A program made the translations under genes and the position numbers. Positions 1 through 64,000 of a DNA stretch of 64,000 nt are shown piece after piece. Each line of letters begins with the position of its first letter. Position 1 is the stretch's first letter. The notes below the pieces were generated by a model. That model did not search any database and was not told where the DNA came from. It was given only the letters and a program-made list of their open reading frames with translations. Origin of the DNA: Malaciobacter mytili LMG 24559 (lineage in GTDB: Bacteria > Campylobacterota > Campylobacteria > Campylobacterales > Arcobacteraceae); assembly GCF_003346775.1 (NCBI RefSeq), contig NZ_CP031219.1:1054001-1118000 (forward strand), written 5' to 3'.

Positions 1-608
1 GTGAAAAAATAGCAGATGAGATATTTGAATTGGGCTATGATTGTGTTATTTTAAATAGTGATTTAGACCAAAAATTAAGAGATGAAACTTTAGTTTTATT
101 TTCAAATAAATCTTATCCCATTATGATAGCAACAGATGTAGCTTCAAGAGGATTAGATATAGATAATATTGATTTAGTAATAAATTATGATGTTGCTAAA
201 GATGAAAAGGTACATACTCATAGAATAGGAAGAACAGCACGTGCTGGTGCAAATGGAATAGCTGTAACTTTATATACAAAAGATGAGATGGATAAAGTAT
301 TAGAAATTAAAGAAAAATTTCCCCATATAGTTTTTGAAAAAACTATACAAGAAGAAGACTCTTATAAGCTTGAAAGTTTATATAGAACTTTATATATAAA
401 TGGTGGTAAAAAACATAAATTAAGAGCTGGGGATATTGTAGGAACTTTAATAGCAACTGCAAATTTAGCAAAAGATGATATTGGAAATATTGATATTTTT
501 CCTTTTCATTCTTATGTTGCTATAAAAAAAGAGTTTGAAAAAACTGCTTTAAAAAAGTTAAATCAAAATAAAATAAAAGGCAAGTTTTATAAAGTCTATC
601 CAAGATAA
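1..608 (+). CDS. dbpA: ATP-dependent RNA helicase DbpA, 3' part (cut by window start)
   Basis: The frame is open from base 3, so the gene begins before the window and only about 200 C-terminal residues are seen. They hold the second RecA domain of a DEAD-box helicase: motif V-like ATDVASRGLDI and motif VI HRIGRTARAG. The last ~75 residues match the DbpA-type RNA-binding domain (LYINGGKKHKLRAGDIVGTL, then IDIFPFHSYVAI and IKGKFYKV). In this family that domain binds hairpin 92 of 23S rRNA and directs the helicase to large-subunit assembly. The family assignment is firm. The N-terminal ATPase domain cannot be checked here. A hairpin terminator overlaps the stop codon. Confidence 0.93.
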   Translation, partial: EKIADEIFELGYDCVILNSDLDQKLRDETLVLFSNKSYPIMIATDVASRGLDIDNIDLVINYDVAKDEKVHTHRIGRTARAGANGIAVTLYTKDEMDKVLEIKEKFPHIVFEKTIQEEDSYKLESLYRTLYINGGKKHKLRAGDIVGTLIATANLAKDDIGNIDIFPFHSYVAIKKEFEKTALKKLNQNKIKGKFYKVYPR

Positions 609-636
609 CTAATTTTTAGTTATCTTCTTCTTTTAA
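602..636 (+). terminator. Rho-independent terminator after dbpA
   Basis: Inverted repeat AAGATAACTA (602-611) and TAGTTATCTT (617-626), followed by a T-rich stretch. It overlaps the dbpA stop codon. Confidence 0.75.
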
Positions 637-727
637 AATTACTACTTAAAAATAATAAAATTACATATTAATATATATTTTATTGCATATTTGTTATTAT
701 AATTTAACTAAAAAATAAAGATAAAAA

Positions 728-1732
728 ATGAATTTAAAGCAAACCATTAATAAGCTTGATGAGAAAATAAAAAAAGTAAATACAAAAGAAGAACTTAATG
801 AAGTTTTAGAAATTATTAAAACATATAAAAAACCATTTATTTATGAAAATAATAAATATTTTTTAATTAGTGGATTTCTTATTTTATTTATACTTTTATA
901 TAATATTTACATTTTATGGGAATGGAATGAACACTGGGAAGAGTCTAATAGCCTTGCTTTAGGGCTAATAGTGCTATTAGCTATACCTATTTATTTAATT
1001 TTAACTCCTTTACTTAGAAATATGAAAATTAGACATATTGAAAACACAATATATAAAATTGATATGATGTTAGACAATAATATTAAAAAAGATTCTACTA
1101 TTTCACACTATTATTTAAATAGTAATTATTTTGGTTTTAATAGAGGCAATTATCAAAATAAGTTAAAAGAAACTTATATAATTTCAAACTTTCAAGCTAA
1201 TACATATTTATTAGAAGCAAAGCTTTTTAATTATCATTATGTTAATAAAAGAACAGAAACTTATACGTGTGGAAAATCCACATGCACAAGAACAGTATAT
1301 GACCATTATAATAAATATGGTATTGAAGTAGATTTTAAAAATACTTCAAATATAGTTATAAATGCTGATATTTTTTCAGTACATTTACCACAAACTTTTA
1401 AAACTTCATCAATTAAATTTAATAAGAAATTTCAAGTTAAATGTGAAGATGAATTTACAGCTGTTAAATTTTTACAGCCTTCACTTATTGTATATTTTGA
1501 AGATTTAGCAAAAGAGTTTAATTATCTATCTTTTCAATTTATAAATAATAAACTTTGTATAATGTTTTCTAACTTCGATGTTTTGCCAAATAGTGCTTCA
1601 AGAAAATATGGACTTGCTTCTCCTAAAGAATTTATAGAAGAATTAAATGGTTTTACAAAAATAGAAAAATTATCAAAACTACTAAATGCAGTTGATTATA
1701 TGTTATCTCAAACAGATAATAACTTTAAATAA
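728..1732 (+). CDS. DUF3137-like membrane protein
   Basis: A 334-residue protein with two membrane segments (about residues 45-65 and 78-96) after a charged N-terminus, then a large soluble domain. The C-terminal part (FNKKFQVKCEDEFTAVKFL, later LCIMFSNFDVLP) has the pattern of DUF3137 proteins, which commonly lie beside lemA. A CGKSTC motif near residue 182 could bind metal or form a disulfide. The start has a purine-rich AAAGATAAAAA upstream. The gene is 11 bp before lemA and almost certainly cotranscribed with it. Function is not known; a role with LemA at the inner membrane is inferred from context. The DUF assignment is by pattern only. Confidence 0.7.
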   Translation: MNLKQTINKLDEKIKKVNTKEELNEVLEIIKTYKKPFIYENNKYFLISGFLILFILLYNIYILWEWNEHWEESNSLALGLIVLLAIPIYLILTPLLRNMKIRHIENTIYKIDMMLDNNIKKDSTISHYYLNSNYFGFNRGNYQNKLKETYIISNFQANTYLLEAKLFNYHYVNKRTETYTCGKSTCTRTVYDHYNKYGIEVDFKNTSNIVINADIFSVHLPQTFKTSSIKFNKKFQVKCEDEFTAVKFLQPSLIVYFEDLAKEFNYLSFQFINNKLCIMFSNFDVLPNSASRKYGLASPKEFIEELNGFTKIEKLSKLLNAVDYMLSQTDNNFK

Positions 1733-1743
1733 AGGAAAAAAAT

Positions 1744-2310
1744 ATGGAAATATTAGTAATTATTTTAGTAATACTAGTTGTTTGGAGTATTATAGTTTAC
1801 AATAAAATCATTGGAAATTATAATGCAATTGAAAGGGCATGGAGTAATGTTATTGTATATGAAAGACAAAAACAAAAAGTAATTCCAGAACTAGAAAAAG
1901 TTCTAAAAGAACAAAAAGAGTTTGAATCTGAAACTTTAACAAATATTACAAAGTTAAGAGCTTCAATTTCTAAACTTGAGGCAAGTAATATTTCACCTTC
2001 TGTATTAAAAGAGATTGAACAAACAACTACTGAGTTATTTAAAGGTATTAATATTACAATGGAAGCTTATCCAGAGCTAAAAACTGTAGAGGTTATGAAA
2101 GGTTTAATGAAAGAGATTTCAGAACAACAAGCTAATATCTCTGCTTCTATTAGAATTTTAAATCAAAATATTGAAATTTTTAATAATAGTATTGAAATAT
2201 TTCCAAATCATATTATAAATAGTATTTTAAATAAGAAAAATAAAATAGAAGTATTTCAAGATACTGAAGTAGAAAAAGAGTTTAGTTATTCTCCTTTTTC
2301 TAAAAAATAA
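1744..2310 (+). CDS. lemA: LemA family protein
   Basis: 188 residues with one N-terminal membrane helix (about 3-19) and then the LemA signature NKIIGNYNAIERAWSNVIV, followed by long amphipathic helices that form the LemA four-helix bundle. NAIERAWSNV corresponds to the family's usual N-x-v-d-x-A-w-a-n-V pattern. LemA proteins are inner-membrane anchored with the helical domain outside the cytoplasm; their precise role is unsettled. The length is typical. It follows the DUF3137-like gene directly with a GGAAAAAA ribosome binding site, so the pair is probably one operon, ended by the convergent hairpin at 2322-2360. Confidence 0.88.
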   Translation: MEILVIILVILVVWSIIVYNKIIGNYNAIERAWSNVIVYERQKQKVIPELEKVLKEQKEFESETLTNITKLRASISKLEASNISPSVLKEIEQTTTELFKGINITMEAYPELKTVEVMKGLMKEISEQQANISASIRILNQNIEIFNNSIEIFPNHIINSILNKKNKIEVFQDTEVEKEFSYSPFSKK

Positions 2311-2321
2311 CTATAAATCTT

Positions 2322-2360
2322 AAACTAAAAGTTTTTCTTTTTTAAAGAAAACTTTAGTTT
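2322..2360. terminator. bidirectional terminator between lemA and corA-like gene
   Basis: A long AT-rich inverted repeat, AAACTAAA..TTTTTCTTT (2322-2340) against AAAGAAAA..TTTAGTTT (2344-2360), lies between two convergent genes and has T-runs on both sides. Confidence 0.7.
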
Positions 2361-3141
2361 ATTGGCTTTTTTTCTTTAAAATTATTACTAATAAAGTAGT
2401 TATAATTCCCACTAAAACAAGTAAACTAAGTACAAAAAAAGTTCCATTTTCTATTTTAGTAAGGGGTAAATCAGTAGTATTCATACCAAAAAAACCTACA
2501 ATTAAATTTAGAGGTAGAAAAATACCTGATAAAAGAGTTAAAATATAAATAGTTTTATTCATTTTTTCATTACTATTAATACTATGAAAGTTATAAATTG
2601 CATCAAGTTTTTCTAAACTATGGGCACTATTTCTATAGGCTCTTTCTAAATGTTCTAATAAATCATGAAAATTAATTTCTAAAAAATCTTCTTCTTTTTT
2701 ATAGTTTTGTATAAATTTTTTAAGCTCTTCAATAGTCTTTAGTAAAACTCTACTAATTCTTATTAGTTGATTTTTATATGAAAACCATTTTTTATTAAAG
2801 TTTCTAATTTCAATATTTTCATAAAATTTATCTTCAATATTTTCAATATTTGTAAAAAGTTTTAAAGTTAGTTCCATTACTTCATCAACTCTTTTATTTA
2901 AAATATTATATACCTCTTTTATATCTTTTATATCTATAAAATCATCTTTTAATTTATCATAAAAAAAGTAGCTATTTTTTGTAAAAATAAAAGTGCTATT
3001 TTCAACTTCAAGTCTATTTTCTTTTTTTATAGGTAATCTAATAATTAAAATATCATACTCTTCTTGACTTATGAAAGAAGAGGGGTGTAGGGGGTTTTTA
3101 ATATCTTTTAAGTGAAAAGCATCAATTTTAGTTTTTATCAT
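2359..3141 (-). CDS. corA: CorA-family divalent cation transporter
   Basis: 260 residues: a cytoplasmic helical N-terminal domain and two C-terminal membrane helices (about 201-218 and 233-255). The CorA signature GMN is at residues 219-221 (VGFFGMNTTDLP), at the end of TM1 where it forms the selectivity filter in this family. The protein is shorter than E. coli CorA (316 residues), so the N-terminal funnel is reduced. Proteins of this type move Mg2+, Co2+ or Zn2+ across the inner membrane as pentamers; the substrate cannot be told from sequence. It is convergent with lemA and appears to be monocistronic. Confidence 0.88.
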   Translation of the reverse strand: MIKTKIDAFHLKDIKNPLHPSSFISQEEYDILIIRLPIKKENRLEVENSTFIFTKNSYFFYDKLKDDFIDIKDIKEVYNILNKRVDEVMELTLKLFTNIENIEDKFYENIEIRNFNKKWFSYKNQLIRISRVLLKTIEELKKFIQNYKKEEDFLEINFHDLLEHLERAYRNSAHSLEKLDAIYNFHSINSNEKMNKTIYILTLLSGIFLPLNLIVGFFGMNTTDLPLTKIENGTFFVLSLLVLVGIITTLLVIILKKKSQ

Positions 3142-3202
3142 CTTTATTCTTTTTTTTAATTTTATTAATAATTATAAACTATTAAAGAAAAAAAGCTATT
3201 TA

Positions 3203-3239
3203 TGCAACTTAGTTGCACTTAAGAAAAAAGTTATATAAT
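3203..3239 (+). promoter_or_regulatory. ribA promoter with overlapping 15-bp palindrome
   Basis: TATAAT at 3234-3239 is a good -10 box. The perfect palindrome TGCAACT-T-AGTTGCA at 3203-3217 covers the expected -35 position, the classic place for a repressor operator. Transcription would start near 3246, so translation from 3239 is unlikely and the ATG at 3272 is favoured. The operator role is inferred. Confidence 0.5.
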
Positions 3240-3271
3240 TGCAAAAAATTAAAGATTATAAAGAGAATATT

Positions 3272-3847
3272 ATGAAAATAGAACAATCAAATATTGCAAG
3301 CTTACCTACAAAATATGGAAAATTTAAGATAAAAGCGTATAAAGAAGGGAATCAAGAGCATTTAGCAATAATGAGTTTAGATTTTAAAGAAATAGAAATA
3401 CCATATGTAAGAATACACTCAGAATGTCTAACAGGAGATACCTTAGGAAGCTTAAAATGTGACTGTCAAAATCAACTAGATTTAGCAATGAGATTTATAG
3501 CAAAAGAGGGCGGATTAATAATCTATCATAGACAAGAAGGAAGAAATATAGGATTATTAAATAAAGTAAATGCATATGCCTTACAAGACCAAGGAAGAAA
3601 TACAATAGAAGCAAATTTAGAATTGGGATTTAAAGAAGATGAGAGAGATTATAAAGTAATAGGGCATATATTTAAAGATTTAGGAATAAAGAAGATAAAA
3701 CTAATAACAAATAATCCAAAGAAGATAGAGTATGTGGAAAGTTTAGGGATAAAAATAGAAGAAAGAATACCAGCAATAACAAAAATAAATAAATATAATG
3801 AACACTATTTAAATACTAAAAAAAATAAAATGGGACATCTTTTATAA
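3272..3847 (+). CDS. ribA: GTP cyclohydrolase II
   Basis: Catalyses the first committed step of riboflavin synthesis, opening GTP to the 2,5-diamino-6-ribosylamino-pyrimidinone phosphate. The 191-residue product from the ATG at 3272 is the normal length for stand-alone RibA. Zinc ligands are C52, C63 and C65 (the family's C-x10-C-x-C), followed by the GTP-binding HRQEGRNIGL and the DERDY and TNNPKK motifs. It is not fused to RibB. I chose 3272 over the in-frame upstream start at 3239 because the -10 box overlaps the latter and AAAGAG precedes the former. It has its own promoter and no operon partner. Riboflavin supply suits the many flavoproteins of this respiratory organism. Confidence 0.95.
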   Translation: MKIEQSNIASLPTKYGKFKIKAYKEGNQEHLAIMSLDFKEIEIPYVRIHSECLTGDTLGSLKCDCQNQLDLAMRFIAKEGGLIIYHRQEGRNIGLLNKVNAYALQDQGRNTIEANLELGFKEDERDYKVIGHIFKDLGIKKIKLITNNPKKIEYVESLGIKIEERIPAITKINKYNEHYLNTKKNKMGHLL

Positions 3848-3976
3848 AATATTATTTTTATTTTTTTAAAAACTTCTTTTTATAAAGAATAGTTAAATAA
3901 AGGGAAAGATTTGGCATTTGTAACCATTATGTAATATTATTTTGGCAAAATCCAAAAAAATATCTTAAGGAAAAAG

Positions 3977-6115
3977 ATGAAAAATCTTTCAGTTAAATTA
4001 AAATTAGCAATTTCTACAATTATAGCTGTAGTTGGATTTGTTGTAATTACAAGTTTAATGTTTATTGCTATTTCAAATATTAGTAATTTAAATAAAGCTT
4101 CTCAATATATAGAGACTCTTCAAGCAAATATGCTAAAACTAAGAATAAATGAAAAAAACTTTTTAAATAGTTTAGATATTAGTTATGCAAAAGAGTTATT
4201 TGAAGATTATCAAGTTTTAAATTCAAATACAAAAAATCTAAAAGAACTATTATCTTCATATTCTATTTCAACAACTCAAATTGATGGCTTTTTAGCCTCT
4301 TTAGATAAATATTCAACTACTTTTGAAAAAGTAGTTGAAAAACAAAAAGAAATAGGTTTTAATCATAAAGATGGTTTATATGGTAGTTTAAGACAAAGTG
4401 TTCATAAAGTTCAAGAAATAGGAGATAAAGTTGCTTATCAAGCTATGAATGTTGGATTATTGGAGTTGAGAAGAGATGAAAAAGATTTTATGTTAAGAAA
4501 AGATATTTCTTATGTGGATAAATTTGAAAAAAATATTAGAAAGTTAAGATTTATTGTAAGAAGTAATAAAACACATATCTCAAATGAACAAAAAGAAGAG
4601 ATATATACAAGTTTAAAAAAGTATAGAGAGGATTTTTTAGCTTTAGTAAAAGCAGAAGAAATAAAAGGATTTTCCAATAATTTAGGTTTATTAAAACAGA
4701 TGAAAGATATAGCTTCTTTAAGTGAAAAGATATTAAAAGATGCAGTAAAAGAGATAAGTTTAGAATCTGAAAATAAAGTTTATAAATTAAAAATCTTGGC
4801 TTTTATCTTAGCTGCAAGTATGACAATTTTATGTTTAACAGTTTCATATTTCATTGCTTCACAAGTTGTTTCTAATATAAATAAGTTTCATAAAGGTTTA
4901 GTAGAATTTTTTAATTTTATAAATGGAAAAACCCATGAAGTAAAATTAATACAGATAAACTCAAAAGATGAATTTGGAAGTATGACTAAAATAATAAATG
5001 AAAATATTGAAAATACAAAAATTAATATTCAAAAAGAATCAGAATTAATTCATGATGCAACATATGTGGCAAATATGATTAAGCAAGGGCATTTAAGTAA
5101 TAAGATAAGTGTAACTTCAAACAATGAAACTTTAAATGAATTAAAAGATGTAATTAATGAAATGCTTGAAAATATGAGACAAAATATTTTAACTATTATG
5201 GAAGTATTGGGAAGTTATAGAAATTATGATTATACAAAGTTTGTTGATAGCTCTTTAATGCAAGGAAGTATGAAGAGATTAGCCCAAGATGTGAATAGTG
5301 TAGGGCAAACAATTACAGAGATGTTAAAAGATAGTAGAAAAACAGGAGTATATTTAGAAAATGATTCAAATTCTTTAACTAAATATGTAAAAATTTTATC
5401 TCAAATCTCAAATGAACAAGCAGCCTCTTTAGAAGAAACAGCAGCAGCAATTGAAGAGATAACTTCAAATATTGAAAATACTACAATGAAAACAATTCAA
5501 ATGTCAAATATTTCAAAAGAGACAAAGCAAGCTGCTTCTATGGGGAAAATTATGGCTTCAAAAACAGTTAGTTCTATGGAAGAAATCAATGAAACAGTAG
5601 AGGCTATTAAAGAAGCAATAATTGTAATTGACCAAATAGCATTTCAAACAAATATTTTATCACTTAATGCTGCTGTTGAAGCTGCAACTGCTGGGGAAGC
5701 AGGACGTGGATTTGCAGTTGTTGCCCAAGAGGTGCGAAATTTAGCTTCAAGAAGTGCGCAAGCTGCAAGTGAAATTAAAAATTTAGTTGAAAATGCTACT
5801 TTAAAAGCAAATGAAGGGAAAAGTATTAGTATAGAGATGATTCAAGGTTTTGAAAAGCTAGATACTAAAATAAATGATACAACTAATTTAGTAGAAGAGG
5901 TTTCAAGAACTTCAAAAGAACAAAATGAAGTTATGTCACAAATTAATTCAACAATGGGACAATTGGATAAAAATACTCAAGAAAATGCAAAAACAGCAGA
6001 AAATACTAGAATAATTGCCGAAAAGACAAATAAGCTAGCCATAAAAGCATTAAATGCAACAGATGATAAAAAATTTGAAGGAAAAGAGGAGATAGTTGCT
6101 AAAAATAAGTATTAA
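3977..6115 (+). CDS. methyl-accepting chemotaxis protein
   Basis: 712 residues. TM1 is at about residues 10-32 and TM2 at about 272-295, flanking a ~240-residue periplasmic helical sensor (RINEKNFL and RRDEKDFML repeats suggest a helical-bimodular-like sensor). HAMP-like and linker regions follow. The cytoplasmic hairpin tip is the highly conserved [36 protein letters not shown] near residues 552-590, which contacts CheA/CheW. The C-terminus has no CheR-tethering pentapeptide. The long helical linker between HAMP and the tip is larger than in E. coli receptors. A good ribosome binding site (AAGGAAAAAG) precedes the ATG. The ligand is unknown. The gene is monocistronic. Confidence 0.93.
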
Positions 6116-6196
6116 ACTTAACTTTTAATTAAAATTATCAAATAAAATGATTTTTTTATAAAAATTAATTTTCATTTAATAAATTTTATCCTATGA

Positions 6197-6211
6197 TTAT
6201 AATTATTTTAA
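6197..6211 (+). promoter_or_regulatory. PerR-box-like site upstream of the peroxidase gene
   Basis: TTATAAT-T-ATTTTAA differs from the PerR consensus TTATAAT-N-ATTATAA at one position. It lies just before the AAAGGGG ribosome binding site of a peroxide-detoxifying enzyme. The site is AT-rich in an AT-rich genome, so chance is possible. Confidence 0.35.
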
Positions 6212-6225
6212 TTAAAGGGGAAGTT

Positions 6226-7251
6226 ATGAAGTTAATTAAAAGTTTAACTTTGTGTGCATTAAGTGCAAGTTTTTTATTTGCAAGTAGTTCTTTAGAAACA
6301 AAAGCTAAAAATAGTGGATTAAAAGCAATTCCAGAGAGTCAATTGGAGTTATTAAAGTTAATTGATGATAAAAATGATCCAATAACTGCTGAAAAAGTTG
6401 AACTTGGTAAAAAGTTATATTTTGAACCAAGAATGTCTAAAAGTGGTATTATTTCATGTAATACATGTCATAATTTAGGTCTTGGTGGAACAGATGGTGT
6501 AAGTGCTGCTGTTGGGCATAAATGGACTGCAAACCCTCATCATTTAAACTCACCAACAGTTTATAATTCAGTATTTTTTGATGCACAATTTTGGGATGGA
6601 AGAAGTGCTCATTTAGCTGATCAAGCACAAGGTCCAGTTCAAGCAGGTCCAGAAATGGCAGCACCTAAAAAATTAGTTGAAGAAAGAATTAATTCTATTC
6701 CAGAATATATTCAAGAGTTTAAAACAGCATATGGAGATAATGTAAAAATTGATTTTGCTAAGATTACTTCAACAATTGCAATTTTTGAAAAAACACTTGT
6801 AACTCCTTCAAGATTTGATGATTTCTTAAATGGAAATGCAAATGCTTTAAATGAAGCTGAGAAAAAAGGATTAAATACATTTATTGATAAAGGTTGTGTA
6901 TCTTGTCATAATGGAATAGCTTTAGGTGGAACAATGCAACCATTTGAAGTAGCAGCTAAATACTCTTTTGCAAGTGTGGGTGATTTTAAAGGTGATAAAA
7001 ATGGAATGGTTAAAACACCAACTTTAAGAAATATTACTGAAACAGCACCATATTTCCATAATGGACAGATTTGGTCTTTATCTAAAGCTGTTAAAGAGAT
7101 GGGTTCTACTCAATTAGGTATTAAAATTTCTGATAAAGAAGCGCAAGAAATTGTAACTTTCTTAAAAGCATTAAAAGGTAGAAAACCTCAAATTATATAC
7201 CCTCAATTACCTGAGTCTACTTTAAGTACTCCAAAACCAGCATTTGATTAA
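6226..7251 (+). CDS. ccp: di-haem cytochrome c peroxidase
   Basis: Reduces H2O2 to water in the periplasm with electrons from c-type cytochromes. The start at 6226 is preceded by AAAGGGGAAG and gives a clean signal peptide (KLIKSLTLCALSASFLFASS); the upstream in-frame ATG at 6193 has no such site. Two haem motifs are present: C78-NTC-H82 (high-potential/peroxidatic half in the family order) and C224-VSC-H228. HKWTANPHHLNSPTVYN and FWDGRS are family hallmarks (MauG/CcpA/MacA group). At 341 residues the length is typical. It is monocistronic, ended by a strong bidirectional terminator, and may respond to peroxide through the site at 6197. Confidence 0.93.
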   Translation: MKLIKSLTLCALSASFLFASSSLETKAKNSGLKAIPESQLELLKLIDDKNDPITAEKVELGKKLYFEPRMSKSGIISCNTCHNLGLGGTDGVSAAVGHKWTANPHHLNSPTVYNSVFFDAQFWDGRSAHLADQAQGPVQAGPEMAAPKKLVEERINSIPEYIQEFKTAYGDNVKIDFAKITSTIAIFEKTLVTPSRFDDFLNGNANALNEAEKKGLNTFIDKGCVSCHNGIALGGTMQPFEVAAKYSFASVGDFKGDKNGMVKTPTLRNITETAPYFHNGQIWSLSKAVKEMGSTQLGIKISDKEAQEIVTFLKALKGRKPQIIYPQLPESTLSTPKPAFD

Positions 7252-7254
7252 TAT

Positions 7255-7287
7255 TTTATCTCTTTAGGGTTATCCTAAAGAGATAAA
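7255..7287. terminator. bidirectional terminator between ccp and the PepSY-type gene
   Basis: Perfect 14-bp inverted repeat TTTATCTCTTTAGG (7255-7268) and CCTAAAGAGATAAA (7274-7287) with a 5-nt loop, between convergent genes. It overlaps the stop codon of the minus-strand gene. Confidence 0.85.
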
Positions 7288-7866
7288 TAAAACAATTGTA
7301 GCAATTCCACCTAACATAAAATATACTCCTCTTCTTTTAAAACCATATTTGCCTTTTATCATAAAAATAGCTGAAATTGATAAATATATTAAAATAATTG
7401 AGTATAAAATTGCTAAATAAAACCAAGCTTTTTCATGTGTAGCTTTATGTGCAATTATAAACTTTTTTATATAAATTGGATAAGAATAAAACTCATAAGT
7501 TATATTTCCTTTTTCCTTTTCATATAAAATTACCTTTCCTTTTGTTTTGTATATACTTAACTCTTGATTTTCTTTTACTTTTCTAAGATGTTTAAAATCT
7601 AAAGCTGTTTGTACTAAAGAATTAGGAATGTTTTTTTCTAAAAATTGTTTATTAAAAGCTTCATTTATTTTATTTTTTAGCTCTTTTTCTTCTAAATATT
7701 TTTCTATTTTTGTATTTAAAATATATTTTTGTTCCAACCAACCTAAAGCTCTACCTGATAAAACTATACCGCTTAGGGCATATACTAAAGTTAGACCAAT
7801 TGTAAAATAGCCCAAATCTCTGTGTAATGCTCTAATTTTTTGTGAAAAATTACTTTTCTTTTTCAC
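7270..7866 (-). CDS. PepSY-associated transmembrane protein, short type
   Basis: 198 residues. A first membrane helix (about 17-36) follows a charged KIRALHRDLGYFTIGL segment typical of PepSY_TM proteins. Then come a periplasmic region of about 100 residues and a C-terminal helix pair (about 145-168 and 180-197). The RALHRDLG and HKATHEKAW histidines are where such proteins may bind haem. The gene starts 8 bp after the TonB receptor stop, so it is cotranscribed with that receptor. Family members near siderophore receptors (for example FpvG-like proteins) take part in reductive iron release, which is the likely role by context. No catalytic residue can be assigned with certainty. Confidence 0.65.
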   Translation of the reverse strand: MKKKSNFSQKIRALHRDLGYFTIGLTLVYALSGIVLSGRALGWLEQKYILNTKIEKYLEEKELKNKINEAFNKQFLEKNIPNSLVQTALDFKHLRKVKENQELSIYKTKGKVILYEKEKGNITYEFYSYPIYIKKFIIAHKATHEKAWFYLAILYSIILIYLSISAIFMIKGKYGFKRRGVYFMLGGIATIVLFISLG

Positions 7867-7874
7867 TTTTTGCC

Positions 7875-9899
7875 TTAAAATCTATAAGAGAGTTTAATTT
7901 TAAAGTTTCTTCCCACTTCATATGGAGTATAACTATCATCTCCAAAGGCTGTTCCAAAACTTGTATGTCTTGCATACTGTTTATTGAAAATATTATCTAA
8001 ACCAAAATCAATTTTTGCATTTTTAATTGCATCTAATTTATATGAAAAATTTATATCATGAACTCCATAACCTTTTCTTTGTACAGTTGAAACACTATCA
8101 TTTCTAGAGTTATAGTATTCATATTCATTCCCTAATACAAACTCAGCATTATAATATCCAATTAAATTTTTTGTAAATTGGTAATCTAGTCCTAGTTTAA
8201 AAGTGTGAATATTTGCTGTTTTAGGTTCATATTTTGTACCTGTTTTTAAAGATTTTTCTTCTGCATTTGTATATGTATGGCTTAGATTTAATCCAAAATT
8301 GCTCTTTTTATATCTAAAAATAGACTCTAATCCCCAAATTTTCACATCACTTTGATTTTCTAAAGAGGTATTTTTAGTTGGGTGCATATAATTATCTACA
8401 TTGTATTTAAATGCAGTAAATCCAAAACTTGAATCATCTGAGTTTATAAAATTTGTAAGGTTATAATCAAAACCTACTTCATAATTATGTCCTGTTTGTG
8501 CTTTAGTATTTTCATTTGATAAAGTTCTTGAATTTAGCATTAATGTTTCTGCTAAATCTGGTCCTTTAAAGATTCTTCCATATCCTGTTCTTAATTTTAA
8601 GTTTTGTGTTGCTTGATATTCACCTTTAAATTTAGGAGATAGTTGTTTATAACTTCCATTATACTCTCCTGATAATTTATGAATATCATATCTAGCACCT
8701 ATTGTTAGTAAAAATTTATCTAGTTCTATTTCATCTTCTAGATAAAATCCATAAGCTTTTGTTTTTCCACCATCTTTATCTAAACTTTCACTTTCTCCTA
8801 TTTTTGGACCTTCTGTATAAACTCTATCTCCTTTTGCATCAAGTTTTTGCTCCATAGTTTCATAACTTGAACCAAAAGTGATTTTATGATTGGAAATTAG
8901 TGAACTATTTCTAATATCTAACCCTTTTGTCTTATTTTCAAAGATTCTTTGAGGTTCATTTGCTTTATTGGCATCTGTCCACCAATCTGTATTTTTTCTA
9001 CCTTCAATCATAAGTTGTTGAGAGTTGTAGTAAGCTTTTGCATCTACATTAATATATTCACTTGTAGGATTATAGTTATAATTTAAAGTATAAGTATCCC
9101 TTGTGATTTCATTATACGGGTCATTTGATTGCACATAATTTCCAGCTTTTTCCCCTGATAGTTGTCTCTTTCCTCCATCTTCATACCTATTATAAGAAAG
9201 TTTAATTGTATGATATTCATTTGGTTTAAATACAACTTTTGCTAAAGCACTTTTTAATTTACTCTCTTTTGATTTAATCTCTTTTTTCTTTGGAATATGT
9301 AAATCTCCATCTTTTGAAATATTTCCTATTCCTACAAATTCTAATTTATCATTGATTCTTGAAAATACAGCTACACTTGTGCTTTTTCTTTCATATGCAC
9401 TTTGGTATCCTGCACTAATTTTCCCTCCAAAGTTTTCACCCTGTTTTAAAAAATCACTTGGGTCTTTAGTTTCATATACAAAAGAGCCATTTATAACTCC
9501 ACTTCCACTAAGTGCAGAGTTTGGTCCTAATTCAATAGAGCCAATTTTTAACATTTCTGCATCAATAGTTTGGTCTCCAGAGTGATGGAAAAGCTGCCCA
9601 CCTAATTTTGCTCCATCTATTGTTATATTTGAAAACTTATCTTCAAGTCCTCTTACATAAACTTTTTGCGAATATCTAGCATTTCCATCTACTACTACAC
9701 TTGGTAGAGTTTTTAAAATATCTTTTATATCACTTGCTTGTAAATTTTCTAATTTTTGTGCAGTAATACTTTTTACTTGTGAATTAAAAGTAGTTTCATT
9801 GATATTTACTTCTTTTAAAGTAACTTCAGCTAAAACTGCACTTTGCAGGCATAATAGTGCAGAACTTGTAAATAAGATATTTTTAGCATTTAATTTCAT
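7875..9899 (-). CDS. TonB-dependent outer-membrane receptor (1)
   Basis: 674 residues with a signal peptide ending near LQSAVLA, then the plug domain (LQASDIKDILKTLPSVVV, YVRGLEDKFSNITIDGA, ELGPNSALSGSGVI) and a 22-strand-type barrel that ends in the canonical aromatic KIKLSYRF. It takes up a ligand, probably a ferric siderophore or haem-like compound, using TonB energy. The short PepSY protein downstream and the Fur-like site upstream favour iron. The motif FHHSGDQ in the plug is nearly shared with receptor 2 (FHHIGNL), so the two are paralogues or share a ligand class. It has its own promoter (see 9917-9962). The substrate is not known. Confidence 0.88.
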   Translation of the reverse strand: MKLNAKNILFTSSALLCLQSAVLAEVTLKEVNINETTFNSQVKSITAQKLENLQASDIKDILKTLPSVVVDGNARYSQKVYVRGLEDKFSNITIDGAKLGGQLFHHSGDQTIDAEMLKIGSIELGPNSALSGSGVINGSFVYETKDPSDFLKQGENFGGKISAGYQSAYERKSTSVAVFSRINDKLEFVGIGNISKDGDLHIPKKKEIKSKESKLKSALAKVVFKPNEYHTIKLSYNRYEDGGKRQLSGEKAGNYVQSNDPYNEITRDTYTLNYNYNPTSEYINVDAKAYYNSQQLMIEGRKNTDWWTDANKANEPQRIFENKTKGLDIRNSSLISNHKITFGSSYETMEQKLDAKGDRVYTEGPKIGESESLDKDGGKTKAYGFYLEDEIELDKFLLTIGARYDIHKLSGEYNGSYKQLSPKFKGEYQATQNLKLRTGYGRIFKGPDLAETLMLNSRTLSNENTKAQTGHNYEVGFDYNLTNFINSDDSSFGFTAFKYNVDNYMHPTKNTSLENQSDVKIWGLESIFRYKKSNFGLNLSHTYTNAEEKSLKTGTKYEPKTANIHTFKLGLDYQFTKNLIGYYNAEFVLGNEYEYYNSRNDSVSTVQRKGYGVHDINFSYKLDAIKNAKIDFGLDNIFNKQYARHTSFGTAFGDDSYTPYEVGRNFKIKLSYRF

Positions 9900-9916
9900 C
9901 CGTTTCCTTTTTAAAA

Positions 9917-9933
9917 ATGATATTCGTTATCAT
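9917..9933 (-). promoter_or_regulatory. Fur-like inverted repeat in receptor 1 promoter
   Basis: ATGAT-N7-ATCAT, perfect arms, 18 bp before the receptor start. On the minus strand it contains TATGAT, a fair -10 box, so a repressor bound here would block the promoter. Iron control is inferred from resemblance to the Fur box and from the gene's role. Confidence 0.55.
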
Positions 9934-9944
9934 AACAAAAGAAA

Positions 9945-9962
9945 ATCACAAAAATAATCACA
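9945..9962 (-). promoter_or_regulatory. tandem ATCACA direct repeats upstream of receptor 1
   Basis: Two ATCACA units (TGTGAT on the coding strand) at 9945-9950 and 9957-9962, 12 bp apart. They start 46 bp before the receptor ATG and lie just upstream of the presumed -10 box. The same arrangement occurs before receptor 2. Spacing of about one helical turn is usual for OmpR-family activator sites. Confidence 0.5.
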
Positions 9963-9984
9963 TTTTTGTATAAATAGAAAATTT

Positions 9985-10443
9985 TTAGCTATTTTTTAAT
10001 TTTTTATAAACTCTTATTTTTTTCATTGCTATAAAGCCTGCTAGGATAAGAAATAGTAAACTAAGGTATAAACAGTATTTAAAAGCTTTGTTTTTTTGCG
10101 ATTGTACAATAATCTTAAAACCATTTATAGGTGCTGGACCTTCTTGCACAATATCATTATCTTCTATATAAATATATACCCAATAAGATTCCTTTGGAAT
10201 TTTTACTATTAAATCTTTTTTCTCTTGTAAATATCCTTCTAACAATACTCTATTATCAACCATAGAGACTAATTGAACTTTATTTCCATAAAGTTTTCTT
10301 GAAGAGTTTTTCATCTTAGCTTCAATTTTTAATAAATCATCTTTTAATGGTTTTAAAACCATTTCAAAGCCTGCCATATTGTGAGCATATAAATTAATAC
10401 TAAAAAAAGCTATTATTAAAATTGTTGTAAATTTATTTTTCAT
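9985..10443 (-). CDS. small membrane-anchored periplasmic protein of unknown function
   Basis: 152 residues from the ATG at 10443, which gives a signal peptide (KFTTILIIAFFSINLYA). The periplasmic part has a beta-rich look with repeated short strands, and one C-terminal membrane helix (about residues 121-140) is followed by a basic tail. It overlaps the end of the PepSY protein gene by 11 bp, so the two are translationally coupled. I do not recognise the family. By position it is an accessory of the receptor 2/PepSY operon, perhaps a partner of the larger PepSY protein. The layout (signal, domain, C-terminal anchor) resembles small periplasmic proteins seen next to siderophore reductases, but this is only context. 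Confidence 0.6.
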   Translation of the reverse strand: MKNKFTTILIIAFFSINLYAHNMAGFEMVLKPLKDDLLKIEAKMKNSSRKLYGNKVQLVSMVDNRVLLEGYLQEKKDLIVKIPKESYWVYIYIEDNDIVQEGPAPINGFKIIVQSQKNKAFKYCLYLSLLFLILAGFIAMKKIRVYKKLKNS

Positions 10444-12001
10444 AATATAAAAACTCCTCATTATGCAATCTTTTAAAAACCTCTAATTTTTCAATATAAA
10501 AATATAAAAATAGTAAAATTAAAGCAAAAAATAAAAATATAATATCCACTAAAAATAGAGCATATAGTTCTTTTTGAAAACTTATCCAAAAATAAAGTTC
10601 TGTTTTAAGTCCATGGAGTAAAACTGCACAAACAATTAAAATTATAGATATTAGAAAAAAAAGTTTAAAGATTTTAGTAATTGAGTTTTCATACATACTA
10701 TAAAATAAAGTAAAAGCCCAAAGTGTATAAAAACATCCTTGTATCCAAATCTCTCTATCATAAGTTTCAAAAGGTAGTAGCCAATGTAAAAATATAACAA
10801 AACAACTTGCTGGGATTACTCCTATCATAATTGCAATACAAAATCTATTTAAGAAGTTAAAATAACCTAAATCATTTTGGTGTTTTAGTTTTTTTTCTGC
10901 CCAAATTAAATATCCAAAAACTAAACAAATAATCATAAAAATTGAAAGTATAAAGAATATAGTTCTTAAAAGTATTGTTTCATCGGGTAGAAAATGCAAA
11001 AAATAAAAAGCTGACATAACTTTATTTATAATATGAGTTTGCTCTAATTGTTTTTTTTCTATTACTTCTGCTGTATTACTATTTAAAGTAATAAATACTT
11101 TATTAAAAGGGCCTGTTAAGGCTTTATTATTTGTTAAGTGACCTCTAAAATGTATTTGAGAATTACTTTTATTAAAATTATAAATATTGATTTTATCAAT
11201 ATGAAGATTTTTATAATTCTCTTTTGCTTTTAAAATTAAAAAGGATAAATCTTGCATTTTAGAGATATTTGTATCCTCTTTTAAAAGTTCTTTTTGCTGA
11301 AAAATAATAGGGGAAACCAAAGGTCTTAAACTACTTTTTTCAAAATTTGAAGCAGTAAGTGCAAATGGTGCTGAATTTGTAAGCATAAAGCCTAAAAAAG
11401 CTCCTGTTATTGCAAAAATAAAAATAAAAGTAGCTAAAAATAAACCTAAATACTTATGCCATTTATACCAAGTTCTTTTAAAACTTTTTCTTTCATTTGC
11501 TTTTTTCTTTTTATTTAAAAAAAATATCATTATTCCAGAGATAATTAAAAATAAAATACAAATGGAAGCTATACCCATCATAACTCTTCCAACTATTGGA
11601 ATATTCCCACCAAAATGAATCATATTAAAAAAGGTACTAACTGTTTTTTGTTCATTTTTAGTATCTAATATTTCATTTGTATTTGGATTTAAAAAAACAC
11701 TATTTTGATTTTTAGAACTGATTTGAATTCTAGGGTCTTTAAAATTTGGAGGAGTTATCTCTATATTTTTAGTATTAAATTTATATTCATTTATAATCTT
11801 TTCAAGTTTTTTATCAATATTAAACTCATAATTAACTGTATGTTTTATATGTTTTGACGGTGTTTCCCATATTTGAATATAGGGTAAGAAAAGTGTAAAA
11901 GCCCCAAAATATGAACTAATATAAAATAAAAAAACGCAAACTAAACCTATAACTGTATGCGCGCGTAGAAGGTATTTTAAATTTAACTTTTCAGTTTTCA
12001 T
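10433..12001 (-). CDS. PepSY domain-containing inner-membrane protein
   Basis: 522 residues. The N-terminal helix with RAHTVIGLVCVFLFY is the usual PepSY_TM opening. A periplasmic PepSY region follows, then helices near 142-165, 187-208 (KWHKYLGLFLATFIFIFAIT), and at least four more toward the C-terminus. Conserved histidines sit at helix ends (MIHFGG, WHKYLG, FLHFLP, FLHWLLP), consistent with a haem-binding ferric reductase-like membrane protein. Such proteins next to siderophore receptors are thought to donate electrons for iron release from ferri-siderophores. It overlaps the upstream 99-residue gene by 4 bp and the downstream one by 11 bp. Function is by family and context only. Confidence 0.75.
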   Translation of the reverse strand: MKTEKLNLKYLLRAHTVIGLVCVFLFYISSYFGAFTLFLPYIQIWETPSKHIKHTVNYEFNIDKKLEKIINEYKFNTKNIEITPPNFKDPRIQISSKNQNSVFLNPNTNEILDTKNEQKTVSTFFNMIHFGGNIPIVGRVMMGIASICILFLIISGIMIFFLNKKKKANERKSFKRTWYKWHKYLGLFLATFIFIFAITGAFLGFMLTNSAPFALTASNFEKSSLRPLVSPIIFQQKELLKEDTNISKMQDLSFLILKAKENYKNLHIDKINIYNFNKSNSQIHFRGHLTNNKALTGPFNKVFITLNSNTAEVIEKKQLEQTHIINKVMSAFYFLHFLPDETILLRTIFFILSIFMIICLVFGYLIWAEKKLKHQNDLGYFNFLNRFCIAIMIGVIPASCFVIFLHWLLPFETYDREIWIQGCFYTLWAFTLFYSMYENSITKIFKLFFLISIILIVCAVLLHGLKTELYFWISFQKELYALFLVDIIFLFFALILLFLYFYIEKLEVFKRLHNEEFLYYEK

Positions 12002-12297
12002 AATATACCTTTGATTATTAAAAATAAAGTTATAAGTAAGCTTGCGTAAAGGATTTTTTTTAGTGCTTGTAAAATAGTTAAACTAAAAAGTATCCAAATT
12101 CCAAAAGAACAAATTAGTATAGGCGTACATATCATAGCAGGTAAGATTTTAATAGCATAATCTTGCTGTAAAATATAAGTTAAGCTTAGCATACTAAAAA
12201 AACTAAGATATAGTGCCCCTATACAGGCTAAAATACCATGAACCCAGCCAATTTTGGCTTTGGGTTCTTTTATAAAAAGATAAAAATTCTTTATCAT
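11998..12297 (-). CDS. small three-helix membrane protein, DUF3649-like
   Basis: 99 residues with three predicted membrane helices (about 18-42, 50-74 and 78-97) and almost no loops. It lies 10 bp after the receptor 2 gene and overlaps the PepSY gene by 4 bp. Size, helix layout and position between a TonB receptor and a PepSY protein match the small DUF3649-type proteins of siderophore loci, but the match is by layout rather than a clear motif. Probably part of the same iron-handling membrane complex. Confidence 0.55.
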   Translation of the reverse strand: MIKNFYLFIKEPKAKIGWVHGILACIGALYLSFFSMLSLTYILQQDYAIKILPAMICTPILICSFGIWILFSLTILQALKKILYASLLITLFLIIKGIL

Positions 12298-12307
12298 TTT
12301 TTATCTC

Positions 12308-14296
12308 TTAAAATTTATAAGAAAGAGTTACTTTAAAGTTTCTTCCAGGTTCATAATCTCCTAAGAATGTCCCTCTTGCCACATCATTTCTTGATGTGTG
12401 AGAGATATATTCTTTATTAAAAATATTATCAACTCCAGCTAAAATAGTTAAGTTTTTATTTAACTGTGGTACATACTTAACAGCCATATTATGTACTGCA
12501 TATCCTGGTTTATGATCAATTCCAGCAAGTGAACCAATATTTTTTTCACTTTTTACAAAAATTGAGTTCCAAGAAAAATCAACAGCAGGAGTAACTTTGT
12601 AGTTTAACCCAATTGTAAATTTATCTCCTGCTTCATAATCTGAAGATAGTTTTGTTTTTGAATACTCAGTATTTGATTTAGAAAATGCAAATAATGAACT
12701 AAAATCACCCTTAATATATTTAAAGCTTGCTTCAAATCCTTTAATCTCTAAGTCTCCATTATTAACCATATATGCACTGTTTCCACTCCAAAGACTCTCA
12801 ATAACATCATCAATTTGTGTTCTAAAATATTTAAATGATAAACCAACTTTATCAGCACCTAAAACATTATCATTGATATATCTAAATCCTACTTCTTTAT
12901 TAATTCCTGTTTCTGCTTTTAGTGATTCAGAATCTAACATAGAAGTTCTATTTGAAGCTAAAACATCAACCATTGGTACACCTTTATAAAGTGTAGTTGC
13001 ACTTGCAAGTAAAGTAATAGTATCTGTTAGTGCATACTCAGCTGCCAAACCATATGTTAATTCATTATCATTTATATCCCCATATGAACCATCAAGTTTA
13101 TAGTTTGTATATCTAACTCCTGGAGTTAAAACAAAACCATTATTAAAATCAATGGCATTTTCTAAATAAATAGCAAAAGTATTTGCTTTTTCATCTTTCC
13201 CATATTTATTTCCATTCCATTTTACTTTACTTGTTTGTTTATCAAATAAAGCACCATAAGTTAAAGTATGCAATAAAGAGCCTGTTTCAAGATTTGATTG
13301 AGCTTTTGTATTAAGCCCAATAGTTTTCACTTCACCTTCTAGTGTTCCTTTAAAATCTGGTCTTGGACTTCTTGCTCCACTCCAAGCTTCATCTCTATTT
13401 ATTTCATTATTATTTGAGTATAAAGTAGTATCAAGTTTTAGGTTTTTGCCTAAATCTAATTTATGTTTTAAAGTAATTGTTTCTCTTTCATACTCTGTAT
13501 CAAAAGTTACCCCCTTTCCAGTTAAAACACTATTTGCATCTGCATTCATATCTGGTCTTGGTAAATAATCACCTTTATCAGTTAATTTATCATAAGATAT
13601 AGAAATAGATTGATTATCACTAATATTATAAGTTCCTTTAACTAAAGTATTGTGATTTTTACCTTCAATACCAAAAGTTCTTTCTCCTGATGGATACTTC
13701 CAATTATCTTTATTTATATAATTGTGATATAGTAAAAAACTAAAGTTATCTGTTACTTTTCCATATCCAGCAATTGAAGCTGCTGTTGAATTGTTTGAGT
13801 TATATGTTGTAGAAATTCTTGCACCATACTTTTGCCCCTCTTGTAACATATCTTTTCCATCTTTTGTTTCAAATGCGATAGAACCACCTAAACTTCCACT
13901 AACAACTGAATTTGTACCAACTTGAATATCTGCTTTTTTCAAAATATCAGGATTTATAAGTAAGTTACCTATATGGTGAAACATATTTGCATTTTGAACT
14001 TTTGCCCCATCAATTGTAATATCTAAATCCTCATCTTGTAAACCTCTTATGTTGATTCTATTATTAATTGAATGAGTTCCTCCAACTTCAACACCTGGTA
14101 AATCTCTTAATAAATCACTTAAGTGATCTGCTTGTTTAGTTTCAATTGCATCTTTACCTAAATTTAAAGATGAACTTACAACTTCAGTCTCCCACACATC
14201 AACAGAGTTAAGTTTTGCAGAATCATTTGCAATCGCATGTGTGCAAAAAATTGAAATTGCTGCAAAAGAACTTAACAATATTTTGTTATTTTTCAT
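12308..14296 (-). CDS. TonB-dependent outer-membrane receptor (2)
   Basis: 662 residues from the ATG at 14296, which has AAGGATTAAAT upstream and a signal peptide ending near THAIA. The open frame runs further upstream but that part crosses the divergent promoter and is not coding. The plug domain has LSDLLRDLPGVEVGG, NINIRGL-type INIRGLQDEDLDITIDGA, and QVGTNSVVSGSLGG. The barrel ends in VTLSYKF with terminal phenylalanine. It heads a four-gene minus-strand operon with the DUF3649-like, PepSY and small periplasmic proteins. It is divergent from the two-component genes, with a shared 76-bp regulatory gap. Probably imports a ferric chelate or haem-like ligand; the substrate is not identifiable. 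Confidence 0.88.
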   Translation of the reverse strand: MKNNKILLSSFAAISIFCTHAIANDSAKLNSVDVWETEVVSSSLNLGKDAIETKQADHLSDLLRDLPGVEVGGTHSINNRINIRGLQDEDLDITIDGAKVQNANMFHHIGNLLINPDILKKADIQVGTNSVVSGSLGGSIAFETKDGKDMLQEGQKYGARISTTYNSNNSTAASIAGYGKVTDNFSFLLYHNYINKDNWKYPSGERTFGIEGKNHNTLVKGTYNISDNQSISISYDKLTDKGDYLPRPDMNADANSVLTGKGVTFDTEYERETITLKHKLDLGKNLKLDTTLYSNNNEINRDEAWSGARSPRPDFKGTLEGEVKTIGLNTKAQSNLETGSLLHTLTYGALFDKQTSKVKWNGNKYGKDEKANTFAIYLENAIDFNNGFVLTPGVRYTNYKLDGSYGDINDNELTYGLAAEYALTDTITLLASATTLYKGVPMVDVLASNRTSMLDSESLKAETGINKEVGFRYINDNVLGADKVGLSFKYFRTQIDDVIESLWSGNSAYMVNNGDLEIKGFEASFKYIKGDFSSLFAFSKSNTEYSKTKLSSDYEAGDKFTIGLNYKVTPAVDFSWNSIFVKSEKNIGSLAGIDHKPGYAVHNMAVKYVPQLNKNLTILAGVDNIFNKEYISHTSRNDVARGTFLGDYEPGRNFKVTLSYKF

Positions 14297-14315
14297 ATTT
14301 AATCCTTGTTTAAAT

Positions 14316-14330
14316 TGATATTGAGTATCA
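14316..14330 (-). promoter_or_regulatory. Fur-like inverted repeat in receptor 2 promoter
   Basis: TGATA-N5-TATCA, 19 bp before the receptor 2 ATG. On the coding strand it reads ATGATACTCAATATCA, closely matching ATGATAACGAATATCA at receptor 1. It includes TATGAT as a likely -10 box. Confidence 0.5.
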
Positions 14331-14342
14331 TAACTAATACAA

Positions 14343-14359
14343 ATCACAATAAAATCACA
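14343..14359 (-). promoter_or_regulatory. tandem ATCACA direct repeats between receptor 2 and the response regulator gene
   Basis: ATCACA at 14343-14348 and 14354-14359, 11 bp apart, start 47 bp before the receptor ATG. That is the same placement as at receptor 1 (46 bp). The repeats end 13 bp before the divergent response regulator start, so a bound regulator could act on both genes. Confidence 0.55.
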
Positions 14360-14372
14360 AAAGGTGAAATTT

Positions 14373-15089
14373 ATGTCAAAAGTTACAAATTTTGTAAAAG
14401 AAGATGTTTCTATATTAATAGTTGAAGATGAAACAGTTCTTGCAATTGGTATGGAATACTCTTTACAAAATATGGGATATAGTGTAAGTGGGATAGAAAC
14501 AACATCAGCAAATGCTATAAACCATGTAAGAGAAAGAAAACCGGATATTATCATAATGGATATTAATTTAAGAGGTTCAAGTAGCGGAATTGAAGCTGCA
14601 AAACATATTTGGCAATATTATAAAATTCCAATTATTTTTTTAACTTCTTATAGTGATGAAAAAACAATTAAAAAAGCTATGGCTTGTGAACCTTATGGAT
14701 ATTTACTAAAACCCTGTAAAGATGAAGAGTTAAGTGTTGCAATACAAGTTGCCATATATAAACATAACTATTTTTTTAAGAATATAAAAGTTTTTGATGA
14801 AGAACAACAGTTTGTAAACTTAAAAGATAATTTTAAATTCCACCTTGGAAAAGCACTTTTATATAAAGATAAAGAGCCTATAAAATTAACAGGAAATGAA
14901 ACAAAATTTTTTGAAATACTTTGTGAAAATGTGGGAGAAACAGTCTCTTTTGAAAGAATTAGCAACTATATTTGGAGAGATAGCTTATATGACTTGGGAA
15001 AACTGCGAACTTTAGTATATAGAGTAAAACAGAAAATAAAAGCAGATTTAATCGAAAGTATTTTTGAAACAGGTTATAGGTTAAAATAG
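14373..15089 (+). CDS. response regulator, REC + winged helix (1)
   Basis: 238 residues. The REC domain (about 10-130) has the acidic pair in VEDET, phosphoacceptor D63 (IIIMDINL), the switch threonine in FLTSY and the conserved lysine in LLKPCKD. The C-terminal ~90 residues form an OmpR-type winged helix (KLTGNETKFFEILCE, then LRTLVYRVKQKI, ending ETGYRL). The ATG at 14373 follows AAGGTGA and places D63 exactly where the paralogue has it; a GTG at 14364 overlaps the ribosome binding site. It is one of two paralogous regulators here. It probably binds DNA as a tandem dimer; the direct repeats at 14343-14359 are a candidate target. Confidence 0.9.
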   Translation: MSKVTNFVKEDVSILIVEDETVLAIGMEYSLQNMGYSVSGIETTSANAINHVRERKPDIIIMDINLRGSSSGIEAAKHIWQYYKIPIIFLTSYSDEKTIKKAMACEPYGYLLKPCKDEELSVAIQVAIYKHNYFFKNIKVFDEEQQFVNLKDNFKFHLGKALLYKDKEPIKLTGNETKFFEILCENVGETVSFERISNYIWRDSLYDLGKLRTLVYRVKQKIKADLIESIFETGYRLK

Positions 15090-15090
15090 T

Positions 15091-16902
15091 TTGGCAAAGT
15101 ATAAAAAAATATCTTTAGGGGTAAAAATAGTTCTTTCATTTTTTATTTTAGGGCTACTTTTAGTAAGTATTTTATTTATTTTAATTATTCCAGATATAAA
15201 AAGAAAAGATTATAATAGTGCTTTATTACAAACGCAAAAAATGGTATTACTTTCAACTCAGCAAATTAAACTTGTGGTTGATTATTTTAAAAGATATGGA
15301 AAAAGTGAAGCAAATATTCATAAGATAAATATACTAAATAATATTGATAAAATTAAATTAAAAAATAGTTTAGATAGTAATTATACTTATTTGGAAAGCG
15401 ATTTAGAAAATATAACAAAAGAGTATATATGCTCAATTAATTTAGATAATAAAATCTTTAAAAATCCCAATGTACAGTTAAGTTTTGAACCTTCTAAATA
15501 TAATAATAACCAATGGCTAAGATTTAGCTCTTTTAATAAAATAAGTATGTGTCCTAGTGAAAATTACTATTTATATAAAACAGACTTTAATAATAAAGAA
15601 CTTTATATAACTTGTACAAGTAAGTTTAAAAATAACTCTTATGATATAGAAAAAGAAGTAAAACAAATAGTTCAAAAAGGCTTTGATTTAACGCAAGATA
15701 TACACCATGGAAAAGTATATTTAATGTGGGTAAGGAAAGATATAAAAGATACTAATCTTACTTTAGATGAGTTAAATAATGAAAATTATAAGAATTATTG
15801 TATAAGTAAAATTTCAAATATAAAACAACCAATAACAGGAGAATTAAAAGTAAAAGATATTTTAAAAGTTGCAAATATAGAACTGTTTAGACATAAAATA
15901 GAAGAAAAAGAGGCTTTAACTTGGATAAGCACCATTTTTGAAGATGAAAGACAAAAGTTTATTTTAGTTCTTAGCTCTTTTGAGGAAGATTTTAATAATA
16001 GTATAGAAAATAGTTTTTTTAAAATTTTTGTAGTTTCAATTCTTGCTTTAGTTATCTCTATTTTAGTAGCTTTTTTTATTTTTAAAAGATGGATTAAAAA
16101 TATAGAAAAACTCTCATATACAGCAAGAAATATTTGTAATGGAAATTTAAGCTTAAGAAGTAATGTAAAAGGTGATGATGATATTGGAGTTTTAGGTGTG
16201 GCTTTTGACTCTATGCTAAATAAACTAGAAGAAAATATTAAAAATCTTGATTTAAAAGTGGAAAAAAGAACAAAAGAGTTAAGTGCCTCTTTAAAAGAAA
16301 AAGAGATTTTATTAAAAGAGATACATCATAGGGTTAAAAACAATCTTGCCTTAACAATTAATTTTATAAAACTTCAAAAATATAAAGTAAATGATAAAAA
16401 TACAAAAGAGGTTTTAAGTGAAATTGAAAAAAGAGTTTATACTATGGAGTTATTGCATAGAAAACTTTATGAATCAAAAGATTTAAACTCAATTGATTTT
16501 AAAAAATATGTGGAAGAGTTAGTTTATGAACTTAAAAATACTTTTGAATTAAAAAAAGATATACAGTTAATAACAAATATACAAAAGGTTTTTATAAATA
16601 TTGAATATGCAATGCCTTGTGGACTTATTATAAATGAAGTAGTAACAAATGCTTTTAAGTATGCTTTTACAAATACTATAAATCCTTTTGTAAAAATAGA
16701 GTTTAAATTAAAAGATAATATAGCAACTTTACTTATAGAAGATAATGGATTTGGGTTGCCAAAAGATTTTGAAATAACAAAGGCAAAAAGTTTAGGTTTA
16801 AGACTAGTTAGTTCTATTTCCACAGGTCAGCTTTTGGGCAAAATAGAATATAAATACAATAAAGGTGCAAGTTTTTGCATAAGTTTTAAAATGGATGAAT
16901 AG
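15091..16902 (+). CDS. sensor histidine kinase, HisKA_2 type (1)
   Basis: 603 residues from a TTG codon one base after the regulator stop. This start is supported because the resulting N-terminus (AKYKKISLGVKIVLSFF) lines up with the ATG-started paralogue. TM1 is about 10-31 and TM2 about 308-330, with a ~275-residue periplasmic sensor between them that includes conserved DIHHGKVYLM. HAMP follows, then the HisKA_2 box EIHHRVKNNLALTINFIKLQ with the phospho-accepting histidine at 412/413, and a HATPase domain (LIINEVVTNAFKYAF, EDNGFGLP). HisKA_2 kinases often pair with unusual regulators; here the partner is OmpR-like. The signal is unknown; neighbouring receptors suggest metal or siderophore status. 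Confidence 0.9.
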   Translation: MAKYKKISLGVKIVLSFFILGLLLVSILFILIIPDIKRKDYNSALLQTQKMVLLSTQQIKLVVDYFKRYGKSEANIHKINILNNIDKIKLKNSLDSNYTYLESDLENITKEYICSINLDNKIFKNPNVQLSFEPSKYNNNQWLRFSSFNKISMCPSENYYLYKTDFNNKELYITCTSKFKNNSYDIEKEVKQIVQKGFDLTQDIHHGKVYLMWVRKDIKDTNLTLDELNNENYKNYCISKISNIKQPITGELKVKDILKVANIELFRHKIEEKEALTWISTIFEDERQKFILVLSSFEEDFNNSIENSFFKIFVVSILALVISILVAFFIFKRWIKNIEKLSYTARNICNGNLSLRSNVKGDDDIGVLGVAFDSMLNKLEENIKNLDLKVEKRTKELSASLKEKEILLKEIHHRVKNNLALTINFIKLQKYKVNDKNTKEVLSEIEKRVYTMELLHRKLYESKDLNSIDFKKYVEELVYELKNTFELKKDIQLITNIQKVFINIEYAMPCGLIINEVVTNAFKYAFTNTINPFVKIEFKLKDNIATLLIEDNGFGLPKDFEITKAKSLGLRLVSSISTGQLLGKIEYKYNKGASFCISFKMDE

Positions 16903-16903
16903 T

Positions 16904-17626
16904 ATGTCAAGTTTATTAGATGTAATACAAAATGAAATAGAAGTTTTAATTGTAGAAGATGAAATTGTTTTAGCTTTAGCTTTGGAAGTTTCTCTAAATG
17001 AGATGGGGTTTAGTGTAAGTTCTATTGAATCAAATGCAATAGATACTTTAAGTTTTTTAAATAAAAAGCATCCAGATATAATTTTAATGGATATAAATTT
17101 AAATGATTCAATTGATGGTATACAGTTAGCTAAACAAGTATGGGATAGATATAAAATTCCAATTGTTTTTTTAACTTCTTATTGTAATGATAGAGTGATA
17201 AAAAAAGCAATGCAGTGTGAACCTTATGGATATTTAATTAAGCCTTGCAAAGATAAAGAGGTAAAAGCAACACTTCTTGCTGCACTTCATAAACATAGAT
17301 ATTTTTTTCAAACTAAAAAACATCAAGAGATAAGTGAATTTATCTTTTTAGAAGAGAATTTAAAATTTGATACTATAAATAAAAGGCTTTATAAAAATAA
17401 TAAACAAATAAAACTTACAAAAAATGAAATAAAGCTTTTTGAAATAATGAGCCAAAAAGCAGGTGAGGTTGTAAGTTTTGATACTATTAGTTCTTATATA
17501 TATAGACAAACTTTATTTGATATGGGAAAACTAAGAACTTTAGTATATAGATTAAAGCAAAAACTTCAAACAAACCCTTTTGAAAATATTTATGATATGG
17601 GATATAAACTAAAGGTTTTAAAATAA
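16904..17626 (+). CDS. response regulator, REC + winged helix (2)
   Basis: 240 residues, paralogous to the regulator at 14373 over its whole length. The phosphoacceptor is D63 (IILMDINL), with shared CEPYGYLIKPCKDKE and a winged helix with LRTLVYRLKQKL and a final MGYKL. I chose the ATG at 16904 because GGATGA precedes it and it puts the phosphoacceptor at the same residue number as in the paralogue; an ATG at 16895 inside the kinase gene is possible. It overlaps or touches both neighbouring kinase genes. The REC surfaces look alike, so cross-talk between the two systems is plausible. Its DNA target is not evident. Confidence 0.9.
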   Translation: MSSLLDVIQNEIEVLIVEDEIVLALALEVSLNEMGFSVSSIESNAIDTLSFLNKKHPDIILMDINLNDSIDGIQLAKQVWDRYKIPIVFLTSYCNDRVIKKAMQCEPYGYLIKPCKDKEVKATLLAALHKHRYFFQTKKHQEISEFIFLEENLKFDTINKRLYKNNKQIKLTKNEIKLFEIMSQKAGEVVSFDTISSYIYRQTLFDMGKLRTLVYRLKQKLQTNPFENIYDMGYKLKVLK

Positions 17627-19368
17627 TGTCAAAACCCAAATATATCTCTTTAGAGCTAAAAGTAGGCTCTTTATTAATTATTATTGCTTTAATACTTGCA
17701 ATAAGTTTTTTTCTTTTAATTGCCCCAAAGATTAAACAACAACAGCAAAAATTTATTGACTCAAAAATTCAGCAGATGATTAATCTTACTACTCAACAAG
17801 CCCATATGGCTTCAAAAGCTTTAATAAATCATATAAAAAATGATTATTTAATGGCTAGAAAAAATATAGAAACTACTTTAAAATTTTTAGATTATGAAAT
17901 TTTATTAAATAGAGAAATCAATTTAAATAAAATAGAAAAACAAATTAATTGTAAAGTTAGTTTCTTAAAGGAAAAACTACCTTTAAATCAATGGTTTGAT
18001 ACAAAAACTAAAATTATAGTTAAGGATTTTTTCTTATATAAAAATATTTCATATGCCATAAAAACAGCAGAAAATAAACTTCTTGTTGCAACTTGCTTTA
18101 AAGACTCTTTTAAAGCAAAACATATGCAGTTTGAAGAAGATATTAAAAATAATATTCAAAAGAGTTTTGCTTTAACTTCAGATATTCACAAAGGAAAAAT
18201 ATTTTTATTAAATATAAATAAACAATGGGCTTTAAAAAATGAAAGAATAGATAGATTAAGTAGTGGCAAAAGTGATGTTTTTTGGATAAGTAATATGTCC
18301 AATGTAAAAATTCCCACAACAAGTAATCTAAGAGCAAAAGAGATTTTATTTGCTACAAAACCATTAAAGCATATTTTAGAAAATAAAAAAGCAAAAACTT
18401 GGGTTAGTTTAATAAATGAAGATAAAGAAGATGCTTTTTTATTGGTTGTTACTGCTTTTGAAGAGGATATAAATAGAAGTGCACTTAACTCTTTTTTTCA
18501 AGTTTTATTTTATGCTTTTATATCTTTACTTATTGCTATTATTCTTGGGTATTTTTTATTTAGAAGAGTTTTAAAAAATATAAATATTTTATCAAATACT
18601 GCAAAAGAGGTAAACAAAGGAAATCTTAGTTTAAGAAGTAAAGTTAAAGGTGAAGATGATATAGGAATTTTGGGTGAAACTTTTGATTCTATGCTTGAAA
18701 ATATAGAAAAAAATTTTAAAACTTTAGATTTAGAAGTGGAAAAAAGAACAAAAGAATTAATTATTTCTTTGGAAGAAAAAGAGATGCTATTAAAAGAGAT
18801 ACATCATAGAGTTAAAAACAATCTTGCTTTAACCATAGGGTTTATAAAACTTCAACAATCTAAGATTAAAGATGAATCAACAAAAAAAGTGCTTAGTGAT
18901 ATTCAAGAAAGAGTTTTTACAATGGAGTTATTGCATAGAAAGCTTTATGAATCTTCAAATTTAAATAAAATTCCTATGAAAGAGTATATTTCTTCTTTAA
19001 CTTTTGATATTGCAAAAGCTTATAATATTTCAAAAGATTGTATAAAACTAAAGCTTGATGAGGTAGATTTAAATATACAGTATGCAATGCCTTGTGGATT
19101 AATTTTAAATGAACTAATTACAAATAGTTTTAAATATGCTTATAAAAAGGAGTTTTTACTTTTTATTAGTTTTAAAAAGCTTAAAAATAGTTATGAATTA
19201 ATAGTTTTAGATAATGGTGAAGGTTTTTCAAAACATATAGATATTTATAAAGCAAACTCTTTAGGACTAAAGCTTATTACTTCTATTGCAAAAGCTCAAC
19301 TAAAAGCCAAACTTACATATGATTATGAAGCTGGCTCAAAGTTTACAATAGTTTTTTCTATTCACTAA
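17626..19368 (+). CDS. sensor histidine kinase, HisKA_2 type (2)
   Basis: 580 residues, starting in a TAATG overlap with the regulator stop. It has the same layout as kinase 1: TM1 (about 13-31), a periplasmic sensor with DIHKGKIFLL matching DIHHGKVYLM, TM2 (about 289-310), HAMP, the HisKA_2 box EIHHRVKNNLALTIGFIKLQ with H393/H394, and a HATPase domain (LILNELITNSFKYAY, DNGEGFS). The cytoplasmic half is much more alike between the kinases than the sensor half, so they may sense different ligands yet talk to similar regulators. Its last 11 bp overlap the end of the convergent HD gene. This completes the four-gene operon. Confidence 0.9.
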   Translation: MSKPKYISLELKVGSLLIIIALILAISFFLLIAPKIKQQQQKFIDSKIQQMINLTTQQAHMASKALINHIKNDYLMARKNIETTLKFLDYEILLNREINLNKIEKQINCKVSFLKEKLPLNQWFDTKTKIIVKDFFLYKNISYAIKTAENKLLVATCFKDSFKAKHMQFEEDIKNNIQKSFALTSDIHKGKIFLLNINKQWALKNERIDRLSSGKSDVFWISNMSNVKIPTTSNLRAKEILFATKPLKHILENKKAKTWVSLINEDKEDAFLLVVTAFEEDINRSALNSFFQVLFYAFISLLIAIILGYFLFRRVLKNINILSNTAKEVNKGNLSLRSKVKGEDDIGILGETFDSMLENIEKNFKTLDLEVEKRTKELIISLEEKEMLLKEIHHRVKNNLALTIGFIKLQQSKIKDESTKKVLSDIQERVFTMELLHRKLYESSNLNKIPMKEYISSLTFDIAKAYNISKDCIKLKLDEVDLNIQYAMPCGLILNELITNSFKYAYKKEFLLFISFKKLKNSYELIVLDNGEGFSKHIDIYKANSLGLKLITSIAKAQLKAKLTYDYEAGSKFTIVFSIH

Positions 19369-21034
19369 AAATATTAAATAATATATCTTTTAGTTGTTTT
19401 TTCATCTCATCATTTAGATATTTTTGACTAATATAAATATAAAAAGGAACAGTATTTAACATAGAGTGTTTAAGTCTTTTTCTTAAAGTTGAAACTTCAT
19501 CTAATTTAATTAGTTCATCTCCATCATAAAGCATAAAATTCTTTTGAATTCCTAATTTAAAAGATACAATTTGATAAGTTAAAAAAGCCTCTTTTTTTTC
19601 AACTTCCCAATAATTTACAAATTCATCTAAAGCTTTTTGTAGTTTTTTTAACCTAAATTCTGTTATATATCCAAAACTTTCTCTAAATTTATATCTTTCA
19701 ACTGTACTAAAGTTTAAAACTTTGTAAAATTCATTTAGGTTTTTCCATGGACTTGCAAATACTCTTTTCCCAAAAAGAACCTCTTCAAAACAGTAAAGAT
19801 ATTTTTCATCTCTTCTTGTTATATCTTTATTATTTTTAATTTTAAAATACTCATTTTTAAAAAGACTTATTAGCCAGTTTTCATCTAATAAACTAATAAT
19901 ATCTAGCTTTTTTTGAACCTCTTTTTCTTCTAAAAATTTCCAAAGCATTGAAATAGAATCAGAAAGTTTAGTAATTGTTGTTTCATCATTAAAATAGTTA
20001 TCAGATAGATATTTTACAACATTTTCTAAAACAGCATCTGTTTTTGCAATACCGTGATTGTAAATAACTTTTTTATAAAGATTAAATCTCATTTCTAACA
20101 TATGTTCTATATCTATTAAAGACATATCAAAAAAGCTTAAAATAAATCTATTATCACTTTTTACTAAAATAGTTTGCTTCGTAATTCTAATATGGTCATT
20201 TGGACCAGTTATATATCCACTTGAAAGCATATCTCTATTGATATAATCAAGTCTATCTGCATCAACAGTTCCATCAATATAAGAGTGTAATACTTTAAAA
20301 TCAAAGTTATTATAAACTTTTTCTTCCAATATGTTTAAAGCTAAAATTTTTAAAAGCTGTAAATAATCTTTACTCTCTTCTTTTTTTATAAACTCAGCTA
20401 CTTCATAATCAAATAAAATATTTAAAAGACTTTTTCCAATAGCTTCATGTAAAACCAAAGAACTATTTTGAGTAATTTGTTCATAGATTTCTTTAAACTC
20501 TTTTTCCTTTGGAAGGAGAGTTTGTTTTTCTAAAATATCTGTATATACTTTTTTTAGTGCATATTCAACTTGATGAGAAAAGGGTAAATGTCCCACATCA
20601 TGCAATAATCCTACTATTCTAATAGTTTGTAATAAGATAGTATATACAGCCCTTTGAGATTTTGATTTTGTTGGGATTGTAAATTGGTATAAAGCTTTAT
20701 TATCAAAATATTCTAAATCTTTTATTTGAAGATTTAAATTATTTTTTTCAATAATATCTTTTATAACCTCTTTAGCCTCTTTTAAAAACTCATTTTTTGT
20801 ATTTTTATCAGCGTTTAATAGGGAGTTTTTAAACATAAATGAAGCTAAATGCATAGTTCCCAATGAATGTATAAATCTCTTTGTTGTAATAGAAGGATAA
20901 GAGAAGTATGCTAAAGCATTTTGTGTTATAAACTGAAGCCTATTTACTATTTTTGTCTGAAGTATTTTATCTTCTAACTTTGTATATTCAATATGATTAT
21001 AAATTGTATCATTGATTAATCTATTATGTATTAT
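19358..21034 (-). CDS. HD-superfamily phosphohydrolase (dNTPase-like), non-standard start
   Basis: The reading frame is open from 21046 to 19358. The first standard start codon in it is the TTG at 20863, but that lies inside the HD-family motif KRFIHSLGTMHLA, so starting there would delete the conserved R-F-x-H-S-L-G. The ~57 codons upstream also encode convincing family sequence (NRLQFITQNALAYFSYPS). No ATG, GTG, TTG or CTG occurs in them. An AAAGGA site lies 5-8 bases before ATA codons at 21037 and 21034, so I give 21034 as a tentative start. The rest has the HD dyad GLLHDVGHLPFSHQVE and the later DGTVDADRLDY motif, typical of dGTPase/SAMHD1-like enzymes. Confidence 0.75.
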   Translation of the reverse strand: MIHNRLINDTIYNHIEYTKLEDKILQTKIVNRLQFITQNALAYFSYPSITTKRFIHSLGTMHLASFMFKNSLLNADKNTKNEFLKEAKEVIKDIIEKNNLNLQIKDLEYFDNKALYQFTIPTKSKSQRAVYTILLQTIRIVGLLHDVGHLPFSHQVEYALKKVYTDILEKQTLLPKEKEFKEIYEQITQNSSLVLHEAIGKSLLNILFDYEVAEFIKKEESKDYLQLLKILALNILEEKVYNNFDFKVLHSYIDGTVDADRLDYINRDMLSSGYITGPNDHIRITKQTILVKSDNRFILSFFDMSLIDIEHMLEMRFNLYKKVIYNHGIAKTDAVLENVVKYLSDNYFNDETTITKLSDSISMLWKFLEEKEVQKKLDIISLLDENWLISLFKNEYFKIKNNKDITRRDEKYLYCFEEVLFGKRVFASPWKNLNEFYKVLNFSTVERYKFRESFGYITEFRLKKLQKALDEFVNYWEVEKKEAFLTYQIVSFKLGIQKNFMLYDGDELIKLDEVSTLRKRLKHSMLNTVPFYIYISQKYLNDEMKKQLKDILFNIFSE

Positions 21035-21154
21035 TATAAAATCCTTTTATTTTTTTATATTATATTTTTTATAAACAATTATTTTGCTTAATTAAAAATT
21101 ATATTAAAATACAATTGCATTATGGTTACTAAAGAAAAATAAGAGTATTATTTT

Positions 21155-21173
21155 AATAATGATAATCACTAAG
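21155..21173 (+). promoter_or_regulatory. Fur box
   Basis: The 19 bp matches the classic consensus (GATAATGATAATCATTATC) at 15 positions, with an unbroken core ATAATGATAATCA. It ends 7 bp before the start of the small FeoB-associated gene and overlaps the ribosome binding site region. Confidence 0.65.
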
Positions 21174-21180
21174 GAAAACT

Positions 21181-21300
21181 ATGGAAGATTTTATTATATT
21201 AATTATTACTTTACTTTGTTTATATTTTTTATATAAAAAAACTTTTAAAAAAGAGGGTGGTTGCGGCTGTGGTAGTGGCAATAACTGCAAAAACAAATAG
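21181..21300 (+). CDS. FeoB-associated Cys-rich membrane protein
   Basis: A 39-residue protein: an N-terminal membrane helix (DFIILIITLLCLYFLY), then a short basic linker and the Cys/Gly tail GGCGCGSGNNCKNK. That layout is the FeoB-associated Cys-rich family, small proteins usually encoded with feoB and thought to help ferrous iron transport. There is no feoB in this window, so the gene stands alone here. An AAGGAAA site precedes the ATG and a Fur-box-like site lies just upstream, so iron repression is likely. The gene is easy to miss because of its size. A strong terminator overlaps its stop. Confidence 0.8.
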   Translation: MEDFIILIITLLCLYFLYKKTFKKEGGCGCGSGNNCKNK

Positions 21301-21319
21301 AGTTATTCTCTATTTGTTT
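21291..21319. terminator. bidirectional terminator between the FeoB-associated gene and phoH-like gene
   Basis: Perfect 12-bp inverted repeat AAACAAATAGAG (21291-21302) and CTCTATTTGTTT (21308-21319) with a 5-nt loop, spanning both stop codons. Confidence 0.8.
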
Positions 21320-22685
21320 GTTTATCAAAGATTCTTTCTGTAAACTCTGCAAATTTTCCTCTTACTGCTTTTTCTAACTCAATTGCAAACATTTTTAATT
21401 CTGGGTGCTTTTCATTTGTTTGTTTTAATAAAGTAGTAAGTCCATTATTGTATTTATTTAAGTATAAATTATCTATTTGTCTATTTGAGCCAATTACAAT
21501 AGCCATACAAGACTCATCAAGCCTACTTAAGATAAGTTGTGTTGTCTTTTCACTTGAGTTTTGCCATTCATCCATAATCACTATAGCTGAACTTAAAGTT
21601 CTTCCTCTTGCTTCTCCTGGCCAAAGTGTTTCTATACAATATTTTGAAGAAAGCTCATCTATTTTTGATTCTATTGATTCTTTATTTTCTCGATTTTCAT
21701 TTTTTCTTAGTTGTTTTTTTGCAATAAACTCTAAAGTATCTGATAATGCCATATTATAGATTCTAAATTTTTCTTCATTCCCTGATAGATAACCTATATC
21801 TGCACCTTTATCCAATGATTCAATAGAGTTTCTTACATATACAATCTTATCATAATGCCCTAAATCAATTAGTCGCATTGCTGAAACTATTGACATTAGA
21901 GTTTTACCACTTCCTGCTTTTGCATCAATTACAAGTAAATCATACATATTTGATAAAATTGCTTTCATAAAAAGTTTTTGTTTTAAATTTACAGGTTTTA
22001 TACTTAAAGTTTTAAAGTCTGCTTCATTTAAAATATTTATTTTTTCATTGATAATTATTGCATAGATTTTATTTCCATCTTCACTTTCAAAACAATAACA
22101 AAAGTTTTCATAAGTATATTCGTTATCAATATTTTTAATATCACTTAATTCTAAGCTATTAAAAAGTGTAGAATCTAAAGAAAAATGTTTTACAAACTCA
22201 AATTTTGGAACAGTTGATTTATCATCATGTAAAGTTTCAGCTTTAATTCCTTTAAAAAGTGCAAAAGTTCTTGCATATACATCAAGTGATAGGAAAATAG
22301 TTTGTGCACCTTTATAGTACTCTTGTGCTACTACTGCAACTTCAATTATTCTTTTATCATTACTTTCACTAAGATAATTTTGTTCGATTTTAGCTTCATA
22401 ATTATCTTTTGAGATGATATTTAATACTAATTCTTCATTAAAAAGTTTTACTACTTTATATCCAGGTTTATAATCAACCTCTTTTATTTTCATACTAGCT
22501 AATAATCTAGCAAACTCTCTTGCATAAAACCCTAGTTCATTTAACAATTTTTTCTTATCTTCAAGCTCCAATAGAACTATTTCAGGGATTACGATTTTAT
22601 TTGTTTTATTATCCGAAATTCTATTTAGATTTTGAATGTTTTGTAAAATGATATTCGTATCTAGTACATATATTTTTTCTTTCAT
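21303..22685 (-). CDS. PhoH-like ATPase with N-terminal PIN domain
   Basis: 460 residues. The N-terminal PIN ribonuclease domain (about 1-150) starts YVLDTNIILQN and carries the acidic metal ligands (D8, E37-type VLLELED, D119-region SNDKRI, SLDVYAR). The C-terminal half is the PhoH P-loop ATPase: Walker A DAKAGSGKTLM near residue 258 and Walker B SSAIVIMDEWQNSS near 370. This PIN-PhoH fusion (YlaK/PhoH2 type) is a helicase/RNase of RNA metabolism, in some bacteria linked with toxin-antitoxin behaviour. No antitoxin gene is adjacent. It appears to be a single-gene unit that converges on the FeoB-associated gene. Confidence 0.88.
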   Translation of the reverse strand: MKEKIYVLDTNIILQNIQNLNRISDNKTNKIVIPEIVLLELEDKKKLLNELGFYAREFARLLASMKIKEVDYKPGYKVVKLFNEELVLNIISKDNYEAKIEQNYLSESNDKRIIEVAVVAQEYYKGAQTIFLSLDVYARTFALFKGIKAETLHDDKSTVPKFEFVKHFSLDSTLFNSLELSDIKNIDNEYTYENFCYCFESEDGNKIYAIIINEKINILNEADFKTLSIKPVNLKQKLFMKAILSNMYDLLVIDAKAGSGKTLMSIVSAMRLIDLGHYDKIVYVRNSIESLDKGADIGYLSGNEEKFRIYNMALSDTLEFIAKKQLRKNENRENKESIESKIDELSSKYCIETLWPGEARGRTLSSAIVIMDEWQNSSEKTTQLILSRLDESCMAIVIGSNRQIDNLYLNKYNNGLTTLLKQTNEKHPELKMFAIELEKAVRGKFAEFTERIFDKQTNRE

Positions 22686-22772
22686 AGGAAAATTGTAACT
22701 TTAATATGGTTACATCTTAATAACAAAAAAAATAAAACTTTGATATTATTACAAATACACTAAGGAAAGAAA

Positions 22773-23105
22773 ATGCTAAGAAAAATATTACTTTTAACAA
22801 TACTTCCCTTTTTTTTATTTGCTTATAATGAAGCCAATGTGGCTAAGGGACAAACTTATTATAAATTTATAATTTATCCAATGCTAAATATTAAAGGTGA
22901 TGAATTTACTAAACTTTATACAAAAAAACAGTGGGAAGAACTCTTTTTAAATAATGCACAAGGGTTAAAACAAAAGTATGCTTCAAATAAAAAATTTTGT
23001 CAGTTTTTAGATACAGAAAAGTTTGAAACAATACAACCATATTTAAAATCTTTTGTTTTATATTATGCAAAGGATTCAAAAGTAGTAGCACAGTGTAGTG
23101 AGTAA
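22773..23105 (+). CDS. small secreted protein of unknown function
   Basis: 110 residues: signal peptide LRKILLLTILPFFLFA followed by a mature domain of about 92 residues. I do not recognise the family. Two cysteines (in KKFCQFL and VAQCSE) may form a disulfide. There is no haem motif. The sequence TKLYTKKQWEELF and the general size resemble small periplasmic cytochrome-like helical domains without the CxxCH, but this is weak. An AAGGAAAG site precedes the ATG. It is monocistronic and convergent with selB, so no functional link to selenium genes follows. Confidence 0.6.
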   Translation: MLRKILLLTILPFFLFAYNEANVAKGQTYYKFIIYPMLNIKGDEFTKLYTKKQWEELFLNNAQGLKQKYASNKKFCQFLDTEKFETIQPYLKSFVLYYAKDSKVVAQCSE

Positions 23106-23125
23106 ATCCTAAGATTTACTCTTTT
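23100..23125. terminator. bidirectional terminator between the small secreted protein and selB
   Basis: Perfect inverted repeat GAGTAAATC (23100-23108) and GATTTACTC (23113-23121), followed by TTTT, spanning the stop codon of the + gene and the end of selB. Confidence 0.75.
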
Positions 23126-24951
23126 AAAAATACTCTTTTATTATCTATTTTTTTTATTTGAGAAAAGTTATCTAAATAGTCTAGATATGTAATTAAGTAT
23201 TTTCTACTTAAAGGATATTTATCTTTGAAGTTGTTAATATCAATATATCCATCTTCTTTTATAATCTCTTTCATTTGTTTTACTACTTTTGAAAGGCTAT
23301 TTGCATGGATAAATAAATTATGTTGAAGTCTTATAACTTGTTTTTTAGAACATAAAGATTTTAAGATATTATCTCCTAGTTTTCTATCAATATCTAAATC
23401 ATCATAGATATTATATGGAGCAGTTGGAGCTAAATCTTCTTCTTCTAATCTTTTTGAAATTATATCTTCTAAGTTTTTAGCAAAATCCTCTTTTATATTT
23501 GCATTTCTATAAAGATTTTTATCTTTAATTAAAAAGTTTTCTTTTTCAAGTTCATCTAAAACAGTTTGAATAAAGGCTGTACTTGCCCATTTTATTCTAA
23601 GTTTTATTGCTGCATTTGAAAGTAGGGCATAGCTATTTTTTGTATAGATTTGTTTAATTTGTTCTTTTATATACTCTTTTGTAAATATAGGATAAATAAC
23701 TAACTCTTTTTCATCACAAAATACTTCTTCTAAGTTTTTACCAAAGTTTATAGCTTCATCATGGCTTAAGGCAAATCTTTGAGCTGAAGAGATAAGCCCT
23801 AATCCTTTTTTATGTGCTTGAAGTAAAATATTATAAGCTTCTTTAATATTCTTTTCATATAAAGCATTTAAAAGTAGTTTTTTTTGTGATTTTTTCATTG
23901 GGTCATTAACTGAATTTAAGATAATACCCCCTGCAATTGTATCATTTGCTTCTCTTAAAATAATTTTTTCTTTATATATGCAAAAAAACTCTTCTTTAGC
24001 TTTTATAGTAGCAAAACCCTCTTCTAAAGTAGTAGTTGAATCAAAAAGTAAAACTTTTACTTCTACTTTTTTAGAACCTATAAATAGTGAATAAACTCTA
24101 TTATGATGAAGTTCTTTTCCTTTTAGACACTTAAAACTAATATCTAAAGTATCAAACCCCCTTAAAAAGCCTTTTTTAGAGATTAAATCACCTCTTTGTA
24201 ATTCAGTAGCTTTTATATTTTGAAGATTAAGAGCTGCTCTATTTGAAATATTTGCTTCAAGGGCATTTTGGTTGTGTACTTGAATATTTTTTATTTTAGT
24301 CTCTTTTTGTAAATGGGGAATAAAAACTTTTTCATCTAAGCTTATTTGATTTCCTAATACAGTTCCTGTTACAACTGTACCTATACCTTTTACTGAAAAA
24401 ACTCTATCCACATAATATCTAAAAAAGTTTTCTTGAGGTTTTGAAGAACTTTTTAAAGTAAAAAGTTTGTCTTTTAAATTTTCAATTGATTTTTCCTCAT
24501 AAATAGAAACACAACAAATAAACTTTATATCAAACTCAAACTCTTTTAAAAATTTTTCAATAGTCTCTTTTTGAAGTTCTAACTGTTCTTTTGAAACTAA
24601 ATCTTTTTTAGTAAGTACAACTACTATTTCTTTAATTCCTAAAAGATTAATAATTTCTATATGTTCAACTGTTTGAGGCATTATTCCTTCAGTTGCCGCA
24701 ACTACAAGCATAACACAATCAAAAGAAAAAGCCCCTGCAATCATATTTTTTACAAGTTTTTCATGGCCTGGAACATCAATAAAAGCAATATTTTGTTGAG
24801 CTTTTTTTAAATTTGAAAAAGATAAATCAATAGTTATTCCTCTTTGTTTTTCCTCTTTTGTTTCATCCCCTTCATAACCATTTAAAGCTTTAATTAAAGA
24901 AGTTTTTCCATGGTCAATATGTCCTGCTGTACCTATAATAATGTTACTCAT
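23116..24951 (-). CDS. selB: selenocysteine-specific elongation factor SelB
   Basis: 611 residues. The GTPase domain has GHIDHGKTSL (G1), the RGITIDL switch I, DVPGHEKL (G3) and TKKD (G4). EF-Tu-like barrels follow, then the C-terminal winged-helix repeats that bind the SECIS hairpin in the mRNA. SelB carries Sec-tRNA to the ribosome at in-frame UGA codons. Its clients in this window are SelD and two FdhA proteins. It begins in an ATGA overlap with the selA stop, so the order selA-selB is one transcription unit. Length and motif spacing are normal. Confidence 0.95.
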   Translation of the reverse strand: MSNIIIGTAGHIDHGKTSLIKALNGYEGDETKEEKQRGITIDLSFSNLKKAQQNIAFIDVPGHEKLVKNMIAGAFSFDCVMLVVAATEGIMPQTVEHIEIINLLGIKEIVVVLTKKDLVSKEQLELQKETIEKFLKEFEFDIKFICCVSIYEEKSIENLKDKLFTLKSSSKPQENFFRYYVDRVFSVKGIGTVVTGTVLGNQISLDEKVFIPHLQKETKIKNIQVHNQNALEANISNRAALNLQNIKATELQRGDLISKKGFLRGFDTLDISFKCLKGKELHHNRVYSLFIGSKKVEVKVLLFDSTTTLEEGFATIKAKEEFFCIYKEKIILREANDTIAGGIILNSVNDPMKKSQKKLLLNALYEKNIKEAYNILLQAHKKGLGLISSAQRFALSHDEAINFGKNLEEVFCDEKELVIYPIFTKEYIKEQIKQIYTKNSYALLSNAAIKLRIKWASTAFIQTVLDELEKENFLIKDKNLYRNANIKEDFAKNLEDIISKRLEEEDLAPTAPYNIYDDLDIDRKLGDNILKSLCSKKQVIRLQHNLFIHANSLSKVVKQMKEIIKEDGYIDINNFKDKYPLSRKYLITYLDYLDNFSQIKKIDNKRVFLKE

Positions 24952-26294
24952 TTAAAAACCTCAGTTAGTATATTTATAAGTTCTTGTATCTCTTCTTCTT
25001 GAATACTTCTAAAATCTAAAAGCACTTTTTCATTTTCTATTCTTGAAATTATATTTCTTTGTCTTAAAAGCTTTTCTATTTTATTTGGTTTAAAATCTTT
25101 GTACTTTAAACTTAAAGCAATAGTTGGGATTTTTTTATTTGGAGTTGTTCCTCCTCCAATTAAAGTTGAACTTTGTAGAACTTCGCAAGTACAAACTTTA
25201 TCTAAAGACTCTTTTACTTTTAAAGCTCTTTCTTCTAAAGTTTTAATTGAAGTGTGAAGCATCTTAAGTGTTGGTATTTCATCAAGCTCATTTTTTAAAT
25301 ATAAATTTAAATGCTCTTCTAATAAACATAAAGTTAGTTTATCCACTCTTAACATTCTTAAAAGTTGATTTTTTTTGATTTTTTCAATTAACTCTTTTTT
25401 ACCTATTATAATCCCAGCTTGTACACTTCCTAAAAGTTTATCTCCTGAAAAACTCAATAGTGAAGGGTTATATTGCATATATTTTAAAATTGAAGGCTCT
25501 TTTTCATCTAAACCAAAAGGAAGGTCTATCATATGTCCACTTCCCATATCAAAATAATCAATTACATTGTTTTTTTGTGCAACTTCTATTATATCTTTTA
25601 AATCAACTTCACTTGTAAAACCTTCAATAGAATAGTTTGATTTATGTACTTTCATTAAAATAGAAGTATTTTCATTTATAGCGTTTTCATAATCTTTTTT
25701 ATGAGTTTTATTTGTAGTACCTATCTCTTTTAGTATTGCTCCACTTTGAGTCATCACTTCAGGAACTCTAAAACTTCCACCAATTTCTACAAGTTCTCCT
25801 CTACTTACAACTGCTTGTTTATTTTTTGCAAAAGTATTAAGCACTAAAAATACTGCACTTGCATTATTATTTACTACTATTGCATCTTCACAACCAGTTA
25901 AACTTTGTAGAGTTTTTACTATATGAGAGTATCTTTCACCTCTTTTTCCTTCTTCAAGATTGTATTCTAAATTATTATAAGAACTTGCTATTTCTTTAGC
26001 TTTTTCAAAACTTTTTTTAGAAATAAGACTTCTTCCTAAATTTGTATGAACAATAATCCCAGTTGCATTTATAACTTTTTGAAGTGAAGGTTTGATTATT
26101 TGATTATAGGCTTTTAAAGTTTTATTTATAAGCTCTTCTTGACAAAAAGAATCAATCTTTTTATTTAAAATATCTTCTCTTAATTTAGTGATTTCTTCTT
26201 TTGCAACTTTTGTAATAAGCTTTGAAGAACAACTCTCAAAAGTTTTGTGTTTGATAAACTTATCAACTTTTGGGATTGATTTTAGTAAATCCAT
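24948..26294 (-). CDS. selA: L-seryl-tRNA(Sec) selenium transferase SelA
   Basis: 448 residues. A PLP enzyme of the fold-type I class that converts seryl-tRNA-Sec to selenocysteinyl-tRNA-Sec using selenophosphate from SelD. Recognised by INATGIIVHTNLGRSL near the N-terminus, GCEDAIVVNNNASAV, and the PLP-lysine motif SFSGDKLLGSVQAGII. The gene is divergent from tRNA-Sec, only 55 bp away, so the operon and its tRNA share an intergenic promoter region. The AAGGGTAAAG upstream is a good ribosome binding site. Nothing unusual in length. Confidence 0.95.
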   Translation of the reverse strand: MDLLKSIPKVDKFIKHKTFESCSSKLITKVAKEEITKLREDILNKKIDSFCQEELINKTLKAYNQIIKPSLQKVINATGIIVHTNLGRSLISKKSFEKAKEIASSYNNLEYNLEEGKRGERYSHIVKTLQSLTGCEDAIVVNNNASAVFLVLNTFAKNKQAVVSRGELVEIGGSFRVPEVMTQSGAILKEIGTTNKTHKKDYENAINENTSILMKVHKSNYSIEGFTSEVDLKDIIEVAQKNNVIDYFDMGSGHMIDLPFGLDEKEPSILKYMQYNPSLLSFSGDKLLGSVQAGIIIGKKELIEKIKKNQLLRMLRVDKLTLCLLEEHLNLYLKNELDEIPTLKMLHTSIKTLEERALKVKESLDKVCTCEVLQSSTLIGGGTTPNKKIPTIALSLKYKDFKPNKIEKLLRQRNIISRIENEKVLLDFRSIQEEEIQELINILTEVFK

Positions 26295-26349
26295 CTTTAC
26301 CCTTTTAGATTATTTTAAATTTATATATTGTAAAATTACTTACTTGTTT

Positions 26350-26447
26350 GGGAGGTATGTGATCCTGGTGGACGCCACGGGCTTCAACCCCGATGTCTGG
26401 CTTTGTGTAAAGTTGGAGGTAGGTTCGATTCCTACACCTTCTCGCCA
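26350..26447 (+). tRNA. selC: tRNA-Sec (anticodon TCA)
   Basis: About 98 nt, including an encoded CCA. The anticodon TCA is at 26384-26386 in the loop CTTCAAC closed by CGGG/CCCG. The extended variable arm pairs CTGGCTTT with AAAGTTGG (8 pairs counting G-U) around GTGT, a tRNA-Sec hallmark. The T arm is GTAGG-TTCGATT-CCTAC. The acceptor pairs GGGAGGT with ACCTTCT including two G-U pairs; the outermost position before discriminator G would be a mismatch, so the 5' end could be one base off. It lies between selA and other genes on the opposite strand to selA. Confidence 0.92.
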
Positions 26448-26609
26448 AACTTGAATTCTACTCATAAATTTCTTATTTATTATGATTATATCTTATCCCA
26501 AATAGAAAAAAGCTTAATATAGGTAAAAAATTTTTTACTAATTTTAATATGGAATAAAGATTTTTAATATATTTATTTTATTATAATTTTATAAAAATTA
26601 GGAGCTTTT

Positions 26610-27164
26610 TTGATTATAATTAGAATACTTTTGACTTCTTCTTTATTTTTATTAGTTTATGTACTATATGATGTGATAAGTATATTCAACTCTTTTTCTT
26701 ATTCAATTACAAATAGTTTTGCAACTAATAAAATAAATTTATATTTTTATGCTTTACTTGCTATTTTTGTAGTGGTAGAAGTAATAAAATTCTTTAATAC
26801 TGATAAAAGACAAACTTTTTTAATGCATTATGATTATTATATTAAAATCCTTAATTTCGCACTTTTATTACTTTGTTTATTTGTAATACAACAAAATATT
26901 GTATTAGATTCCATAAAGAGTTTAAAAATAACAGAAGATAATATAAATAAAAAAATTGAAATAATAAAAAGAGAACAAAATAGACTCTTTGAAAGTCAAT
27001 TAAATAATAAAAATGCTGAACTTGAGATTTTAAGAACTTTAGTTTTACAAAAAAAACAATTAGTTAAATTTCAAGAAATTAATATTAATTTTTTAAAAAA
27101 TGAAATTAAAACTATTGAAAATTTTAAAATAGCTTTAGAAAATAAAGTATTAGAGAAAAAATAG
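26610..27164 (+). CDS. membrane protein with C-terminal coiled coil, unknown function
   Basis: 184 residues from a TTG start preceded by AGGAG at a good distance. It has three membrane helices (about 2-20, 44-62 and 76-97), the third leading into a ~85-residue charged helical tail (INKKIEIIKREQNRLFE..., LRTLVLQKKQ) that should form a cytoplasmic coiled coil. I do not recognise the family. The next gene, an HD-domain protein, starts 14 bp downstream, so they are probably cotranscribed. The tail could serve as a scaffold or oligomerisation rod. No catalytic motif is visible. Confidence 0.6.
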   Translation: MIIIRILLTSSLFLLVYVLYDVISIFNSFSYSITNSFATNKINLYFYALLAIFVVVEVIKFFNTDKRQTFLMHYDYYIKILNFALLLLCLFVIQQNIVLDSIKSLKITEDNINKKIEIIKREQNRLFESQLNNKNAELEILRTLVLQKKQLVKFQEININFLKNEIKTIENFKIALENKVLEKK

Positions 27165-27177
27165 TTATAATTATTAA

Positions 27178-27657
27178 ATGAAAAAATCAAGAATTTTTAG
27201 AAAAACCTTTTTTATAACTCTTTTTATAAAGCAAAATAAATGGCATTATTATGGAGTTTTAGCCCATACTTTAGCTTTGGTTTTTCATTTAGTTAAAAAT
27301 AGACAATTTAAGATGATAGGTGCAGGATTTTTACATGATATTGCAAAACCTATTATTGCTTTTCAAGATGATGAAGATAAAAAGACAAATCAATACTCTT
27401 TTCATAACCATGAAGAACTTTCTTTTTTTATAGTTAGAAATTGGCCAATATCTTTATATACAAAAAACTTAGTTAGATACCATTATATAATAAGAGGCAT
27501 GCAAAAAGCTAAAGAAAGAAATCAAATAAATAAGTATAAAAGAATGAAAAGGTCATATGAAAAATTAGATAAAGATTTTATCATAGATTTAAAAATTTTT
27601 ATGAAGTATGATGATTTGGCAAAGAAAAGTATTTTTAAAAGTGCTAAGAATTCTTAG
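27178..27657 (+). CDS. HD-domain hydrolase-like protein
   Basis: 159 residues. The HD motif is clear: an upstream histidine in YGVLAHTLALVFHL and the His-Asp pair in GAGFLHDIAKPII, with further candidate metal ligands in FHNHEE and RYHYIIRG. HD domains hydrolyse phosphate esters, often of nucleotides; the substrate here is unknown. The C-terminal third is very basic (KERNQINKYKRMKRSYEK), which could mean nucleic acid or membrane contact. It is short for the family and has no partner domain. It follows the coiled-coil membrane protein by 14 bp and ends in a perfect terminator shared with selD. Confidence 0.75.
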   Translation: MKKSRIFRKTFFITLFIKQNKWHYYGVLAHTLALVFHLVKNRQFKMIGAGFLHDIAKPIIAFQDDEDKKTNQYSFHNHEELSFFIVRNWPISLYTKNLVRYHYIIRGMQKAKERNQINKYKRMKRSYEKLDKDFIIDLKIFMKYDDLAKKSIFKSAKNS

Positions 27658-27664
27658 CACTTTT
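27637..27664. terminator. bidirectional terminator between the HD gene and selD
   Basis: A perfect 28-bp palindrome (arms AAAAGTGCTAAGAA and TTCTTAGCACTTTT, no loop bases) spans both stop codons. Confidence 0.85.
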
Positions 27665-28700
27665 AATGAATTATAATATCAGTTGCACCCTTTGGTATAA
27701 CTTCTCCTATAATACTAGCATATCCTAAAGATAAATCTTCTATTTCTTTTATATACTCTTTTGCATCATCTTTATTCATAGAGATTAGTAATCCCCCTGA
27801 AGTTTGTGCATCACAAAGTACAAGTTTACAATAGTTTGCAACACTACTCATAAATGTTACTTTATCTTCTATATATTTTAAGTTCTTTTTAGTTCCACCT
27901 GGAACTACATCTTGTTCTGAAAGTTCAACTACTTCATTTAGTACAGGTACACTTTTACAATCAATACTAAAGGTAACTGTTTTATTTATACACTCTAAAG
28001 CATGACCTAAAAGTCCAAATCCAGTTATATCTGTACAAGCATGAACTCTATATTTTCTCATTATTTTTGATGGAAGATAGTTTAACATTGCCATAATTTC
28101 ACTACACTTTTTCATCATCTCTAAAGGTAATAAATCTCTTTTAATTGCAGTTGTTAAAATACCCATTCCAATAGGTTTTGTAAGAACTAAAACATCACCT
28201 ATTTTTGCAGTGTTATTTCTTATTATTTCATTTGGATGAATCATTCCTGTAACACTTAATCCATAATACATCTCAGGTGATTCAATAGTATGTCCACCCA
28301 ATAGTACACCACCACACTCTTTAATTTTTTCATTTCCACCATTTAATATTTCACCTAAAGCTTCAGTAGAAATATTTTTTCTATCAAAACCTACTATATT
28401 TAGGGCAGTTTTTACTTCTGCCCCCATAGCAAATACATCACTTAAAGAATTAGCAGCAGCAATTTGTCCATAAATATATGGGTCATCAACAACAGGTGTA
28501 ATAAAATCAAGTGTTTGAACTATTGCTTGTGTTTCATTTATTTGATAAACACTAGCATCTTCACTTGTATCGAATCCCACTAAGACTCTGCTATCATTTG
28601 GCGTTAAATTGCAAATTGTTTGTTTAAGGTCTCCCGGACCCATTTTTGCAGCTCAACCAGCAGCTCTTACGAATTTCGTTAATTTATATTCGTTGTTCAT
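27663..28700 (-). CDS. selD: selenide, water dikinase SelD, a selenoprotein
   Basis: Makes selenophosphate, the selenium donor for SelA, from selenide and ATP. The true start is the ATG at 28700, preceded by AAGGGGAAAG, giving NNEYKLTKFVRAAG, then TGA (28655-28653) as residue 16, then AAKMGPGDLKQ. In this family that position is Cys or Sec and the following lysine is catalytic. So the TGA is read as selenocysteine and the full protein is 345 residues. A SECIS-like hairpin follows the TGA. ATP-binding and dimer motifs include GFDTSEDASVY, GGHTIESPE and TDITGFGLLGH. Predictors that stop at TGA would lose the first 19 residues. Confidence 0.95.
28628..28640 (-). promoter_or_regulatory. SECIS element of selD
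   Basis: On the coding strand GGTC-CGGGA-GACC forms a hairpin 12 nt after the selD TGA, with a G-rich apical loop as in bacterial SECIS elements. Confidence 0.75.
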
Positions 28701-28855
28701 CTTTCCCCTTATAATATATTAGACACTTTATAAAAATGTAAAAAAGATTTTACTTTTTATTATGTTAAACTTGAATTAATTATCTTAAAGTAAAAAAAAA
28801 TTTACTAATTAAGGATGAATTTATTTACACTATATTATTATTTTATCATAATTTA

Positions 28856-28934
28856 AAGTTCAAGACCATAGGTTATGGTTGATTTAAAGTAGAACTTGCT
28901 TTATCTCTTAGTGATGAACTACTCATTAAAAGAG
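28856..28934 (+). promoter_or_regulatory. structured 5' leader that could mask the ribosome binding site
   Basis: First hairpin: outer arms AAGTTC (28856-28861) and GAACTT (28892-28897) enclose ACCATA-GGT-TATGGT (28865-28879). Second hairpin: CTCTTAGTGA (28905-28914) pairs with TCATTAAAAGAG (28923-28934), which includes the AAGAGG ribosome binding site of the Tat transglutaminase gene. A promoter-like TTTACA-N17-CATAAT (28824-28852) lies just before. Looks like a cis-acting leader; no known riboswitch class is recognised. Confidence 0.4.
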
Positions 28935-28942
28935 GCATTATT

Positions 28943-30040
28943 ATGCAAAGAAGAACATTTTTAAAAGGTGCTGCATTAGTTGGTACAACAATGGCAGTTA
29001 CACCATCAATAGTTTTAGCTGATACAAAAACAAATCCATTTGGAATTACAAAAAAACCAAGAAAATTTTCTGTTACAAATAGTTTTGAATTAGAAACAAA
29101 TGACCAAGTTGCTAGACTTTGGGTTCCACTTCCATTAGATTCAAGTTATCAAAAAGTATTAAATATCTCTTATACAGGTGATTTTAAAGAAGCTTTTATT
29201 TCAAATGACAATGCTTATGATACAAAACTTTTATATGCACAATGGGATAAAAACTCTAAATCAAGAAAATTAGAAATCAAATTTGATATTATTATGCAAG
29301 AAAGAACAGCTGATTTATCAAAAGCTACAAATAATACAAACTTCCCAGCAGATGTAAAAGCATTCTTAAAAGGAACTGCTCATACTCCAGTTAATGAAAA
29401 ATTAACTGCATTTGCAAATGAAATAACAAAAGATTCAAAAACTCAATTGGAAAAAGCACAAGCTATTTATGATTGGACAGTAAATAATATGTATAGAGAT
29501 GAAAGTGTTATTGGTTGTGGTGTTGGTGATGCTTCAAAAATTATTGAACAAAAACTATTTGGTGGAAAATGTACTGATGTAAGTTCAGTATTTGTTGCAC
29601 TTTTAAGAAATGCAGGAGTTCCAGCAAGGGAGCTTTTTGGTATAAGATTAGGACAATCAAAAATCTCAAATTCTTGTGGAAAAGCAGATGCAAATGGTTT
29701 TGCTAAAATTTCTGGTGGACAACATTGTAGAACAGAGTTTTATGTTGATGGAGCAGGTTGGATTCCAGCAGATCCAGCTGATGTTACAAAAGTAAGAACA
29801 CAAGAAAAACTTACAAATGATGATAAAAAAATCAAAGATTTAAGAAAATATTTCTTTGGAAATTGGGAAATGAACTGGGCTGCATTTAACTATGCAAGAG
29901 ATTTTGTATTAAATCCAAAGCCAGCACAATATCCTTTAAATATGTTAGGGTATCCTTATGCAGAAATGGATGAAGATGTATTAAATTACTATTCACCAAA
30001 AGAGTTTGGATATTCTTATACTTCTCAAGAAAGAGCATGA
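28943..30040 (+). CDS. Tat-exported transglutaminase-like protein
   Basis: 365 residues. The Tat signal QRRTFLKGAALVG...SIVLA means export in folded form, often with a cofactor or metal. The core is a transglutaminase/cysteine-protease fold with an apparent triad C210 (GGKCTDVSSVFVALLRNAG), H261 (GGQHCRTEFYVD) and D277 (WIPADPADV). The N-terminal ~100 residues form a beta-rich domain seen in this family. The substrate is unknown; family members cleave or crosslink amide bonds in peptides or the envelope. It overlaps the MerT-like gene by 4 bp and heads a three-gene unit with it and the MerP-like gene, so a role in metal handling is possible. The leader may control translation. Confidence 0.82.
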   Translation: MQRRTFLKGAALVGTTMAVTPSIVLADTKTNPFGITKKPRKFSVTNSFELETNDQVARLWVPLPLDSSYQKVLNISYTGDFKEAFISNDNAYDTKLLYAQWDKNSKSRKLEIKFDIIMQERTADLSKATNNTNFPADVKAFLKGTAHTPVNEKLTAFANEITKDSKTQLEKAQAIYDWTVNNMYRDESVIGCGVGDASKIIEQKLFGGKCTDVSSVFVALLRNAGVPARELFGIRLGQSKISNSCGKADANGFAKISGGQHCRTEFYVDGAGWIPADPADVTKVRTQEKLTNDDKKIKDLRKYFFGNWEMNWAAFNYARDFVLNPKPAQYPLNMLGYPYAEMDEDVLNYYSPKEFGYSYTSQERA

Positions 30041-30354
30041 AAAGTATAAATTTAGTAGTATCAGCAGTTATTACTGCTGTGCTTGCTACTTTATGTTGTC
30101 TTCCTGCTTTTTTATTTTTATTTTTTGGTGTTAGTGTAGCAGGCTTATCTTTTTTAAGTGAATTAGGTTTTCTTAGAATTCCTCTTTCAATTCTTACAAT
30201 TATTTTGCTTTTTATAGCTTATAAAAAAAGTAAAAATAGCATTATTTGTGAATGTAAAAATAGAAAAAAAAGTATTATTATTTCAATAGGTTTATTTTTA
30301 CTATTTTTTGCACTTCTTTTTTATCCTGAATTTTTAGTATATTTTGTAGATTAA
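30037..30354 (+). CDS. MerT-like membrane transport protein
   Basis: 105 residues with three membrane helices (about 5-33, 42-61 and 80-103). The vicinal cysteine pair C20-C21 in TM1 (LATLCCLPAFLFLFFG) is the MerT hallmark that accepts a thiophilic metal ion. A second cysteine pair CEC lies in the loop after TM2 (IICECKNRK), as in MerT. It sits 9 bp upstream of a MerP-like gene in the usual order. No merA, merR or other mercury genes are present, so the metal could be copper, mercury or another soft ion. Confidence 0.7.
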   Translation: MKSINLVVSAVITAVLATLCCLPAFLFLFFGVSVAGLSFLSELGFLRIPLSILTIILLFIAYKKSKNSIICECKNRKKSIIISIGLFLLFFALLFYPEFLVYFVD

Positions 30355-30363
30355 GGTTTAGTT

Positions 30364-30627
30364 ATGAAATTTTTTTTAATACTTTTTATTTTTGCAGTTT
30401 CTTTATTTTCCAAAGAAGTAGTTATTGAAGTAAAACAGATGCATTGTCCTTTATGTACATCTATGGTTAAAAAAGCTATAAAAAATGTAGAGGGTGTAAC
30501 AAAGGTAAAAGTTAAACTTCAAGATAAAAAAGCAGTAATAAATTTTGATGAGAGTAAAACTAATATAGCAACAATTTTAGAAGCTATAAAAACAACTTCT
30601 TATGTGGGAGAAGTAGTTAAACCTTAG
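30364..30627 (+). CDS. MerP-like periplasmic heavy-metal-binding protein
   Basis: 87 residues: a signal peptide (KFFLILFIFAVSLFS) and one HMA domain with the metal-binding C28-PL-C31 in QMHCPLCTSMVKKAI, then GVTKVKVKLQDKKAVI. The fold and size are those of MerP/CopZ. It would bind a soft metal ion in the periplasm and hand it to the MerT-like protein encoded just before. It ends in a terminator shared with the convergent response regulator gene. Confidence 0.8.
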   Translation: MKFFLILFIFAVSLFSKEVVIEVKQMHCPLCTSMVKKAIKNVEGVTKVKVKLQDKKAVINFDESKTNIATILEAIKTTSYVGEVVKP

Positions 30628-30640
30628 ATTTCATCTAAGG
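30622..30640. terminator. bidirectional terminator between the MerP-like gene and the response regulator gene
   Basis: Perfect repeat CCTTAGAT-TTC-ATCTAAGG spans both stop codons. Confidence 0.75.
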
Positions 30641-31295
30641 CTTGGTCATTAAATCTATAAGTTTTATGTTGGATTTTTATTAATATATTTTTATTTGATA
30701 AATCCTTAAAAAGTTTAATCAATGTTGGTTTTGATATATTTATTTTTTCCATAATTTCACTATATGAAGCTGAAAAATTATTGTTATTATCTAAATTATT
30801 TATAATATATTTTATTACATCAACTTGCTTACTATCTGTAATTGCTGAAATTGTTTTTATTACACTATTATTTCTAGTTATCTCTTTTTGTTGTACTATT
30901 GGCAATAAAATATCATGAAGAGTTGATAATAACTCTTTTATATTTATTGGCTTAATAATATAATTTTCAACTTTTAATTTTATTGCATCTAATAAATATT
31001 TTGTATCAGTGTGAGCTGTTGTTAAAATAGTTGGTATATGTATATGTTTTGTCTCTTTTAAATATTTTAAAAAATCAATTCCATTTTCATTTTCAAGTAA
31101 AATATCAGAAATAATCACATCTATTTTTTTTGTTTTTAATATTTCTAAAGCCTCTTTAGAAGTTTTAACAGCGTAGATATTATTTACAAAGTCTTCTAAT
31201 ACATCATGAGTATGTTTTAATAAATTTACATCATCTTCAAGATATAAAATATTAAATTTATTTAGTATATTTAGGTCTTTATTCTGCATTTTCAA
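30624..31295 (-). CDS. response regulator with unusual C-terminal helix-turn-helix
   Basis: 223 residues. The REC domain has YLEDDVN acidic residues, the phosphoacceptor aspartate in VIISDILL, the threonine in TILTTAH and lysine in IIKPINI. The C-terminus is not the usual OmpR or NarL type: a short winged helix (YSEIMEKINISKPTLIKLFKDL, then ILIKIQHKTYRF) resembles MarR/IclR-like DNA-binding heads. It overlaps the kinase gene by 17 bp. With the kinase and binding protein upstream it forms a three-gene signalling operon, divergent from the formate dehydrogenase region. The target genes are unknown; the FDH operon is a candidate. Confidence 0.85.
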   Translation of the reverse strand: MKMQNKDLNILNKFNILYLEDDVNLLKHTHDVLEDFVNNIYAVKTSKEALEILKTKKIDVIISDILLENENGIDFLKYLKETKHIHIPTILTTAHTDTKYLLDAIKLKVENYIIKPINIKELLSTLHDILLPIVQQKEITRNNSVIKTISAITDSKQVDVIKYIINNLDNNNNFSASYSEIMEKINISKPTLIKLFKDLSNKNILIKIQHKTYRFNDQALDEI

Positions 31296-32874
31296 TCTCT
31301 TTTTTTAATATTGGAATTTTAATAATAAAAAGACTACAAGGGTAGTTATTCTCTTTATCTATTTTATGAATAATATTTTTTTGATAAATTGAGCCATACA
31401 TATGTTTTTCTATAATTTGTTTTGACATATAAAGCCCAATACCAGTTCCTGCACTTTTATATTTAGTTGTGTAGTACGGTTCAAAAATTTTAGGAGCAAT
31501 ATCTTTGGGAATTCCTCCTCCATTATCAATAAAATTAATAATAACATCATCTTTGTATTGCTTTACTATAACCTTTATAATTCTAGCATTTTTATTTACA
31601 TTAGAACATAAAGCATCTTTTGAATTATTTATTAGGTTTAAAAATACATGAGAAAGTTCATTATAATAGCTATTTATCAAAATATCTTTTTTTACACGAA
31701 TATTATATTTTATACTCTCTTTTTCTAAAGCATATTTTGATAATTCAAATGAGTGTTCTATACACTCTTTTATATTAAAGATTTTTTTTGTTTTATCAGG
31801 TGAAAAAAAGTTTTTAAAATCATCTAAAGTATTAGACATATTTTCAGCTAAGAATAGGGCATCATTTACTTTTTCATTTATAAATTCATCAGTAAGTTTT
31901 CCTAAAAGCATTTTTGTTTGAAAACTTTGTACAATCATTGTAATTGATCCCAAAGGTTGTCTCCATTGGTGTGCAATATTATTTAACATCTCTCCTAAAC
32001 TTGCTAGTCTTGCTTGTTGGAACATAATAATATCTTTTTTCCTATTGTTTTTAACTTCTTGCACAACTCTTTTTTCTAAAGAATTATTTAGTTCAACTAA
32101 CTCTTTTGTTTTTGCTTCTACTTTAATCTCAAGAATATTATGAAGTCTTTTAAAATGGTTTATTAATAAAACAGATAAAATAATAGAAAAAAGAAAAATT
32201 AATACAATAGAAATCATTGAAACAGCAATAATTACATCAAAAACTCTTTCTGTATCTCTTTTTTCATTTAAAGCTAAAGTTAAATCATAGTTGATTAAGC
32301 TTGTTATATAAATATTAATTGCATTTATTTCTAAATGTAATTTACTAAATTCTTCAGATAAATTATTATTATGATTTGCAATTTCAAGATTATGAAGTTT
32401 TGCATTAATATTTATCATTTTTTTATCAATATTTTCTGAAATACTTTTATGTAAAGTTTCATTTTTATAAAATTGTTGTTGAGTAACTAAAAATTTTTTA
32501 ATAATATTTCCAAGATATATAGTAGGTTGTTTAATAGTAAAATTTGAACGCTTATACTCTTTCCAGTTAGTCTCTATTAATTGTAAGGCTAAATTAATTA
32601 CTTCTGTTGCTTGAGTATATGTTATTTGTCTATTTTCAATATCATATAAAGTATCTTGAATATTTACAGTATAGGTATCTTTAATATTTTCAAGTTTAAT
32701 TAAAGGTTTTGTTCTTTGTTCATATAATTTATCAAAATCATATTTTATAGAAAAAGTTGAAATTAGTGATAAGATAACAATACTAAGCATACCATTAGAA
32801 ATAATAAAAATTAAGAAGTTTGTTTTTAATGCAAAATTAAATTTATCAAAGTATGAAAGAAAAGTTCGTAACAT
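31279..32874 (-). CDS. sensor histidine kinase with four-helix periplasmic domain
   Basis: 531 residues. TM1 is about 16-41 and TM2 about 213-236, separated by an all-helical periplasmic domain of about 170 residues. A short linker coiled coil precedes the kinase core: H-box LASLGEMLNNIAHQWRQPLG with the phospho-histidine, N-box HVFLNLINNSKDAL, G1 NFIDNGGGIP, F/G2 YYTTKYKSAGTGIGLYMSK. The AHQWRQPL form is common in Campylobacterota kinases. The binding-protein gene ends where this one begins (1-bp overlap), so the periplasmic domain may read the loaded binding protein rather than a free ligand, as in TorS/TorT-type systems. Confidence 0.88.
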   Translation of the reverse strand: MLRTFLSYFDKFNFALKTNFLIFIISNGMLSIVILSLISTFSIKYDFDKLYEQRTKPLIKLENIKDTYTVNIQDTLYDIENRQITYTQATEVINLALQLIETNWKEYKRSNFTIKQPTIYLGNIIKKFLVTQQQFYKNETLHKSISENIDKKMININAKLHNLEIANHNNNLSEEFSKLHLEINAINIYITSLINYDLTLALNEKRDTERVFDVIIAVSMISIVLIFLFSIILSVLLINHFKRLHNILEIKVEAKTKELVELNNSLEKRVVQEVKNNRKKDIIMFQQARLASLGEMLNNIAHQWRQPLGSITMIVQSFQTKMLLGKLTDEFINEKVNDALFLAENMSNTLDDFKNFFSPDKTKKIFNIKECIEHSFELSKYALEKESIKYNIRVKKDILINSYYNELSHVFLNLINNSKDALCSNVNKNARIIKVIVKQYKDDVIINFIDNGGGIPKDIAPKIFEPYYTTKYKSAGTGIGLYMSKQIIEKHMYGSIYQKNIIHKIDKENNYPCSLFIIKIPILKKEIENAE

Positions 32875-34013
32875 TATCTTTTTATCTCTTTAAACATATT
32901 ATTTTCATATGTAAATAAATACACAGTATTTAAAAATTGTCTATTCTTAAATTCAATATTTAAACCTTCTAAAGTATTTTTAGGAAGTTTTTCTAACTCT
33001 TTTAAAAACTTTTCTCTAGTTAAAGAACCATTTACATTTTTTAAAGCATTTACAACCAATTTTGCAGAAAGATATGCTTCTAAAGAAATAAATCCAGGTT
33101 TAAAGTTTTTATAATATTTATTTGTTATTTCATAATATTCTTTAATAACAGGAATTGAAGTATCTTGATAGTTTGGAACAACTTGTGAAAAAATAAGATT
33201 TTTAGTATCTTCTCCTAATTCATCAATCATAGCATTTGCATCACCAAATGAAATATTACAAAATAAAGTATCTTTAAATTTAGAATTTTCTTTAGCTTTT
33301 TTTATAAATAAAGCATTTGCTTTATTTGCTCCTATCATTATAATTGCTTCTGGTTTAGCATTTTTAATTTCATTAAAAGCATGACTAATTGAAAGAGTAT
33401 TTCTTTTATAACTTCCTTCTGCAATTAGTTTTAATTTTCTTTTTTCCAAAGATTTAATTACAGAAACATACCCTTCTTCTCCATAATCATCATTTTGATA
33501 AAAAACTGCAAATTTTGATATTTTTTTATTATAATGTAAATATTTTATAAGTTCTTCAATCTCTTCTTCATAAGAACTTCGTAAATTTATAAAGTTTTTT
33601 TGTTCTTCTTTTCTTAAAAAATTAGCTCCTGTAAAAGCTGAAATAAAAGGTATATCTTTTTCTACAATCAATGGTAAAATATTTTTAACTGTGGGAGTAC
33701 CAACAAATCCAAAAAGTGCAAATACATTATCTTGATTAAGTAATTTTTTTGTATTCTCTTTTGTTAATTTAGGCTCATATTTATCATCATATAAAATATA
33801 ATGTATCTTTTTATCTTTAAGTAGTTTATTATCATTTGCATAATTAAAATAAGAATTTGCGCCTGTACTTACAGCTTCTCCCCACTCTTTAATTACGCTA
33901 GTTTTAGGAATAGAACCACCAAGTAAAATCTCCTTAGTTGTGTATTCCTTATCTTTAAAAAGAAGGTAAAATAATATTAAAATAGATATGATAACTAATA
34001 GTATTCTTGTCAT
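32874..34013 (-). CDS. periplasmic ligand-binding protein (branched-chain amino acid receptor type)
   Basis: 379 residues with an uncleaved-looking or signal-anchor N-terminal helix ([17 protein letters not shown]). The fold is the Leu/Ile/Val-binding type (Peripla_BP_6): KEILLGGSIPKTSVIKEWGE, FALFGFVGTPTVKNILPLI and FAVFYQNDDYGEEGY are typical. There are no ABC transporter permease or ATPase genes nearby. Instead it is joined to a histidine kinase gene with a 1-bp overlap, so it is more likely a sensory subunit than a transporter part. The ligand cannot be told. Confidence 0.85.
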   Translation of the reverse strand: MTRILLVIISILILFYLLFKDKEYTTKEILLGGSIPKTSVIKEWGEAVSTGANSYFNYANDNKLLKDKKIHYILYDDKYEPKLTKENTKKLLNQDNVFALFGFVGTPTVKNILPLIVEKDIPFISAFTGANFLRKEEQKNFINLRSSYEEEIEELIKYLHYNKKISKFAVFYQNDDYGEEGYVSVIKSLEKRKLKLIAEGSYKRNTLSISHAFNEIKNAKPEAIIMIGANKANALFIKKAKENSKFKDTLFCNISFGDANAMIDELGEDTKNLIFSQVVPNYQDTSIPVIKEYYEITNKYYKNFKPGFISLEAYLSAKLVVNALKNVNGSLTREKFLKELEKLPKNTLEGLNIEFKNRQFLNTVYLFTYENNMFKEIKR

Positions 34014-34100
34014 ATTTATATTTTACAGAAAAACAAATTAATATCTTATATTTTGAAATTAATAATATTTAAAGGGGTAATAAGTAACAAATTTAATTTA

Positions 34101-34179
34101 TTTGGTAAAGTAAAATTTAATTTCTAAGTATTAATTAAGAATTTAAGGAATAAAATTAGGTAAAAATAAATTTACCAAA
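34101..34179. promoter_or_regulatory. paired TTTGGTAAA / TTTACCAAA half-sites
   Basis: TTTGGTAAA at 34101-34109 and its exact reverse complement TTTACCAAA at 34171-34179, plus GGTAAA at 34159-34164 that can pair locally with TTTACC. They lie between the sensor operon and the ferredoxin-like gene. A looped operator for the divergent response regulator is one reading; unproved. Confidence 0.3.
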
Positions 34180-34196
34180 AAATAGAAAGGTGAAAT

Positions 34197-35876
34197 ATGC
34201 AAGAATTTGTATATTATAATCCAGTTGGATTAGATTTCCCTTTAGATGAAGCTATATATGTAACTTCAAATATCGAGGAAACAAAAGATGCAAACTTTCT
34301 AATTTCAAATAGTACTGAAATTGATTGTGAAGTAAGTGCTGATGAAATAGATTTTTATATAAAAAATAGTTTAGATCCCATCTCAAAAAAAATAGAAAAT
34401 GTTTATAAACTTTATGAAATAGCTGCTTTAAAATTTGACCTAGCCCAAGATATAACTTATACACAAAATATTGGTAACAAAGTTTTATTAATTGCAAATA
34501 GTGATGATGCAAAAAGTTTTATATCAAATATAAATCCAAATGAATTTGATTTATTTCAAATAGATGAAAGTATTATCAAGTCAATTTCTGGACATATTGG
34601 TAACTTATGTGTAGTGGTTGATGATGAAGGAAAAGATGTAATTTTAAAAGTTGATCAAATTGTATGGTTTGATATAAAAGAGTTAGGTTTAAAGCAAAGT
34701 GGTAGCTTTGATCCAACAAAATCTTCAATAAATGAAGTAATTCAAACACTTAGAAAAAATATAGATGAATATGAATATAGAAAGTTTACTACATATGATT
34801 CAAATATCTGTCAATATCATGAAAGAAGAGAAGAAGTTTGTGGAAGATGTGAAGAGGTTTGTCCTACAACTGCAATTATAAAAATTGATTCTAAAAAACA
34901 TTTAGAATTCTCTCAAATTGATTGCCATGGCTGTGGTGGATGTATCTCTATTTGTCCTTCTGGTGCCTTGGATTATGCTCCTATTAGTAGAAACTCTATT
35001 TTTGAAATGGCAAAAGAGTTTAGAGATTTTATTCCTTTAATAATTCCTAATAAAATGAATATTTCTTCTGTAAATGTTCCTTTAAAAGAAAATGTATTAC
35101 CTTTTAAAATTGAAGGAGAAAAGTTTTTACATGAAACTTCTTTTTTAACAATTTTACAAGAGAGTGGTTCTCAACTAATATTTTTTACTGATTTCCTATC
35201 AAAAGGTAGTAAAGATGCAATTAGAATTTTAAATGAAATTTATACTAAAAAATATGGTAAAAAAGCTATTTTTGTTGCTATGAATGAAGAAGAACTAAAA
35301 GAAGCTTTACAAGAAGTTGATTTTATTGAGAAATCAAAATTTTCTTATAATCAAGAAGATGAAAGAAAAAGAGAAACTTTTGCAGTAAGACTTTCTGCTT
35401 TAGTAGGACAAGAGGATTTAGGTGTAGTTAAAACAGGTGAACATTTACATTATGGAAAAGTTAATATCAATGAAGATAAATGTACTTTATGTTTAGCTTG
35501 TGTTGGTGCTTGTAATGTAGATGCTTTAAAAGCATACCCAGAAGATAATACATTAAGATTAAACCCTTCTATTTGTACAGCCTGTGGATACTGTGAACTT
35601 TCATGTCCAGAAAAGGACTGTTTAACAATACAACAAGATATTATTGAATTAAATCCAAGTTGGTTTTTACAAAGAGTTGTTGCAAAAGATGAATTATTTG
35701 CATGTGTAGAGTGTGGAAAAGAGTTCGCAACTAAAAAAGCTGTTGAAAAAATCGCAAATATAATGGGACCAATTTTTGCAAATAATCCTGCAAAACAAAG
35801 AACTTTATATTGTTGTGAAAACTGTAAACCAAAAGTAATGCTAAGCGCAGATATATCAAAGAATCAATTAGTATGA
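34197..35876 (+). CDS. multi-cluster 4Fe-4S protein of the formate dehydrogenase locus
   Basis: 559 residues, no signal peptide, so cytoplasmic. Four iron-sulfur motifs: C205..C215-GR-C218-EEV-C222-P, C243-HG-C246-GG-C249-ISI-C253-P, C429-TL-C-LA-C-VGA-C, and C460-TA-C-GY-C-ELS-C-P. A C-terminal zinc-finger-like CVECGKEF...CCENCKP follows. Conserved in the Fdh loci of Campylobacterota, but its role is not settled; electron transfer to or from the dehydrogenase or maturation of FdhA are both possible. It overlaps the chaperone gene by 4 bp. Only the first of the two FDH copies has it. The N-terminal ~190 residues are an unrecognised domain. Confidence 0.8.
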   Translation: MQEFVYYNPVGLDFPLDEAIYVTSNIEETKDANFLISNSTEIDCEVSADEIDFYIKNSLDPISKKIENVYKLYEIAALKFDLAQDITYTQNIGNKVLLIANSDDAKSFISNINPNEFDLFQIDESIIKSISGHIGNLCVVVDDEGKDVILKVDQIVWFDIKELGLKQSGSFDPTKSSINEVIQTLRKNIDEYEYRKFTTYDSNICQYHERREEVCGRCEEVCPTTAIIKIDSKKHLEFSQIDCHGCGGCISICPSGALDYAPISRNSIFEMAKEFRDFIPLIIPNKMNISSVNVPLKENVLPFKIEGEKFLHETSFLTILQESGSQLIFFTDFLSKGSKDAIRILNEIYTKKYGKKAIFVAMNEEELKEALQEVDFIEKSKFSYNQEDERKRETFAVRLSALVGQEDLGVVKTGEHLHYGKVNINEDKCTLCLACVGACNVDALKAYPEDNTLRLNPSICTACGYCELSCPEKDCLTIQQDIIELNPSWFLQRVVAKDELFACVECGKEFATKKAVEKIANIMGPIFANNPAKQRTLYCCENCKPKVMLSADISKNQLV

Positions 35877-36574
35877 AAAATATAAATATAAATAAAGTAA
35901 GAGCAATCTATTATGGATTGTTTTCTTCTTTATTTTCATATATTGAAAATGAAGAAGAGTATGAAAATATAGTAAAAACTTTAGAGTTTTTAAGTTTAAC
36001 TCCAATTGATGAGTATAGTAATGAGGCTTTTATTAATATAAATAATTATCTAAAAGAAGAAGGTTTTAGTATTTTAAAAGAAGAAAATAATGATTTATTT
36101 TTTAGTCCAAGCACTACCTTTATTCCAGTAACTGCTTCTTTTTACACAGAAGATAGAGATGATGGACAAAAAAGAGTTGAAATGACAAATTTAGTTTTAA
36201 AATCAAAATTTAGAAAAGACTCAAAAAGTTTTAAAGAAGCAGAAGATCATATTTGTTTTATTTTTGCTTTTTTGCAAAAGTTAATTCAAGAGGATTTTAG
36301 TGTTGAAAATAGACTGGCTTATGAAGTTTTTTCTTCAATTTTAAATGAAATGATTGATGAATTTATTAATAATATTTATTCCCATGAAAATAGCCGATTT
36401 TATAAAAATATTGCCATTCTTTTAAAAGTTTTTATTGAATTAGAAAGGTCTTTTTATAATATAAAAGATAGCAAAAATAGTAAAAATAGAAAGCAACCAG
36501 AACTATTTCACCAAAAGAAAAAAGAGTTTAAACAAAGAGCAAAAAGAAATTTTGACGAAGTTACAACACTGTAA
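35873..36574 (+). CDS. TorD-family molybdoenzyme chaperone (1)
   Basis: 233 residues, all-helical. RAIYYGLFSSLFSYIENEEEYENI near the N-terminus, the FSPSTTFIPVTASFYTEDRDDG core and the FIFAFLQKLI helix are those of TorD/DmsD-like cytoplasmic chaperones. These bind the Tat signal of a molybdo/tungsto-enzyme and guard cofactor insertion before export. The second copy at 41782 aligns throughout (shared TTxIxxTASFY/TASYYDE). The client is presumably FdhA1 or the small Tat protein encoded just downstream. The C-terminus is a basic tail. It overlaps the 4Fe-4S gene by 4 bp. Confidence 0.82.
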   Translation: MKNININKVRAIYYGLFSSLFSYIENEEEYENIVKTLEFLSLTPIDEYSNEAFININNYLKEEGFSILKEENNDLFFSPSTTFIPVTASFYTEDRDDGQKRVEMTNLVLKSKFRKDSKSFKEAEDHICFIFAFLQKLIQEDFSVENRLAYEVFSSILNEMIDEFINNIYSHENSRFYKNIAILLKVFIELERSFYNIKDSKNSKNRKQPELFHQKKKEFKQRAKRNFDEVTTL

Positions 36575-36586
36575 CATTTTTTTTAT

Positions 36587-36617
36587 CCACTAATATGCTT
36601 TTTTTGCATATTAGTGG
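36587..36617 (+). terminator. hairpin after torD-like gene, containing palindrome copy 1
   Basis: Perfect 12-bp arms CCACTAATATGC (36587-36598) and GCATATTAGTGG (36606-36617) around seven T. It can act as a terminator or attenuator. Its core 36592-36612 is also AATATGC-N7-GCATATT, the same 21-bp motif as at 36635, 41457 and 47232. Confidence 0.65.
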
Positions 36618-36634
36618 AGTTTTATTTATTTAGA

Positions 36635-36655
36635 AATATGCAAATTTTGCATATT
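36635..36655. promoter_or_regulatory. 21-bp palindrome, copy 2 (candidate ModE-like operator)
   Basis: AATATGCAAA-T-TTTGCATATT is a perfect 10-1-10 palindrome, 82 bp before the small Tat protein gene and 43 bp (centre to centre) from copy 1, close to four helical turns. The regulator is inferred from the ModE-like gene at 48459. Confidence 0.55.
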
Positions 36656-36737
36656 AAAAGAGATAAGTGAGAAAAGTATTTCTTTTTTGAGTTATCTCTT
36701 TTTGGGTAAAAGAGAGAAATATAGCTTGGAGGAAAGC

Positions 36738-36938
36738 ATGAAAGAAAATAGAAGGAGTTTTATTAAAAAAACTCTAAGTGCAAGTGCTTTGGTTGCAGCA
36801 GGTAGTAGCGTTGCTTTAGCAAGTAGCAATACTAAAAATAGTAGTTCAAGTGGTGTTGTTGTAGGAAAATCTCCTAAAAAAGAGATTTTATACAAAGAGA
36901 CAAAAGAATGGGAAGCTTTTTATAAAGCAAGTTATTAA
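36738..36938 (+). CDS. small Tat-signal protein of formate dehydrogenase region (1)
   Basis: 66 residues from the ATG at 36738, which follows GGAGGAAAG; longer upstream readings have no such site. It has a Tat signal (NRRSFIKKTLSASALVAAGSSVALA) and a short conserved mature part with SSGVVVGKSPKKEILYKETKEWE. This is the 'formate dehydrogenase region Tat target' family, always next to fdhA. The mature part is too small for an enzyme; a structural or maturation role is likely. The second copy is at 42622. It is 12 bp before fdhA1. Confidence 0.85.
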   Translation: MKENRRSFIKKTLSASALVAAGSSVALASSNTKNSSSSGVVVGKSPKKEILYKETKEWEAFYKASY

Positions 36939-36950
36939 AAGGTAAAAAAA

Positions 36951-39791
36951 ATGGGTAAAAATATACTCAATGATTTATCTTTGAAAATGGGTAGAAGAAA
37001 TTTTCTTAAATTAGCTTCACTTGGTGCAGGAGTAGGTGCAACTTCAATGTTTGCTTCTACAAATACCCTAAGAGAAGCTACAAATGATGAGATTAAAAAT
37101 CCTTTTCCTGGTTCAAAGAAAGTTAAAACAATTTGTAGTATTTGTTCTGCTGGATGTGGAATAGTTGCTGAGGTTCATAATGGTGTTTGGGTAAGACAAG
37201 ATGTGGCACAAGACCATCCTATTAGTGAAGGAAGTCATTGTTGTAAAGGTATTGACCAAATTGATTTAGTAAAAAGTAAACAAAGAGTTAAATTTCCACT
37301 AAAAAAAGTTGCTGGTAAATGGCAAAGAATTTCTTGGGAAAAAGCAATTAGTGAAATTTCTGAAAAAATGTTAAAACTAAGAGAAGAAAATGGTCCTGAT
37401 GTGGCGATGTTTTTAGGTTCAGCAAAATTTAACCTTCAACAAGCTTTTTATTTTAGAAAATTTGCAGCAATGTGGGGTACAAACAATATAGATCACGTAG
37501 CAAGAATTTGACATAGCGCAACAGTTGCCGGGGTGGCAAATACATGGGGTTATGGTGCTATGACAAATCATTTTGGTGATGTTGTTGGACACTCAAAAGC
37601 AATTTTAATGATAGGTGCTAATTCAGCTGTGGCAAATCCAATTGGGTTTAAGCATTTCCTTCAAGCTAAAGATAGAAATAATGCTAAACTAATTGTAGTT
37701 GATCCAGTTTATACAAAATCTGCTGCTAAAGCAGACCATTATTTAAGAATTAGAACAGGTACAGATGTAGCATTTATTTATGGATTATTACATATTATAT
37801 TTAAAAATGGTTGGGAAGATAAAGAGTTTATTGATAGCCGTGTATATGGTATGGATGAGATTAGAGAAGAAGCAAAAAAATGGACACCTGAGGAGACGCA
37901 AAATGTTACAGGTATTCCAGCGGAGAAGATTATCCAATTAGCTACACTTTTAGCTAAAACTAAACCAACTACAGTTGTTTGGGCACTTGGTATTACTCAA
38001 CATAGTACAGGTACTTCAAATACAAGAATTCTTCCAATACTTCAATTAGTATTAGGAAATATGGGTAAAAAAGGTGGTGGAACAAATATTATTAGAGGAC
38101 ATGATAATGTTCAAGGTTCTACTGATATGTGTTGTTTAGCTGATAGTTTATCTGGATATTATGGATTAGGTGAAGCTTCTTGGAGATATTATGCAAAAGC
38201 TTGGGGTGTAGATTTTGATTGGTTACAAAAAAGATTTCACTCTCCTAAATGGATGCATGAAAAAGGTTTCTCACTTGCAAAATGGTGGCAAGGAGTATTA
38301 CAAGAAGAAAAAACTTATTCTTCAAGTCCTATTAGAGCTTTATGGGTTCAAGGTACAGGTATTACTTCTATGGCACAAACTGCAAAAGTTCAAGAAGCTT
38401 TAGATAAATTAGATTTATTAGTTGTTGCAGAACCTTTTGTAAATGAAGCAGCAGTAATTACAAGTAAAACTGATAATATTTATATTTTACCAGTGTGTAC
38501 ACAGTTTGAAACAGAAGGAAGTGTAACTGCTACAAATAGATCTTCTCAATGGAGAAGTAAAGTAGTAGATCCTTTATATGAAAGTAAAACTGACCATGAT
38601 GTAATGTTTGAATTTGCTAAAAAATTTGGTTTTTATGATGAATATGTAAAAGCTATGAAAATGGATATTGTTGATGGTGAACCAAAAGTAGTAAAAGATA
38701 GTTTTATTTGGCCAGATGATGCAGCTAATGAGTTAGCAAGAACAATTAAAACAATTGGTCTTGGTGGATGGACAGCAAAAAGATTAAGAGAACACCAAGA
38801 AAATTGGCATTTATTTGATCCTTTAACTTTAAAAGGTTCTGGAAAAATGAAAGGTCAGTATTATGGTTTACCTTGGCCTTGTTGGGATACAAAACACCCA
38901 GGAAGTCCTATTTTATATGATGTAACAACACCTGTTAGTAAAGGCGGTATGGGATTTAGAAATAGATTTGGTTTAGAACATGAGGGTGTTTCTCAATTAC
39001 CTGATGAAAGAGTAACAGTTAAAGGTTCAAAAATCAAAGGTGGATACCCTGAAATTACAAAAGATAATATTGAAAAAGTTTTAGGTATTACTTTAACAAA
39101 AGAAGAAAAAATAAAAATTGGAGCAAATTGGAAAGTAGATTTTAGTGGAATTATTCAAGAAAAGTGTAATGAAGCTGAAGTTTGTGTGTATGGAAATGCA
39201 AAAGCAAGAGCAAAAGTTTGGACATTCCCAGACCCAATTCCAAAACATAGAGAACCAATTCACTCTCCAAGACATGATTTAGTTCAAAAATATCCAACTT
39301 ATGAGGATCAAAAAAATAACTTTAGGGTTGATGTAAGATTTAAATCAGAGCAAACAGCTCAAGATTGGTCAAAAGAGTTCCCTACAATGCTAGTTACTAT
39401 GAGAGTTGTAAACTTAAGTGGGGCTGGTATGTTAGAAAGAACAAGTAAGTACCTTTCTCATATTACTCCTGAAATGTTTGCTAATATCAATCCTGAATTA
39501 GCTGCTGATTATGGAATAAGAAATGGGGATATGATGTGGTTACATTCACCACAAGGAACAAAAATTAAAGTAAAAGCTATTTATAGTCATAGTGTTACGC
39601 CAGATAGAATTTGTTTACCATATAACTTTGCAGGAGTGATGCAAGGTGTGGATATGAGTGCTAATTATCCAGAGGGAACAAAACCTTATACAATAGGTGA
39701 AAGCTCAAATACTATTACAAATTATGGCTTTGATATTATTACACAAATTCCAGAATTCAATGCTGGTTTATGTAAAATTGAAAGAGCATAG
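36951..39791 (+). CDS. fdhA: formate dehydrogenase alpha subunit, selenocysteine-containing (1)
   Basis: 946 residues with an internal TGA (37509-37511) read as Sec187. Tat signal GRRNFLKLASLGAG; then the [4Fe-4S] motif CSICSAGCGIVAEVHNG..CCKG, then NNIDHVARI-U-HSATVAG, where the Sec is the Mo/W ligand, and the bis-MGD-binding domains (MIGANSAVANPIG, NVQGSTDMC). It oxidises formate to CO2 in the periplasm and passes electrons to FdhB and FdhC. A SECIS hairpin follows the TGA. The frame continues unbroken after TGA, so a frameshift or pseudogene is excluded. The paralogue is at 42844. Length is normal for FdhA/FdnG. Confidence 0.96.
37525..37539 (+). promoter_or_regulatory. SECIS element of fdhA1
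   Basis: TTGCC-GGGGT-GGCAA hairpin begins 14 nt after the TGA. The fdhA2 element has the same stem and the loop GGTGT. Confidence 0.8.
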
Positions 39792-39800
39792 GAGTAGGTT

Positions 39801-40406
39801 ATGAGTGAAATGTCAAGAATGAAATTTTATTGTGATGAGGATAGATGTATTGAGTGTTTTGCTTGTTCTGTAGGTTGTGCAGAAGCTCATGAATTACCAA
39901 GTGGAATTAGCAGAAGAAAAGTAATCACATTAAATGAAGGAATAGAAGGGCTTGAATACTCTTTATCAATAGCTTGTATGCATTGTACAGATGCACCTTG
40001 TGAGCAAGTATGTCCAGTTGATTGTTTTTATATAAGAGAAGATGGAATTGTTCTTCATGATAAAGAGAAATGTATAGGTTGTGGATATTGTTTATATGCT
40101 TGTCCATTTGGTGCACCTCAATTTCCAAGAGATGGAGCTTTTGGAACAAAAGGGGCGATGGATAAATGTACAATGTGTGCTGGAGGTCCTTTAGAAACTA
40201 ATTCAAGTGAAGAAAGACACCTTTATGGACAAAATAGAATTGCTGAGGGGAAAGTTCCTTTATGTGCTGCTGTTTGTTCAACAAATGCTTTATTGGTTGG
40301 AGATTCTCAAAAGGTTTCTGAAATTTATAGAACAAGAGTCTTATCAAGAGGGCATAATCATATAGCTAAAACTCCTAAATCATGGAGTTCGGCATATGGT
40401 TCATAA
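39801..40406 (+). CDS. fdhB: formate dehydrogenase iron-sulfur subunit (1)
   Basis: 201 residues with four [4Fe-4S] motifs: CIECFACSVGCAEAH, CMHCTDAPCEQVCP, CIGCGYCLYACPFG, and CTMCAGG with the later CAAVCSTNAL. It carries electrons from FdhA to the cytochrome b subunit. Unlike FdnH there is no C-terminal membrane helix. It starts 10 bp after fdhA1. The middle of the gene (39954-40259) is 99 per cent identical in DNA to fdhB2, far more than the flanks, which suggests gene conversion between copies. Confidence 0.93.
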   Translation: MSEMSRMKFYCDEDRCIECFACSVGCAEAHELPSGISRRKVITLNEGIEGLEYSLSIACMHCTDAPCEQVCPVDCFYIREDGIVLHDKEKCIGCGYCLYACPFGAPQFPRDGAFGTKGAMDKCTMCAGGPLETNSSEERHLYGQNRIAEGKVPLCAAVCSTNALLVGDSQKVSEIYRTRVLSRGHNHIAKTPKSWSSAYGS

Positions 40407-40420
40407 AAGAAAGTAATAAT

Positions 40421-41314
40421 ATGAAATTTAAATATTTAGTTTTATTATTTTTTACAATAACTTCACTAGCATTTGCTAGTGAAAGTTCAATTTATGGTGA
40501 AGATTTAATAAAAAATATTTTAGGTTATGATAAAAAAGAGTCTTTGCATTTAGGATATTATTTCACACTTTTACAAAGTAAATATTTTCAACCACTATTT
40601 TTAGGTGTATTAATTGGGGTACCAACAGCCTTTTTTATACATTATAAAATTATTGGTCCAATGATTTTTTCTCATGATAGAAAAAAGATTTATGTTTTTT
40701 CAGTTTTCAATAGAGTAGTTCATACCATAGCTGCAATTGCCTTTATACTACTTATACCAACAGGAGTAGTTATGATGTTTGGTGATTTTTTTGGTGGTGG
40801 TACATTTGTAAGAGCAAATAAAGAAATTCATGCTATTGCAACCTTACTTTTTATTATTTCAGTTATACCTATGTTTTTTATGTGGGTAAAAGATATGCTT
40901 CCTACAAGTGATGATATTAAATGGATGATGATTGTAGGAGGATATTTAAATAAAAGAAAAGATCCAGTACCAGCAGGTAAATTTAACGCAGGTCAAAAAT
41001 CTTGGTTTTTAGTTGCGACTCTTGGTGGGATTATTATGATTTTAACGGGCGCAATTATGTATTTTCAAGATTTTAAACTTGATTTTATTGTGCAAATGGG
41101 CTTGTCTCAAATTGATTTATTAAGAGGTAGTGCAATTGTACATAATATTTTAGGACTTGCTGTTTTAGCTCTTTTTTTAGTACATATTTATATGTCTGTT
41201 TTTGCAATTAAAGGTGCAATTCATAGTATAATTACTGGCTATAAAGAGGAAGAGGAATTAGAAATTTTACATAGTTCTTACTATAAAAAATTAAAAAAAG
41301 AACAAAAAGTATAA
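40421..41314 (+). CDS. fdhC: formate dehydrogenase cytochrome b subunit (1)
   Basis: 297 residues from the ATG at 40421; this start gives the same N-terminal signal (KFKYLVLLFFTITSLAFA) and length as the paralogue, whereas the upstream in-frame ATG at 40382 lies inside fdhB. It has four membrane helices of the FdnI/FdhC type with haem-binding histidines (NRVVHTIAAIAF, KEIHAIATL, IVHNILGLAVLALFLVHIY). It passes electrons from FdhB to menaquinone in the inner membrane. It ends at a strong terminator that closes the first FDH unit. Confidence 0.92.
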   Translation: MKFKYLVLLFFTITSLAFASESSIYGEDLIKNILGYDKKESLHLGYYFTLLQSKYFQPLFLGVLIGVPTAFFIHYKIIGPMIFSHDRKKIYVFSVFNRVVHTIAAIAFILLIPTGVVMMFGDFFGGGTFVRANKEIHAIATLLFIISVIPMFFMWVKDMLPTSDDIKWMMIVGGYLNKRKDPVPAGKFNAGQKSWFLVATLGGIIMILTGAIMYFQDFKLDFIVQMGLSQIDLLRGSAIVHNILGLAVLALFLVHIYMSVFAIKGAIHSIITGYKEEEELEILHSSYYKKLKKEQKV

Positions 41315-41326
41315 AAAAGTATAAAA

Positions 41327-41352
41327 AAATCCTCTCAAAATTGAGAGGATTT
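41327..41352 (+). terminator. terminator after fdhC1
   Basis: AAATCCTCTCAA-AA-TTGAGAGGATTT, perfect 12-bp arms, 12 bp after the stop codon. Confidence 0.85.
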
Positions 41353-41781
41353 CTTCAAAATTTTAAAAAATTTCAAAAAATTTCAAAATTTGTTAAAAAT
41401 TGATTTAAATCAAGAAAATAAAGGATAAAGATTATTAAATAATAAATTAGTATTTAAATATGCAAAAATTGCATATTTTTGAAATTGTGGAATTTAGGGA
41501 GTATCTAAAAAAGTAAAAATAACAAAAAAAAAACAGCTAAAAAAAGTAAAAAAAAATTAACAAAAAAATATGTTCCTATTTTTTACATTATTAAATTATA
41601 AATAGGCATAAAGTACCTATATAAAGTTATAGACTAAGTTTTCTTTAAAGTTAGTAGCTTTAAAATTAGTAAATAATAATTGACCAAAAATAAAAAATAG
41701 ATATTGAATATGGTAAAAAATATGACAATTTTTATCCTATTTAACTCTATATAATAATTTTATTTTTGTTAAGGATAAAAA
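41353..41781. other. 429-bp noncoding region between the two FDH units
   Basis: Very AT-rich, with no credible gene on either strand. Near its left end it has short repeats of the kind AAAAAATTTC. It contains palindrome copy 3 (41457-41477), a weaker repeat ATAGG-N9-CCTAT (41600-41618), and near its right end promoter-like TATAATAAT. The 300 bp between the palindrome and the chaperone gene is long for this compact genome; a long leader or small RNA is possible, but I see no clear structure. Confidence 0.6.
41457..41477. promoter_or_regulatory. 21-bp palindrome, copy 3 (candidate ModE-like operator)
   Basis: AATATGC-AAAAATT-GCATATT, same length and arms as copies 1 and 2; 305 bp before the second chaperone gene. 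Confidence 0.5.
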
Positions 41782-42540
41782 ATGAAAGAGCAAGAAGTTA
41801 ATAAAGCAAGAGCTGTTTATTATAAAATTTTTAGTAACTTTTTTGTTTATACACCAGATATAAATAAATATTTTCAACTTTTAAATTTAATTGAGTTAGT
41901 AAAAAACAACTCTTTAGATGAATATTCTGCACAAGCTTTTGAAAATATCTTAAAAAAACTTCAAAAAGATTCTAATATTGTATTATTAAAAGAGTATGAT
42001 GATATTTTCCATAATCCACAAACAACTCAAATAAGAACAACTGCTTCATATTATGATGAAAAAGTTGAAAGTGGTAAAAAAAGAGTTCAAATGTTGGATT
42101 TTCTAGCAAAAACTAAAATAAGAAGAGATGAAAAGAGATTTTCTGAATATGAAGATTCTATTGGATTTATCTTAACTGTTCTATCTGAACTAGCTTTTTT
42201 AGTAAGTGAAGGTGAAGAACAATATAAAACTTTACAACACTGTATGTTTAGTGATATTTTAAATGAATTTGTAGATGAATTATCAAAAGCAATTTATGAG
42301 CATGAAAAAGCAGATATTTACAAAGATGTAATAGTTGCTTTATTATCTTTTATGGAATTTGAAAGATTATATTTTGGTATTTCAAGAGCAAAACCAAAAG
42401 AAGTAATAAAAGAAGAAGTATGCGAAGAAGTTATTTCAAAAGAAGAACTTGAAAGAAGAGCTAGAAATAAAGCAGCAAAAGCTGCTGGTGCAAAAGTACA
42501 AGAAGATGTTTTTATAGCTTCTTCAAACGAAGAAATATAG
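41782..42540 (+). CDS. TorD-family molybdoenzyme chaperone (2)
   Basis: 252 residues, paralogous to the protein at 35873 over its whole length (NKARAVYYKIFSNFF, TTASYYDEKVESGKKRVQM, SDILNEFVDELSKAIYEHEKAD). It is all-helical with an additional acidic/basic C-terminal tail (EEVCEEVISKEELERRARN). It is probably the cytoplasmic chaperone of FdhA2. It is followed by an 81-bp gap with a long RNA hairpin and then the small Tat gene. An AAGGATAAAAA site precedes the ATG. Unlike copy 1, no 4Fe-4S gene precedes it. Confidence 0.82.
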   Translation: MKEQEVNKARAVYYKIFSNFFVYTPDINKYFQLLNLIELVKNNSLDEYSAQAFENILKKLQKDSNIVLLKEYDDIFHNPQTTQIRTTASYYDEKVESGKKRVQMLDFLAKTKIRRDEKRFSEYEDSIGFILTVLSELAFLVSEGEEQYKTLQHCMFSDILNEFVDELSKAIYEHEKADIYKDVIVALLSFMEFERLYFGISRAKPKEVIKEEVCEEVISKEELERRARNKAAKAAGAKVQEDVFIASSNEEI

Positions 42541-42547
42541 GCCTTTT

Positions 42548-42593
42548 AAAGAGGCCAAAAAAGAGTAAGTTGTTACTTTTTTTTGGTCTCTTT
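42548..42593 (+). other. long RNA hairpin between torD-like gene 2 and the small Tat gene
   Basis: Arms of 21 nt (42548-42568 and 42573-42593) around the loop GTTG pair along their whole length; the two DNA mismatches become G-U pairs in RNA. There is no T-run after the hairpin, so it is not an ordinary terminator. It may be an RNase III site, a transcript-stability element or a partial terminator. Confidence 0.6.
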
Positions 42594-42621
42594 GAGACTG
42601 AAAAAACAATAAGGATCAACT

Positions 42622-42828
42622 ATGCAAAGTGATAGAAGACAGTTTGTCAAAAAAAGTGCAATGGTTGTTGGTGCAAGTGTAGCTGTTGGTGCTACTACAC
42701 TGGCTGCAAGTGGAAAAAGCTATAAAACAGCTGATTCTAATGGTGTTGTTGTAGGTAACTCTCCTAAAAAAGAGATTACTTATAAAAAAACTCAAGCTTG
42801 GGAAGATTATTACAATCAAGCAAAATAG
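42622..42828 (+). CDS. small Tat-signal protein of formate dehydrogenase region (2)
   Basis: 68 residues: Tat signal DRRQFVKKSAMVVGASVAVG..LAA, then SNGVVVGNSPKKEITYKKTQAWEDYY, matching copy 1 (GVVVGKSPKKEILYKETKEWE). Same family and place, 15 bp before fdhA2, with AAGGATCAACT upstream. The conserved NSPKKEI-Y-KT-W core is nearly unchanged between the copies, so this tiny mature domain is under strong constraint. Confidence 0.85.
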   Translation: MQSDRRQFVKKSAMVVGASVAVGATTLAASGKSYKTADSNGVVVGNSPKKEITYKKTQAWEDYYNQAK

Positions 42829-42843
42829 ATAAAAGGTGTTAGT

Positions 42844-45672
42844 ATGTCAAGTAGTACATATGAAGCACTAAAAGCTAAAGTAGGTAGAAGATCATTTATT
42901 AAAATGGCTGCACTTGCGACTGCTTCTAGTGCTGTAAGCGCTTTTGCAAACAATGATGGAGTTACTAGAGAAGCTACTAGTGAAGAGGTTAAAAATCCTT
43001 TTCCAGGTTCTAAAAAAGTAAAAACTATCTGTACTGCATGTTCTGTTGGATGTGGTATTATTGCAGAAGTTCACAATGGTGTGTGGGTAAGACAAGAGGT
43101 TGCACAAGACCATCCTGTATCTTTAGGAGGTCATTGTTGTAAAGGTGCTGATATGATTGATATGGTTAGGTCTGAAGTTAGACTTAAACATCCAATGGTA
43201 AAAGAAAAAGGGCAATGGAAAAGAATTTCTTGGGATGAAGCTTATGATAGAATCTCAACAAAAATGAAAGCTTTAAGAGAAAAAGAAAGCCCTGATTCAA
43301 CAATGTTCTTAGGATCAGCAAAAATGAGTACAGAGCAAGCTTACTATTTTAGAAAGTTTGCAGCAATGTATGGAACAAATAATATAGATCATCAAGCAAG
43401 AATCTGACATAGTGCAACAGTTGCCGGTGTGGCAAATACATGGGGTTATGGCGCTATGACGAACTCTTTAGGTGATATACAAAATGCTAAGTCAATTATT
43501 ATTTTTGGTGCAAATCCAGCAGTAAACCACCCAGTTGGTTTTGGACATTTCTTAAAAGCAAAAGAGAGAAATAATGCACAAATTATAGTAGTAGATCCAG
43601 TATTCACTAAAACAGCTGCAAAAGCTGATTATTTCTGTCAAATTAGACCAGGTACGGATATTCCATTTATGTATGGTATGTTACATATTATATTTAAAAA
43701 TGGTTGGCAAAACGATAGCTTTATCAATGATAGAGTTTATGGAATGGATTTAATTAAAGAAGAAGCAAAAAAATGGACTCCTGAAAAAGTTGCTGATGTA
43801 ACAGGTGTTTCAGCTGAAAAATTAATTCAAATTACAACTGTTTATGCTAAAAATACTCCAGGTACATTAATTTGGGCTATGGGATTAACACAACATACTA
43901 TTGGTTCATCAAATACTAGAATTGCTCCAATTGTTCAATTAGCATTAGGAAATATGGGTACTGCTGGTGGTGGAACAAATATTCTAAGAGGGCACGATAA
44001 TGTTCAAGGTGCTACTGATATGGGATGTTTATCTGATACATTACCAGGTTATTATGGATTAGCAGATGGTTCTTGGAAATATTTTGCTAGTCAATGGAAT
44101 ATAGATTATGATTGGTTAAAAAATCAGTTCCAATCTCCTGAATGGATGAATAAAAAAGGATTTACTCTTGCTAGATGGTGGGCAGGTGTATTAGATGGTA
44201 AAGATGGAAATGATAAAATTCATAATGGTAAAACAAAGTTAAAAGCTCTGTTTGTAATGGGTAATGGTATTACTTCTGTTGCACAACAAGCAAAAATAAA
44301 AGAAGGTTTAGATAATTTAGAACTTTTAGTTTTAGCTGACCCTTTTGTAAATGAAGCTGGAGTTTTAACAGATAAACAAGATGATGTATTCCTTTTACCT
44401 GCTGCAACACAATTTGAAACAAGTGGTTCTGTTACAGCAACAAATAGATCTGTTCAATGGAGAACTCAAGTAGTTGAGCCATTATATGAATCAAAACCAG
44501 ATCAAGATATTTTATTTGAATTATCAAAAAGATTAGGTTTTTATGATCAATATACAGCAGCATTAAGAAATGGAAAAGATAGTTTTACTTGGCCAGAAGA
44601 TGCTACAAGAGAAATTGCAAAAATTATTAAAACTATTGGTCTTACAGGATGGACTCCTGAAAGAATTAAAAAACATACTGATAACTGGCATATGTTCGAC
44701 CAAGTATCTTTAAGAGGATATGGTGCTATGAAAGGTGAATATTATGGTTTACCTTGGCCTTGTTGGACAGAATCTCATAGTGGAAGCCCAGTTTTATATA
44801 ACACTAATTTAAGTGTTAAAGATGGAGGTATGGGATTTAGAAATAGATTTGGATTAGAGCATGAAGGTGTATCTCAATTAGCTGCAAAAGGAAGTGCACC
44901 AAAAGATTCAAAAGTTAATGGTGGGTATCCTGAAATTACAAAAGATAATATTGAAGAAGTTTTAGGAATCAAATTAACTGATGAAGAAAAAGCTAAAATT
45001 GGTAAAAACTGGAAAGTGGATACTTCTAATATAATTGCTCAAAAATGTATGGAAGCAGGAATTGCACCATATGGAAATGCAAGAGCAAGAGCAAGAGTAT
45101 GGACATTCCCTGATCAAATACCAATGCATAGAGAACCTTTACATTCTCCAAGACAAGATTTAGTTAAAAAATATCCTGCTTATGAAAATAAAGCAAACCA
45201 TTTTAGAGTTGATACTCAATATATTACAAAACAATCTGAGCAAGATTGGTCAAAAGATTTCCCTATTAACTTAGTTACGGGAAGACTTGTAAATATGAAT
45301 GGTGCAGGTATGGAAAATAGAGCATCTAAATATTTAGCTGCCTTAACTCCTGAAATGTTCTGTAGTATTAATCCAGACTTAGCAGGTCAATTAGGTGTTA
45401 GAAATGGTGATATGATTTGGATTCATTCTCCTGAAGGAACAAAAATTAAAGTAAAAGCAAAATATTCATATTCTGTTACACCAGATAGAGTATTTTTACC
45501 TTTCCACTTTGCAGGACATTTCCAAGGAGAAGATATTAGTCATAAGTATCCTAAAGGAACGAAACCTTATGCTGTTGGTGAAAGTGCAAATACTGTTACT
45601 AACTATGGTTATGACATTATTACACAAATCCCAGAAACAAAAGGCGGATTATGCCGAATAGAAAGAGCATAG
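42844..45672 (+). CDS. fdhA: formate dehydrogenase alpha subunit, selenocysteine-containing (2)
   Basis: 942 residues with TGA (43405-43407) read as Sec188 in NNIDHQARI-U-HSATVAG. It has the Tat signal GRRSFIKMAALATAS, [4Fe-4S] motif CTACSVGCGIIAEVHNG..CCKG, and the same MGD-binding domains as copy 1. It is close to copy 1 throughout (shared NTWGYGAMTN, NVQGATDMG, EYYGLPWPCW) but diverged enough to be an old duplicate. It lacks the ~12-residue insert MDIVDGEPKVVK of copy 1. Two enzymes with different metal (Mo or W), redox or expression preference are likely. It oxidises periplasmic formate. Confidence 0.96.
43421..43435 (+). promoter_or_regulatory. SECIS element of fdhA2
   Basis: TTGCC-GGTGT-GGCAA hairpin, 14 nt after the TGA, same stem as in fdhA1 with one loop base changed. 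Confidence 0.8.
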
Positions 45673-45681
45673 GAGTAAGTT

Positions 45682-46287
45682 ATGAATGAAATGTCAAGAT
45701 TAAAATTCTATTGTGATGAAGGTAGATGTATCGAATGTGACGGATGTTCTGTTGCTTGTGCTGAAGCTCATGAATTACCTTCTGGAATTAATAGAAGAAA
45801 AGTAATTACAATAAATGAAGGTAAAGAGGGATTAGAATACTCTTTATCAATAGCTTGTATGCATTGTACAGATGCACCTTGTGAGCAAGTATGTCCAGTT
45901 GATTGTTTCTATATAAGAGAAGATGGAATTGTTCTTCATGATAAAGAGAAATGTATAGGTTGTGCTTATTGTTTATATGCTTGTCCATTTGGTGCACCTC
46001 AATTTCCAAGAGATGGAGCTTTTGGAACAAAAGGGGCGATGGATAAATGTACAATGTGTGCTGGAGGTCCTTTAGAAACTAATTCAAGTGAAGAAAGACA
46101 CCTTTATGGACAAAATAGAATTGCTGAGGGGAAAGTTCCTGTATGTGCAGCAATGTGTTCAACTAAAGCATTATTAGTAGGTGATGCTCAAGAAGTAAGT
46201 AAAATATATAGAGAAAGAGTTCTATCAAGAGGTCACGGTGTTCAAACTTCACCAATGACTTGGAGTAGAGCATACGGAGCAAAATAA
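45682..46287 (+). CDS. fdhB: formate dehydrogenase iron-sulfur subunit (2)
   Basis: 201 residues, same four [4Fe-4S] motifs as copy 1 (CIECDGCSVACAEAH, CMHCTDAPCEQVCP, CIGCAYCLYACPFG, CTMCAGG, CAAMCSTKAL). It begins 10 bp after fdhA2, the same spacing as in copy 1. Bases 45835-46140 differ from fdhB1 at only three positions, while the start and end of the gene show many silent and coding changes. One of the three changes alters G to A next to a cluster cysteine. Confidence 0.93.
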   Translation: MNEMSRLKFYCDEGRCIECDGCSVACAEAHELPSGINRRKVITINEGKEGLEYSLSIACMHCTDAPCEQVCPVDCFYIREDGIVLHDKEKCIGCAYCLYACPFGAPQFPRDGAFGTKGAMDKCTMCAGGPLETNSSEERHLYGQNRIAEGKVPVCAAMCSTKALLVGDAQEVSKIYRERVLSRGHGVQTSPMTWSRAYGAK

Positions 46288-46296
46288 GGTTAAATT

Positions 46297-47190
46297 ATGA
46301 AAAAAAGTATATTAATTATCTTTTTAGCTCTAGCTTCAGTAGCATTTGCTGCTACTGATAGTGCTATATATGGTAAAGATTTAATACCTAATATTTTAGG
46401 TTATGATAAAGAAGGTTCTTTACATTTAGGTCAATGGTTTACTATTTTACAAGGTAAATATTTTTCAATTGGATTCCTAGCAGTTGCATTTGGAGTTCCA
46501 GCAGTTTTTTTAATACACTATTTAATAATTGGACCTATGATTTTTTCTCATGACAGAAAAAAAATACATGTTTTTACATTATTTCATAGAGTAATTCATT
46601 GGCTAGCAGCAATTTCATTTTTAGTGTTAGTTCCAACTGGATTTGTAATGGTATTTGGTACAACATTTGGTGGTGGTGAATTTGTTAGAGTTTGTAAAGA
46701 GTTACATGCAATTTCAACAGTAATATTTGCTATTTCAGTTATACCAATGTTATTAATGTGGATAAAAGATATGTTCCCAACATTAGACGATATTAAATGG
46801 ATGATGATTGTTGGTGGATATTTAAATAAAAGAAAAGATCCAGTACCAGCAGGTAAATTTAATGCAGGTCAAAAAATGTGGTTTTGGTTATGTACAATAG
46901 GTGGGATTGTTATGATATTAACAGGTGCTGCTATGTATTTTCAAGATTTTAAACTTGATGTTATTGTACAAATGGGATTATCACAAATTGACTTTTTAAG
47001 AGCAAGTGCAATAGTACATAATATATTAGGAATGGCAGTTGCTGCTTTATTCTTTGTTCATGTATATATGTCTGTATTTGCTATTAAAGGTGCAATTCAT
47101 AGTATGATTACTGGATATAAAGAAGAAGAAGAAGTAGAAATTCTTCATAGTTCTTATTATAAAAAATTAAAAGAAAATAAAGAAATATAA
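46297..47190 (+). CDS. fdhC: formate dehydrogenase cytochrome b subunit (2)
   Basis: 297 residues, same length as copy 1. Signal KKSILIIFLALASVAFA, then four membrane helices with haem histidines (FHRVIHWLAAISF, KELHAISTV, IVHNILGMAVAALFFVHVY). The DNA around 46798-46880 is almost the same as in copy 1. It transfers electrons to menaquinone. It is 10 bp after fdhB2 and ends at a strong terminator that closes the second FDH unit. Confidence 0.92.
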   Translation: MKKSILIIFLALASVAFAATDSAIYGKDLIPNILGYDKEGSLHLGQWFTILQGKYFSIGFLAVAFGVPAVFLIHYLIIGPMIFSHDRKKIHVFTLFHRVIHWLAAISFLVLVPTGFVMVFGTTFGGGEFVRVCKELHAISTVIFAISVIPMLLMWIKDMFPTLDDIKWMMIVGGYLNKRKDPVPAGKFNAGQKMWFWLCTIGGIVMILTGAAMYFQDFKLDVIVQMGLSQIDFLRASAIVHNILGMAVAALFFVHVYMSVFAIKGAIHSMITGYKEEEEVEILHSSYYKKLKENKEI

Positions 47191-47221
47191 AAACTAGTAA
47201 GTTTTTACTTACTAGTTTTTG
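47191..47221 (+). terminator. terminator after fdhC2
   Basis: AAACTAGTAAGT (47191-47202) and ACTTACTAGTTT (47207-47218), then TT. Starts right after the stop codon. Confidence 0.85.
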
Positions 47222-47231
47222 TTATAATAGA

Positions 47232-47252
47232 AATATGCATTAATAACATATT
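47232..47252. promoter_or_regulatory. 21-bp palindrome, copy 4, degenerate (candidate ModE-like operator)
   Basis: AATATGC-ATTAATA-ACATATT, same length and outer six bases as the other three copies, 14 bp before the fdhD start. It lies ahead of the operon that encodes the ModE-like protein, so autoregulation is possible. Confidence 0.5.
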
Positions 47253-47265
47253 AAAGAGTGATACA

Positions 47266-48054
47266 ATGAGTAATGAAAAATATTTAAAAAAAGTTATAAT
47301 TGATAAAATTTCAGGAAATGAAGCTATTGAATTTGATGATGTTACTATTGATGAGTCAAGGTTAAATCTATATTTAAATGGACAAAAAGCTATTTCAATG
47401 ATGTGTATTCCAAAAGATCAAGATGCACATGCAATTGGTTTTTTAATGAGCGAAAATGTAATCTCAAATATTGATGATATAGAAACACTTACTGTTAGTG
47501 AAGAGGGTTTAAGAGTTGATATAAAAGCAAAAATAAATGAAGCTTCTTTAGAAAACTTATATAAAGAAAAAACACTTGTAAGTGGTTGTGGTGGTGGAGT
47601 TACTGGAAATGTAGAAGGTAGTGTAGAAATACCTTTTAATCAAACTTCATTTCAAGTAAAACCTGAAACAATTTCAACAGAAGTAAAAAAGTTTTATGAA
47701 GAGAGTGAATTATATAAATTAACAGGCTGTGTTCATAAAGCAATGATATATTTACTTGATGGAACAACAGTTACAGCAGAAGATATAGGTAGACACAATG
47801 CTATTGATAAAGTTGTTGGTAAATGTAAGCTTAATAGGCTTGATACAACAAAATCAGTTTTATTTGTTAGTGGTAGATTATCTTCAGAAATGGTTACAAA
47901 AGCAGTTATGCATAAAATCCCTATTGTAGTTTCAAGAACAGCACCAACTTATCTTGGCGTACAAACCGCACAAAAACATGGGGTAACTTTAATTGGATTT
48001 GCCCGAGGTAAAAAAATGAATTTATATACTCATCAAGGAAGAATAGATGTCTAG
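47266..48054 (+). CDS. fdhD: FdhD sulfurtransferase-like protein for formate dehydrogenase activation
   Basis: 262 residues. FdhD transfers sulfur from a cysteine desulfurase to the MGD cofactor before insertion in FdhA. Recognised by AIGFLMSENVI, the cysteine loop LVSGCGGGVTG (C108), GCVHKAMIYLLDG, AEDIGRHNAIDKVVG and LFVSGRLSSEM. In E. coli FdhD the loop has two cysteines (C-x-x-C); here only C108 remains. It starts a cotranscribed series that includes a cysteine-desulfurase-like gene, a plausible sulfur donor. It overlaps the next gene by 8 bp. Confidence 0.92.
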   Translation: MSNEKYLKKVIIDKISGNEAIEFDDVTIDESRLNLYLNGQKAISMMCIPKDQDAHAIGFLMSENVISNIDDIETLTVSEEGLRVDIKAKINEASLENLYKEKTLVSGCGGGVTGNVEGSVEIPFNQTSFQVKPETISTEVKKFYEESELYKLTGCVHKAMIYLLDGTTVTAEDIGRHNAIDKVVGKCKLNRLDTTKSVLFVSGRLSSEMVTKAVMHKIPIVVSRTAPTYLGVQTAQKHGVTLIGFARGKKMNLYTHQGRIDV

Positions 48055-48475
48055 TATTGATGATAATTTAAATATTAAACTAGATAATATTCAAAAAGAA
48101 TTAATTTTAACAAATTTGGATGAAGATGGAAAACTATCTTGTTTAAAGGCCTTTAAAGTTGCAAGACTTATAGGTAAAAAACCAAATGAAATGTCAGCTA
48201 TTACAAAAAGTTTAGGTATTAAAATTACAAATTGTGAACTAGGTGTATTTGGAAAAATTAAATTTCAAGACCCTAATATAGAAGTGTACAATAGACTAAA
48301 ACAAAATTATATGGGACATAAACAGCTTGAGTGTAAAGTTTTATGGGATGAAGCTCAAAATTCAACTTTAAGAACCGTTGGTTCTACTGTAAAAAATTCT
48401 GATATTGAAGTAACTCATTGTCAATTAGGATGTTTTAGAGAAAGAAAAGGACATAAAGATGCAAGTAAAAGTTAA
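48047..48475 (+). CDS. internally repeated protein of unknown function in the molybdenum operon
   Basis: 142 residues made of two related halves: about 27-71 (LSCLKAFKVARLIGK ... IKITNCELGVFGK) and about 86-134 (LECKVLWDEAQNSTL ... IEVTHCQLGCFRER). Each half has a cysteine early and an I-x-(I/V)-T-x-C-x-L-G-x-F end motif. The spacing of the conserved cysteines could bind a metal or cluster across the halves. The helical part of repeat 1 (KVARLIGKKPNEMSAITKSLGI) looks like a helix-turn-helix. I do not recognise the family. It overlaps fdhD by 8 bp and the ModE-like gene by 17 bp, so it is tightly coupled to both. It may be a metal-sensing partner of the ModE-like domain. Confidence 0.65.
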   Translation: MSSIDDNLNIKLDNIQKELILTNLDEDGKLSCLKAFKVARLIGKKPNEMSAITKSLGIKITNCELGVFGKIKFQDPNIEVYNRLKQNYMGHKQLECKVLWDEAQNSTLRTVGSTVKNSDIEVTHCQLGCFRERKGHKDASKS

Positions 48476-48830
48476 AATTTGGATAGAAGATGACGAACAA
48501 AATTTAATCTTTGGTAGTGGTAAAACTGAAGTTTTAGAATATATTGATAGAACAGGTTCTATTGCTGATGCTGCAAAAGAAGTTGGTATGAATTATAAAA
48601 AAGCTTGGAATCATATAAAAATTTTAGAAAAATTTGTTGAAGATGATTTAGTAATAACTTTTAAAGGTAGAGGGGAAAATAGTGGAACATCATTAACTCC
48701 TAAAGCTAGAGAAGTAATTCAAACATATAAAATTTTACAGCACGATATTAAAAAATATTCAGAAGATAGATTTAAAGAATTATTTCAAAAAAATGGACAA
48801 GAAATTTTAAGTCCAAAGGAGAATAAATAG
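48459..48830 (+). CDS. modE: ModE-like transcriptional regulator (DNA-binding domain only)
   Basis: 123 residues. A winged helix of the ModE N-terminal type: YIDRTGSIADAAKEVGMNYKKAWNHIKILEK, then GRGENSGTSLTPKAREVIQTYK. The molybdate-binding TOBE/MOP domains of E. coli ModE are absent, as in other short ModE-like proteins of this phylum. It must therefore sense metal through another protein or regulate without direct binding. It overlaps the upstream repeat protein gene by 17 bp. The four AATATGC palindromes in front of the FDH and fdhD units are candidate binding sites. Confidence 0.8.
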   Translation: MQVKVKIWIEDDEQNLIFGSGKTEVLEYIDRTGSIADAAKEVGMNYKKAWNHIKILEKFVEDDLVITFKGRGENSGTSLTPKAREVIQTYKILQHDIKKYSEDRFKELFQKNGQEILSPKENK

Positions 48831-49810
48831 TGTACAAATTAAATTTTTTACTATATCCTAATGTGCAAAATTATCATATTACTAAAGAAAGTTCTCTTAA
48901 TATTTTAGATGATAATGACACTTTCAATAGACTAAAAAAAGAGTTTTTATTTAAATACAAATTTGAAAATTTAAAAACTATTGATTTTTCAAAATGGGGA
49001 ATTTTAGGCCTTTTTTTAGAACTAAAAGGAGAAATTGCAGTAAGTTTAGGTGAGAGTCAAGCAATTATTGATGCAGCACTTGAGTATGAAAAGCTGGGAT
49101 TTAATATTACTTGGCTTACTTTAAATAAACAAGGAACTGTAAATTTAGATAATTTAAAGTTAAAAAAATTTGACTATATTTTTATCTCTTCATATGTAAT
49201 GGATACTTTTGTAAAGATAAATTTAGAAGAAATAAAAAGTATAAGTAATGCAAAAATAGTTTCTAATGCAAGTGCTCATTTTGATAAAACAAGTGATATT
49301 GTTATTTTTGATTGCTATAAAATTTGTGGATATACAAGTTGTGCAATTATTTTATATAACAATGAATTTCAAGAGCAAAATTTAGCAAATATCGATGCTC
49401 TTGCTATTTATTTATGCTTTGAAAACTTAAAAACTCAAAACTTTAATACTTCAAATAAAAAACTATTTATTGAACAATTAAAGAAAAATTTTAAAGAGGA
49501 TTTATATTTCTTTGTGGATACGCAAGAAACATTACCTTATACACTTCATTTTGGTTTAAAGAATATAAAAGCAAGAGAGATGATAAGAACTTTAGCTTTA
49601 TCAAATATTTTTATTACAAATGGTGAGGGATGCTCTTTAGGTTTATCAAGACCTTCAAGAGTTATTCAAGCTATGGGGTATGATGAGCTAACAAGTAGAA
49701 ATGCAATTTCTTTATCTTTTTGTGAAGAGTATTCTTTAGAAGAAATTGAAAAAATTGCTAAATTTTTCTATAAAAAGTATAAACAAATAAGGCTACTAAA
49801 TGAACAATAA
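48830..49810 (+). CDS. divergent cysteine desulfurase-like (class V aminotransferase fold) protein
   Basis: 326 residues from a GTG start with AAAGGAG upstream; shorter than NifS/IscS (about 400). The first ~60 residues of the usual fold are reworked. Family traits that remain: the PLP-lysine region IVIFDCYKICGYTSCAIIL, and the mobile cysteine loop with NGEGCSLGLSRPSRVIQAMGY followed by AISLSF. The PLP-binding histidine before the lysine is replaced by tyrosine. It may still give sulfur to FdhD, or be an altered enzyme for selenium or molybdopterin sulfuration. It overlaps moeA by 11 bp. Confidence 0.7.
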   Translation: MYKLNFLLYPNVQNYHITKESSLNILDDNDTFNRLKKEFLFKYKFENLKTIDFSKWGILGLFLELKGEIAVSLGESQAIIDAALEYEKLGFNITWLTLNKQGTVNLDNLKLKKFDYIFISSYVMDTFVKINLEEIKSISNAKIVSNASAHFDKTSDIVIFDCYKICGYTSCAIILYNNEFQEQNLANIDALAIYLCFENLKTQNFNTSNKKLFIEQLKKNFKEDLYFFVDTQETLPYTLHFGLKNIKAREMIRTLALSNIFITNGEGCSLGLSRPSRVIQAMGYDELTSRNAISLSFCEEYSLEEIEKIAKFFYKKYKQIRLLNEQ

Positions 49811-51047
49811 ATTAACATATTTAGATTTTAATGAAGCAGTAAAAAAGAGTTTAGAACTAATTGTCCCAACTACATTAACACAAAAAATACCTCTTTTAGA
49901 GGCTTTAAATAAAGTTATTGCACAAGATATAATTTGTATTAAGAATTTACCTTCTTTTAATAATTCTGCAATGGATGGTTTTGCAGTTAAATTTGAAGAT
50001 GCTGGAAAAAAACTAAATATAAAAAGAGTTATATACGCAGGAGATAAAGATGAGAAAATTCTTGCAAATTTACAAGATAATGAATGTTATAAAATAATGA
50101 CAGGAGCTCAAGTTCCAAATGATGCGGATACTATTATTCCAATTGAAAATTGTTTGGAAGTTACAGATAAAACTGTATTAATTCCAAAGGATTTAAAAAA
50201 AGGAAGCAACTTAAGAATAAAAGGAGAAGAACAAAAAAAAGGTAATATTTTATTAAAAAAAGGTGAAGTAATAAGATCTTCACATATTACACTTCTTGCT
50301 TCACAAGGAATTGTAATGGTAGAAGTTTTTAAAGATATTTCAATTGCTGTTTTATCAACAGGAGATGAATTAAAAGAGCCTTGGGAAATTTCAAGTGAAG
50401 ATGAAATTTATAATTGTAATTCATATGCCTTAATTTCTTTACTAAAAGAAAAAGGCTTTAATGCAACATATAGTGGAGTAATCCCTGATGATTTAAATAA
50501 ATCTAAAGAGTTTATTTCTACTTTAAAAAATTATGATGTGGTAATTACAACAGGAGGTATTTCTATGGGAGATGCTGACTTTGTAGCACAAGCTTTTTTA
50601 GATAATGGTTTAGAACCAATTTTCCATGGAGTAAATTTAAAACCTGGTAGACCAATAATGATGGGAAAAATGAATAAAACTATAGTTTTTTCTCTACCTG
50701 GAAATCCTCTTACTGCAATGGTTAATATGCATTTATTTGCAATTCCTGCACTTAAAAAACTACAAGGAAGCTCTTGTTTTTATCATGATGTAATAAAAGC
50801 AAAAAATAAAAAAGAGTTTAAAACAAAGCAAGGAAGAGTAAATATTGTACTTGGAACTTGTGAAAATGGAATTTTTACAGTTACACGAGATAATAAATAT
50901 GGTTCAGGAATGATTACTGTTTTGTATGAAAGTAATGCTTTATTGGTTACAAGTAAAGATACAAGTAGTATAAGTGAAGAACAAGAAGTAGGTGTTATTT
51001 CTTTTAATAACAAATTAATAAATAAACAAATAGATATTTTCAATTAA
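49800..51047 (+). CDS. moeA: molybdopterin molybdenumtransferase MoeA
   Basis: 415 residues. Inserts molybdate or tungstate in molybdopterin. Family motifs: PSFNNSAMDGFAVK, IMTGAQVPNDADTIIPIE, RIKGEEQKKGN, STGDEL, TTGGISMGDADFV, PGRPIMMGKM and SLPGNPLTAMV. Length normal. It overlaps the desulfurase-like gene by 11 bp and is followed 20 bp later by tupA, so it belongs to the fdhD-modE-moeA-tup series. The neighbouring tungstate importer suggests that it may handle tungstate here. Confidence 0.95.
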   Translation: MNNKLTYLDFNEAVKKSLELIVPTTLTQKIPLLEALNKVIAQDIICIKNLPSFNNSAMDGFAVKFEDAGKKLNIKRVIYAGDKDEKILANLQDNECYKIMTGAQVPNDADTIIPIENCLEVTDKTVLIPKDLKKGSNLRIKGEEQKKGNILLKKGEVIRSSHITLLASQGIVMVEVFKDISIAVLSTGDELKEPWEISSEDEIYNCNSYALISLLKEKGFNATYSGVIPDDLNKSKEFISTLKNYDVVITTGGISMGDADFVAQAFLDNGLEPIFHGVNLKPGRPIMMGKMNKTIVFSLPGNPLTAMVNMHLFAIPALKKLQGSSCFYHDVIKAKNKKEFKTKQGRVNIVLGTCENGIFTVTRDNKYGSGMITVLYESNALLVTSKDTSSISEEQEVGVISFNNKLINKQIDIFN

Positions 51048-51067
51048 ATTTACAAAAAAGGAAAAAA

Positions 51068-51889
51068 ATGAAATTAAATAGATTTTCAATGCTTTTAGCA
51101 TCACTTTCAATGGTAGTTTCTGCAAATTTATTTGCAGATGATTTAATGATGGCAACAACAACAAGTACGGATAATACAGGGTTATTAGACTATTTAGCTC
51201 CAAAATATAAACAAGATACTGGTAATACTTTAAAATGGGTTGCAACAGGTACTGGAAAAGCGCTTAAAATGGGACAAAATTGTGATGTTGATATTTTATT
51301 TGTACATGCACCAGCTTCTGAGAAAAAATTTGTTGAAGCAGGGTATGGAGAAAATAGAAAACAAGTAATGTACAATGATTTTATTATTGTTGGACCAAAA
51401 TCAGATCCAGCAAAAGTTACTGGTATGACACCAGCACAAGCTTTAACTAAAATTAAAAATGATAAAGCAAACTTTTTTAGTAGAGGGGATAACTCTGGAA
51501 CTAATAAAAAAGAGATTAGTTTATGGAAAACTGCACTTTCTGCAACACCTGATAAAGAGTCTTGGTATGTACAAACAGGGCAAGGTATGTTAAGAACAAT
51601 TAATATGTCAGCAGAAAAAAATGGATATACAATGACTGATAGAGGAACTTGGATTAAGTATGTTTCTCAAAAAGGTGAAGACAATAGTATGAAAATCGTA
51701 GTAGAAGGTGATAAATCTTTATTTAACCAATATAGTGTAATTACTATTAATAAAGATAAATGTTCAAATGTAAATACAACAGCTGCAACTTCATTTACAA
51801 ATTGGATAGTAAAAGAGGAAAATCAAAAATTTATTGCTGATTTTAAATTATTAGGTAAAGCATTATTTGTTCCTAACGCAGATAAATAA
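51068..51889 (+). CDS. tupA: tungstate ABC transporter substrate-binding protein TupA
   Basis: 273 residues with signal peptide RFSMLLASLSMVVSANLFA. Typical TupA: MATTTSTDNTGLLDYL at the mature N-terminus (oxyanion-binding TTTS), CDVDILFVHAPASEKKFV, YNDFIIVGP, SRGDNSGTNKKE. TupA binds tungstate with high selectivity over molybdate in related bacteria. Followed by tupB and tupC. Tungstate uptake is consistent with formate dehydrogenase being a W enzyme in close relatives. Confidence 0.93.
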   Translation: MKLNRFSMLLASLSMVVSANLFADDLMMATTTSTDNTGLLDYLAPKYKQDTGNTLKWVATGTGKALKMGQNCDVDILFVHAPASEKKFVEAGYGENRKQVMYNDFIIVGPKSDPAKVTGMTPAQALTKIKNDKANFFSRGDNSGTNKKEISLWKTALSATPDKESWYVQTGQGMLRTINMSAEKNGYTMTDRGTWIKYVSQKGEDNSMKIVVEGDKSLFNQYSVITINKDKCSNVNTTAATSFTNWIVKEENQKFIADFKLLGKALFVPNADK

Positions 51890-51913
51890 AAAGGTTTAAG
51901 GTAAAAAAATAGG

Positions 51914-52609
51914 ATGAATCTATTTACAGATGGTTTTAATGAAGCATTACAACTACTTATTTCAGGGAATGATAGTGTTTATTCGGCAATTATAGTTACT
52001 GTTACAGTTTCTTCATGGTCATTATTTATAAGTTTACTAATAGGTCTTCCTTTAGGATTTTTGCTAGGATATTATAATTTTCCTGGCAAATCCGTAGTAA
52101 GAATAGTAGTTGATACGCTGTTAGCTTTGCCAACAGTAGTAATAGGCTTAATAGCATATACAATGTTATCAAAAAGTGGATTTTTTGGTGAATTTAATCT
52201 TTTATTTAGTCAAAAAGCTATTATTATTGGTCAAATTGTTTTAGGTCTTCCTATTATTATTGCCTTAACTGCAACTCAAGTAGAAGCTATTGATAAAAGA
52301 TTATATCTTTCTTTAAAAGGTCTTGGTGCAAACTCTAGGCAAATATTAGTTGCAACTTTAATTGAAGCTAGATTTGGTCTTATGACTGCTGCTATGACTG
52401 CTTATGGCAGAATTATTACAGAAATTGGTATTTCTATGATGGTTGGTGGAAATATAAAATATCATACAAGAACTATTACTACGGCAATTGCTTTAGAAAC
52501 AGGAAAAGGTGAGTTTGTTACAGGTATTGCCTTAGGATTGGTTCTTTTTTGTGTTGCACTAATGGTTAATATTGCTTTATCTATGTTAAAAAGGAAATGG
52601 GTACAGTGA
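51914..52609 (+). CDS. tupB: tungstate ABC transporter permease TupB
   Basis: 231 residues with about five membrane helices. The ABC permease EAA loop is ALTATQVEAIDKRLYLSLKGLGANSRQI. FYNFPGK-type and PTVVIGLIAYTML segments are those of TupB. It starts 25 bp after tupA and its last codons overlap tupC. Partner of TupA and TupC in the inner membrane. Confidence 0.93.
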   Translation: MNLFTDGFNEALQLLISGNDSVYSAIIVTVTVSSWSLFISLLIGLPLGFLLGYYNFPGKSVVRIVVDTLLALPTVVIGLIAYTMLSKSGFFGEFNLLFSQKAIIIGQIVLGLPIIIALTATQVEAIDKRLYLSLKGLGANSRQILVATLIEARFGLMTAAMTAYGRIITEIGISMMVGGNIKYHTRTITTAIALETGKGEFVTGIALGLVLFCVALMVNIALSMLKRKWVQ

Positions 52610-53610
52610 AAATACTTTATGAATTGAAAAATCTTCAATACTTTCACGAAGAAAAAAGAGTTTTAAATATAGATAAATTGATATTGGAAGAAAATCAAAT
52701 TATAGGTGTTTTTGGTCCAAATGGAAGTGGTAAATCAACTTTATTTTCTCTTTTATCTTTTATTACAAAGCCAAATTATGGTCAGTTATATTTTAATGAA
52801 ATAGATTCAAGGAAATTAGATTTTTCTTTAAAACAAAATGTTGTAATTTTGCCACAAAATCCATATCTTTTAAAAAGAACAGTTTTTGATAATATTGCTT
52901 ATGGTTTACAATTAAGAAAAGATACAAAAGATTTAAAGCAAAGAGTTTTTGAAGCTTTAAAACAAGTAGGATTAGATAAATCTTTTATAAATAGAAAATG
53001 GAATCAACTCTCAGGAGGGGAAGCTCAAAGAGTTGCTTTAGCTGCAAGGCTAATTTTAAAACCAAAAGTTTTAATTTTAGATGAGCCAACTTCAGGAGTT
53101 GATACAAACTCTGCACAACTTATAAAAGAAGCTATTTTTTTAGCAAAACAAAAATGGGATACTTCTTTAATTATTTCAAGTCATGACCATAATTGGCTTA
53201 ATCATACTTGTGATAAAAAAATTGCACTTTTTCAAGGTGAGTTAATTGAAAGTGGAAGTATAAATTTACTTTTTGCTCCTTGGCAAAAAGACTTAGATGG
53301 AAATTTAGTAAAAGAGTTTTTTTGTGGTCAAAAATTAATTTTTGAAAATAGTTATTCAAAGAAAAGAGATTCAATTGCAATGATTAATTCAGAGGATATT
53401 TATCTAAATAAAAAAGATAAAAATGCAATAAAAGGTTTAATTACTTCAATTCATAAAGAACCACATAAAAATGAGATGTTAGTAGAGTTTGTAATTGGTG
53501 GTATTTGTTTAAATAGCAAAGTATCAAATGATGAAGTAAAAGAAAAAAAATTACTTCCCGGAAATGAAGTGGAAGTAACAATAGATACAAGTAAAGCTTG
53601 TTGGATTTAA
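52606..53610 (+). CDS. tupC: tungstate ABC transporter ATP-binding protein TupC
   Basis: 334 residues from the GTG at 52606 (AAGGA 10 nt before); an in-frame ATG at 52597 is too near that site to use it well, but cannot be excluded. Walker A FGPNGSGKSTLF, signature LSGGEAQRVALA, Walker B VLILDEPTSGVD. The C-terminal ~75 residues (about 260-334) are a TOBE-like domain (ITSIHKEPHKNEMLVEF), which could bind the oxyanion and regulate transport. It is 15 bp before the second substrate-binding protein gene. Confidence 0.9.
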   Translation: MKILYELKNLQYFHEEKRVLNIDKLILEENQIIGVFGPNGSGKSTLFSLLSFITKPNYGQLYFNEIDSRKLDFSLKQNVVILPQNPYLLKRTVFDNIAYGLQLRKDTKDLKQRVFEALKQVGLDKSFINRKWNQLSGGEAQRVALAARLILKPKVLILDEPTSGVDTNSAQLIKEAIFLAKQKWDTSLIISSHDHNWLNHTCDKKIALFQGELIESGSINLLFAPWQKDLDGNLVKEFFCGQKLIFENSYSKKRDSIAMINSEDIYLNKKDKNAIKGLITSIHKEPHKNEMLVEFVIGGICLNSKVSNDEVKEKKLLPGNEVEVTIDTSKACWI

Positions 53611-53625
53611 TTAAAAAGGAAAAAT

Positions 53626-54585
53626 ATGAAAAAATTTTTATTATCAACTGTAGTATCTTCAGTTATATTATCAACTACATTAGTAGCAAAGGAAAAAATA
53701 GTTGTATTTCACGCAGGAAGTTTAGCAGTTCCTTTTTCTCAAATTGAAAAAGAGTTTGAAAAACTATATCCTCAATATGATGTGCAAAGAGAAGCTAGTG
53801 GAAGCAGGGCAGCAGCAAGAAAAATTTCTGAAATAGGAAGAGCAGCAGATGTAATGGCAAGTGCAGATTATAAAGTAATTGATAATTTATTAATTCCAAA
53901 TCATGCAAAATTTAATGCACTTTTTGCAACAAATGAAATGGCAATAGCTTATACACCAAATTCAAAATATGCAAATGAAATAAATTCAAAAAATTGGCCA
54001 GAGATTTTTTTAAAAGAGGGGGTAAAAGTAGGTCACTCTAATCCAAACTTAGACCCTTGTGGATATAGAAGTGTTATTGTTACAAAATTAGCTGAAGAGT
54101 TTTATAAAATACCTGATTTTTATAATAAATTATTAGGTTATGGTACTTCATATAAAGTTGGTGAAGAAAATAAAGATAAAGTTATTGTAAGGCCAAAAGA
54201 GACTGATCTTTTAGGTTTAATTGAAGCAAATGCTTATGATTATTTATTTATATATAAATCAGTTGCACAACAACATGGATTAAAATATATCTCTTTACCT
54301 AAAGAAGTTTCATTAGTTGATAATGAAAATATTGATTTTTATAAAAAAGCCTCTTTTGATATAGATGGTAAAGAACCAGGTACTTTTATTACTAAAAAAG
54401 GTGCACCAATGGTTTATGGTCTTACAATTGCTCAAAATAGTAAATCTCCTGCAAATAAACAAGGTGCTATAAAATTTGTAAATTTTATTTTATCTAGTAA
54501 GGGACAAGAAATTATGAAACAAAATGGGCAAGGGGTTATAAATCCTGCTATTTTTACAGGTGATTCATCAATTTTAGGTAAATAA
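53626..54585 (+). CDS. wtpA: molybdate/tungstate-binding protein, WtpA/ModA type
   Basis: 319 residues with a signal peptide (KKFLLSTVVSSVILSTTLVA). IVVFHAGSLAVPFSQIEKEF at the mature start, then EASGSRAAARKISEIGRAADVMASADY, SNPNLDPCGYRSVI and DYLFIYKSVAQQHGL are those of WtpA-type oxyanion-binding proteins. It is different in fold class from TupA encoded 2 kb upstream. It begins a second ABC importer, overlapping the ATPase gene by one base. Metal preference (W or Mo) cannot be read with certainty. Confidence 0.88.
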   Translation: MKKFLLSTVVSSVILSTTLVAKEKIVVFHAGSLAVPFSQIEKEFEKLYPQYDVQREASGSRAAARKISEIGRAADVMASADYKVIDNLLIPNHAKFNALFATNEMAIAYTPNSKYANEINSKNWPEIFLKEGVKVGHSNPNLDPCGYRSVIVTKLAEEFYKIPDFYNKLLGYGTSYKVGEENKDKVIVRPKETDLLGLIEANAYDYLFIYKSVAQQHGLKYISLPKEVSLVDNENIDFYKKASFDIDGKEPGTFITKKGAPMVYGLTIAQNSKSPANKQGAIKFVNFILSSKGQEIMKQNGQGVINPAIFTGDSSILGK

Positions 54586-55571
54586 TGAGTTATTTAAAAA
54601 TAGAAAATTTATCAAGTACAATAGATAATTTTGTACTTGATAATATAAATATTGAGATTGAAAAAAATGAATATTTTGTACTTTTAGGACAAAGTGGAAG
54701 TGGTAAAACAAGGCTTTTAGAAACCCTTGCAGGGTTAAATAATAGTAGTGGTAAAATCTATTATAATAATAAAGAAATCTCTTTATTATCTCCTGAAAAT
54801 AGAGATATAGGTTTTGTATATCAGGATTTTGCACTATTTCCTAATTTAAATGTTGAACAAAATATAAAATTTTCTTCAAAGTATAAAAAAATAGAAAACT
54901 CTAAAGAACTTTTTAATGATTTAGTTGATTTTTTAAAATTAGAAAAATTGCTTAAAAGAGATATTGGAAATTTAAGTGGTGGAGAAAAACAAAGAGTTGC
55001 CATTGCAAGAGCACTTTTTTCAAAACCTAAAATTTTACTTTTAGATGAACCTTTAAGTGCAATTGATCCAACTTTTAGAAACTCTATAATGAAAAGTTTA
55101 AAAGATATACATAAACGATATAATTTAACAACTATTCATGTAACTCATAATTTTAGAGAAGCTTCATATTTAGCAGATAAAATAGCAATAATTATGAATG
55201 GTAAAATTCAACAAGTGGGTAAAAGTGAAGATGTTTTAAATCATCCTGCAAATATTGAAGTGGCAAAATTTTTAGGATTTAAAAATATTTTTCCTTCTTC
55301 TTTATTGGGTTTTTCTTCTTCTGGAAAATTCTTCTCCGTAAATCCAAATGTAATATATGTTTCAAATAAACAAATTTTAAATAAAGATTATACTTTTGAA
55401 GCAATACTTGATGATTGTATGGGTGTTGTAGATCATTATAAACTATTTGTAAGTGTTGAAACTCATCAATTTTTTATAAAAATATTAAAAAGAGAATATG
55501 AAGGGTGTTATTCAAATGGTGGAAATAAAGTCTTTATTGGTTTTGATAAAAAAGATATAGGATTTATATAA
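54585..55571 (+). CDS. molybdate/tungstate ABC transporter ATP-binding protein
   Basis: 328 residues. Walker A LLGQSGSGKTRLL, Q-loop VYQDFALFPNL, signature LSGGEKQRVAIA, Walker B ILLLDEPLSAID, H-loop HVTHNF. The C-terminal ~80 residues have a TOBE-like domain (FEAILDDCMGVVDHYKLFV). Probably WtpC/ModC. It starts in a TAATG overlap with the binding protein gene and is one base from the permease gene. Confidence 0.88.
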   Translation: MSYLKIENLSSTIDNFVLDNINIEIEKNEYFVLLGQSGSGKTRLLETLAGLNNSSGKIYYNNKEISLLSPENRDIGFVYQDFALFPNLNVEQNIKFSSKYKKIENSKELFNDLVDFLKLEKLLKRDIGNLSGGEKQRVAIARALFSKPKILLLDEPLSAIDPTFRNSIMKSLKDIHKRYNLTTIHVTHNFREASYLADKIAIIMNGKIQQVGKSEDVLNHPANIEVAKFLGFKNIFPSSLLGFSSSGKFFSVNPNVIYVSNKQILNKDYTFEAILDDCMGVVDHYKLFVSVETHQFFIKILKREYEGCYSNGGNKVFIGFDKKDIGFI

Positions 55572-55572
55572 G

Positions 55573-56343
55573 ATGCAAAAAAAGTCATTTATTACTTTAT
55601 TAATAGTATTAGCCTTTATTATTGTCTTTTTTTTAAGTATCCCAATTTTAAAAATGTTTATAGGAGTTGGAAGCGATAAACTTCTTGAAACAATAAAAGA
55701 TGCAGAAGTAATAACTTCAATTTTACTTACAATGAAAGTTTCATTATGGGCTATGTTATTTGTTTTAATCACAGGATTACCTTTAGCTTATATTATTGCA
55801 AGATATGAATTTTATGGAAGAAGTTTTCTTGAATCAATTATTGATATTCCTGTTATGATACCTCATACAGCAGCTGGAATTGCACTTCTTACTACTTTTG
55901 GAGATACTTTATTAGGTGATTTTTTTAAATTTTTTGGTATTGAATTTGTAGGAACTGAATATGGAATTATGATTGCAATGATGTTTTTATCAGCTCCTTT
56001 TTTAATCAATAGTGCAAAAGATGGTTTTAGAAAAGTTGATGTAAAGCTTGAAAAAGTAGCTAGAACTTTAGGGGCTAGTCCTATTTCTGTCTTTTTTAGA
56101 ATAACTATTCCAAATGCTAAAAAAGATATTATCAATGGTGCTTTAATGATGTGGAGTAGGGGTCTTGGTGAATTTGGAGCGGTTGTTATACTTGTATATC
56201 ATCCTATGACAACACCAGTTCTAATATTTGATAGATTTAATAGTTATGGATTAAGTTTTTCTGCTCCTGTTGCCGCAGTAATTATTGCTTTTTCTGTAAT
56301 TGTGTTTTTAGTTGTTAGATTTACTACTTCTAAATTGAAATAA
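55573..56343 (+). CDS. molybdate/tungstate ABC transporter permease
   Basis: 256 residues, about five or six membrane helices. The EAA loop is KDGFRKVDVKLEKVARTLGASPISVFF, and ALMMWSRGLGEFGAVVIL is the usual ModB/WtpB motif. It completes the second oxyanion importer (binding protein, ATPase, permease order), one base after the ATPase gene. It ends the long operon that begins at fdhD, as far as the sequence shows. Confidence 0.9.
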   Translation: MQKKSFITLLIVLAFIIVFFLSIPILKMFIGVGSDKLLETIKDAEVITSILLTMKVSLWAMLFVLITGLPLAYIIARYEFYGRSFLESIIDIPVMIPHTAAGIALLTTFGDTLLGDFFKFFGIEFVGTEYGIMIAMMFLSAPFLINSAKDGFRKVDVKLEKVARTLGASPISVFFRITIPNAKKDIINGALMMWSRGLGEFGAVVILVYHPMTTPVLIFDRFNSYGLSFSAPVAAVIIAFSVIVFLVVRFTTSKLK

Positions 56344-56384
56344 TATTAGTAAATTTTGATATAATAATAAAAAAAGGAGAATTT

Positions 56385-56573
56385 ATGTTTGTAAAATTAA
56401 ATGATAGAGTTTATTTGAATATGGCGAAAATTACTAGAATGAAAATTGATCATGTTGAAGATGGAATTAGAGTTAGATTTTATGAAGGTCAAGAGCAAGT
56501 TGCAAAATCAAAAAGATTTGATGATGTACAAGCAGCAGAGGCTTGGCTTCAAGAGTTATTATCAAAAATTTAA
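56385..56573 (+). CDS. small conserved-looking protein of unknown function
   Basis: 62 residues, no signal or membrane segment. A beta-rich start (FVKLNDRVYLNMAKITRMKI, then IRVRFYEGQEQ) is followed by a helix (FDDVQAAEAWLQELLSKI). An AAGGAGAA site precedes the ATG. I do not recognise the family; the composition and good ribosome binding site support a real gene. The next gene follows 6 bp later. Confidence 0.65.
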   Translation: MFVKLNDRVYLNMAKITRMKIDHVEDGIRVRFYEGQEQVAKSKRFDDVQAAEAWLQELLSKI

Positions 56574-56579
56574 ATAGTA

Positions 56580-57257
56580 TTGAAAAAAATCTATTTAATA
56601 TCTGGATTTATGTGTGATAAAAGGCTTTGGGATAAAGCCCTTAGCTTTTTTGATTCTTCATATAAATTTATATATCTGCCTATTCCTTTAGAAGAAAATT
56701 TTGAAAAATTACTTGAAAAAATAGTAATTAATGAAGAAAAAATAAATCTTATAGGGTTTTCTTTAGGTGGATATATAGCTTCTGCTTATGCTTTAAAATA
56801 TAAAGATAAAATAAATAAGGTTTTAGTTATATCCTCATCTTTATGTTCTTTAGAAAAAAAAGAATTATTACAAAGACAAAAAGCAATAGAACTTACAAAA
56901 AAATTTGCTTTTAAATCATTAAGTGAAAAAAAGATTAAAACTCTACTTGAAGATAAAAATAATCAAGAAATAATTACATTAATAAAAAAAATGTATGAAG
57001 AACTTGGAAAAGAATATTTTCTTACTCAATTAAATGCTACTTTACATAGAAAAGATTTAAAAGAAGAGTTATTAAAAAGTAAAATAGATTTTAGTTTTTA
57101 TTTTTCAAAAGATGATATTTTATTAAATCATTTATGGTTAGAAGAACTTGAATTAAATAGTTCTTTTAATTTTACAAAACTAAAAAGATCTTCACATATG
57201 CTTCCTTTAGAAGAACCATTAAAAATAGCCTTGTATATAAAATCTTGGTTAGCTTGA
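56580..57257 (+). CDS. alpha/beta hydrolase (BioH-like)
   Basis: 225 residues from a TTG codon. The nucleophile elbow is GFSLGGYIA (Ser in G-x-S-x-G), the acid is probably in FSKDDILL, and the final histidine in SSHMLPLEEP. The start GFMCDKRLWDKAL carries the oxyanion region. Small size fits the BioH/YheT-like class of carboxylesterases. No ribosome binding site is obvious; it may be translated by coupling with the 62-residue gene. The substrate is unknown. Confidence 0.78.
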   Translation: MKKIYLISGFMCDKRLWDKALSFFDSSYKFIYLPIPLEENFEKLLEKIVINEEKINLIGFSLGGYIASAYALKYKDKINKVLVISSSLCSLEKKELLQRQKAIELTKKFAFKSLSEKKIKTLLEDKNNQEIITLIKKMYEELGKEYFLTQLNATLHRKDLKEELLKSKIDFSFYFSKDDILLNHLWLEELELNSSFNFTKLKRSSHMLPLEEPLKIALYIKSWLA

Positions 57258-57286
57258 ATTTAGCAAATAAAGCATATAATATTAAC

Positions 57287-57333
57287 TTTGCAAAGCTTCT
57301 AGTTTAGAAGGGAAAGCTTTAATAGCTTTTTTT
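57287..57333 (+). promoter_or_regulatory. attenuator-like leader before the YedF-like gene
   Basis: A TATAAT at 57275-57280 predicts transcription from about 57287. A terminator-like hairpin AAAGCT-TTAAT-AGCTTT with a T-run is at 57313-57333, just upstream of the ATG. AAAGCTT at 57292-57298 can pair instead with AAGCTTT at 57314-57320, which would break the terminator. Two exclusive structures suggest attenuation; not proved. Confidence 0.4.
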
Positions 57334-57359
57334 AGTGAATTTTATAAAAAAGGCAAAAT

Positions 57360-57704
57360 ATGCAAAATACTTTAAATAAAACAGTTTTTTTAAAAGCAGA
57401 TAAAATAGGTGAAGGAGATTTAGGCTCTATTTTAATCAAAGGTTTTTTAAATGCTATGAGTGAGCAAGAAAATTTACCTGAATCTATTCTTTGTGTAAAT
57501 AGTGCAGTTTTATTAACAACTGCAAATGAAGAAGATGAGGTTTTACAAATTCTTAAAAAACTTGAAAATAAAGGTGTAAAAATTTACTCTTGTGGAACTT
57601 GTTTAAATTATTATAATAAAACAGATGAGTTAAAAGTTGGAGTTGCAGGAAATGCTATGGATACAATAGCAACACTTCTAAATACAAATACTGTAACTTT
57701 ATAA
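57360..57704 (+). CDS. YedF/DsrE-like protein
   Basis: 114 residues of the DsrE/DsrF-like fold, as in the C-terminal part of the selenium-related YedF proteins: LGSILIKGFLNAMSE, ILCVNSAVLLTT, and the cysteine motif KIYSCGTCLNYYN. The N-terminal TusA-like domain of full-length YedF is not present. Given the nearby selenium genes, a role in moving selenium or sulfur is possible. It has its own promoter and leader, and a terminator after it. Confidence 0.75.
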   Translation: MQNTLNKTVFLKADKIGEGDLGSILIKGFLNAMSEQENLPESILCVNSAVLLTTANEEDEVLQILKKLENKGVKIYSCGTCLNYYNKTDELKVGVAGNAMDTIATLLNTNTVTL

Positions 57705-57709
57705 TCTTC

Positions 57710-57737
57710 AAAAAGCCTAAAATTTTTAGGCTTTTTT
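57710..57737 (+). terminator. terminator after the YedF-like gene
   Basis: AAAAGCCTAAAA and TTTTTAGGCTTTTTT form a hairpin with a T-run. Confidence 0.8.
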
Positions 57738-57750
57738 CTAAAGGTATTTA

Positions 57751-59454
57751 ATGTTTAATCTTCAAACTTTTTTAAACACTATTTCAAACACTTTTTCAAA
57801 AGAGTTATTTTATAGGTTTCCCCTTGTTTTTATTTTTATAATTATTACTTTTATTTTTACAATTTTTGAAAATCATAAAATATTTATATTTGAACAAGAG
57901 TTGCAAAATAAACTTTTATTAAGTTCTTTTATTCTTACTATTTTTACTACTTCTTTTTATCTTTTTTTTGAAAGAATAAAAAGAAATAGTTTATATAAAA
58001 CAGGGCTATTTTTAGGGCTATTATTACTAACATATTGTAGTGTTTTTATCTACTTTGATTCTATACTTTTTTATTTTAATGCAGTTTTACTCTCTTTAAT
58101 ATTTTCAAATTTTCTTTTTATAAAATCAACTAATCAATCAATTTTATATTTTTATTTACTAGGAAAACACTCTATTCTAATTGCTTTTTTTAGCTGCTTT
58201 ATTTTAGGATTTGGAATATATGCAATACTTCTTAGTTTGGAGTTTTTATTTAATATAACTTTTTTAAATGATTATATAGAAGATATATTTATTTTTATTG
58301 CAACTATTATTTTTCCTATTTTAATTCTTTCAAATATTCCTAAAAATATAGATACTTTAAAAGAAGAAATACAAACAACTTGGCTTATTCTTATAAAAAA
58401 CATATTAATTCCCTTACTTTTTATATATATAGTTGTTTTATATGCATATTTTATAAAAATAACTATTTTACAAGAGCTTCCAAAGGGAGATTTATCTTGG
58501 ATAATTTGTACTTTTTTAACTTTATGTATATTTGTAAAGATGTTTTTAACTTCAATAAAACAGCAAAACTTTATAGTGAAGTTTTTTGATAAATATTTTA
58601 TTTATTCAATGATTATTCCTTTGATTTTTTTAAATATTGCTATATATACAAGAGTTAATGAGTATGGTATTACTCAAGCTAGATATGCTTTAATTTTATT
58701 ATCAATTTGGTTTTCATTTATTGTAATTTATTATTTTATTAAAAAAGAGTTTTGTATAAAAAGAAGTTTTATTTTTCTATTTTTACTTTTACTTATCTCT
58801 TCTGTTACTACTTTTAGTGCTTCAAATCTTAGTATAAATTCTCAACTTAATAGATTAGAAACAATGTTAAAAGAAAATAATATTTTAGTTAAAAATAAAG
58901 TTACTCCTCTAACAAAGCAGTTAGATTTAAAACAAGAAGCTCAAATCTCTTCAATTATTAAATATTTAAATAGAAGTAAAGAAGGGAAAAAAAGATTAAA
59001 TCTTTTGCTTAATACAGATTTTAAAAATAGTTTAGAGTTTTTAAAATATTTAAATATTAAATACTCTAATTTAAATACCACATATATAAAAAAGTTTAAT
59101 TTAAATGATATAGTTTATAGTTTAAATGGTTATAACTATTTGATACCTTTATCTATAGAACAAACTAAGCAAAAATATTTTTATAAAAATAAAGTAATCC
59201 TTGCAAGTTTAAAAAACTCTATTTTAAAACTAGAAATAAAAAATCAAAATATACAGTTTGATTTAAAGCAAATAGTTAAAGAGTGGAAAAAACAAAAAAT
59301 AGAAGTTTTAGATAAGAATAATTATAAAAATACGATTTTTTATAAGAAAATGGACAATTTAGAGTTAAAACTTTGTATTAAGTACTTAAGAATAAATGAG
59401 AATTTTGAAGACTTTGAAGTAAAATATATAGAAGGTTATTTAATGATAAGATAA
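57751..59454 (+). CDS. DUF4153-like multi-spanning membrane protein
   Basis: 567 residues, ten to twelve membrane helices in the first ~365 residues, then a soluble C-terminal domain of about 200 residues. TRVNEYGITQARYALILLSIW is the best family trait of DUF4153 proteins, together with LPKGDLSWIICTF. The function is unknown. An AAAGGTATTTA site precedes the ATG. It is probably a single-gene unit, ended by a hairpin shared with the convergent EF-hand gene. Confidence 0.72.
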   Translation: MFNLQTFLNTISNTFSKELFYRFPLVFIFIIITFIFTIFENHKIFIFEQELQNKLLLSSFILTIFTTSFYLFFERIKRNSLYKTGLFLGLLLLTYCSVFIYFDSILFYFNAVLLSLIFSNFLFIKSTNQSILYFYLLGKHSILIAFFSCFILGFGIYAILLSLEFLFNITFLNDYIEDIFIFIATIIFPILILSNIPKNIDTLKEEIQTTWLILIKNILIPLLFIYIVVLYAYFIKITILQELPKGDLSWIICTFLTLCIFVKMFLTSIKQQNFIVKFFDKYFIYSMIIPLIFLNIAIYTRVNEYGITQARYALILLSIWFSFIVIYYFIKKEFCIKRSFIFLFLLLLISSVTTFSASNLSINSQLNRLETMLKENNILVKNKVTPLTKQLDLKQEAQISSIIKYLNRSKEGKKRLNLLLNTDFKNSLEFLKYLNIKYSNLNTTYIKKFNLNDIVYSLNGYNYLIPLSIEQTKQKYFYKNKVILASLKNSILKLEIKNQNIQFDLKQIVKEWKKQKIEVLDKNNYKNTIFYKKMDNLELKLCIKYLRINENFEDFEVKYIEGYLMIR

Positions 59455-59478
59455 AAAGAGTTTAAAACTCTCTTTATC
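59450..59478. terminator. bidirectional terminator between the DUF4153-like and EF-hand genes
   Basis: GATAAAAAGAGTT (59450-59462) and AACTCTCTTTATC (59466-59478), one mismatch, between convergent genes. Confidence 0.7.
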
Positions 59479-59485
59479 TATTCAT

Positions 59486-59872
59486 CTATTTATTCATACC
59501 TTGTCCTTGACCCATTCCCATACCTTGTCCTTGACCCATTCCTTTACCTTGACCCATTCCTTTATTGTTCATTCTTTCAGAAACTCTATTTAACTGATGC
59601 TCTTGTAACTCTTCTTTACTTAAAACACCATCTTTATTTTTATCTATACTTTCAAAAGTTGGTGCATTTTGTGCATTTCTTAAAGGATAACCTTGCTCAT
59701 ATTTTTGAGACATTCTTTTAGCTCTTGTATCTTCAAATTCACTTTGAGTAATTTTCCCATCATTATTTGCATCATAAGCCCCAAAAGGAATTGGCCCTTT
59801 ATTTGGTAAATCTTGGGCAAACAGTACAGCACTTACCACTGCAGTTAAAGCAGCAATTTTTAAAGTTTTCAT
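59486..59872 (-). CDS. secreted EF-hand protein with a Gly/Met/Gln-rich tail
   Basis: 128 residues. Signal peptide KTLKIAALTAVVSAVLFA. Two canonical calcium loops: DANNDGKITQSE (about 34-45) and DKNKDGVLSKEE (about 77-88). The C-terminus is a low-complexity tail of repeated M-G-Q-G units (GMGQGKGMGQGQGM), rich in methionine, which could bind copper. It would be periplasmic and bind Ca2+. AAAGGAAAAAAA precedes the ATG. Function unknown beyond binding; no partner is adjacent in the same orientation. Confidence 0.82.
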   Translation of the reverse strand: MKTLKIAALTAVVSAVLFAQDLPNKGPIPFGAYDANNDGKITQSEFEDTRAKRMSQKYEQGYPLRNAQNAPTFESIDKNKDGVLSKEELQEHQLNRVSERMNNKGMGQGKGMGQGQGMGMGQGQGMNK

Positions 59873-59937
59873 TTTTTTTCCTTTAGTTAAACTTTAATAT
59901 AATTATAACATTAATAATTTAATAGATATTTAATAGT

Positions 59938-60456
59938 TTATGTTAGATAAATGTATATTGGACTTTTAAAAAAATCTTGTGCATATTGAATTTCTCGGGG
60001 TTTTATATTATGTAGTGAAAAAGTATTACTTATAATTGTAGTATTTATATTTTCATCAAATAATTTTTTTTCAAGTTTTTTCATACCTTCAAAATATAAG
60101 TAACAAACTAAAGTTGCATTTTTTAAATCTTCTTTAAAAAAATCCTTTTTATATATTTGTAAATTTTTTATTTTTAAAAGTGATTTTAAAAGTTTTGAGA
60201 TTAAATAAGGAACTAAAGATAATTCATAAGCTATGATTTTTTTATTTGGAAGATTTACTGCTAAAAAAATAGCTAAACTTCCAAATCCTGAGCCTAAATC
60301 AATAATAGTTTCATCTTTTGAATTTTTTGCATATTCTAGTATTTTTTTTTGTGCAGCTTTTGAACTTGGCATTGGTGAAATACCAATTTTTAAAGAAGAT
60401 ATTACAATTATTAAAACAATTAAAAGTAAAAAAATTAAAAGATAAAATTCAAACAT
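59938..60456 (-). CDS. membrane-anchored SAM-dependent methyltransferase-like protein
   Basis: 172 residues. One N-terminal membrane helix (about 3-22) and then a Rossmann methyltransferase core: motif I ETIIDLGSGFGSLAIFLAV, motif II KKIIAYELSLVPY, and a later NATLVCYLYFEGM in the place of motif IV. The fold is short for the class and the substrate-binding C-terminus is small. Such anchored proteins are known but poorly studied. It is downstream of the DCCP activator gene in the same direction, with a hairpin between them. Confidence 0.72.
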   Translation of the reverse strand: MFEFYLLIFLLLIVLIIVISSLKIGISPMPSSKAAQKKILEYAKNSKDETIIDLGSGFGSLAIFLAVNLPNKKIIAYELSLVPYLISKLLKSLLKIKNLQIYKKDFFKEDLKNATLVCYLYFEGMKKLEKKLFDENINTTIISNTFSLHNIKPREIQYAQDFFKSPIYIYLT

Positions 60457-60474
60457 AAAGTTATTTTACATTGA

Positions 60475-60492
60475 GCAAACTTAAAAGTTTGC
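60475..60492 (-). terminator. hairpin after the DCCP activator gene
   Basis: GCAAACTT-AA-AAGTTTGC, perfect 8-bp arms, just after the stop of the activator gene on the minus strand and before the methyltransferase start. The T-run is weak. Confidence 0.5.
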
Positions 60493-60498
60493 CCAAAT

Positions 60499-61260
60499 TT
60501 ATATCTCATTAGAAACTTCGTATCCAGCAAGTGCTGAACCAATAGCTCCCATTAGTTGTGGATATTTTGCTGCAACTACATTTTTTTCTAATTTTTTAGA
60601 TAGTAGTTGTAATAAAAAAGGGTTTAATGCTCCTCCTCCACTAAAAATTATATTATCACTTTTTATGGCAAATTTTTTAGCCATAGAAGCTAGTCTTGAG
60701 GCAATTGATTCATGTACAGCATAACAAATATTAGCTGCACTCTCTTTTTTTGCAATTAATGAGATTACTTCTGATTCGGCAAATACTGCACACATACTAG
60801 AAATACTTAACTCTTTTGTTGCTTCAAAGCCTATTTTTGAAAACTTTTCTAGTTCAAGGCCCATTCTACTTGCAGCTATTTCTAAAAATTTTCCAGTTCC
60901 TGCTGCACATTTATCATTCATTTTAAAATCTATAAATCCACCATTTAAATCAAGCTTTATTACTTTACTATCTTGACCACCCAAGTCAATAACCATATCA
61001 GCACTATTGTCAAAATGAAAGGCTGCTTTTGCATGGGCTTTTATTTCACTAATTATAGGACAAGAAAAACACTCTTCTATCATATGTCTTCCATATCCTG
61101 TTGAAACTAGCATTTCTATTTGTTTATCTTTTAAATATTCTTTTACTATTTCATCTTGATTTACAATAGTTGGGATAATTTTTGTATCAATAATTTCTTT
61201 ATTTTTATTTATAGCACATATTTTTGTGTAAGTAGAACCTACATCAACACCCCAATACAT
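60499..61260 (-). CDS. activator ATPase of 2-hydroxyacyl-CoA dehydratase / double-cubane cluster protein
   Basis: 253 residues of the BadF/HgdC ASKHA ATPase family. Motifs: GVDVGSTYTKICAI (phosphate 1), VSTGYGRHMIEE, VIDLGGQDSKVI, the two [4Fe-4S] cysteines in NDKCAAGTGKFLE and SISSMCAVFAESEVIS, and IFSGGGALNP. The dimer bridges one cluster and uses ATP to drive a low-potential electron onto its partner. The gene directly follows the dehydratase homologue with no gap, the standard pair. Confidence 0.92.
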   Translation of the reverse strand: MYWGVDVGSTYTKICAINKNKEIIDTKIIPTIVNQDEIVKEYLKDKQIEMLVSTGYGRHMIEECFSCPIISEIKAHAKAAFHFDNSADMVIDLGGQDSKVIKLDLNGGFIDFKMNDKCAAGTGKFLEIAASRMGLELEKFSKIGFEATKELSISSMCAVFAESEVISLIAKKESAANICYAVHESIASRLASMAKKFAIKSDNIIFSGGGALNPFLLQLLSKKLEKNVVAAKYPQLMGAIGSALAGYEVSNEI

Positions 61261-62586
61261 TTAATTTTGCTTCTTTTTAAAAGAAGTTGCTTTTTTCTTA
61301 AAGTTAATACTTTCTAAAAAGGCTTCAACTCTTGTTTTAATTTGTCCTGCATCTTCTGGAGAATAGTCTGATTCAATAACTAAACAAGCAATTCCTTCTT
61401 TTTCTAAAGCTTGTGTTACTAGATGTGCTTCCACATTATAAGTATGACAAAAAGATAAAGTATAATAAATTACTCCATCAGCTTGTCTATCTTTATACAT
61501 TTTAAGAATTTTATCTATTCTTGGAGCATTAGGAGTAAAACAAGCACAATCAACAGCACTATACTTATCAAGTAATTTTTGCATTAATTCATCTTCTGTT
61601 GTTACTTCATCTAAATTTACATTATCTTTATAATATCTATGCCCAATACATGACTCTTCATTAATAATAGCACCCCCACTTGTTTCAACTGCTGTATGAA
61701 GTTTCCAGTTTGGTGGAGCAAAAGGAGTACCTAAAACTATAAGTCTTGGAGTATCTTCTTCAAATACACTAATTTTATTTTCAACTCTTTTTTCAAGTTC
61801 ATCGCAAAGTTCATTTACTTTTTGAGTATATCTTACTGGGTCATCTAAAAATCCCATTTGAGTAACAAATAAGCCATCTTTTCCACTAATTGGAATTATG
61901 TCTTTATTCATACTTCTTAATCTATCTAATCTTTGTAAAGCTTCTCTTTTTTCATTTACTATCTTTGTTCCTTTTTTCATCTCTTCTAAAGATAGTTTTT
62001 CCCCTGTAATACTCTCTATATGCTCTTTAAACTCTACTAATTCCTCTTTCCAAAGTTTTAAATCTTTTTCTCTTTTCATATGGGGAATATTCATAACTTT
62101 TACTGGATGATGTTTATTTAAAATTTCCCAAGTTTTTTTCTTTGCTTCACAAGTTGTTTCTCCATAAATAAAATCTGATGATTGTGTATAAGCACATGTT
62201 TTTTGTAGCTTAAAACCATGAGCAGATTTTATTAAAGGACAGATATTTCTAGGAAGTTCTGTTTCTGCATCTGCAATTGTAGCAGGGCTTCCTCCACATA
62301 ACCCAAAACAAGCGCCACCTGCACCAACTATAATCTCTTCAGGAACAAAAATACAAAAAGCACCAATTGAAGGTCTTTTTTTCTTTCTTAATTCATTTAT
62401 TTCAGCTATTCTTTGACCTTGAATTTCACTCATAAACCAATCAAAATATTTCATAGCTTCAGGTCTGTTTTTTTGAGTCATAAATTGATTTTTATAAGAT
62501 TCTAATCCCATTTCCATCATTTTTGCATGTCTTTCAACATCCACTCCAATATCTTTTAATAAACTTCTATGTTCATGTACACCCAT
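61261..62586 (-). CDS. double-cubane cluster protein-like 2-hydroxyacyl-CoA dehydratase homologue
   Basis: 441 residues, HgdB/YjiM-like. Conserved cysteines: C78, C93, C97 (GGACFGLCGG), C116, C131, C146 (GETTCEAKK), C313 (EESCIGHRYY), C347/C349 (VDCACFTPNAPR) and C380 (SFCHTYN). There is only one such subunit gene, not the alpha/beta pair of amino-acid-fermenting dehydratases. This single-subunit-plus-activator arrangement is that of the double-cubane cluster proteins (DCCP), which reduce small molecules such as acetylene in vitro and whose natural substrate is unknown. The leader upstream has paired structures (see 62631-62681). Confidence 0.85.
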   Translation of the reverse strand: MGVHEHRSLLKDIGVDVERHAKMMEMGLESYKNQFMTQKNRPEAMKYFDWFMSEIQGQRIAEINELRKKKRPSIGAFCIFVPEEIIVGAGGACFGLCGGSPATIADAETELPRNICPLIKSAHGFKLQKTCAYTQSSDFIYGETTCEAKKKTWEILNKHHPVKVMNIPHMKREKDLKLWKEELVEFKEHIESITGEKLSLEEMKKGTKIVNEKREALQRLDRLRSMNKDIIPISGKDGLFVTQMGFLDDPVRYTQKVNELCDELEKRVENKISVFEEDTPRLIVLGTPFAPPNWKLHTAVETSGGAIINEESCIGHRYYKDNVNLDEVTTEDELMQKLLDKYSAVDCACFTPNAPRIDKILKMYKDRQADGVIYYTLSFCHTYNVEAHLVTQALEKEGIACLVIESDYSPEDAGQIKTRVEAFLESINFKKKATSFKKKQN

Positions 62587-62630
62587 AATATTTGCCTTTA
62601 ATTAAATGCTGTTAAAAAAGTAGTTACATG

Positions 62631-62681
62631 TAAAAAAGCTAAAAGAATGGAAGCTTAGTCATGTATGTCTAATCCTTAGAC
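62631..62681 (-). promoter_or_regulatory. structured leader of the DCCP-like gene
   Basis: On the minus strand: GTCTAA-GGA-TTAGAC (62681-62667), then AAGCT...AGCTT (62656-62652 and 62640-62636) followed by a seven-base T run. The second resembles a terminator inside the leader, about 45 bp before the start. Attenuation is possible; unproved. Confidence 0.4.
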
Positions 62682-62780
62682 CTAATATACAGCTTTACTT
62701 AAAATTATAATATAGTTTTATTAATAAAGTATTAAAAAAGGTAAAAATATTTTTACTTTTATATGTAAGTTAAAGTTATA

Positions 62781-62804
62781 AATTAAGAGAAGATTCTCTT
62801 AATT
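62781..62804 (-). terminator. terminator after the zinc-ribbon membrane gene
   Basis: AATTAAGAGAA-GA-TTCTCTTAATT, perfect 11-bp arms, overlapping the stop codon of the minus-strand gene. Confidence 0.75.
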
Positions 62805-63191
62805 TTCATAAAGGAAGAATTTATGTTCTTTATTTTTTTGACATTGAATATATTCACTATTTGCAATTTTTAGTTCTCCCTTACATATAGGGCAATTTCC
62901 TTTTAATTTTGTAAGATAAACATCTCCTGCATTTGAACATTCAAAACTATATTCTCCAAAATATAAAATCTTTTTTTGAAGTAAAATAATACTTAGAATT
63001 AATGCAGCAAAAGGAATAATTCCTAAAAAAATAAGTGTAGTATTTTTAGTTTCATAATATAAGGCTATAAAATATAAAAGTAGGGCACTAAAGATTAAGA
63101 TTACTCTTGTTATTTTTAATTGTTTACCAAAGATTTTTATAGCTTTCTCATAAACTCTTTCTAGTTTAACTTTTTCATTTTTTTTCTTCAT
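62799..63191 (-). CDS. membrane protein with C-terminal zinc ribbon, unknown function
   Basis: 130 residues from the ATG at 63191, which follows AGAGAG; an upstream in-frame ATG at 63221 has no such site. Two membrane helices (about 28-46 and 53-73), then a cytoplasmic zinc-ribbon-like part with CPICKGELKI and YIQCQKNKEHKF, likely ligands C-x-x-C and C-x-n-H. The N-terminus is very basic. I do not recognise the family. Confidence 0.68.
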   Translation of the reverse strand: MKKKNEKVKLERVYEKAIKIFGKQLKITRVILIFSALLLYFIALYYETKNTTLIFLGIIPFAALILSIILLQKKILYFGEYSFECSNAGDVYLTKLKGNCPICKGELKIANSEYIQCQKNKEHKFFLYEN

Positions 63192-63310
63192 TTGCTCTCT
63201 TTTGTTTTTATAATAATACAAAATTAGTTTTTAACTATCTATTATCTACACATAATCTACACGTAAATTTGTTAAAATATAATAGTTTTTTTTATTTGGA
63301 GTAATAAGTT

Positions 63311-63949
63311 ATGCAAAACAAAAAAGTTGTTTTACTTTCAATAATAGCAATTTTAGCTTTATTTATTGGCGGTACATATTTTTATAAAAGTAGTAAAGCT
63401 AAAGAGTATCAAGCTTTAGTACAAAAGAAAAAAGATAGTCTTCAAAGACCTTATTCTTTAGTAGTTGGTAATAGTGATGCAAAGGTTCAATTAGTTGAGT
63501 TTTTTGATCCTGCTTGTGGAACTTGTGCTCAATTTCATCCTTATGTAAAAAATATTATGAAAGAAAACGAAGGAAAGATAAAACTTGTTTTAAGATATGC
63601 TCCTTTTCATAAAAATTCTGATTTTGCTGTAAGGGTTTTAGAAGCTTCAAGAAAGCAAGATAAATTTATGCAAACTTTAGAAATTTTATTTGCTACACAA
63701 GGATATTGGACAGAAAATCATATTGTAATACCAGAAAAAATATGGAGAGTTTTACCTAAAGCTGGCCTTGATATGCAAATGTTAGCAAATGATATGAAAA
63801 ATGATGAAATTACAAAAATAATCAAACAAGATTTATTTGATGCCCAAGAGTTAGGTGCAAATAAAACACCTTCTTATTTTGTAAATGGTAAACCTTTAGA
63901 AGTATTTGGTTTACAAGAATTAATAGATTTAATTAATTCTCAATTATGA
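63311..63949 (+). CDS. periplasmic DsbA-like thioredoxin-fold protein
   Basis: 212 residues. An N-terminal signal anchor (KKVVLLSIIAILALFIGGTYFY), then a DsbA-type thioredoxin domain: LVEFFDPACGTCAQFHPYV with the redox pair C-G-T-C, a helical insert, and the cis-proline loop GANKTPSYFVNG. CGTC is not the CPHC of DsbA, and is nearer to disulfide isomerases or thiol reductases. It would act on periplasmic cysteines, for instance in the many Cys-rich or haem proteins here. AGTAATAAGTT precedes the ATG; the site is weak. Confidence 0.88.
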   Translation: MQNKKVVLLSIIAILALFIGGTYFYKSSKAKEYQALVQKKKDSLQRPYSLVVGNSDAKVQLVEFFDPACGTCAQFHPYVKNIMKENEGKIKLVLRYAPFHKNSDFAVRVLEASRKQDKFMQTLEILFATQGYWTENHIVIPEKIWRVLPKAGLDMQMLANDMKNDEITKIIKQDLFDAQELGANKTPSYFVNGKPLEVFGLQELIDLINSQL

Positions 63950-64000
63950 TTTTTTAAATCTCTTTTTTATTTTAAAATATAGGGTACTTCCTACTATTAT

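Follow-up and report, generated by a model that had tools for sequence, protein, structure and literature searches.

The two 21-bp palindromes that precede the formate dehydrogenase unit fdhA1 of Malaciobacter mytili LMG 24559 are, judging from sequence comparisons, very probably operators of a ModE-family molybdenum/tungsten (Mo/W) regulator encoded in the same gene cluster (probability about 0.86). The analysed DNA, referred to here as the window, comprises 64,000 nucleotides, and all positions are given within it. In the proposed mechanism, a ModE dimer, with the HTH subunit encoded at 48459-48830 and hyp142 as its likely sensor, would bind AATATGC-N7-GCATATT and adjust transcription of fdhA1, fdhA2 and fdhD-modE to the supply of Mo/W. 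Operator 1 would sit inside the terminator that closes the 4Fe4S-torD1 operon upstream, and operator 2 at the point where a new transcript of the fdhA1 unit should begin, directly before a leader RNA, with the T-rich stretch between them likely serving the promoter. The 150 bp between torD1 and tatS1 would end one operon, host the regulator and start the next.

The site at fdhD, which lies 8-20 bp upstream of the start codon in most genomes, suggests autorepression of the fdhD-hyp142-modE operon. Deletion of modE in Campylobacter jejuni abolishes formate dehydrogenase activity although ModE is known as a repressor (PMC11237541), a result that suggests activation, or a further role, at fdhA1 and fdhA2.

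Proposed operator copies and target genes

A pattern search of the 3.04-Mb genome finds AATATGC-N7-GCATATT exactly three times, at 36592, 36635 and 41457, where 0.04 matches are expected from zero- or first-order composition; the reversed control pattern has no exact match in the same whole-genome search. A single one-mismatch copy exists genome-wide, at 47232, and all four copies fall in the fdh-mod-tup cluster within a span of 10.7 kb. Copy 1 (36592-36612, AATATGCTTTTTTTGCATATT, exact) forms the core of a terminator hairpin, and copy 2 (36635-36655, AATATGCAAATTTTGCATATT, exact) is followed directly by the leader RNA. Copy 3 (41457-41477, exact) lies 325 nt upstream of torD2 in the fdhA2 unit. 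Copy 4 (47232-47252, AATATGCATTAATAACATATT, one mismatch) lies 13 bp upstream of fdhD (47266-48054, plus strand), with TATAAT at 47223-47228 just upstream of it. No strand is assigned to any of these palindromic copies.

Background begins at two mismatches. Places with at most two mismatches number 57 genome-wide for the motif and 6 for the reversed control, which is biased at this level by the CG dinucleotides it contains. Two-mismatch places are therefore not counted as sites, except for a degenerate fifth operator at 48860-48880 (no strand assigned), 30 bp into the aminotransferase gene after modE, a position where other genera and relatives carry exact copies. The initial annotation had placed two palindromes before the fdhA1 unit and further copies at 41457 and 47232; all are present, exact except for the mismatch at 47232, and the regulon it drew from them gains strong support from the genome search, with its three exact sites, and from the family searches. 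A scatter of many copies at unrelated genes, which would argue against such a regulon, was looked for genome-wide and in relatives and did not occur.

Across relatives, the target that recurs most constantly is the fdhD-hyp142-modE operon. Further sites stand upstream of tatS1-fdhA1 and torD2-fdhA2, in the aminotransferase/moeA region, upstream of modA at a locus away from the fdh cluster (L105), between tupA and tupBC (L124, L125, L134-L136), and upstream of FDH-like molybdopterin oxidoreductases and aldehyde oxidoreductases. Sites before such genes are found in Sulfurospirillum- and Campylobacter concisus-type genomes as well. Because the sites precede mod, tup and other molybdoenzyme genes, they mark the regulon as one of molybdenum/tungsten and not of formate.

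The proposed ModE-like regulator and its candidate sensor

The candidate binder, modE (48459-48830, plus strand), encodes a ModE-type HTH protein of 123 amino acids. It has no metal-binding domain: Pfam finds only HTH_1, and since the C-terminal molybdate-binding (TOBE/Mop) domains are absent, the protein is called ModE-like rather than a full ModE. Its N-terminal winged HTH is of the ModE type. The match to TIGR00637, the ModE DNA-binding domain, reaches E=7e-20 at 70.9 bits, under the cut-off of 98.5, and a profile comparison matches the fused orthologue to the ModE crystal structures 1b9m/1o7l at 6e-8.

Co-occurrence ties this protein to the motif. Among 104 Arcobacteraceae genomes, 48 contain the exact motif and none the reversed control; an HTH-only ModE-like protein (E below 1e-20) is present in 50. 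The motif is found in 43/50 genomes with the protein and 5/54 without it (Fisher p=4e-16); in the largest genus the corresponding counts are 10/10 and 0/21. All five genomes with the motif and without the protein carry their copy inside an ORF, so these copies represent expected background. Seven modE-bearing Arcobacteraceae genomes have no exact copy; five of them carry a one-mismatch copy at fdhD or an fdh promoter, and in the other two (G086, G096) no site with at most one mismatch was found at the fdh cluster. Outside the family, the motif occurs in 55/124 genomes with modE and 15/231 without (p=6e-17), an association carried by Sulfurospirillum-type and C. concisus-type genomes. The jejuni-type Campylobacter genus has modE, and the exact motif appears in none of its genomes searched; degenerate operator copies stand at the tup promoters of three jejuni-type species.

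All these counts come from related genomes and are not independent events. Genomes without modE appear often to lack the whole fdh cluster, modE having probably been lost together with it, and for this reason co-occurrence alone does not separate modE from the other cluster genes. As sequence evidence for ModE itself, co-occurrence can be taken as strong, though not independent. Together with the target genes across three families, it supports the ModE-like HTH protein as the likely binder of AATATGC-N7-GCATATT, the role that the initial annotation had given it.

Two other proteins have to be weighed as binders. The neighbouring locus at 30624-34013, divergent from the fdh genes and conserved beside fdh clusters in relatives, encodes a trio made up of a periplasmic binding protein, a histidine kinase and a response regulator. 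The C-terminal part of the response regulator is RepL-like and probably binds DNA, and many Arcobacteraceae and some Sulfurospirillum-type genomes have the trio next to their fdh clusters. That it, rather than ModE, binds the sites is nevertheless very unlikely: the sites also precede Mo/W genes, namely modA away from fdh (L105), tupA/tupBC and aldehyde oxidoreductases, and C. concisus-type loci with sites (L134-L136) have modE and no trio within 20 kb. The constancy of fdhD-hyp142-modE as a target is, moreover, what ModE autoregulation predicts. A full-length ModE-type paralogue of about 260 amino acids, encoded elsewhere in the window's own genome, belongs to the ModE family as well. It is present in most Arcobacteraceae with or without the motif, so its distribution does not follow the motif, and its candidacy is highly improbable.

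The gene hyp142 (48047-48475, plus strand) encodes a separate protein homologous to the N-terminal domain that ModE carries in Campylobacter and Sulfurospirillum. It has two Cys motifs and is the candidate sensor subunit. Sulfurospirillum- and Campylobacter-type genomes encode the ModE HTH as a fusion, with a double Cys-motif domain (CELGxFG, CELGCF) on its N-terminal side; in a C. jejuni strain (L231) the fused protein measures 242 amino acids. In Arcobacteraceae, C32, C63, C96 and C125 of hyp142 are invariant. The gene fusion, the conserved Cys residues and the lack of any other sensing domain make the hyp142 domain the likely Mo/W sensor. It matches no Pfam or NCBIfam model significantly. 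Its predicted structure is helical and appears to consist of two modules, for which Foldseek and VIA-align searches give no convincing match, only short three-helix homeodomain matches with Z about 5; this is no evidence of a new fold. The family has stand-alone second copies at L199, L206, L209, L214-L216 and L218. Beside the L214 copy lies a large gene for an MMPL-family transporter, and ORFs of similar size flank several other copies.

The hyp142 and modE genes overlap by 17 nt in another frame, an arrangement that is nearly constant, with the +1 frame in 43/46. Inspection of the overlap by eye reveals no apparent slippery site, which disfavours a programmed frameshift joining the two proteins. 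Translational coupling is preferred.

Comparison with known systems places the regulator beside three ModE types. The E. coli ModE regulon shares the ModE-type winged HTH, an inverted-repeat operator, and control of molybdate uptake and molybdoenzyme genes. The E. coli operator consensus is ATCGNTATATA-N6-TATATANCGAT (cited in PMC545781), whereas the sites here read AATATGC-N7-GCATATT, an unrelated sequence. Unlike E. coli ModE, the protein has no C-terminal molybdate-binding domains and is encoded inside the fdhD operon, and its targets are chiefly genes of formate dehydrogenase and of tungstate uptake. Half-ModE of Desulfovibrio likewise consists of the HTH only, has inverted repeats at genes for Mo transport and has no known sensing partner; its operator, CGGTCACG-N14-CGTGACCG (PMC545781), differs in sequence and spacing. 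In Desulfovibrio a chimeric integrase-type protein with molybdate-binding domains adjoins the transporter, while here a Cys-motif gene overlaps modE.

The ModE-like Cj1507c of C. jejuni (Taveirne et al. 2009, as cited in PMC4139814 and PMC7759655) has an orthologous HTH with about 53% identity and adjoins fdh genes. With an N-terminal Cys-motif domain fused to the HTH, it measures 242 aa, in contrast to the two separate overlapping genes here, and its genus has no exact AATATGC operator, only the degenerate tup-promoter site in three related Campylobacter species. The present sites would give the ModE-like regulator of Campylobacterota, which has no metal-binding domain, a defined operator sequence. 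They come with an indication of what its missing sensing part is likely to be: the double Cys-motif domain, which Campylobacter and Sulfurospirillum carry as a fusion and Arcobacteraceae encode in an overlapping gene. A sensor of the hyp142 type would fit the result of the C. jejuni modE deletion (PMC11237541) and bears directly on that puzzle.

Putative terminator, operator spacing and leader RNA between torD1 and tatS1

Operator 1 begins 17 bp past the torD1 stop and lies in a perfect 13-bp hairpin at 36586-36618 (plus strand, TCCACTAATATGC-T7-GCATATTAGTGGA), which itself starts 11 nt past the stop. The hairpin has a 7-nt loop and a free energy of -19.7 kcal/mol (z -6.7), is the top plus-strand terminator in a scan of the window, and is followed by a T-rich tail at 36619-36631 (GTTTTATTTATTT). 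A stable hairpin followed by a U-tract has the form of an intrinsic terminator, and the region may be read as one.

In relatives, complementary arms extending the core by at least five pairs occur in 7/13 torD1-adjacent copies and 7/176 other sites (p=3e-6). The arms outside the core differ: TCCACT in the window, TATTTA in G080 and G081, other A/T-rich arms in G060 and G068, a 9-bp extension containing CTGTAG in G420, and CTATG in G302. That the arms change yet stay complementary around a fixed core suggests that the hairpin is maintained alongside the operator, and the double use as operator and terminator looks selected. A clear U-tract follows the torD1-adjacent copy in just two cases, the window and its relative G420; termination therefore has good support in these two and less in the others. 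The idea, raised in the initial annotation, that one sequence serves as both RNA terminator and DNA operator agrees with the perfect hairpin in the window and with the arm enrichment in relatives. In one Sulfurospirillum-type genome (L148:4342), a 17-bp hairpin (AGAGACACAAATATGC...) has operator 2 itself as its core, which merges operator and leader hairpin.

The perfect hairpin and its T-rich tail could also be explained if operator 1 were a terminator only, the AATATGC core merely making a good palindrome. This is unlikely: sites with no terminator carry the identical 14 fixed bases, no exact match to the motif turns up elsewhere in the genome, and the arms vary between species around a constant core. 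A different question is whether the two operators depend on their spacing. Their centres are 43 bp apart, or 4.1 turns, close to the four turns for which the initial annotation had called them in phase, and a few relatives have pairs at 42 or 63 bp. The distance holds; the phasing is not supported, since spacing is free in relatives, with pairs at 86, 87, 71, 70, 50, 66, 63, 42, 39, 36 and 33 bp and others. A common helical phase was sought in 25 pairs from relatives and none was found (R=0.19, Rayleigh p=0.43), which rejects helical phasing as a general feature. Close relatives at 86-87 bp, and others at 50 and 66 bp, likewise make it quite unlikely that same-face spacing of 43 bp is needed for looping or cooperative binding.

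The conserved leader RNA of tatS1-fdhA1 (36656-36733, plus strand) begins directly after operator 2. It contains strand 1 (36656-36666), strand 2 (36692-36702) and strand 3 (36708-36719), the last just upstream of the ribosome site at about 36728-36733. Strands 1 and 2 form a long hairpin, and strand 3 repeats part of strand 1 and is an alternative partner of strand 2, so that helices 1:2 and 2:3 are mutually exclusive, as in a riboswitch or attenuator. A second copy with the same layout (42548-42615, plus strand) precedes tatS2-fdhA2, and the layout is conserved in Arcobacteraceae, Sulfurospirillum-type genomes and two further families.

Covariation supports the short helix. RNAalifold, given 35 leaders, chooses helix 2:3 unprompted, with both-side changes in 5/6 pairs. 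In this helix 88% of cells are paired and 19 cells carry double changes, against 6.6 in shuffles, and pairing drops to 39-61% when the strands are slid by 1-3 columns. Among 22 dissimilar leaders, strand 2 pairs with its own strand 3 at a mean of -7.9 kcal/mol and with swapped partners at -5.6 kcal/mol, a difference reached in 0/5000 permutations. The long hairpin 1:2 appears in the single-sequence energy minimum of nearly all leaders; hairpin boundaries come from an anchored finder.

An RNA model of the leader, R1, matches only the two fdh leaders in the window's genome, and a class-wide search gave at least 8/200 positives with 24 candidates scored per genome; the model holds only helix 2:3 and is mostly sequence. 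Rfam finds only tRNA-Sec above the gathering score in the whole window and only weak matches, far below cut-offs, for the leaders alone. The molybdenum cofactor riboswitch RF01055 is also a structured leader before Mo/W-enzyme genes, whereas the leader here sets a long hairpin against a short helix downstream of it; RF01055 gives no sub-threshold match on the leaders and none above the gathering score in the window. With no significant Rfam match, the leader appears to be previously undescribed.

Taken together, these parts could form a two-layer Mo/W switch of new build. Its components would be a split ModE with a separate, previously unannotated Cys-motif sensor, an operator doubling as terminator, and a new cis-regulatory RNA class before tatS-fdhA in which a long hairpin opposes a short covarying helix near the ribosome site. 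This remains a tentative reading, somewhat doubtful as a whole; if true, the leader would add a second level of fdh control. In its strongest version, the leader would sense the tungsten/molybdenum cofactor or selenium status.

Neighbouring genes and further candidate targets

The fdhA1 unit begins with tatS1 (36738-36938, plus strand), which encodes a small twin-arginine-signal protein, followed by the formate dehydrogenase catalytic subunit gene fdhA1 (36951-39791, plus strand). The in-frame UGA at 37509-37511 is presumably read as selenocysteine, given two abutting ORFs and a tRNA-Sec. An in-frame UGA interrupts each of the two fdhA genes, and selA, selB, selD and tRNA-Sec (26350-26443) lie beside the fdh cluster within 23116-28643.

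Downstream, on the plus strand, a tupABC tungstate transporter (51068-53610), for which TupA is the best NCBIfam match, slightly under its cut-off, is followed by a second oxyanion ABC transporter (53626-56343), whose binding protein passes the WtpA (tungstate) cut-off.

In relatives, operators stand 40-103 bp upstream of genes for TonB-dependent receptors and a FecCD permease (L078:6079, L119:5499, L120:5379 and 5446). These are candidate Mo/W (or chelate) uptake genes of the same regulator; the operator list predicts them as new members of the Mo/W uptake gene set. Operator pairs also precede aldehyde oxidoreductase genes in Sulfurospirillum-type L141, L145 and L159, with the gene identified for L141 and L145. 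At L138:6194, an operator lies upstream of a gene whose product is of the FIST-GGDEF-EAL type, which hints at a connection with cyclic di-GMP in this one genome.
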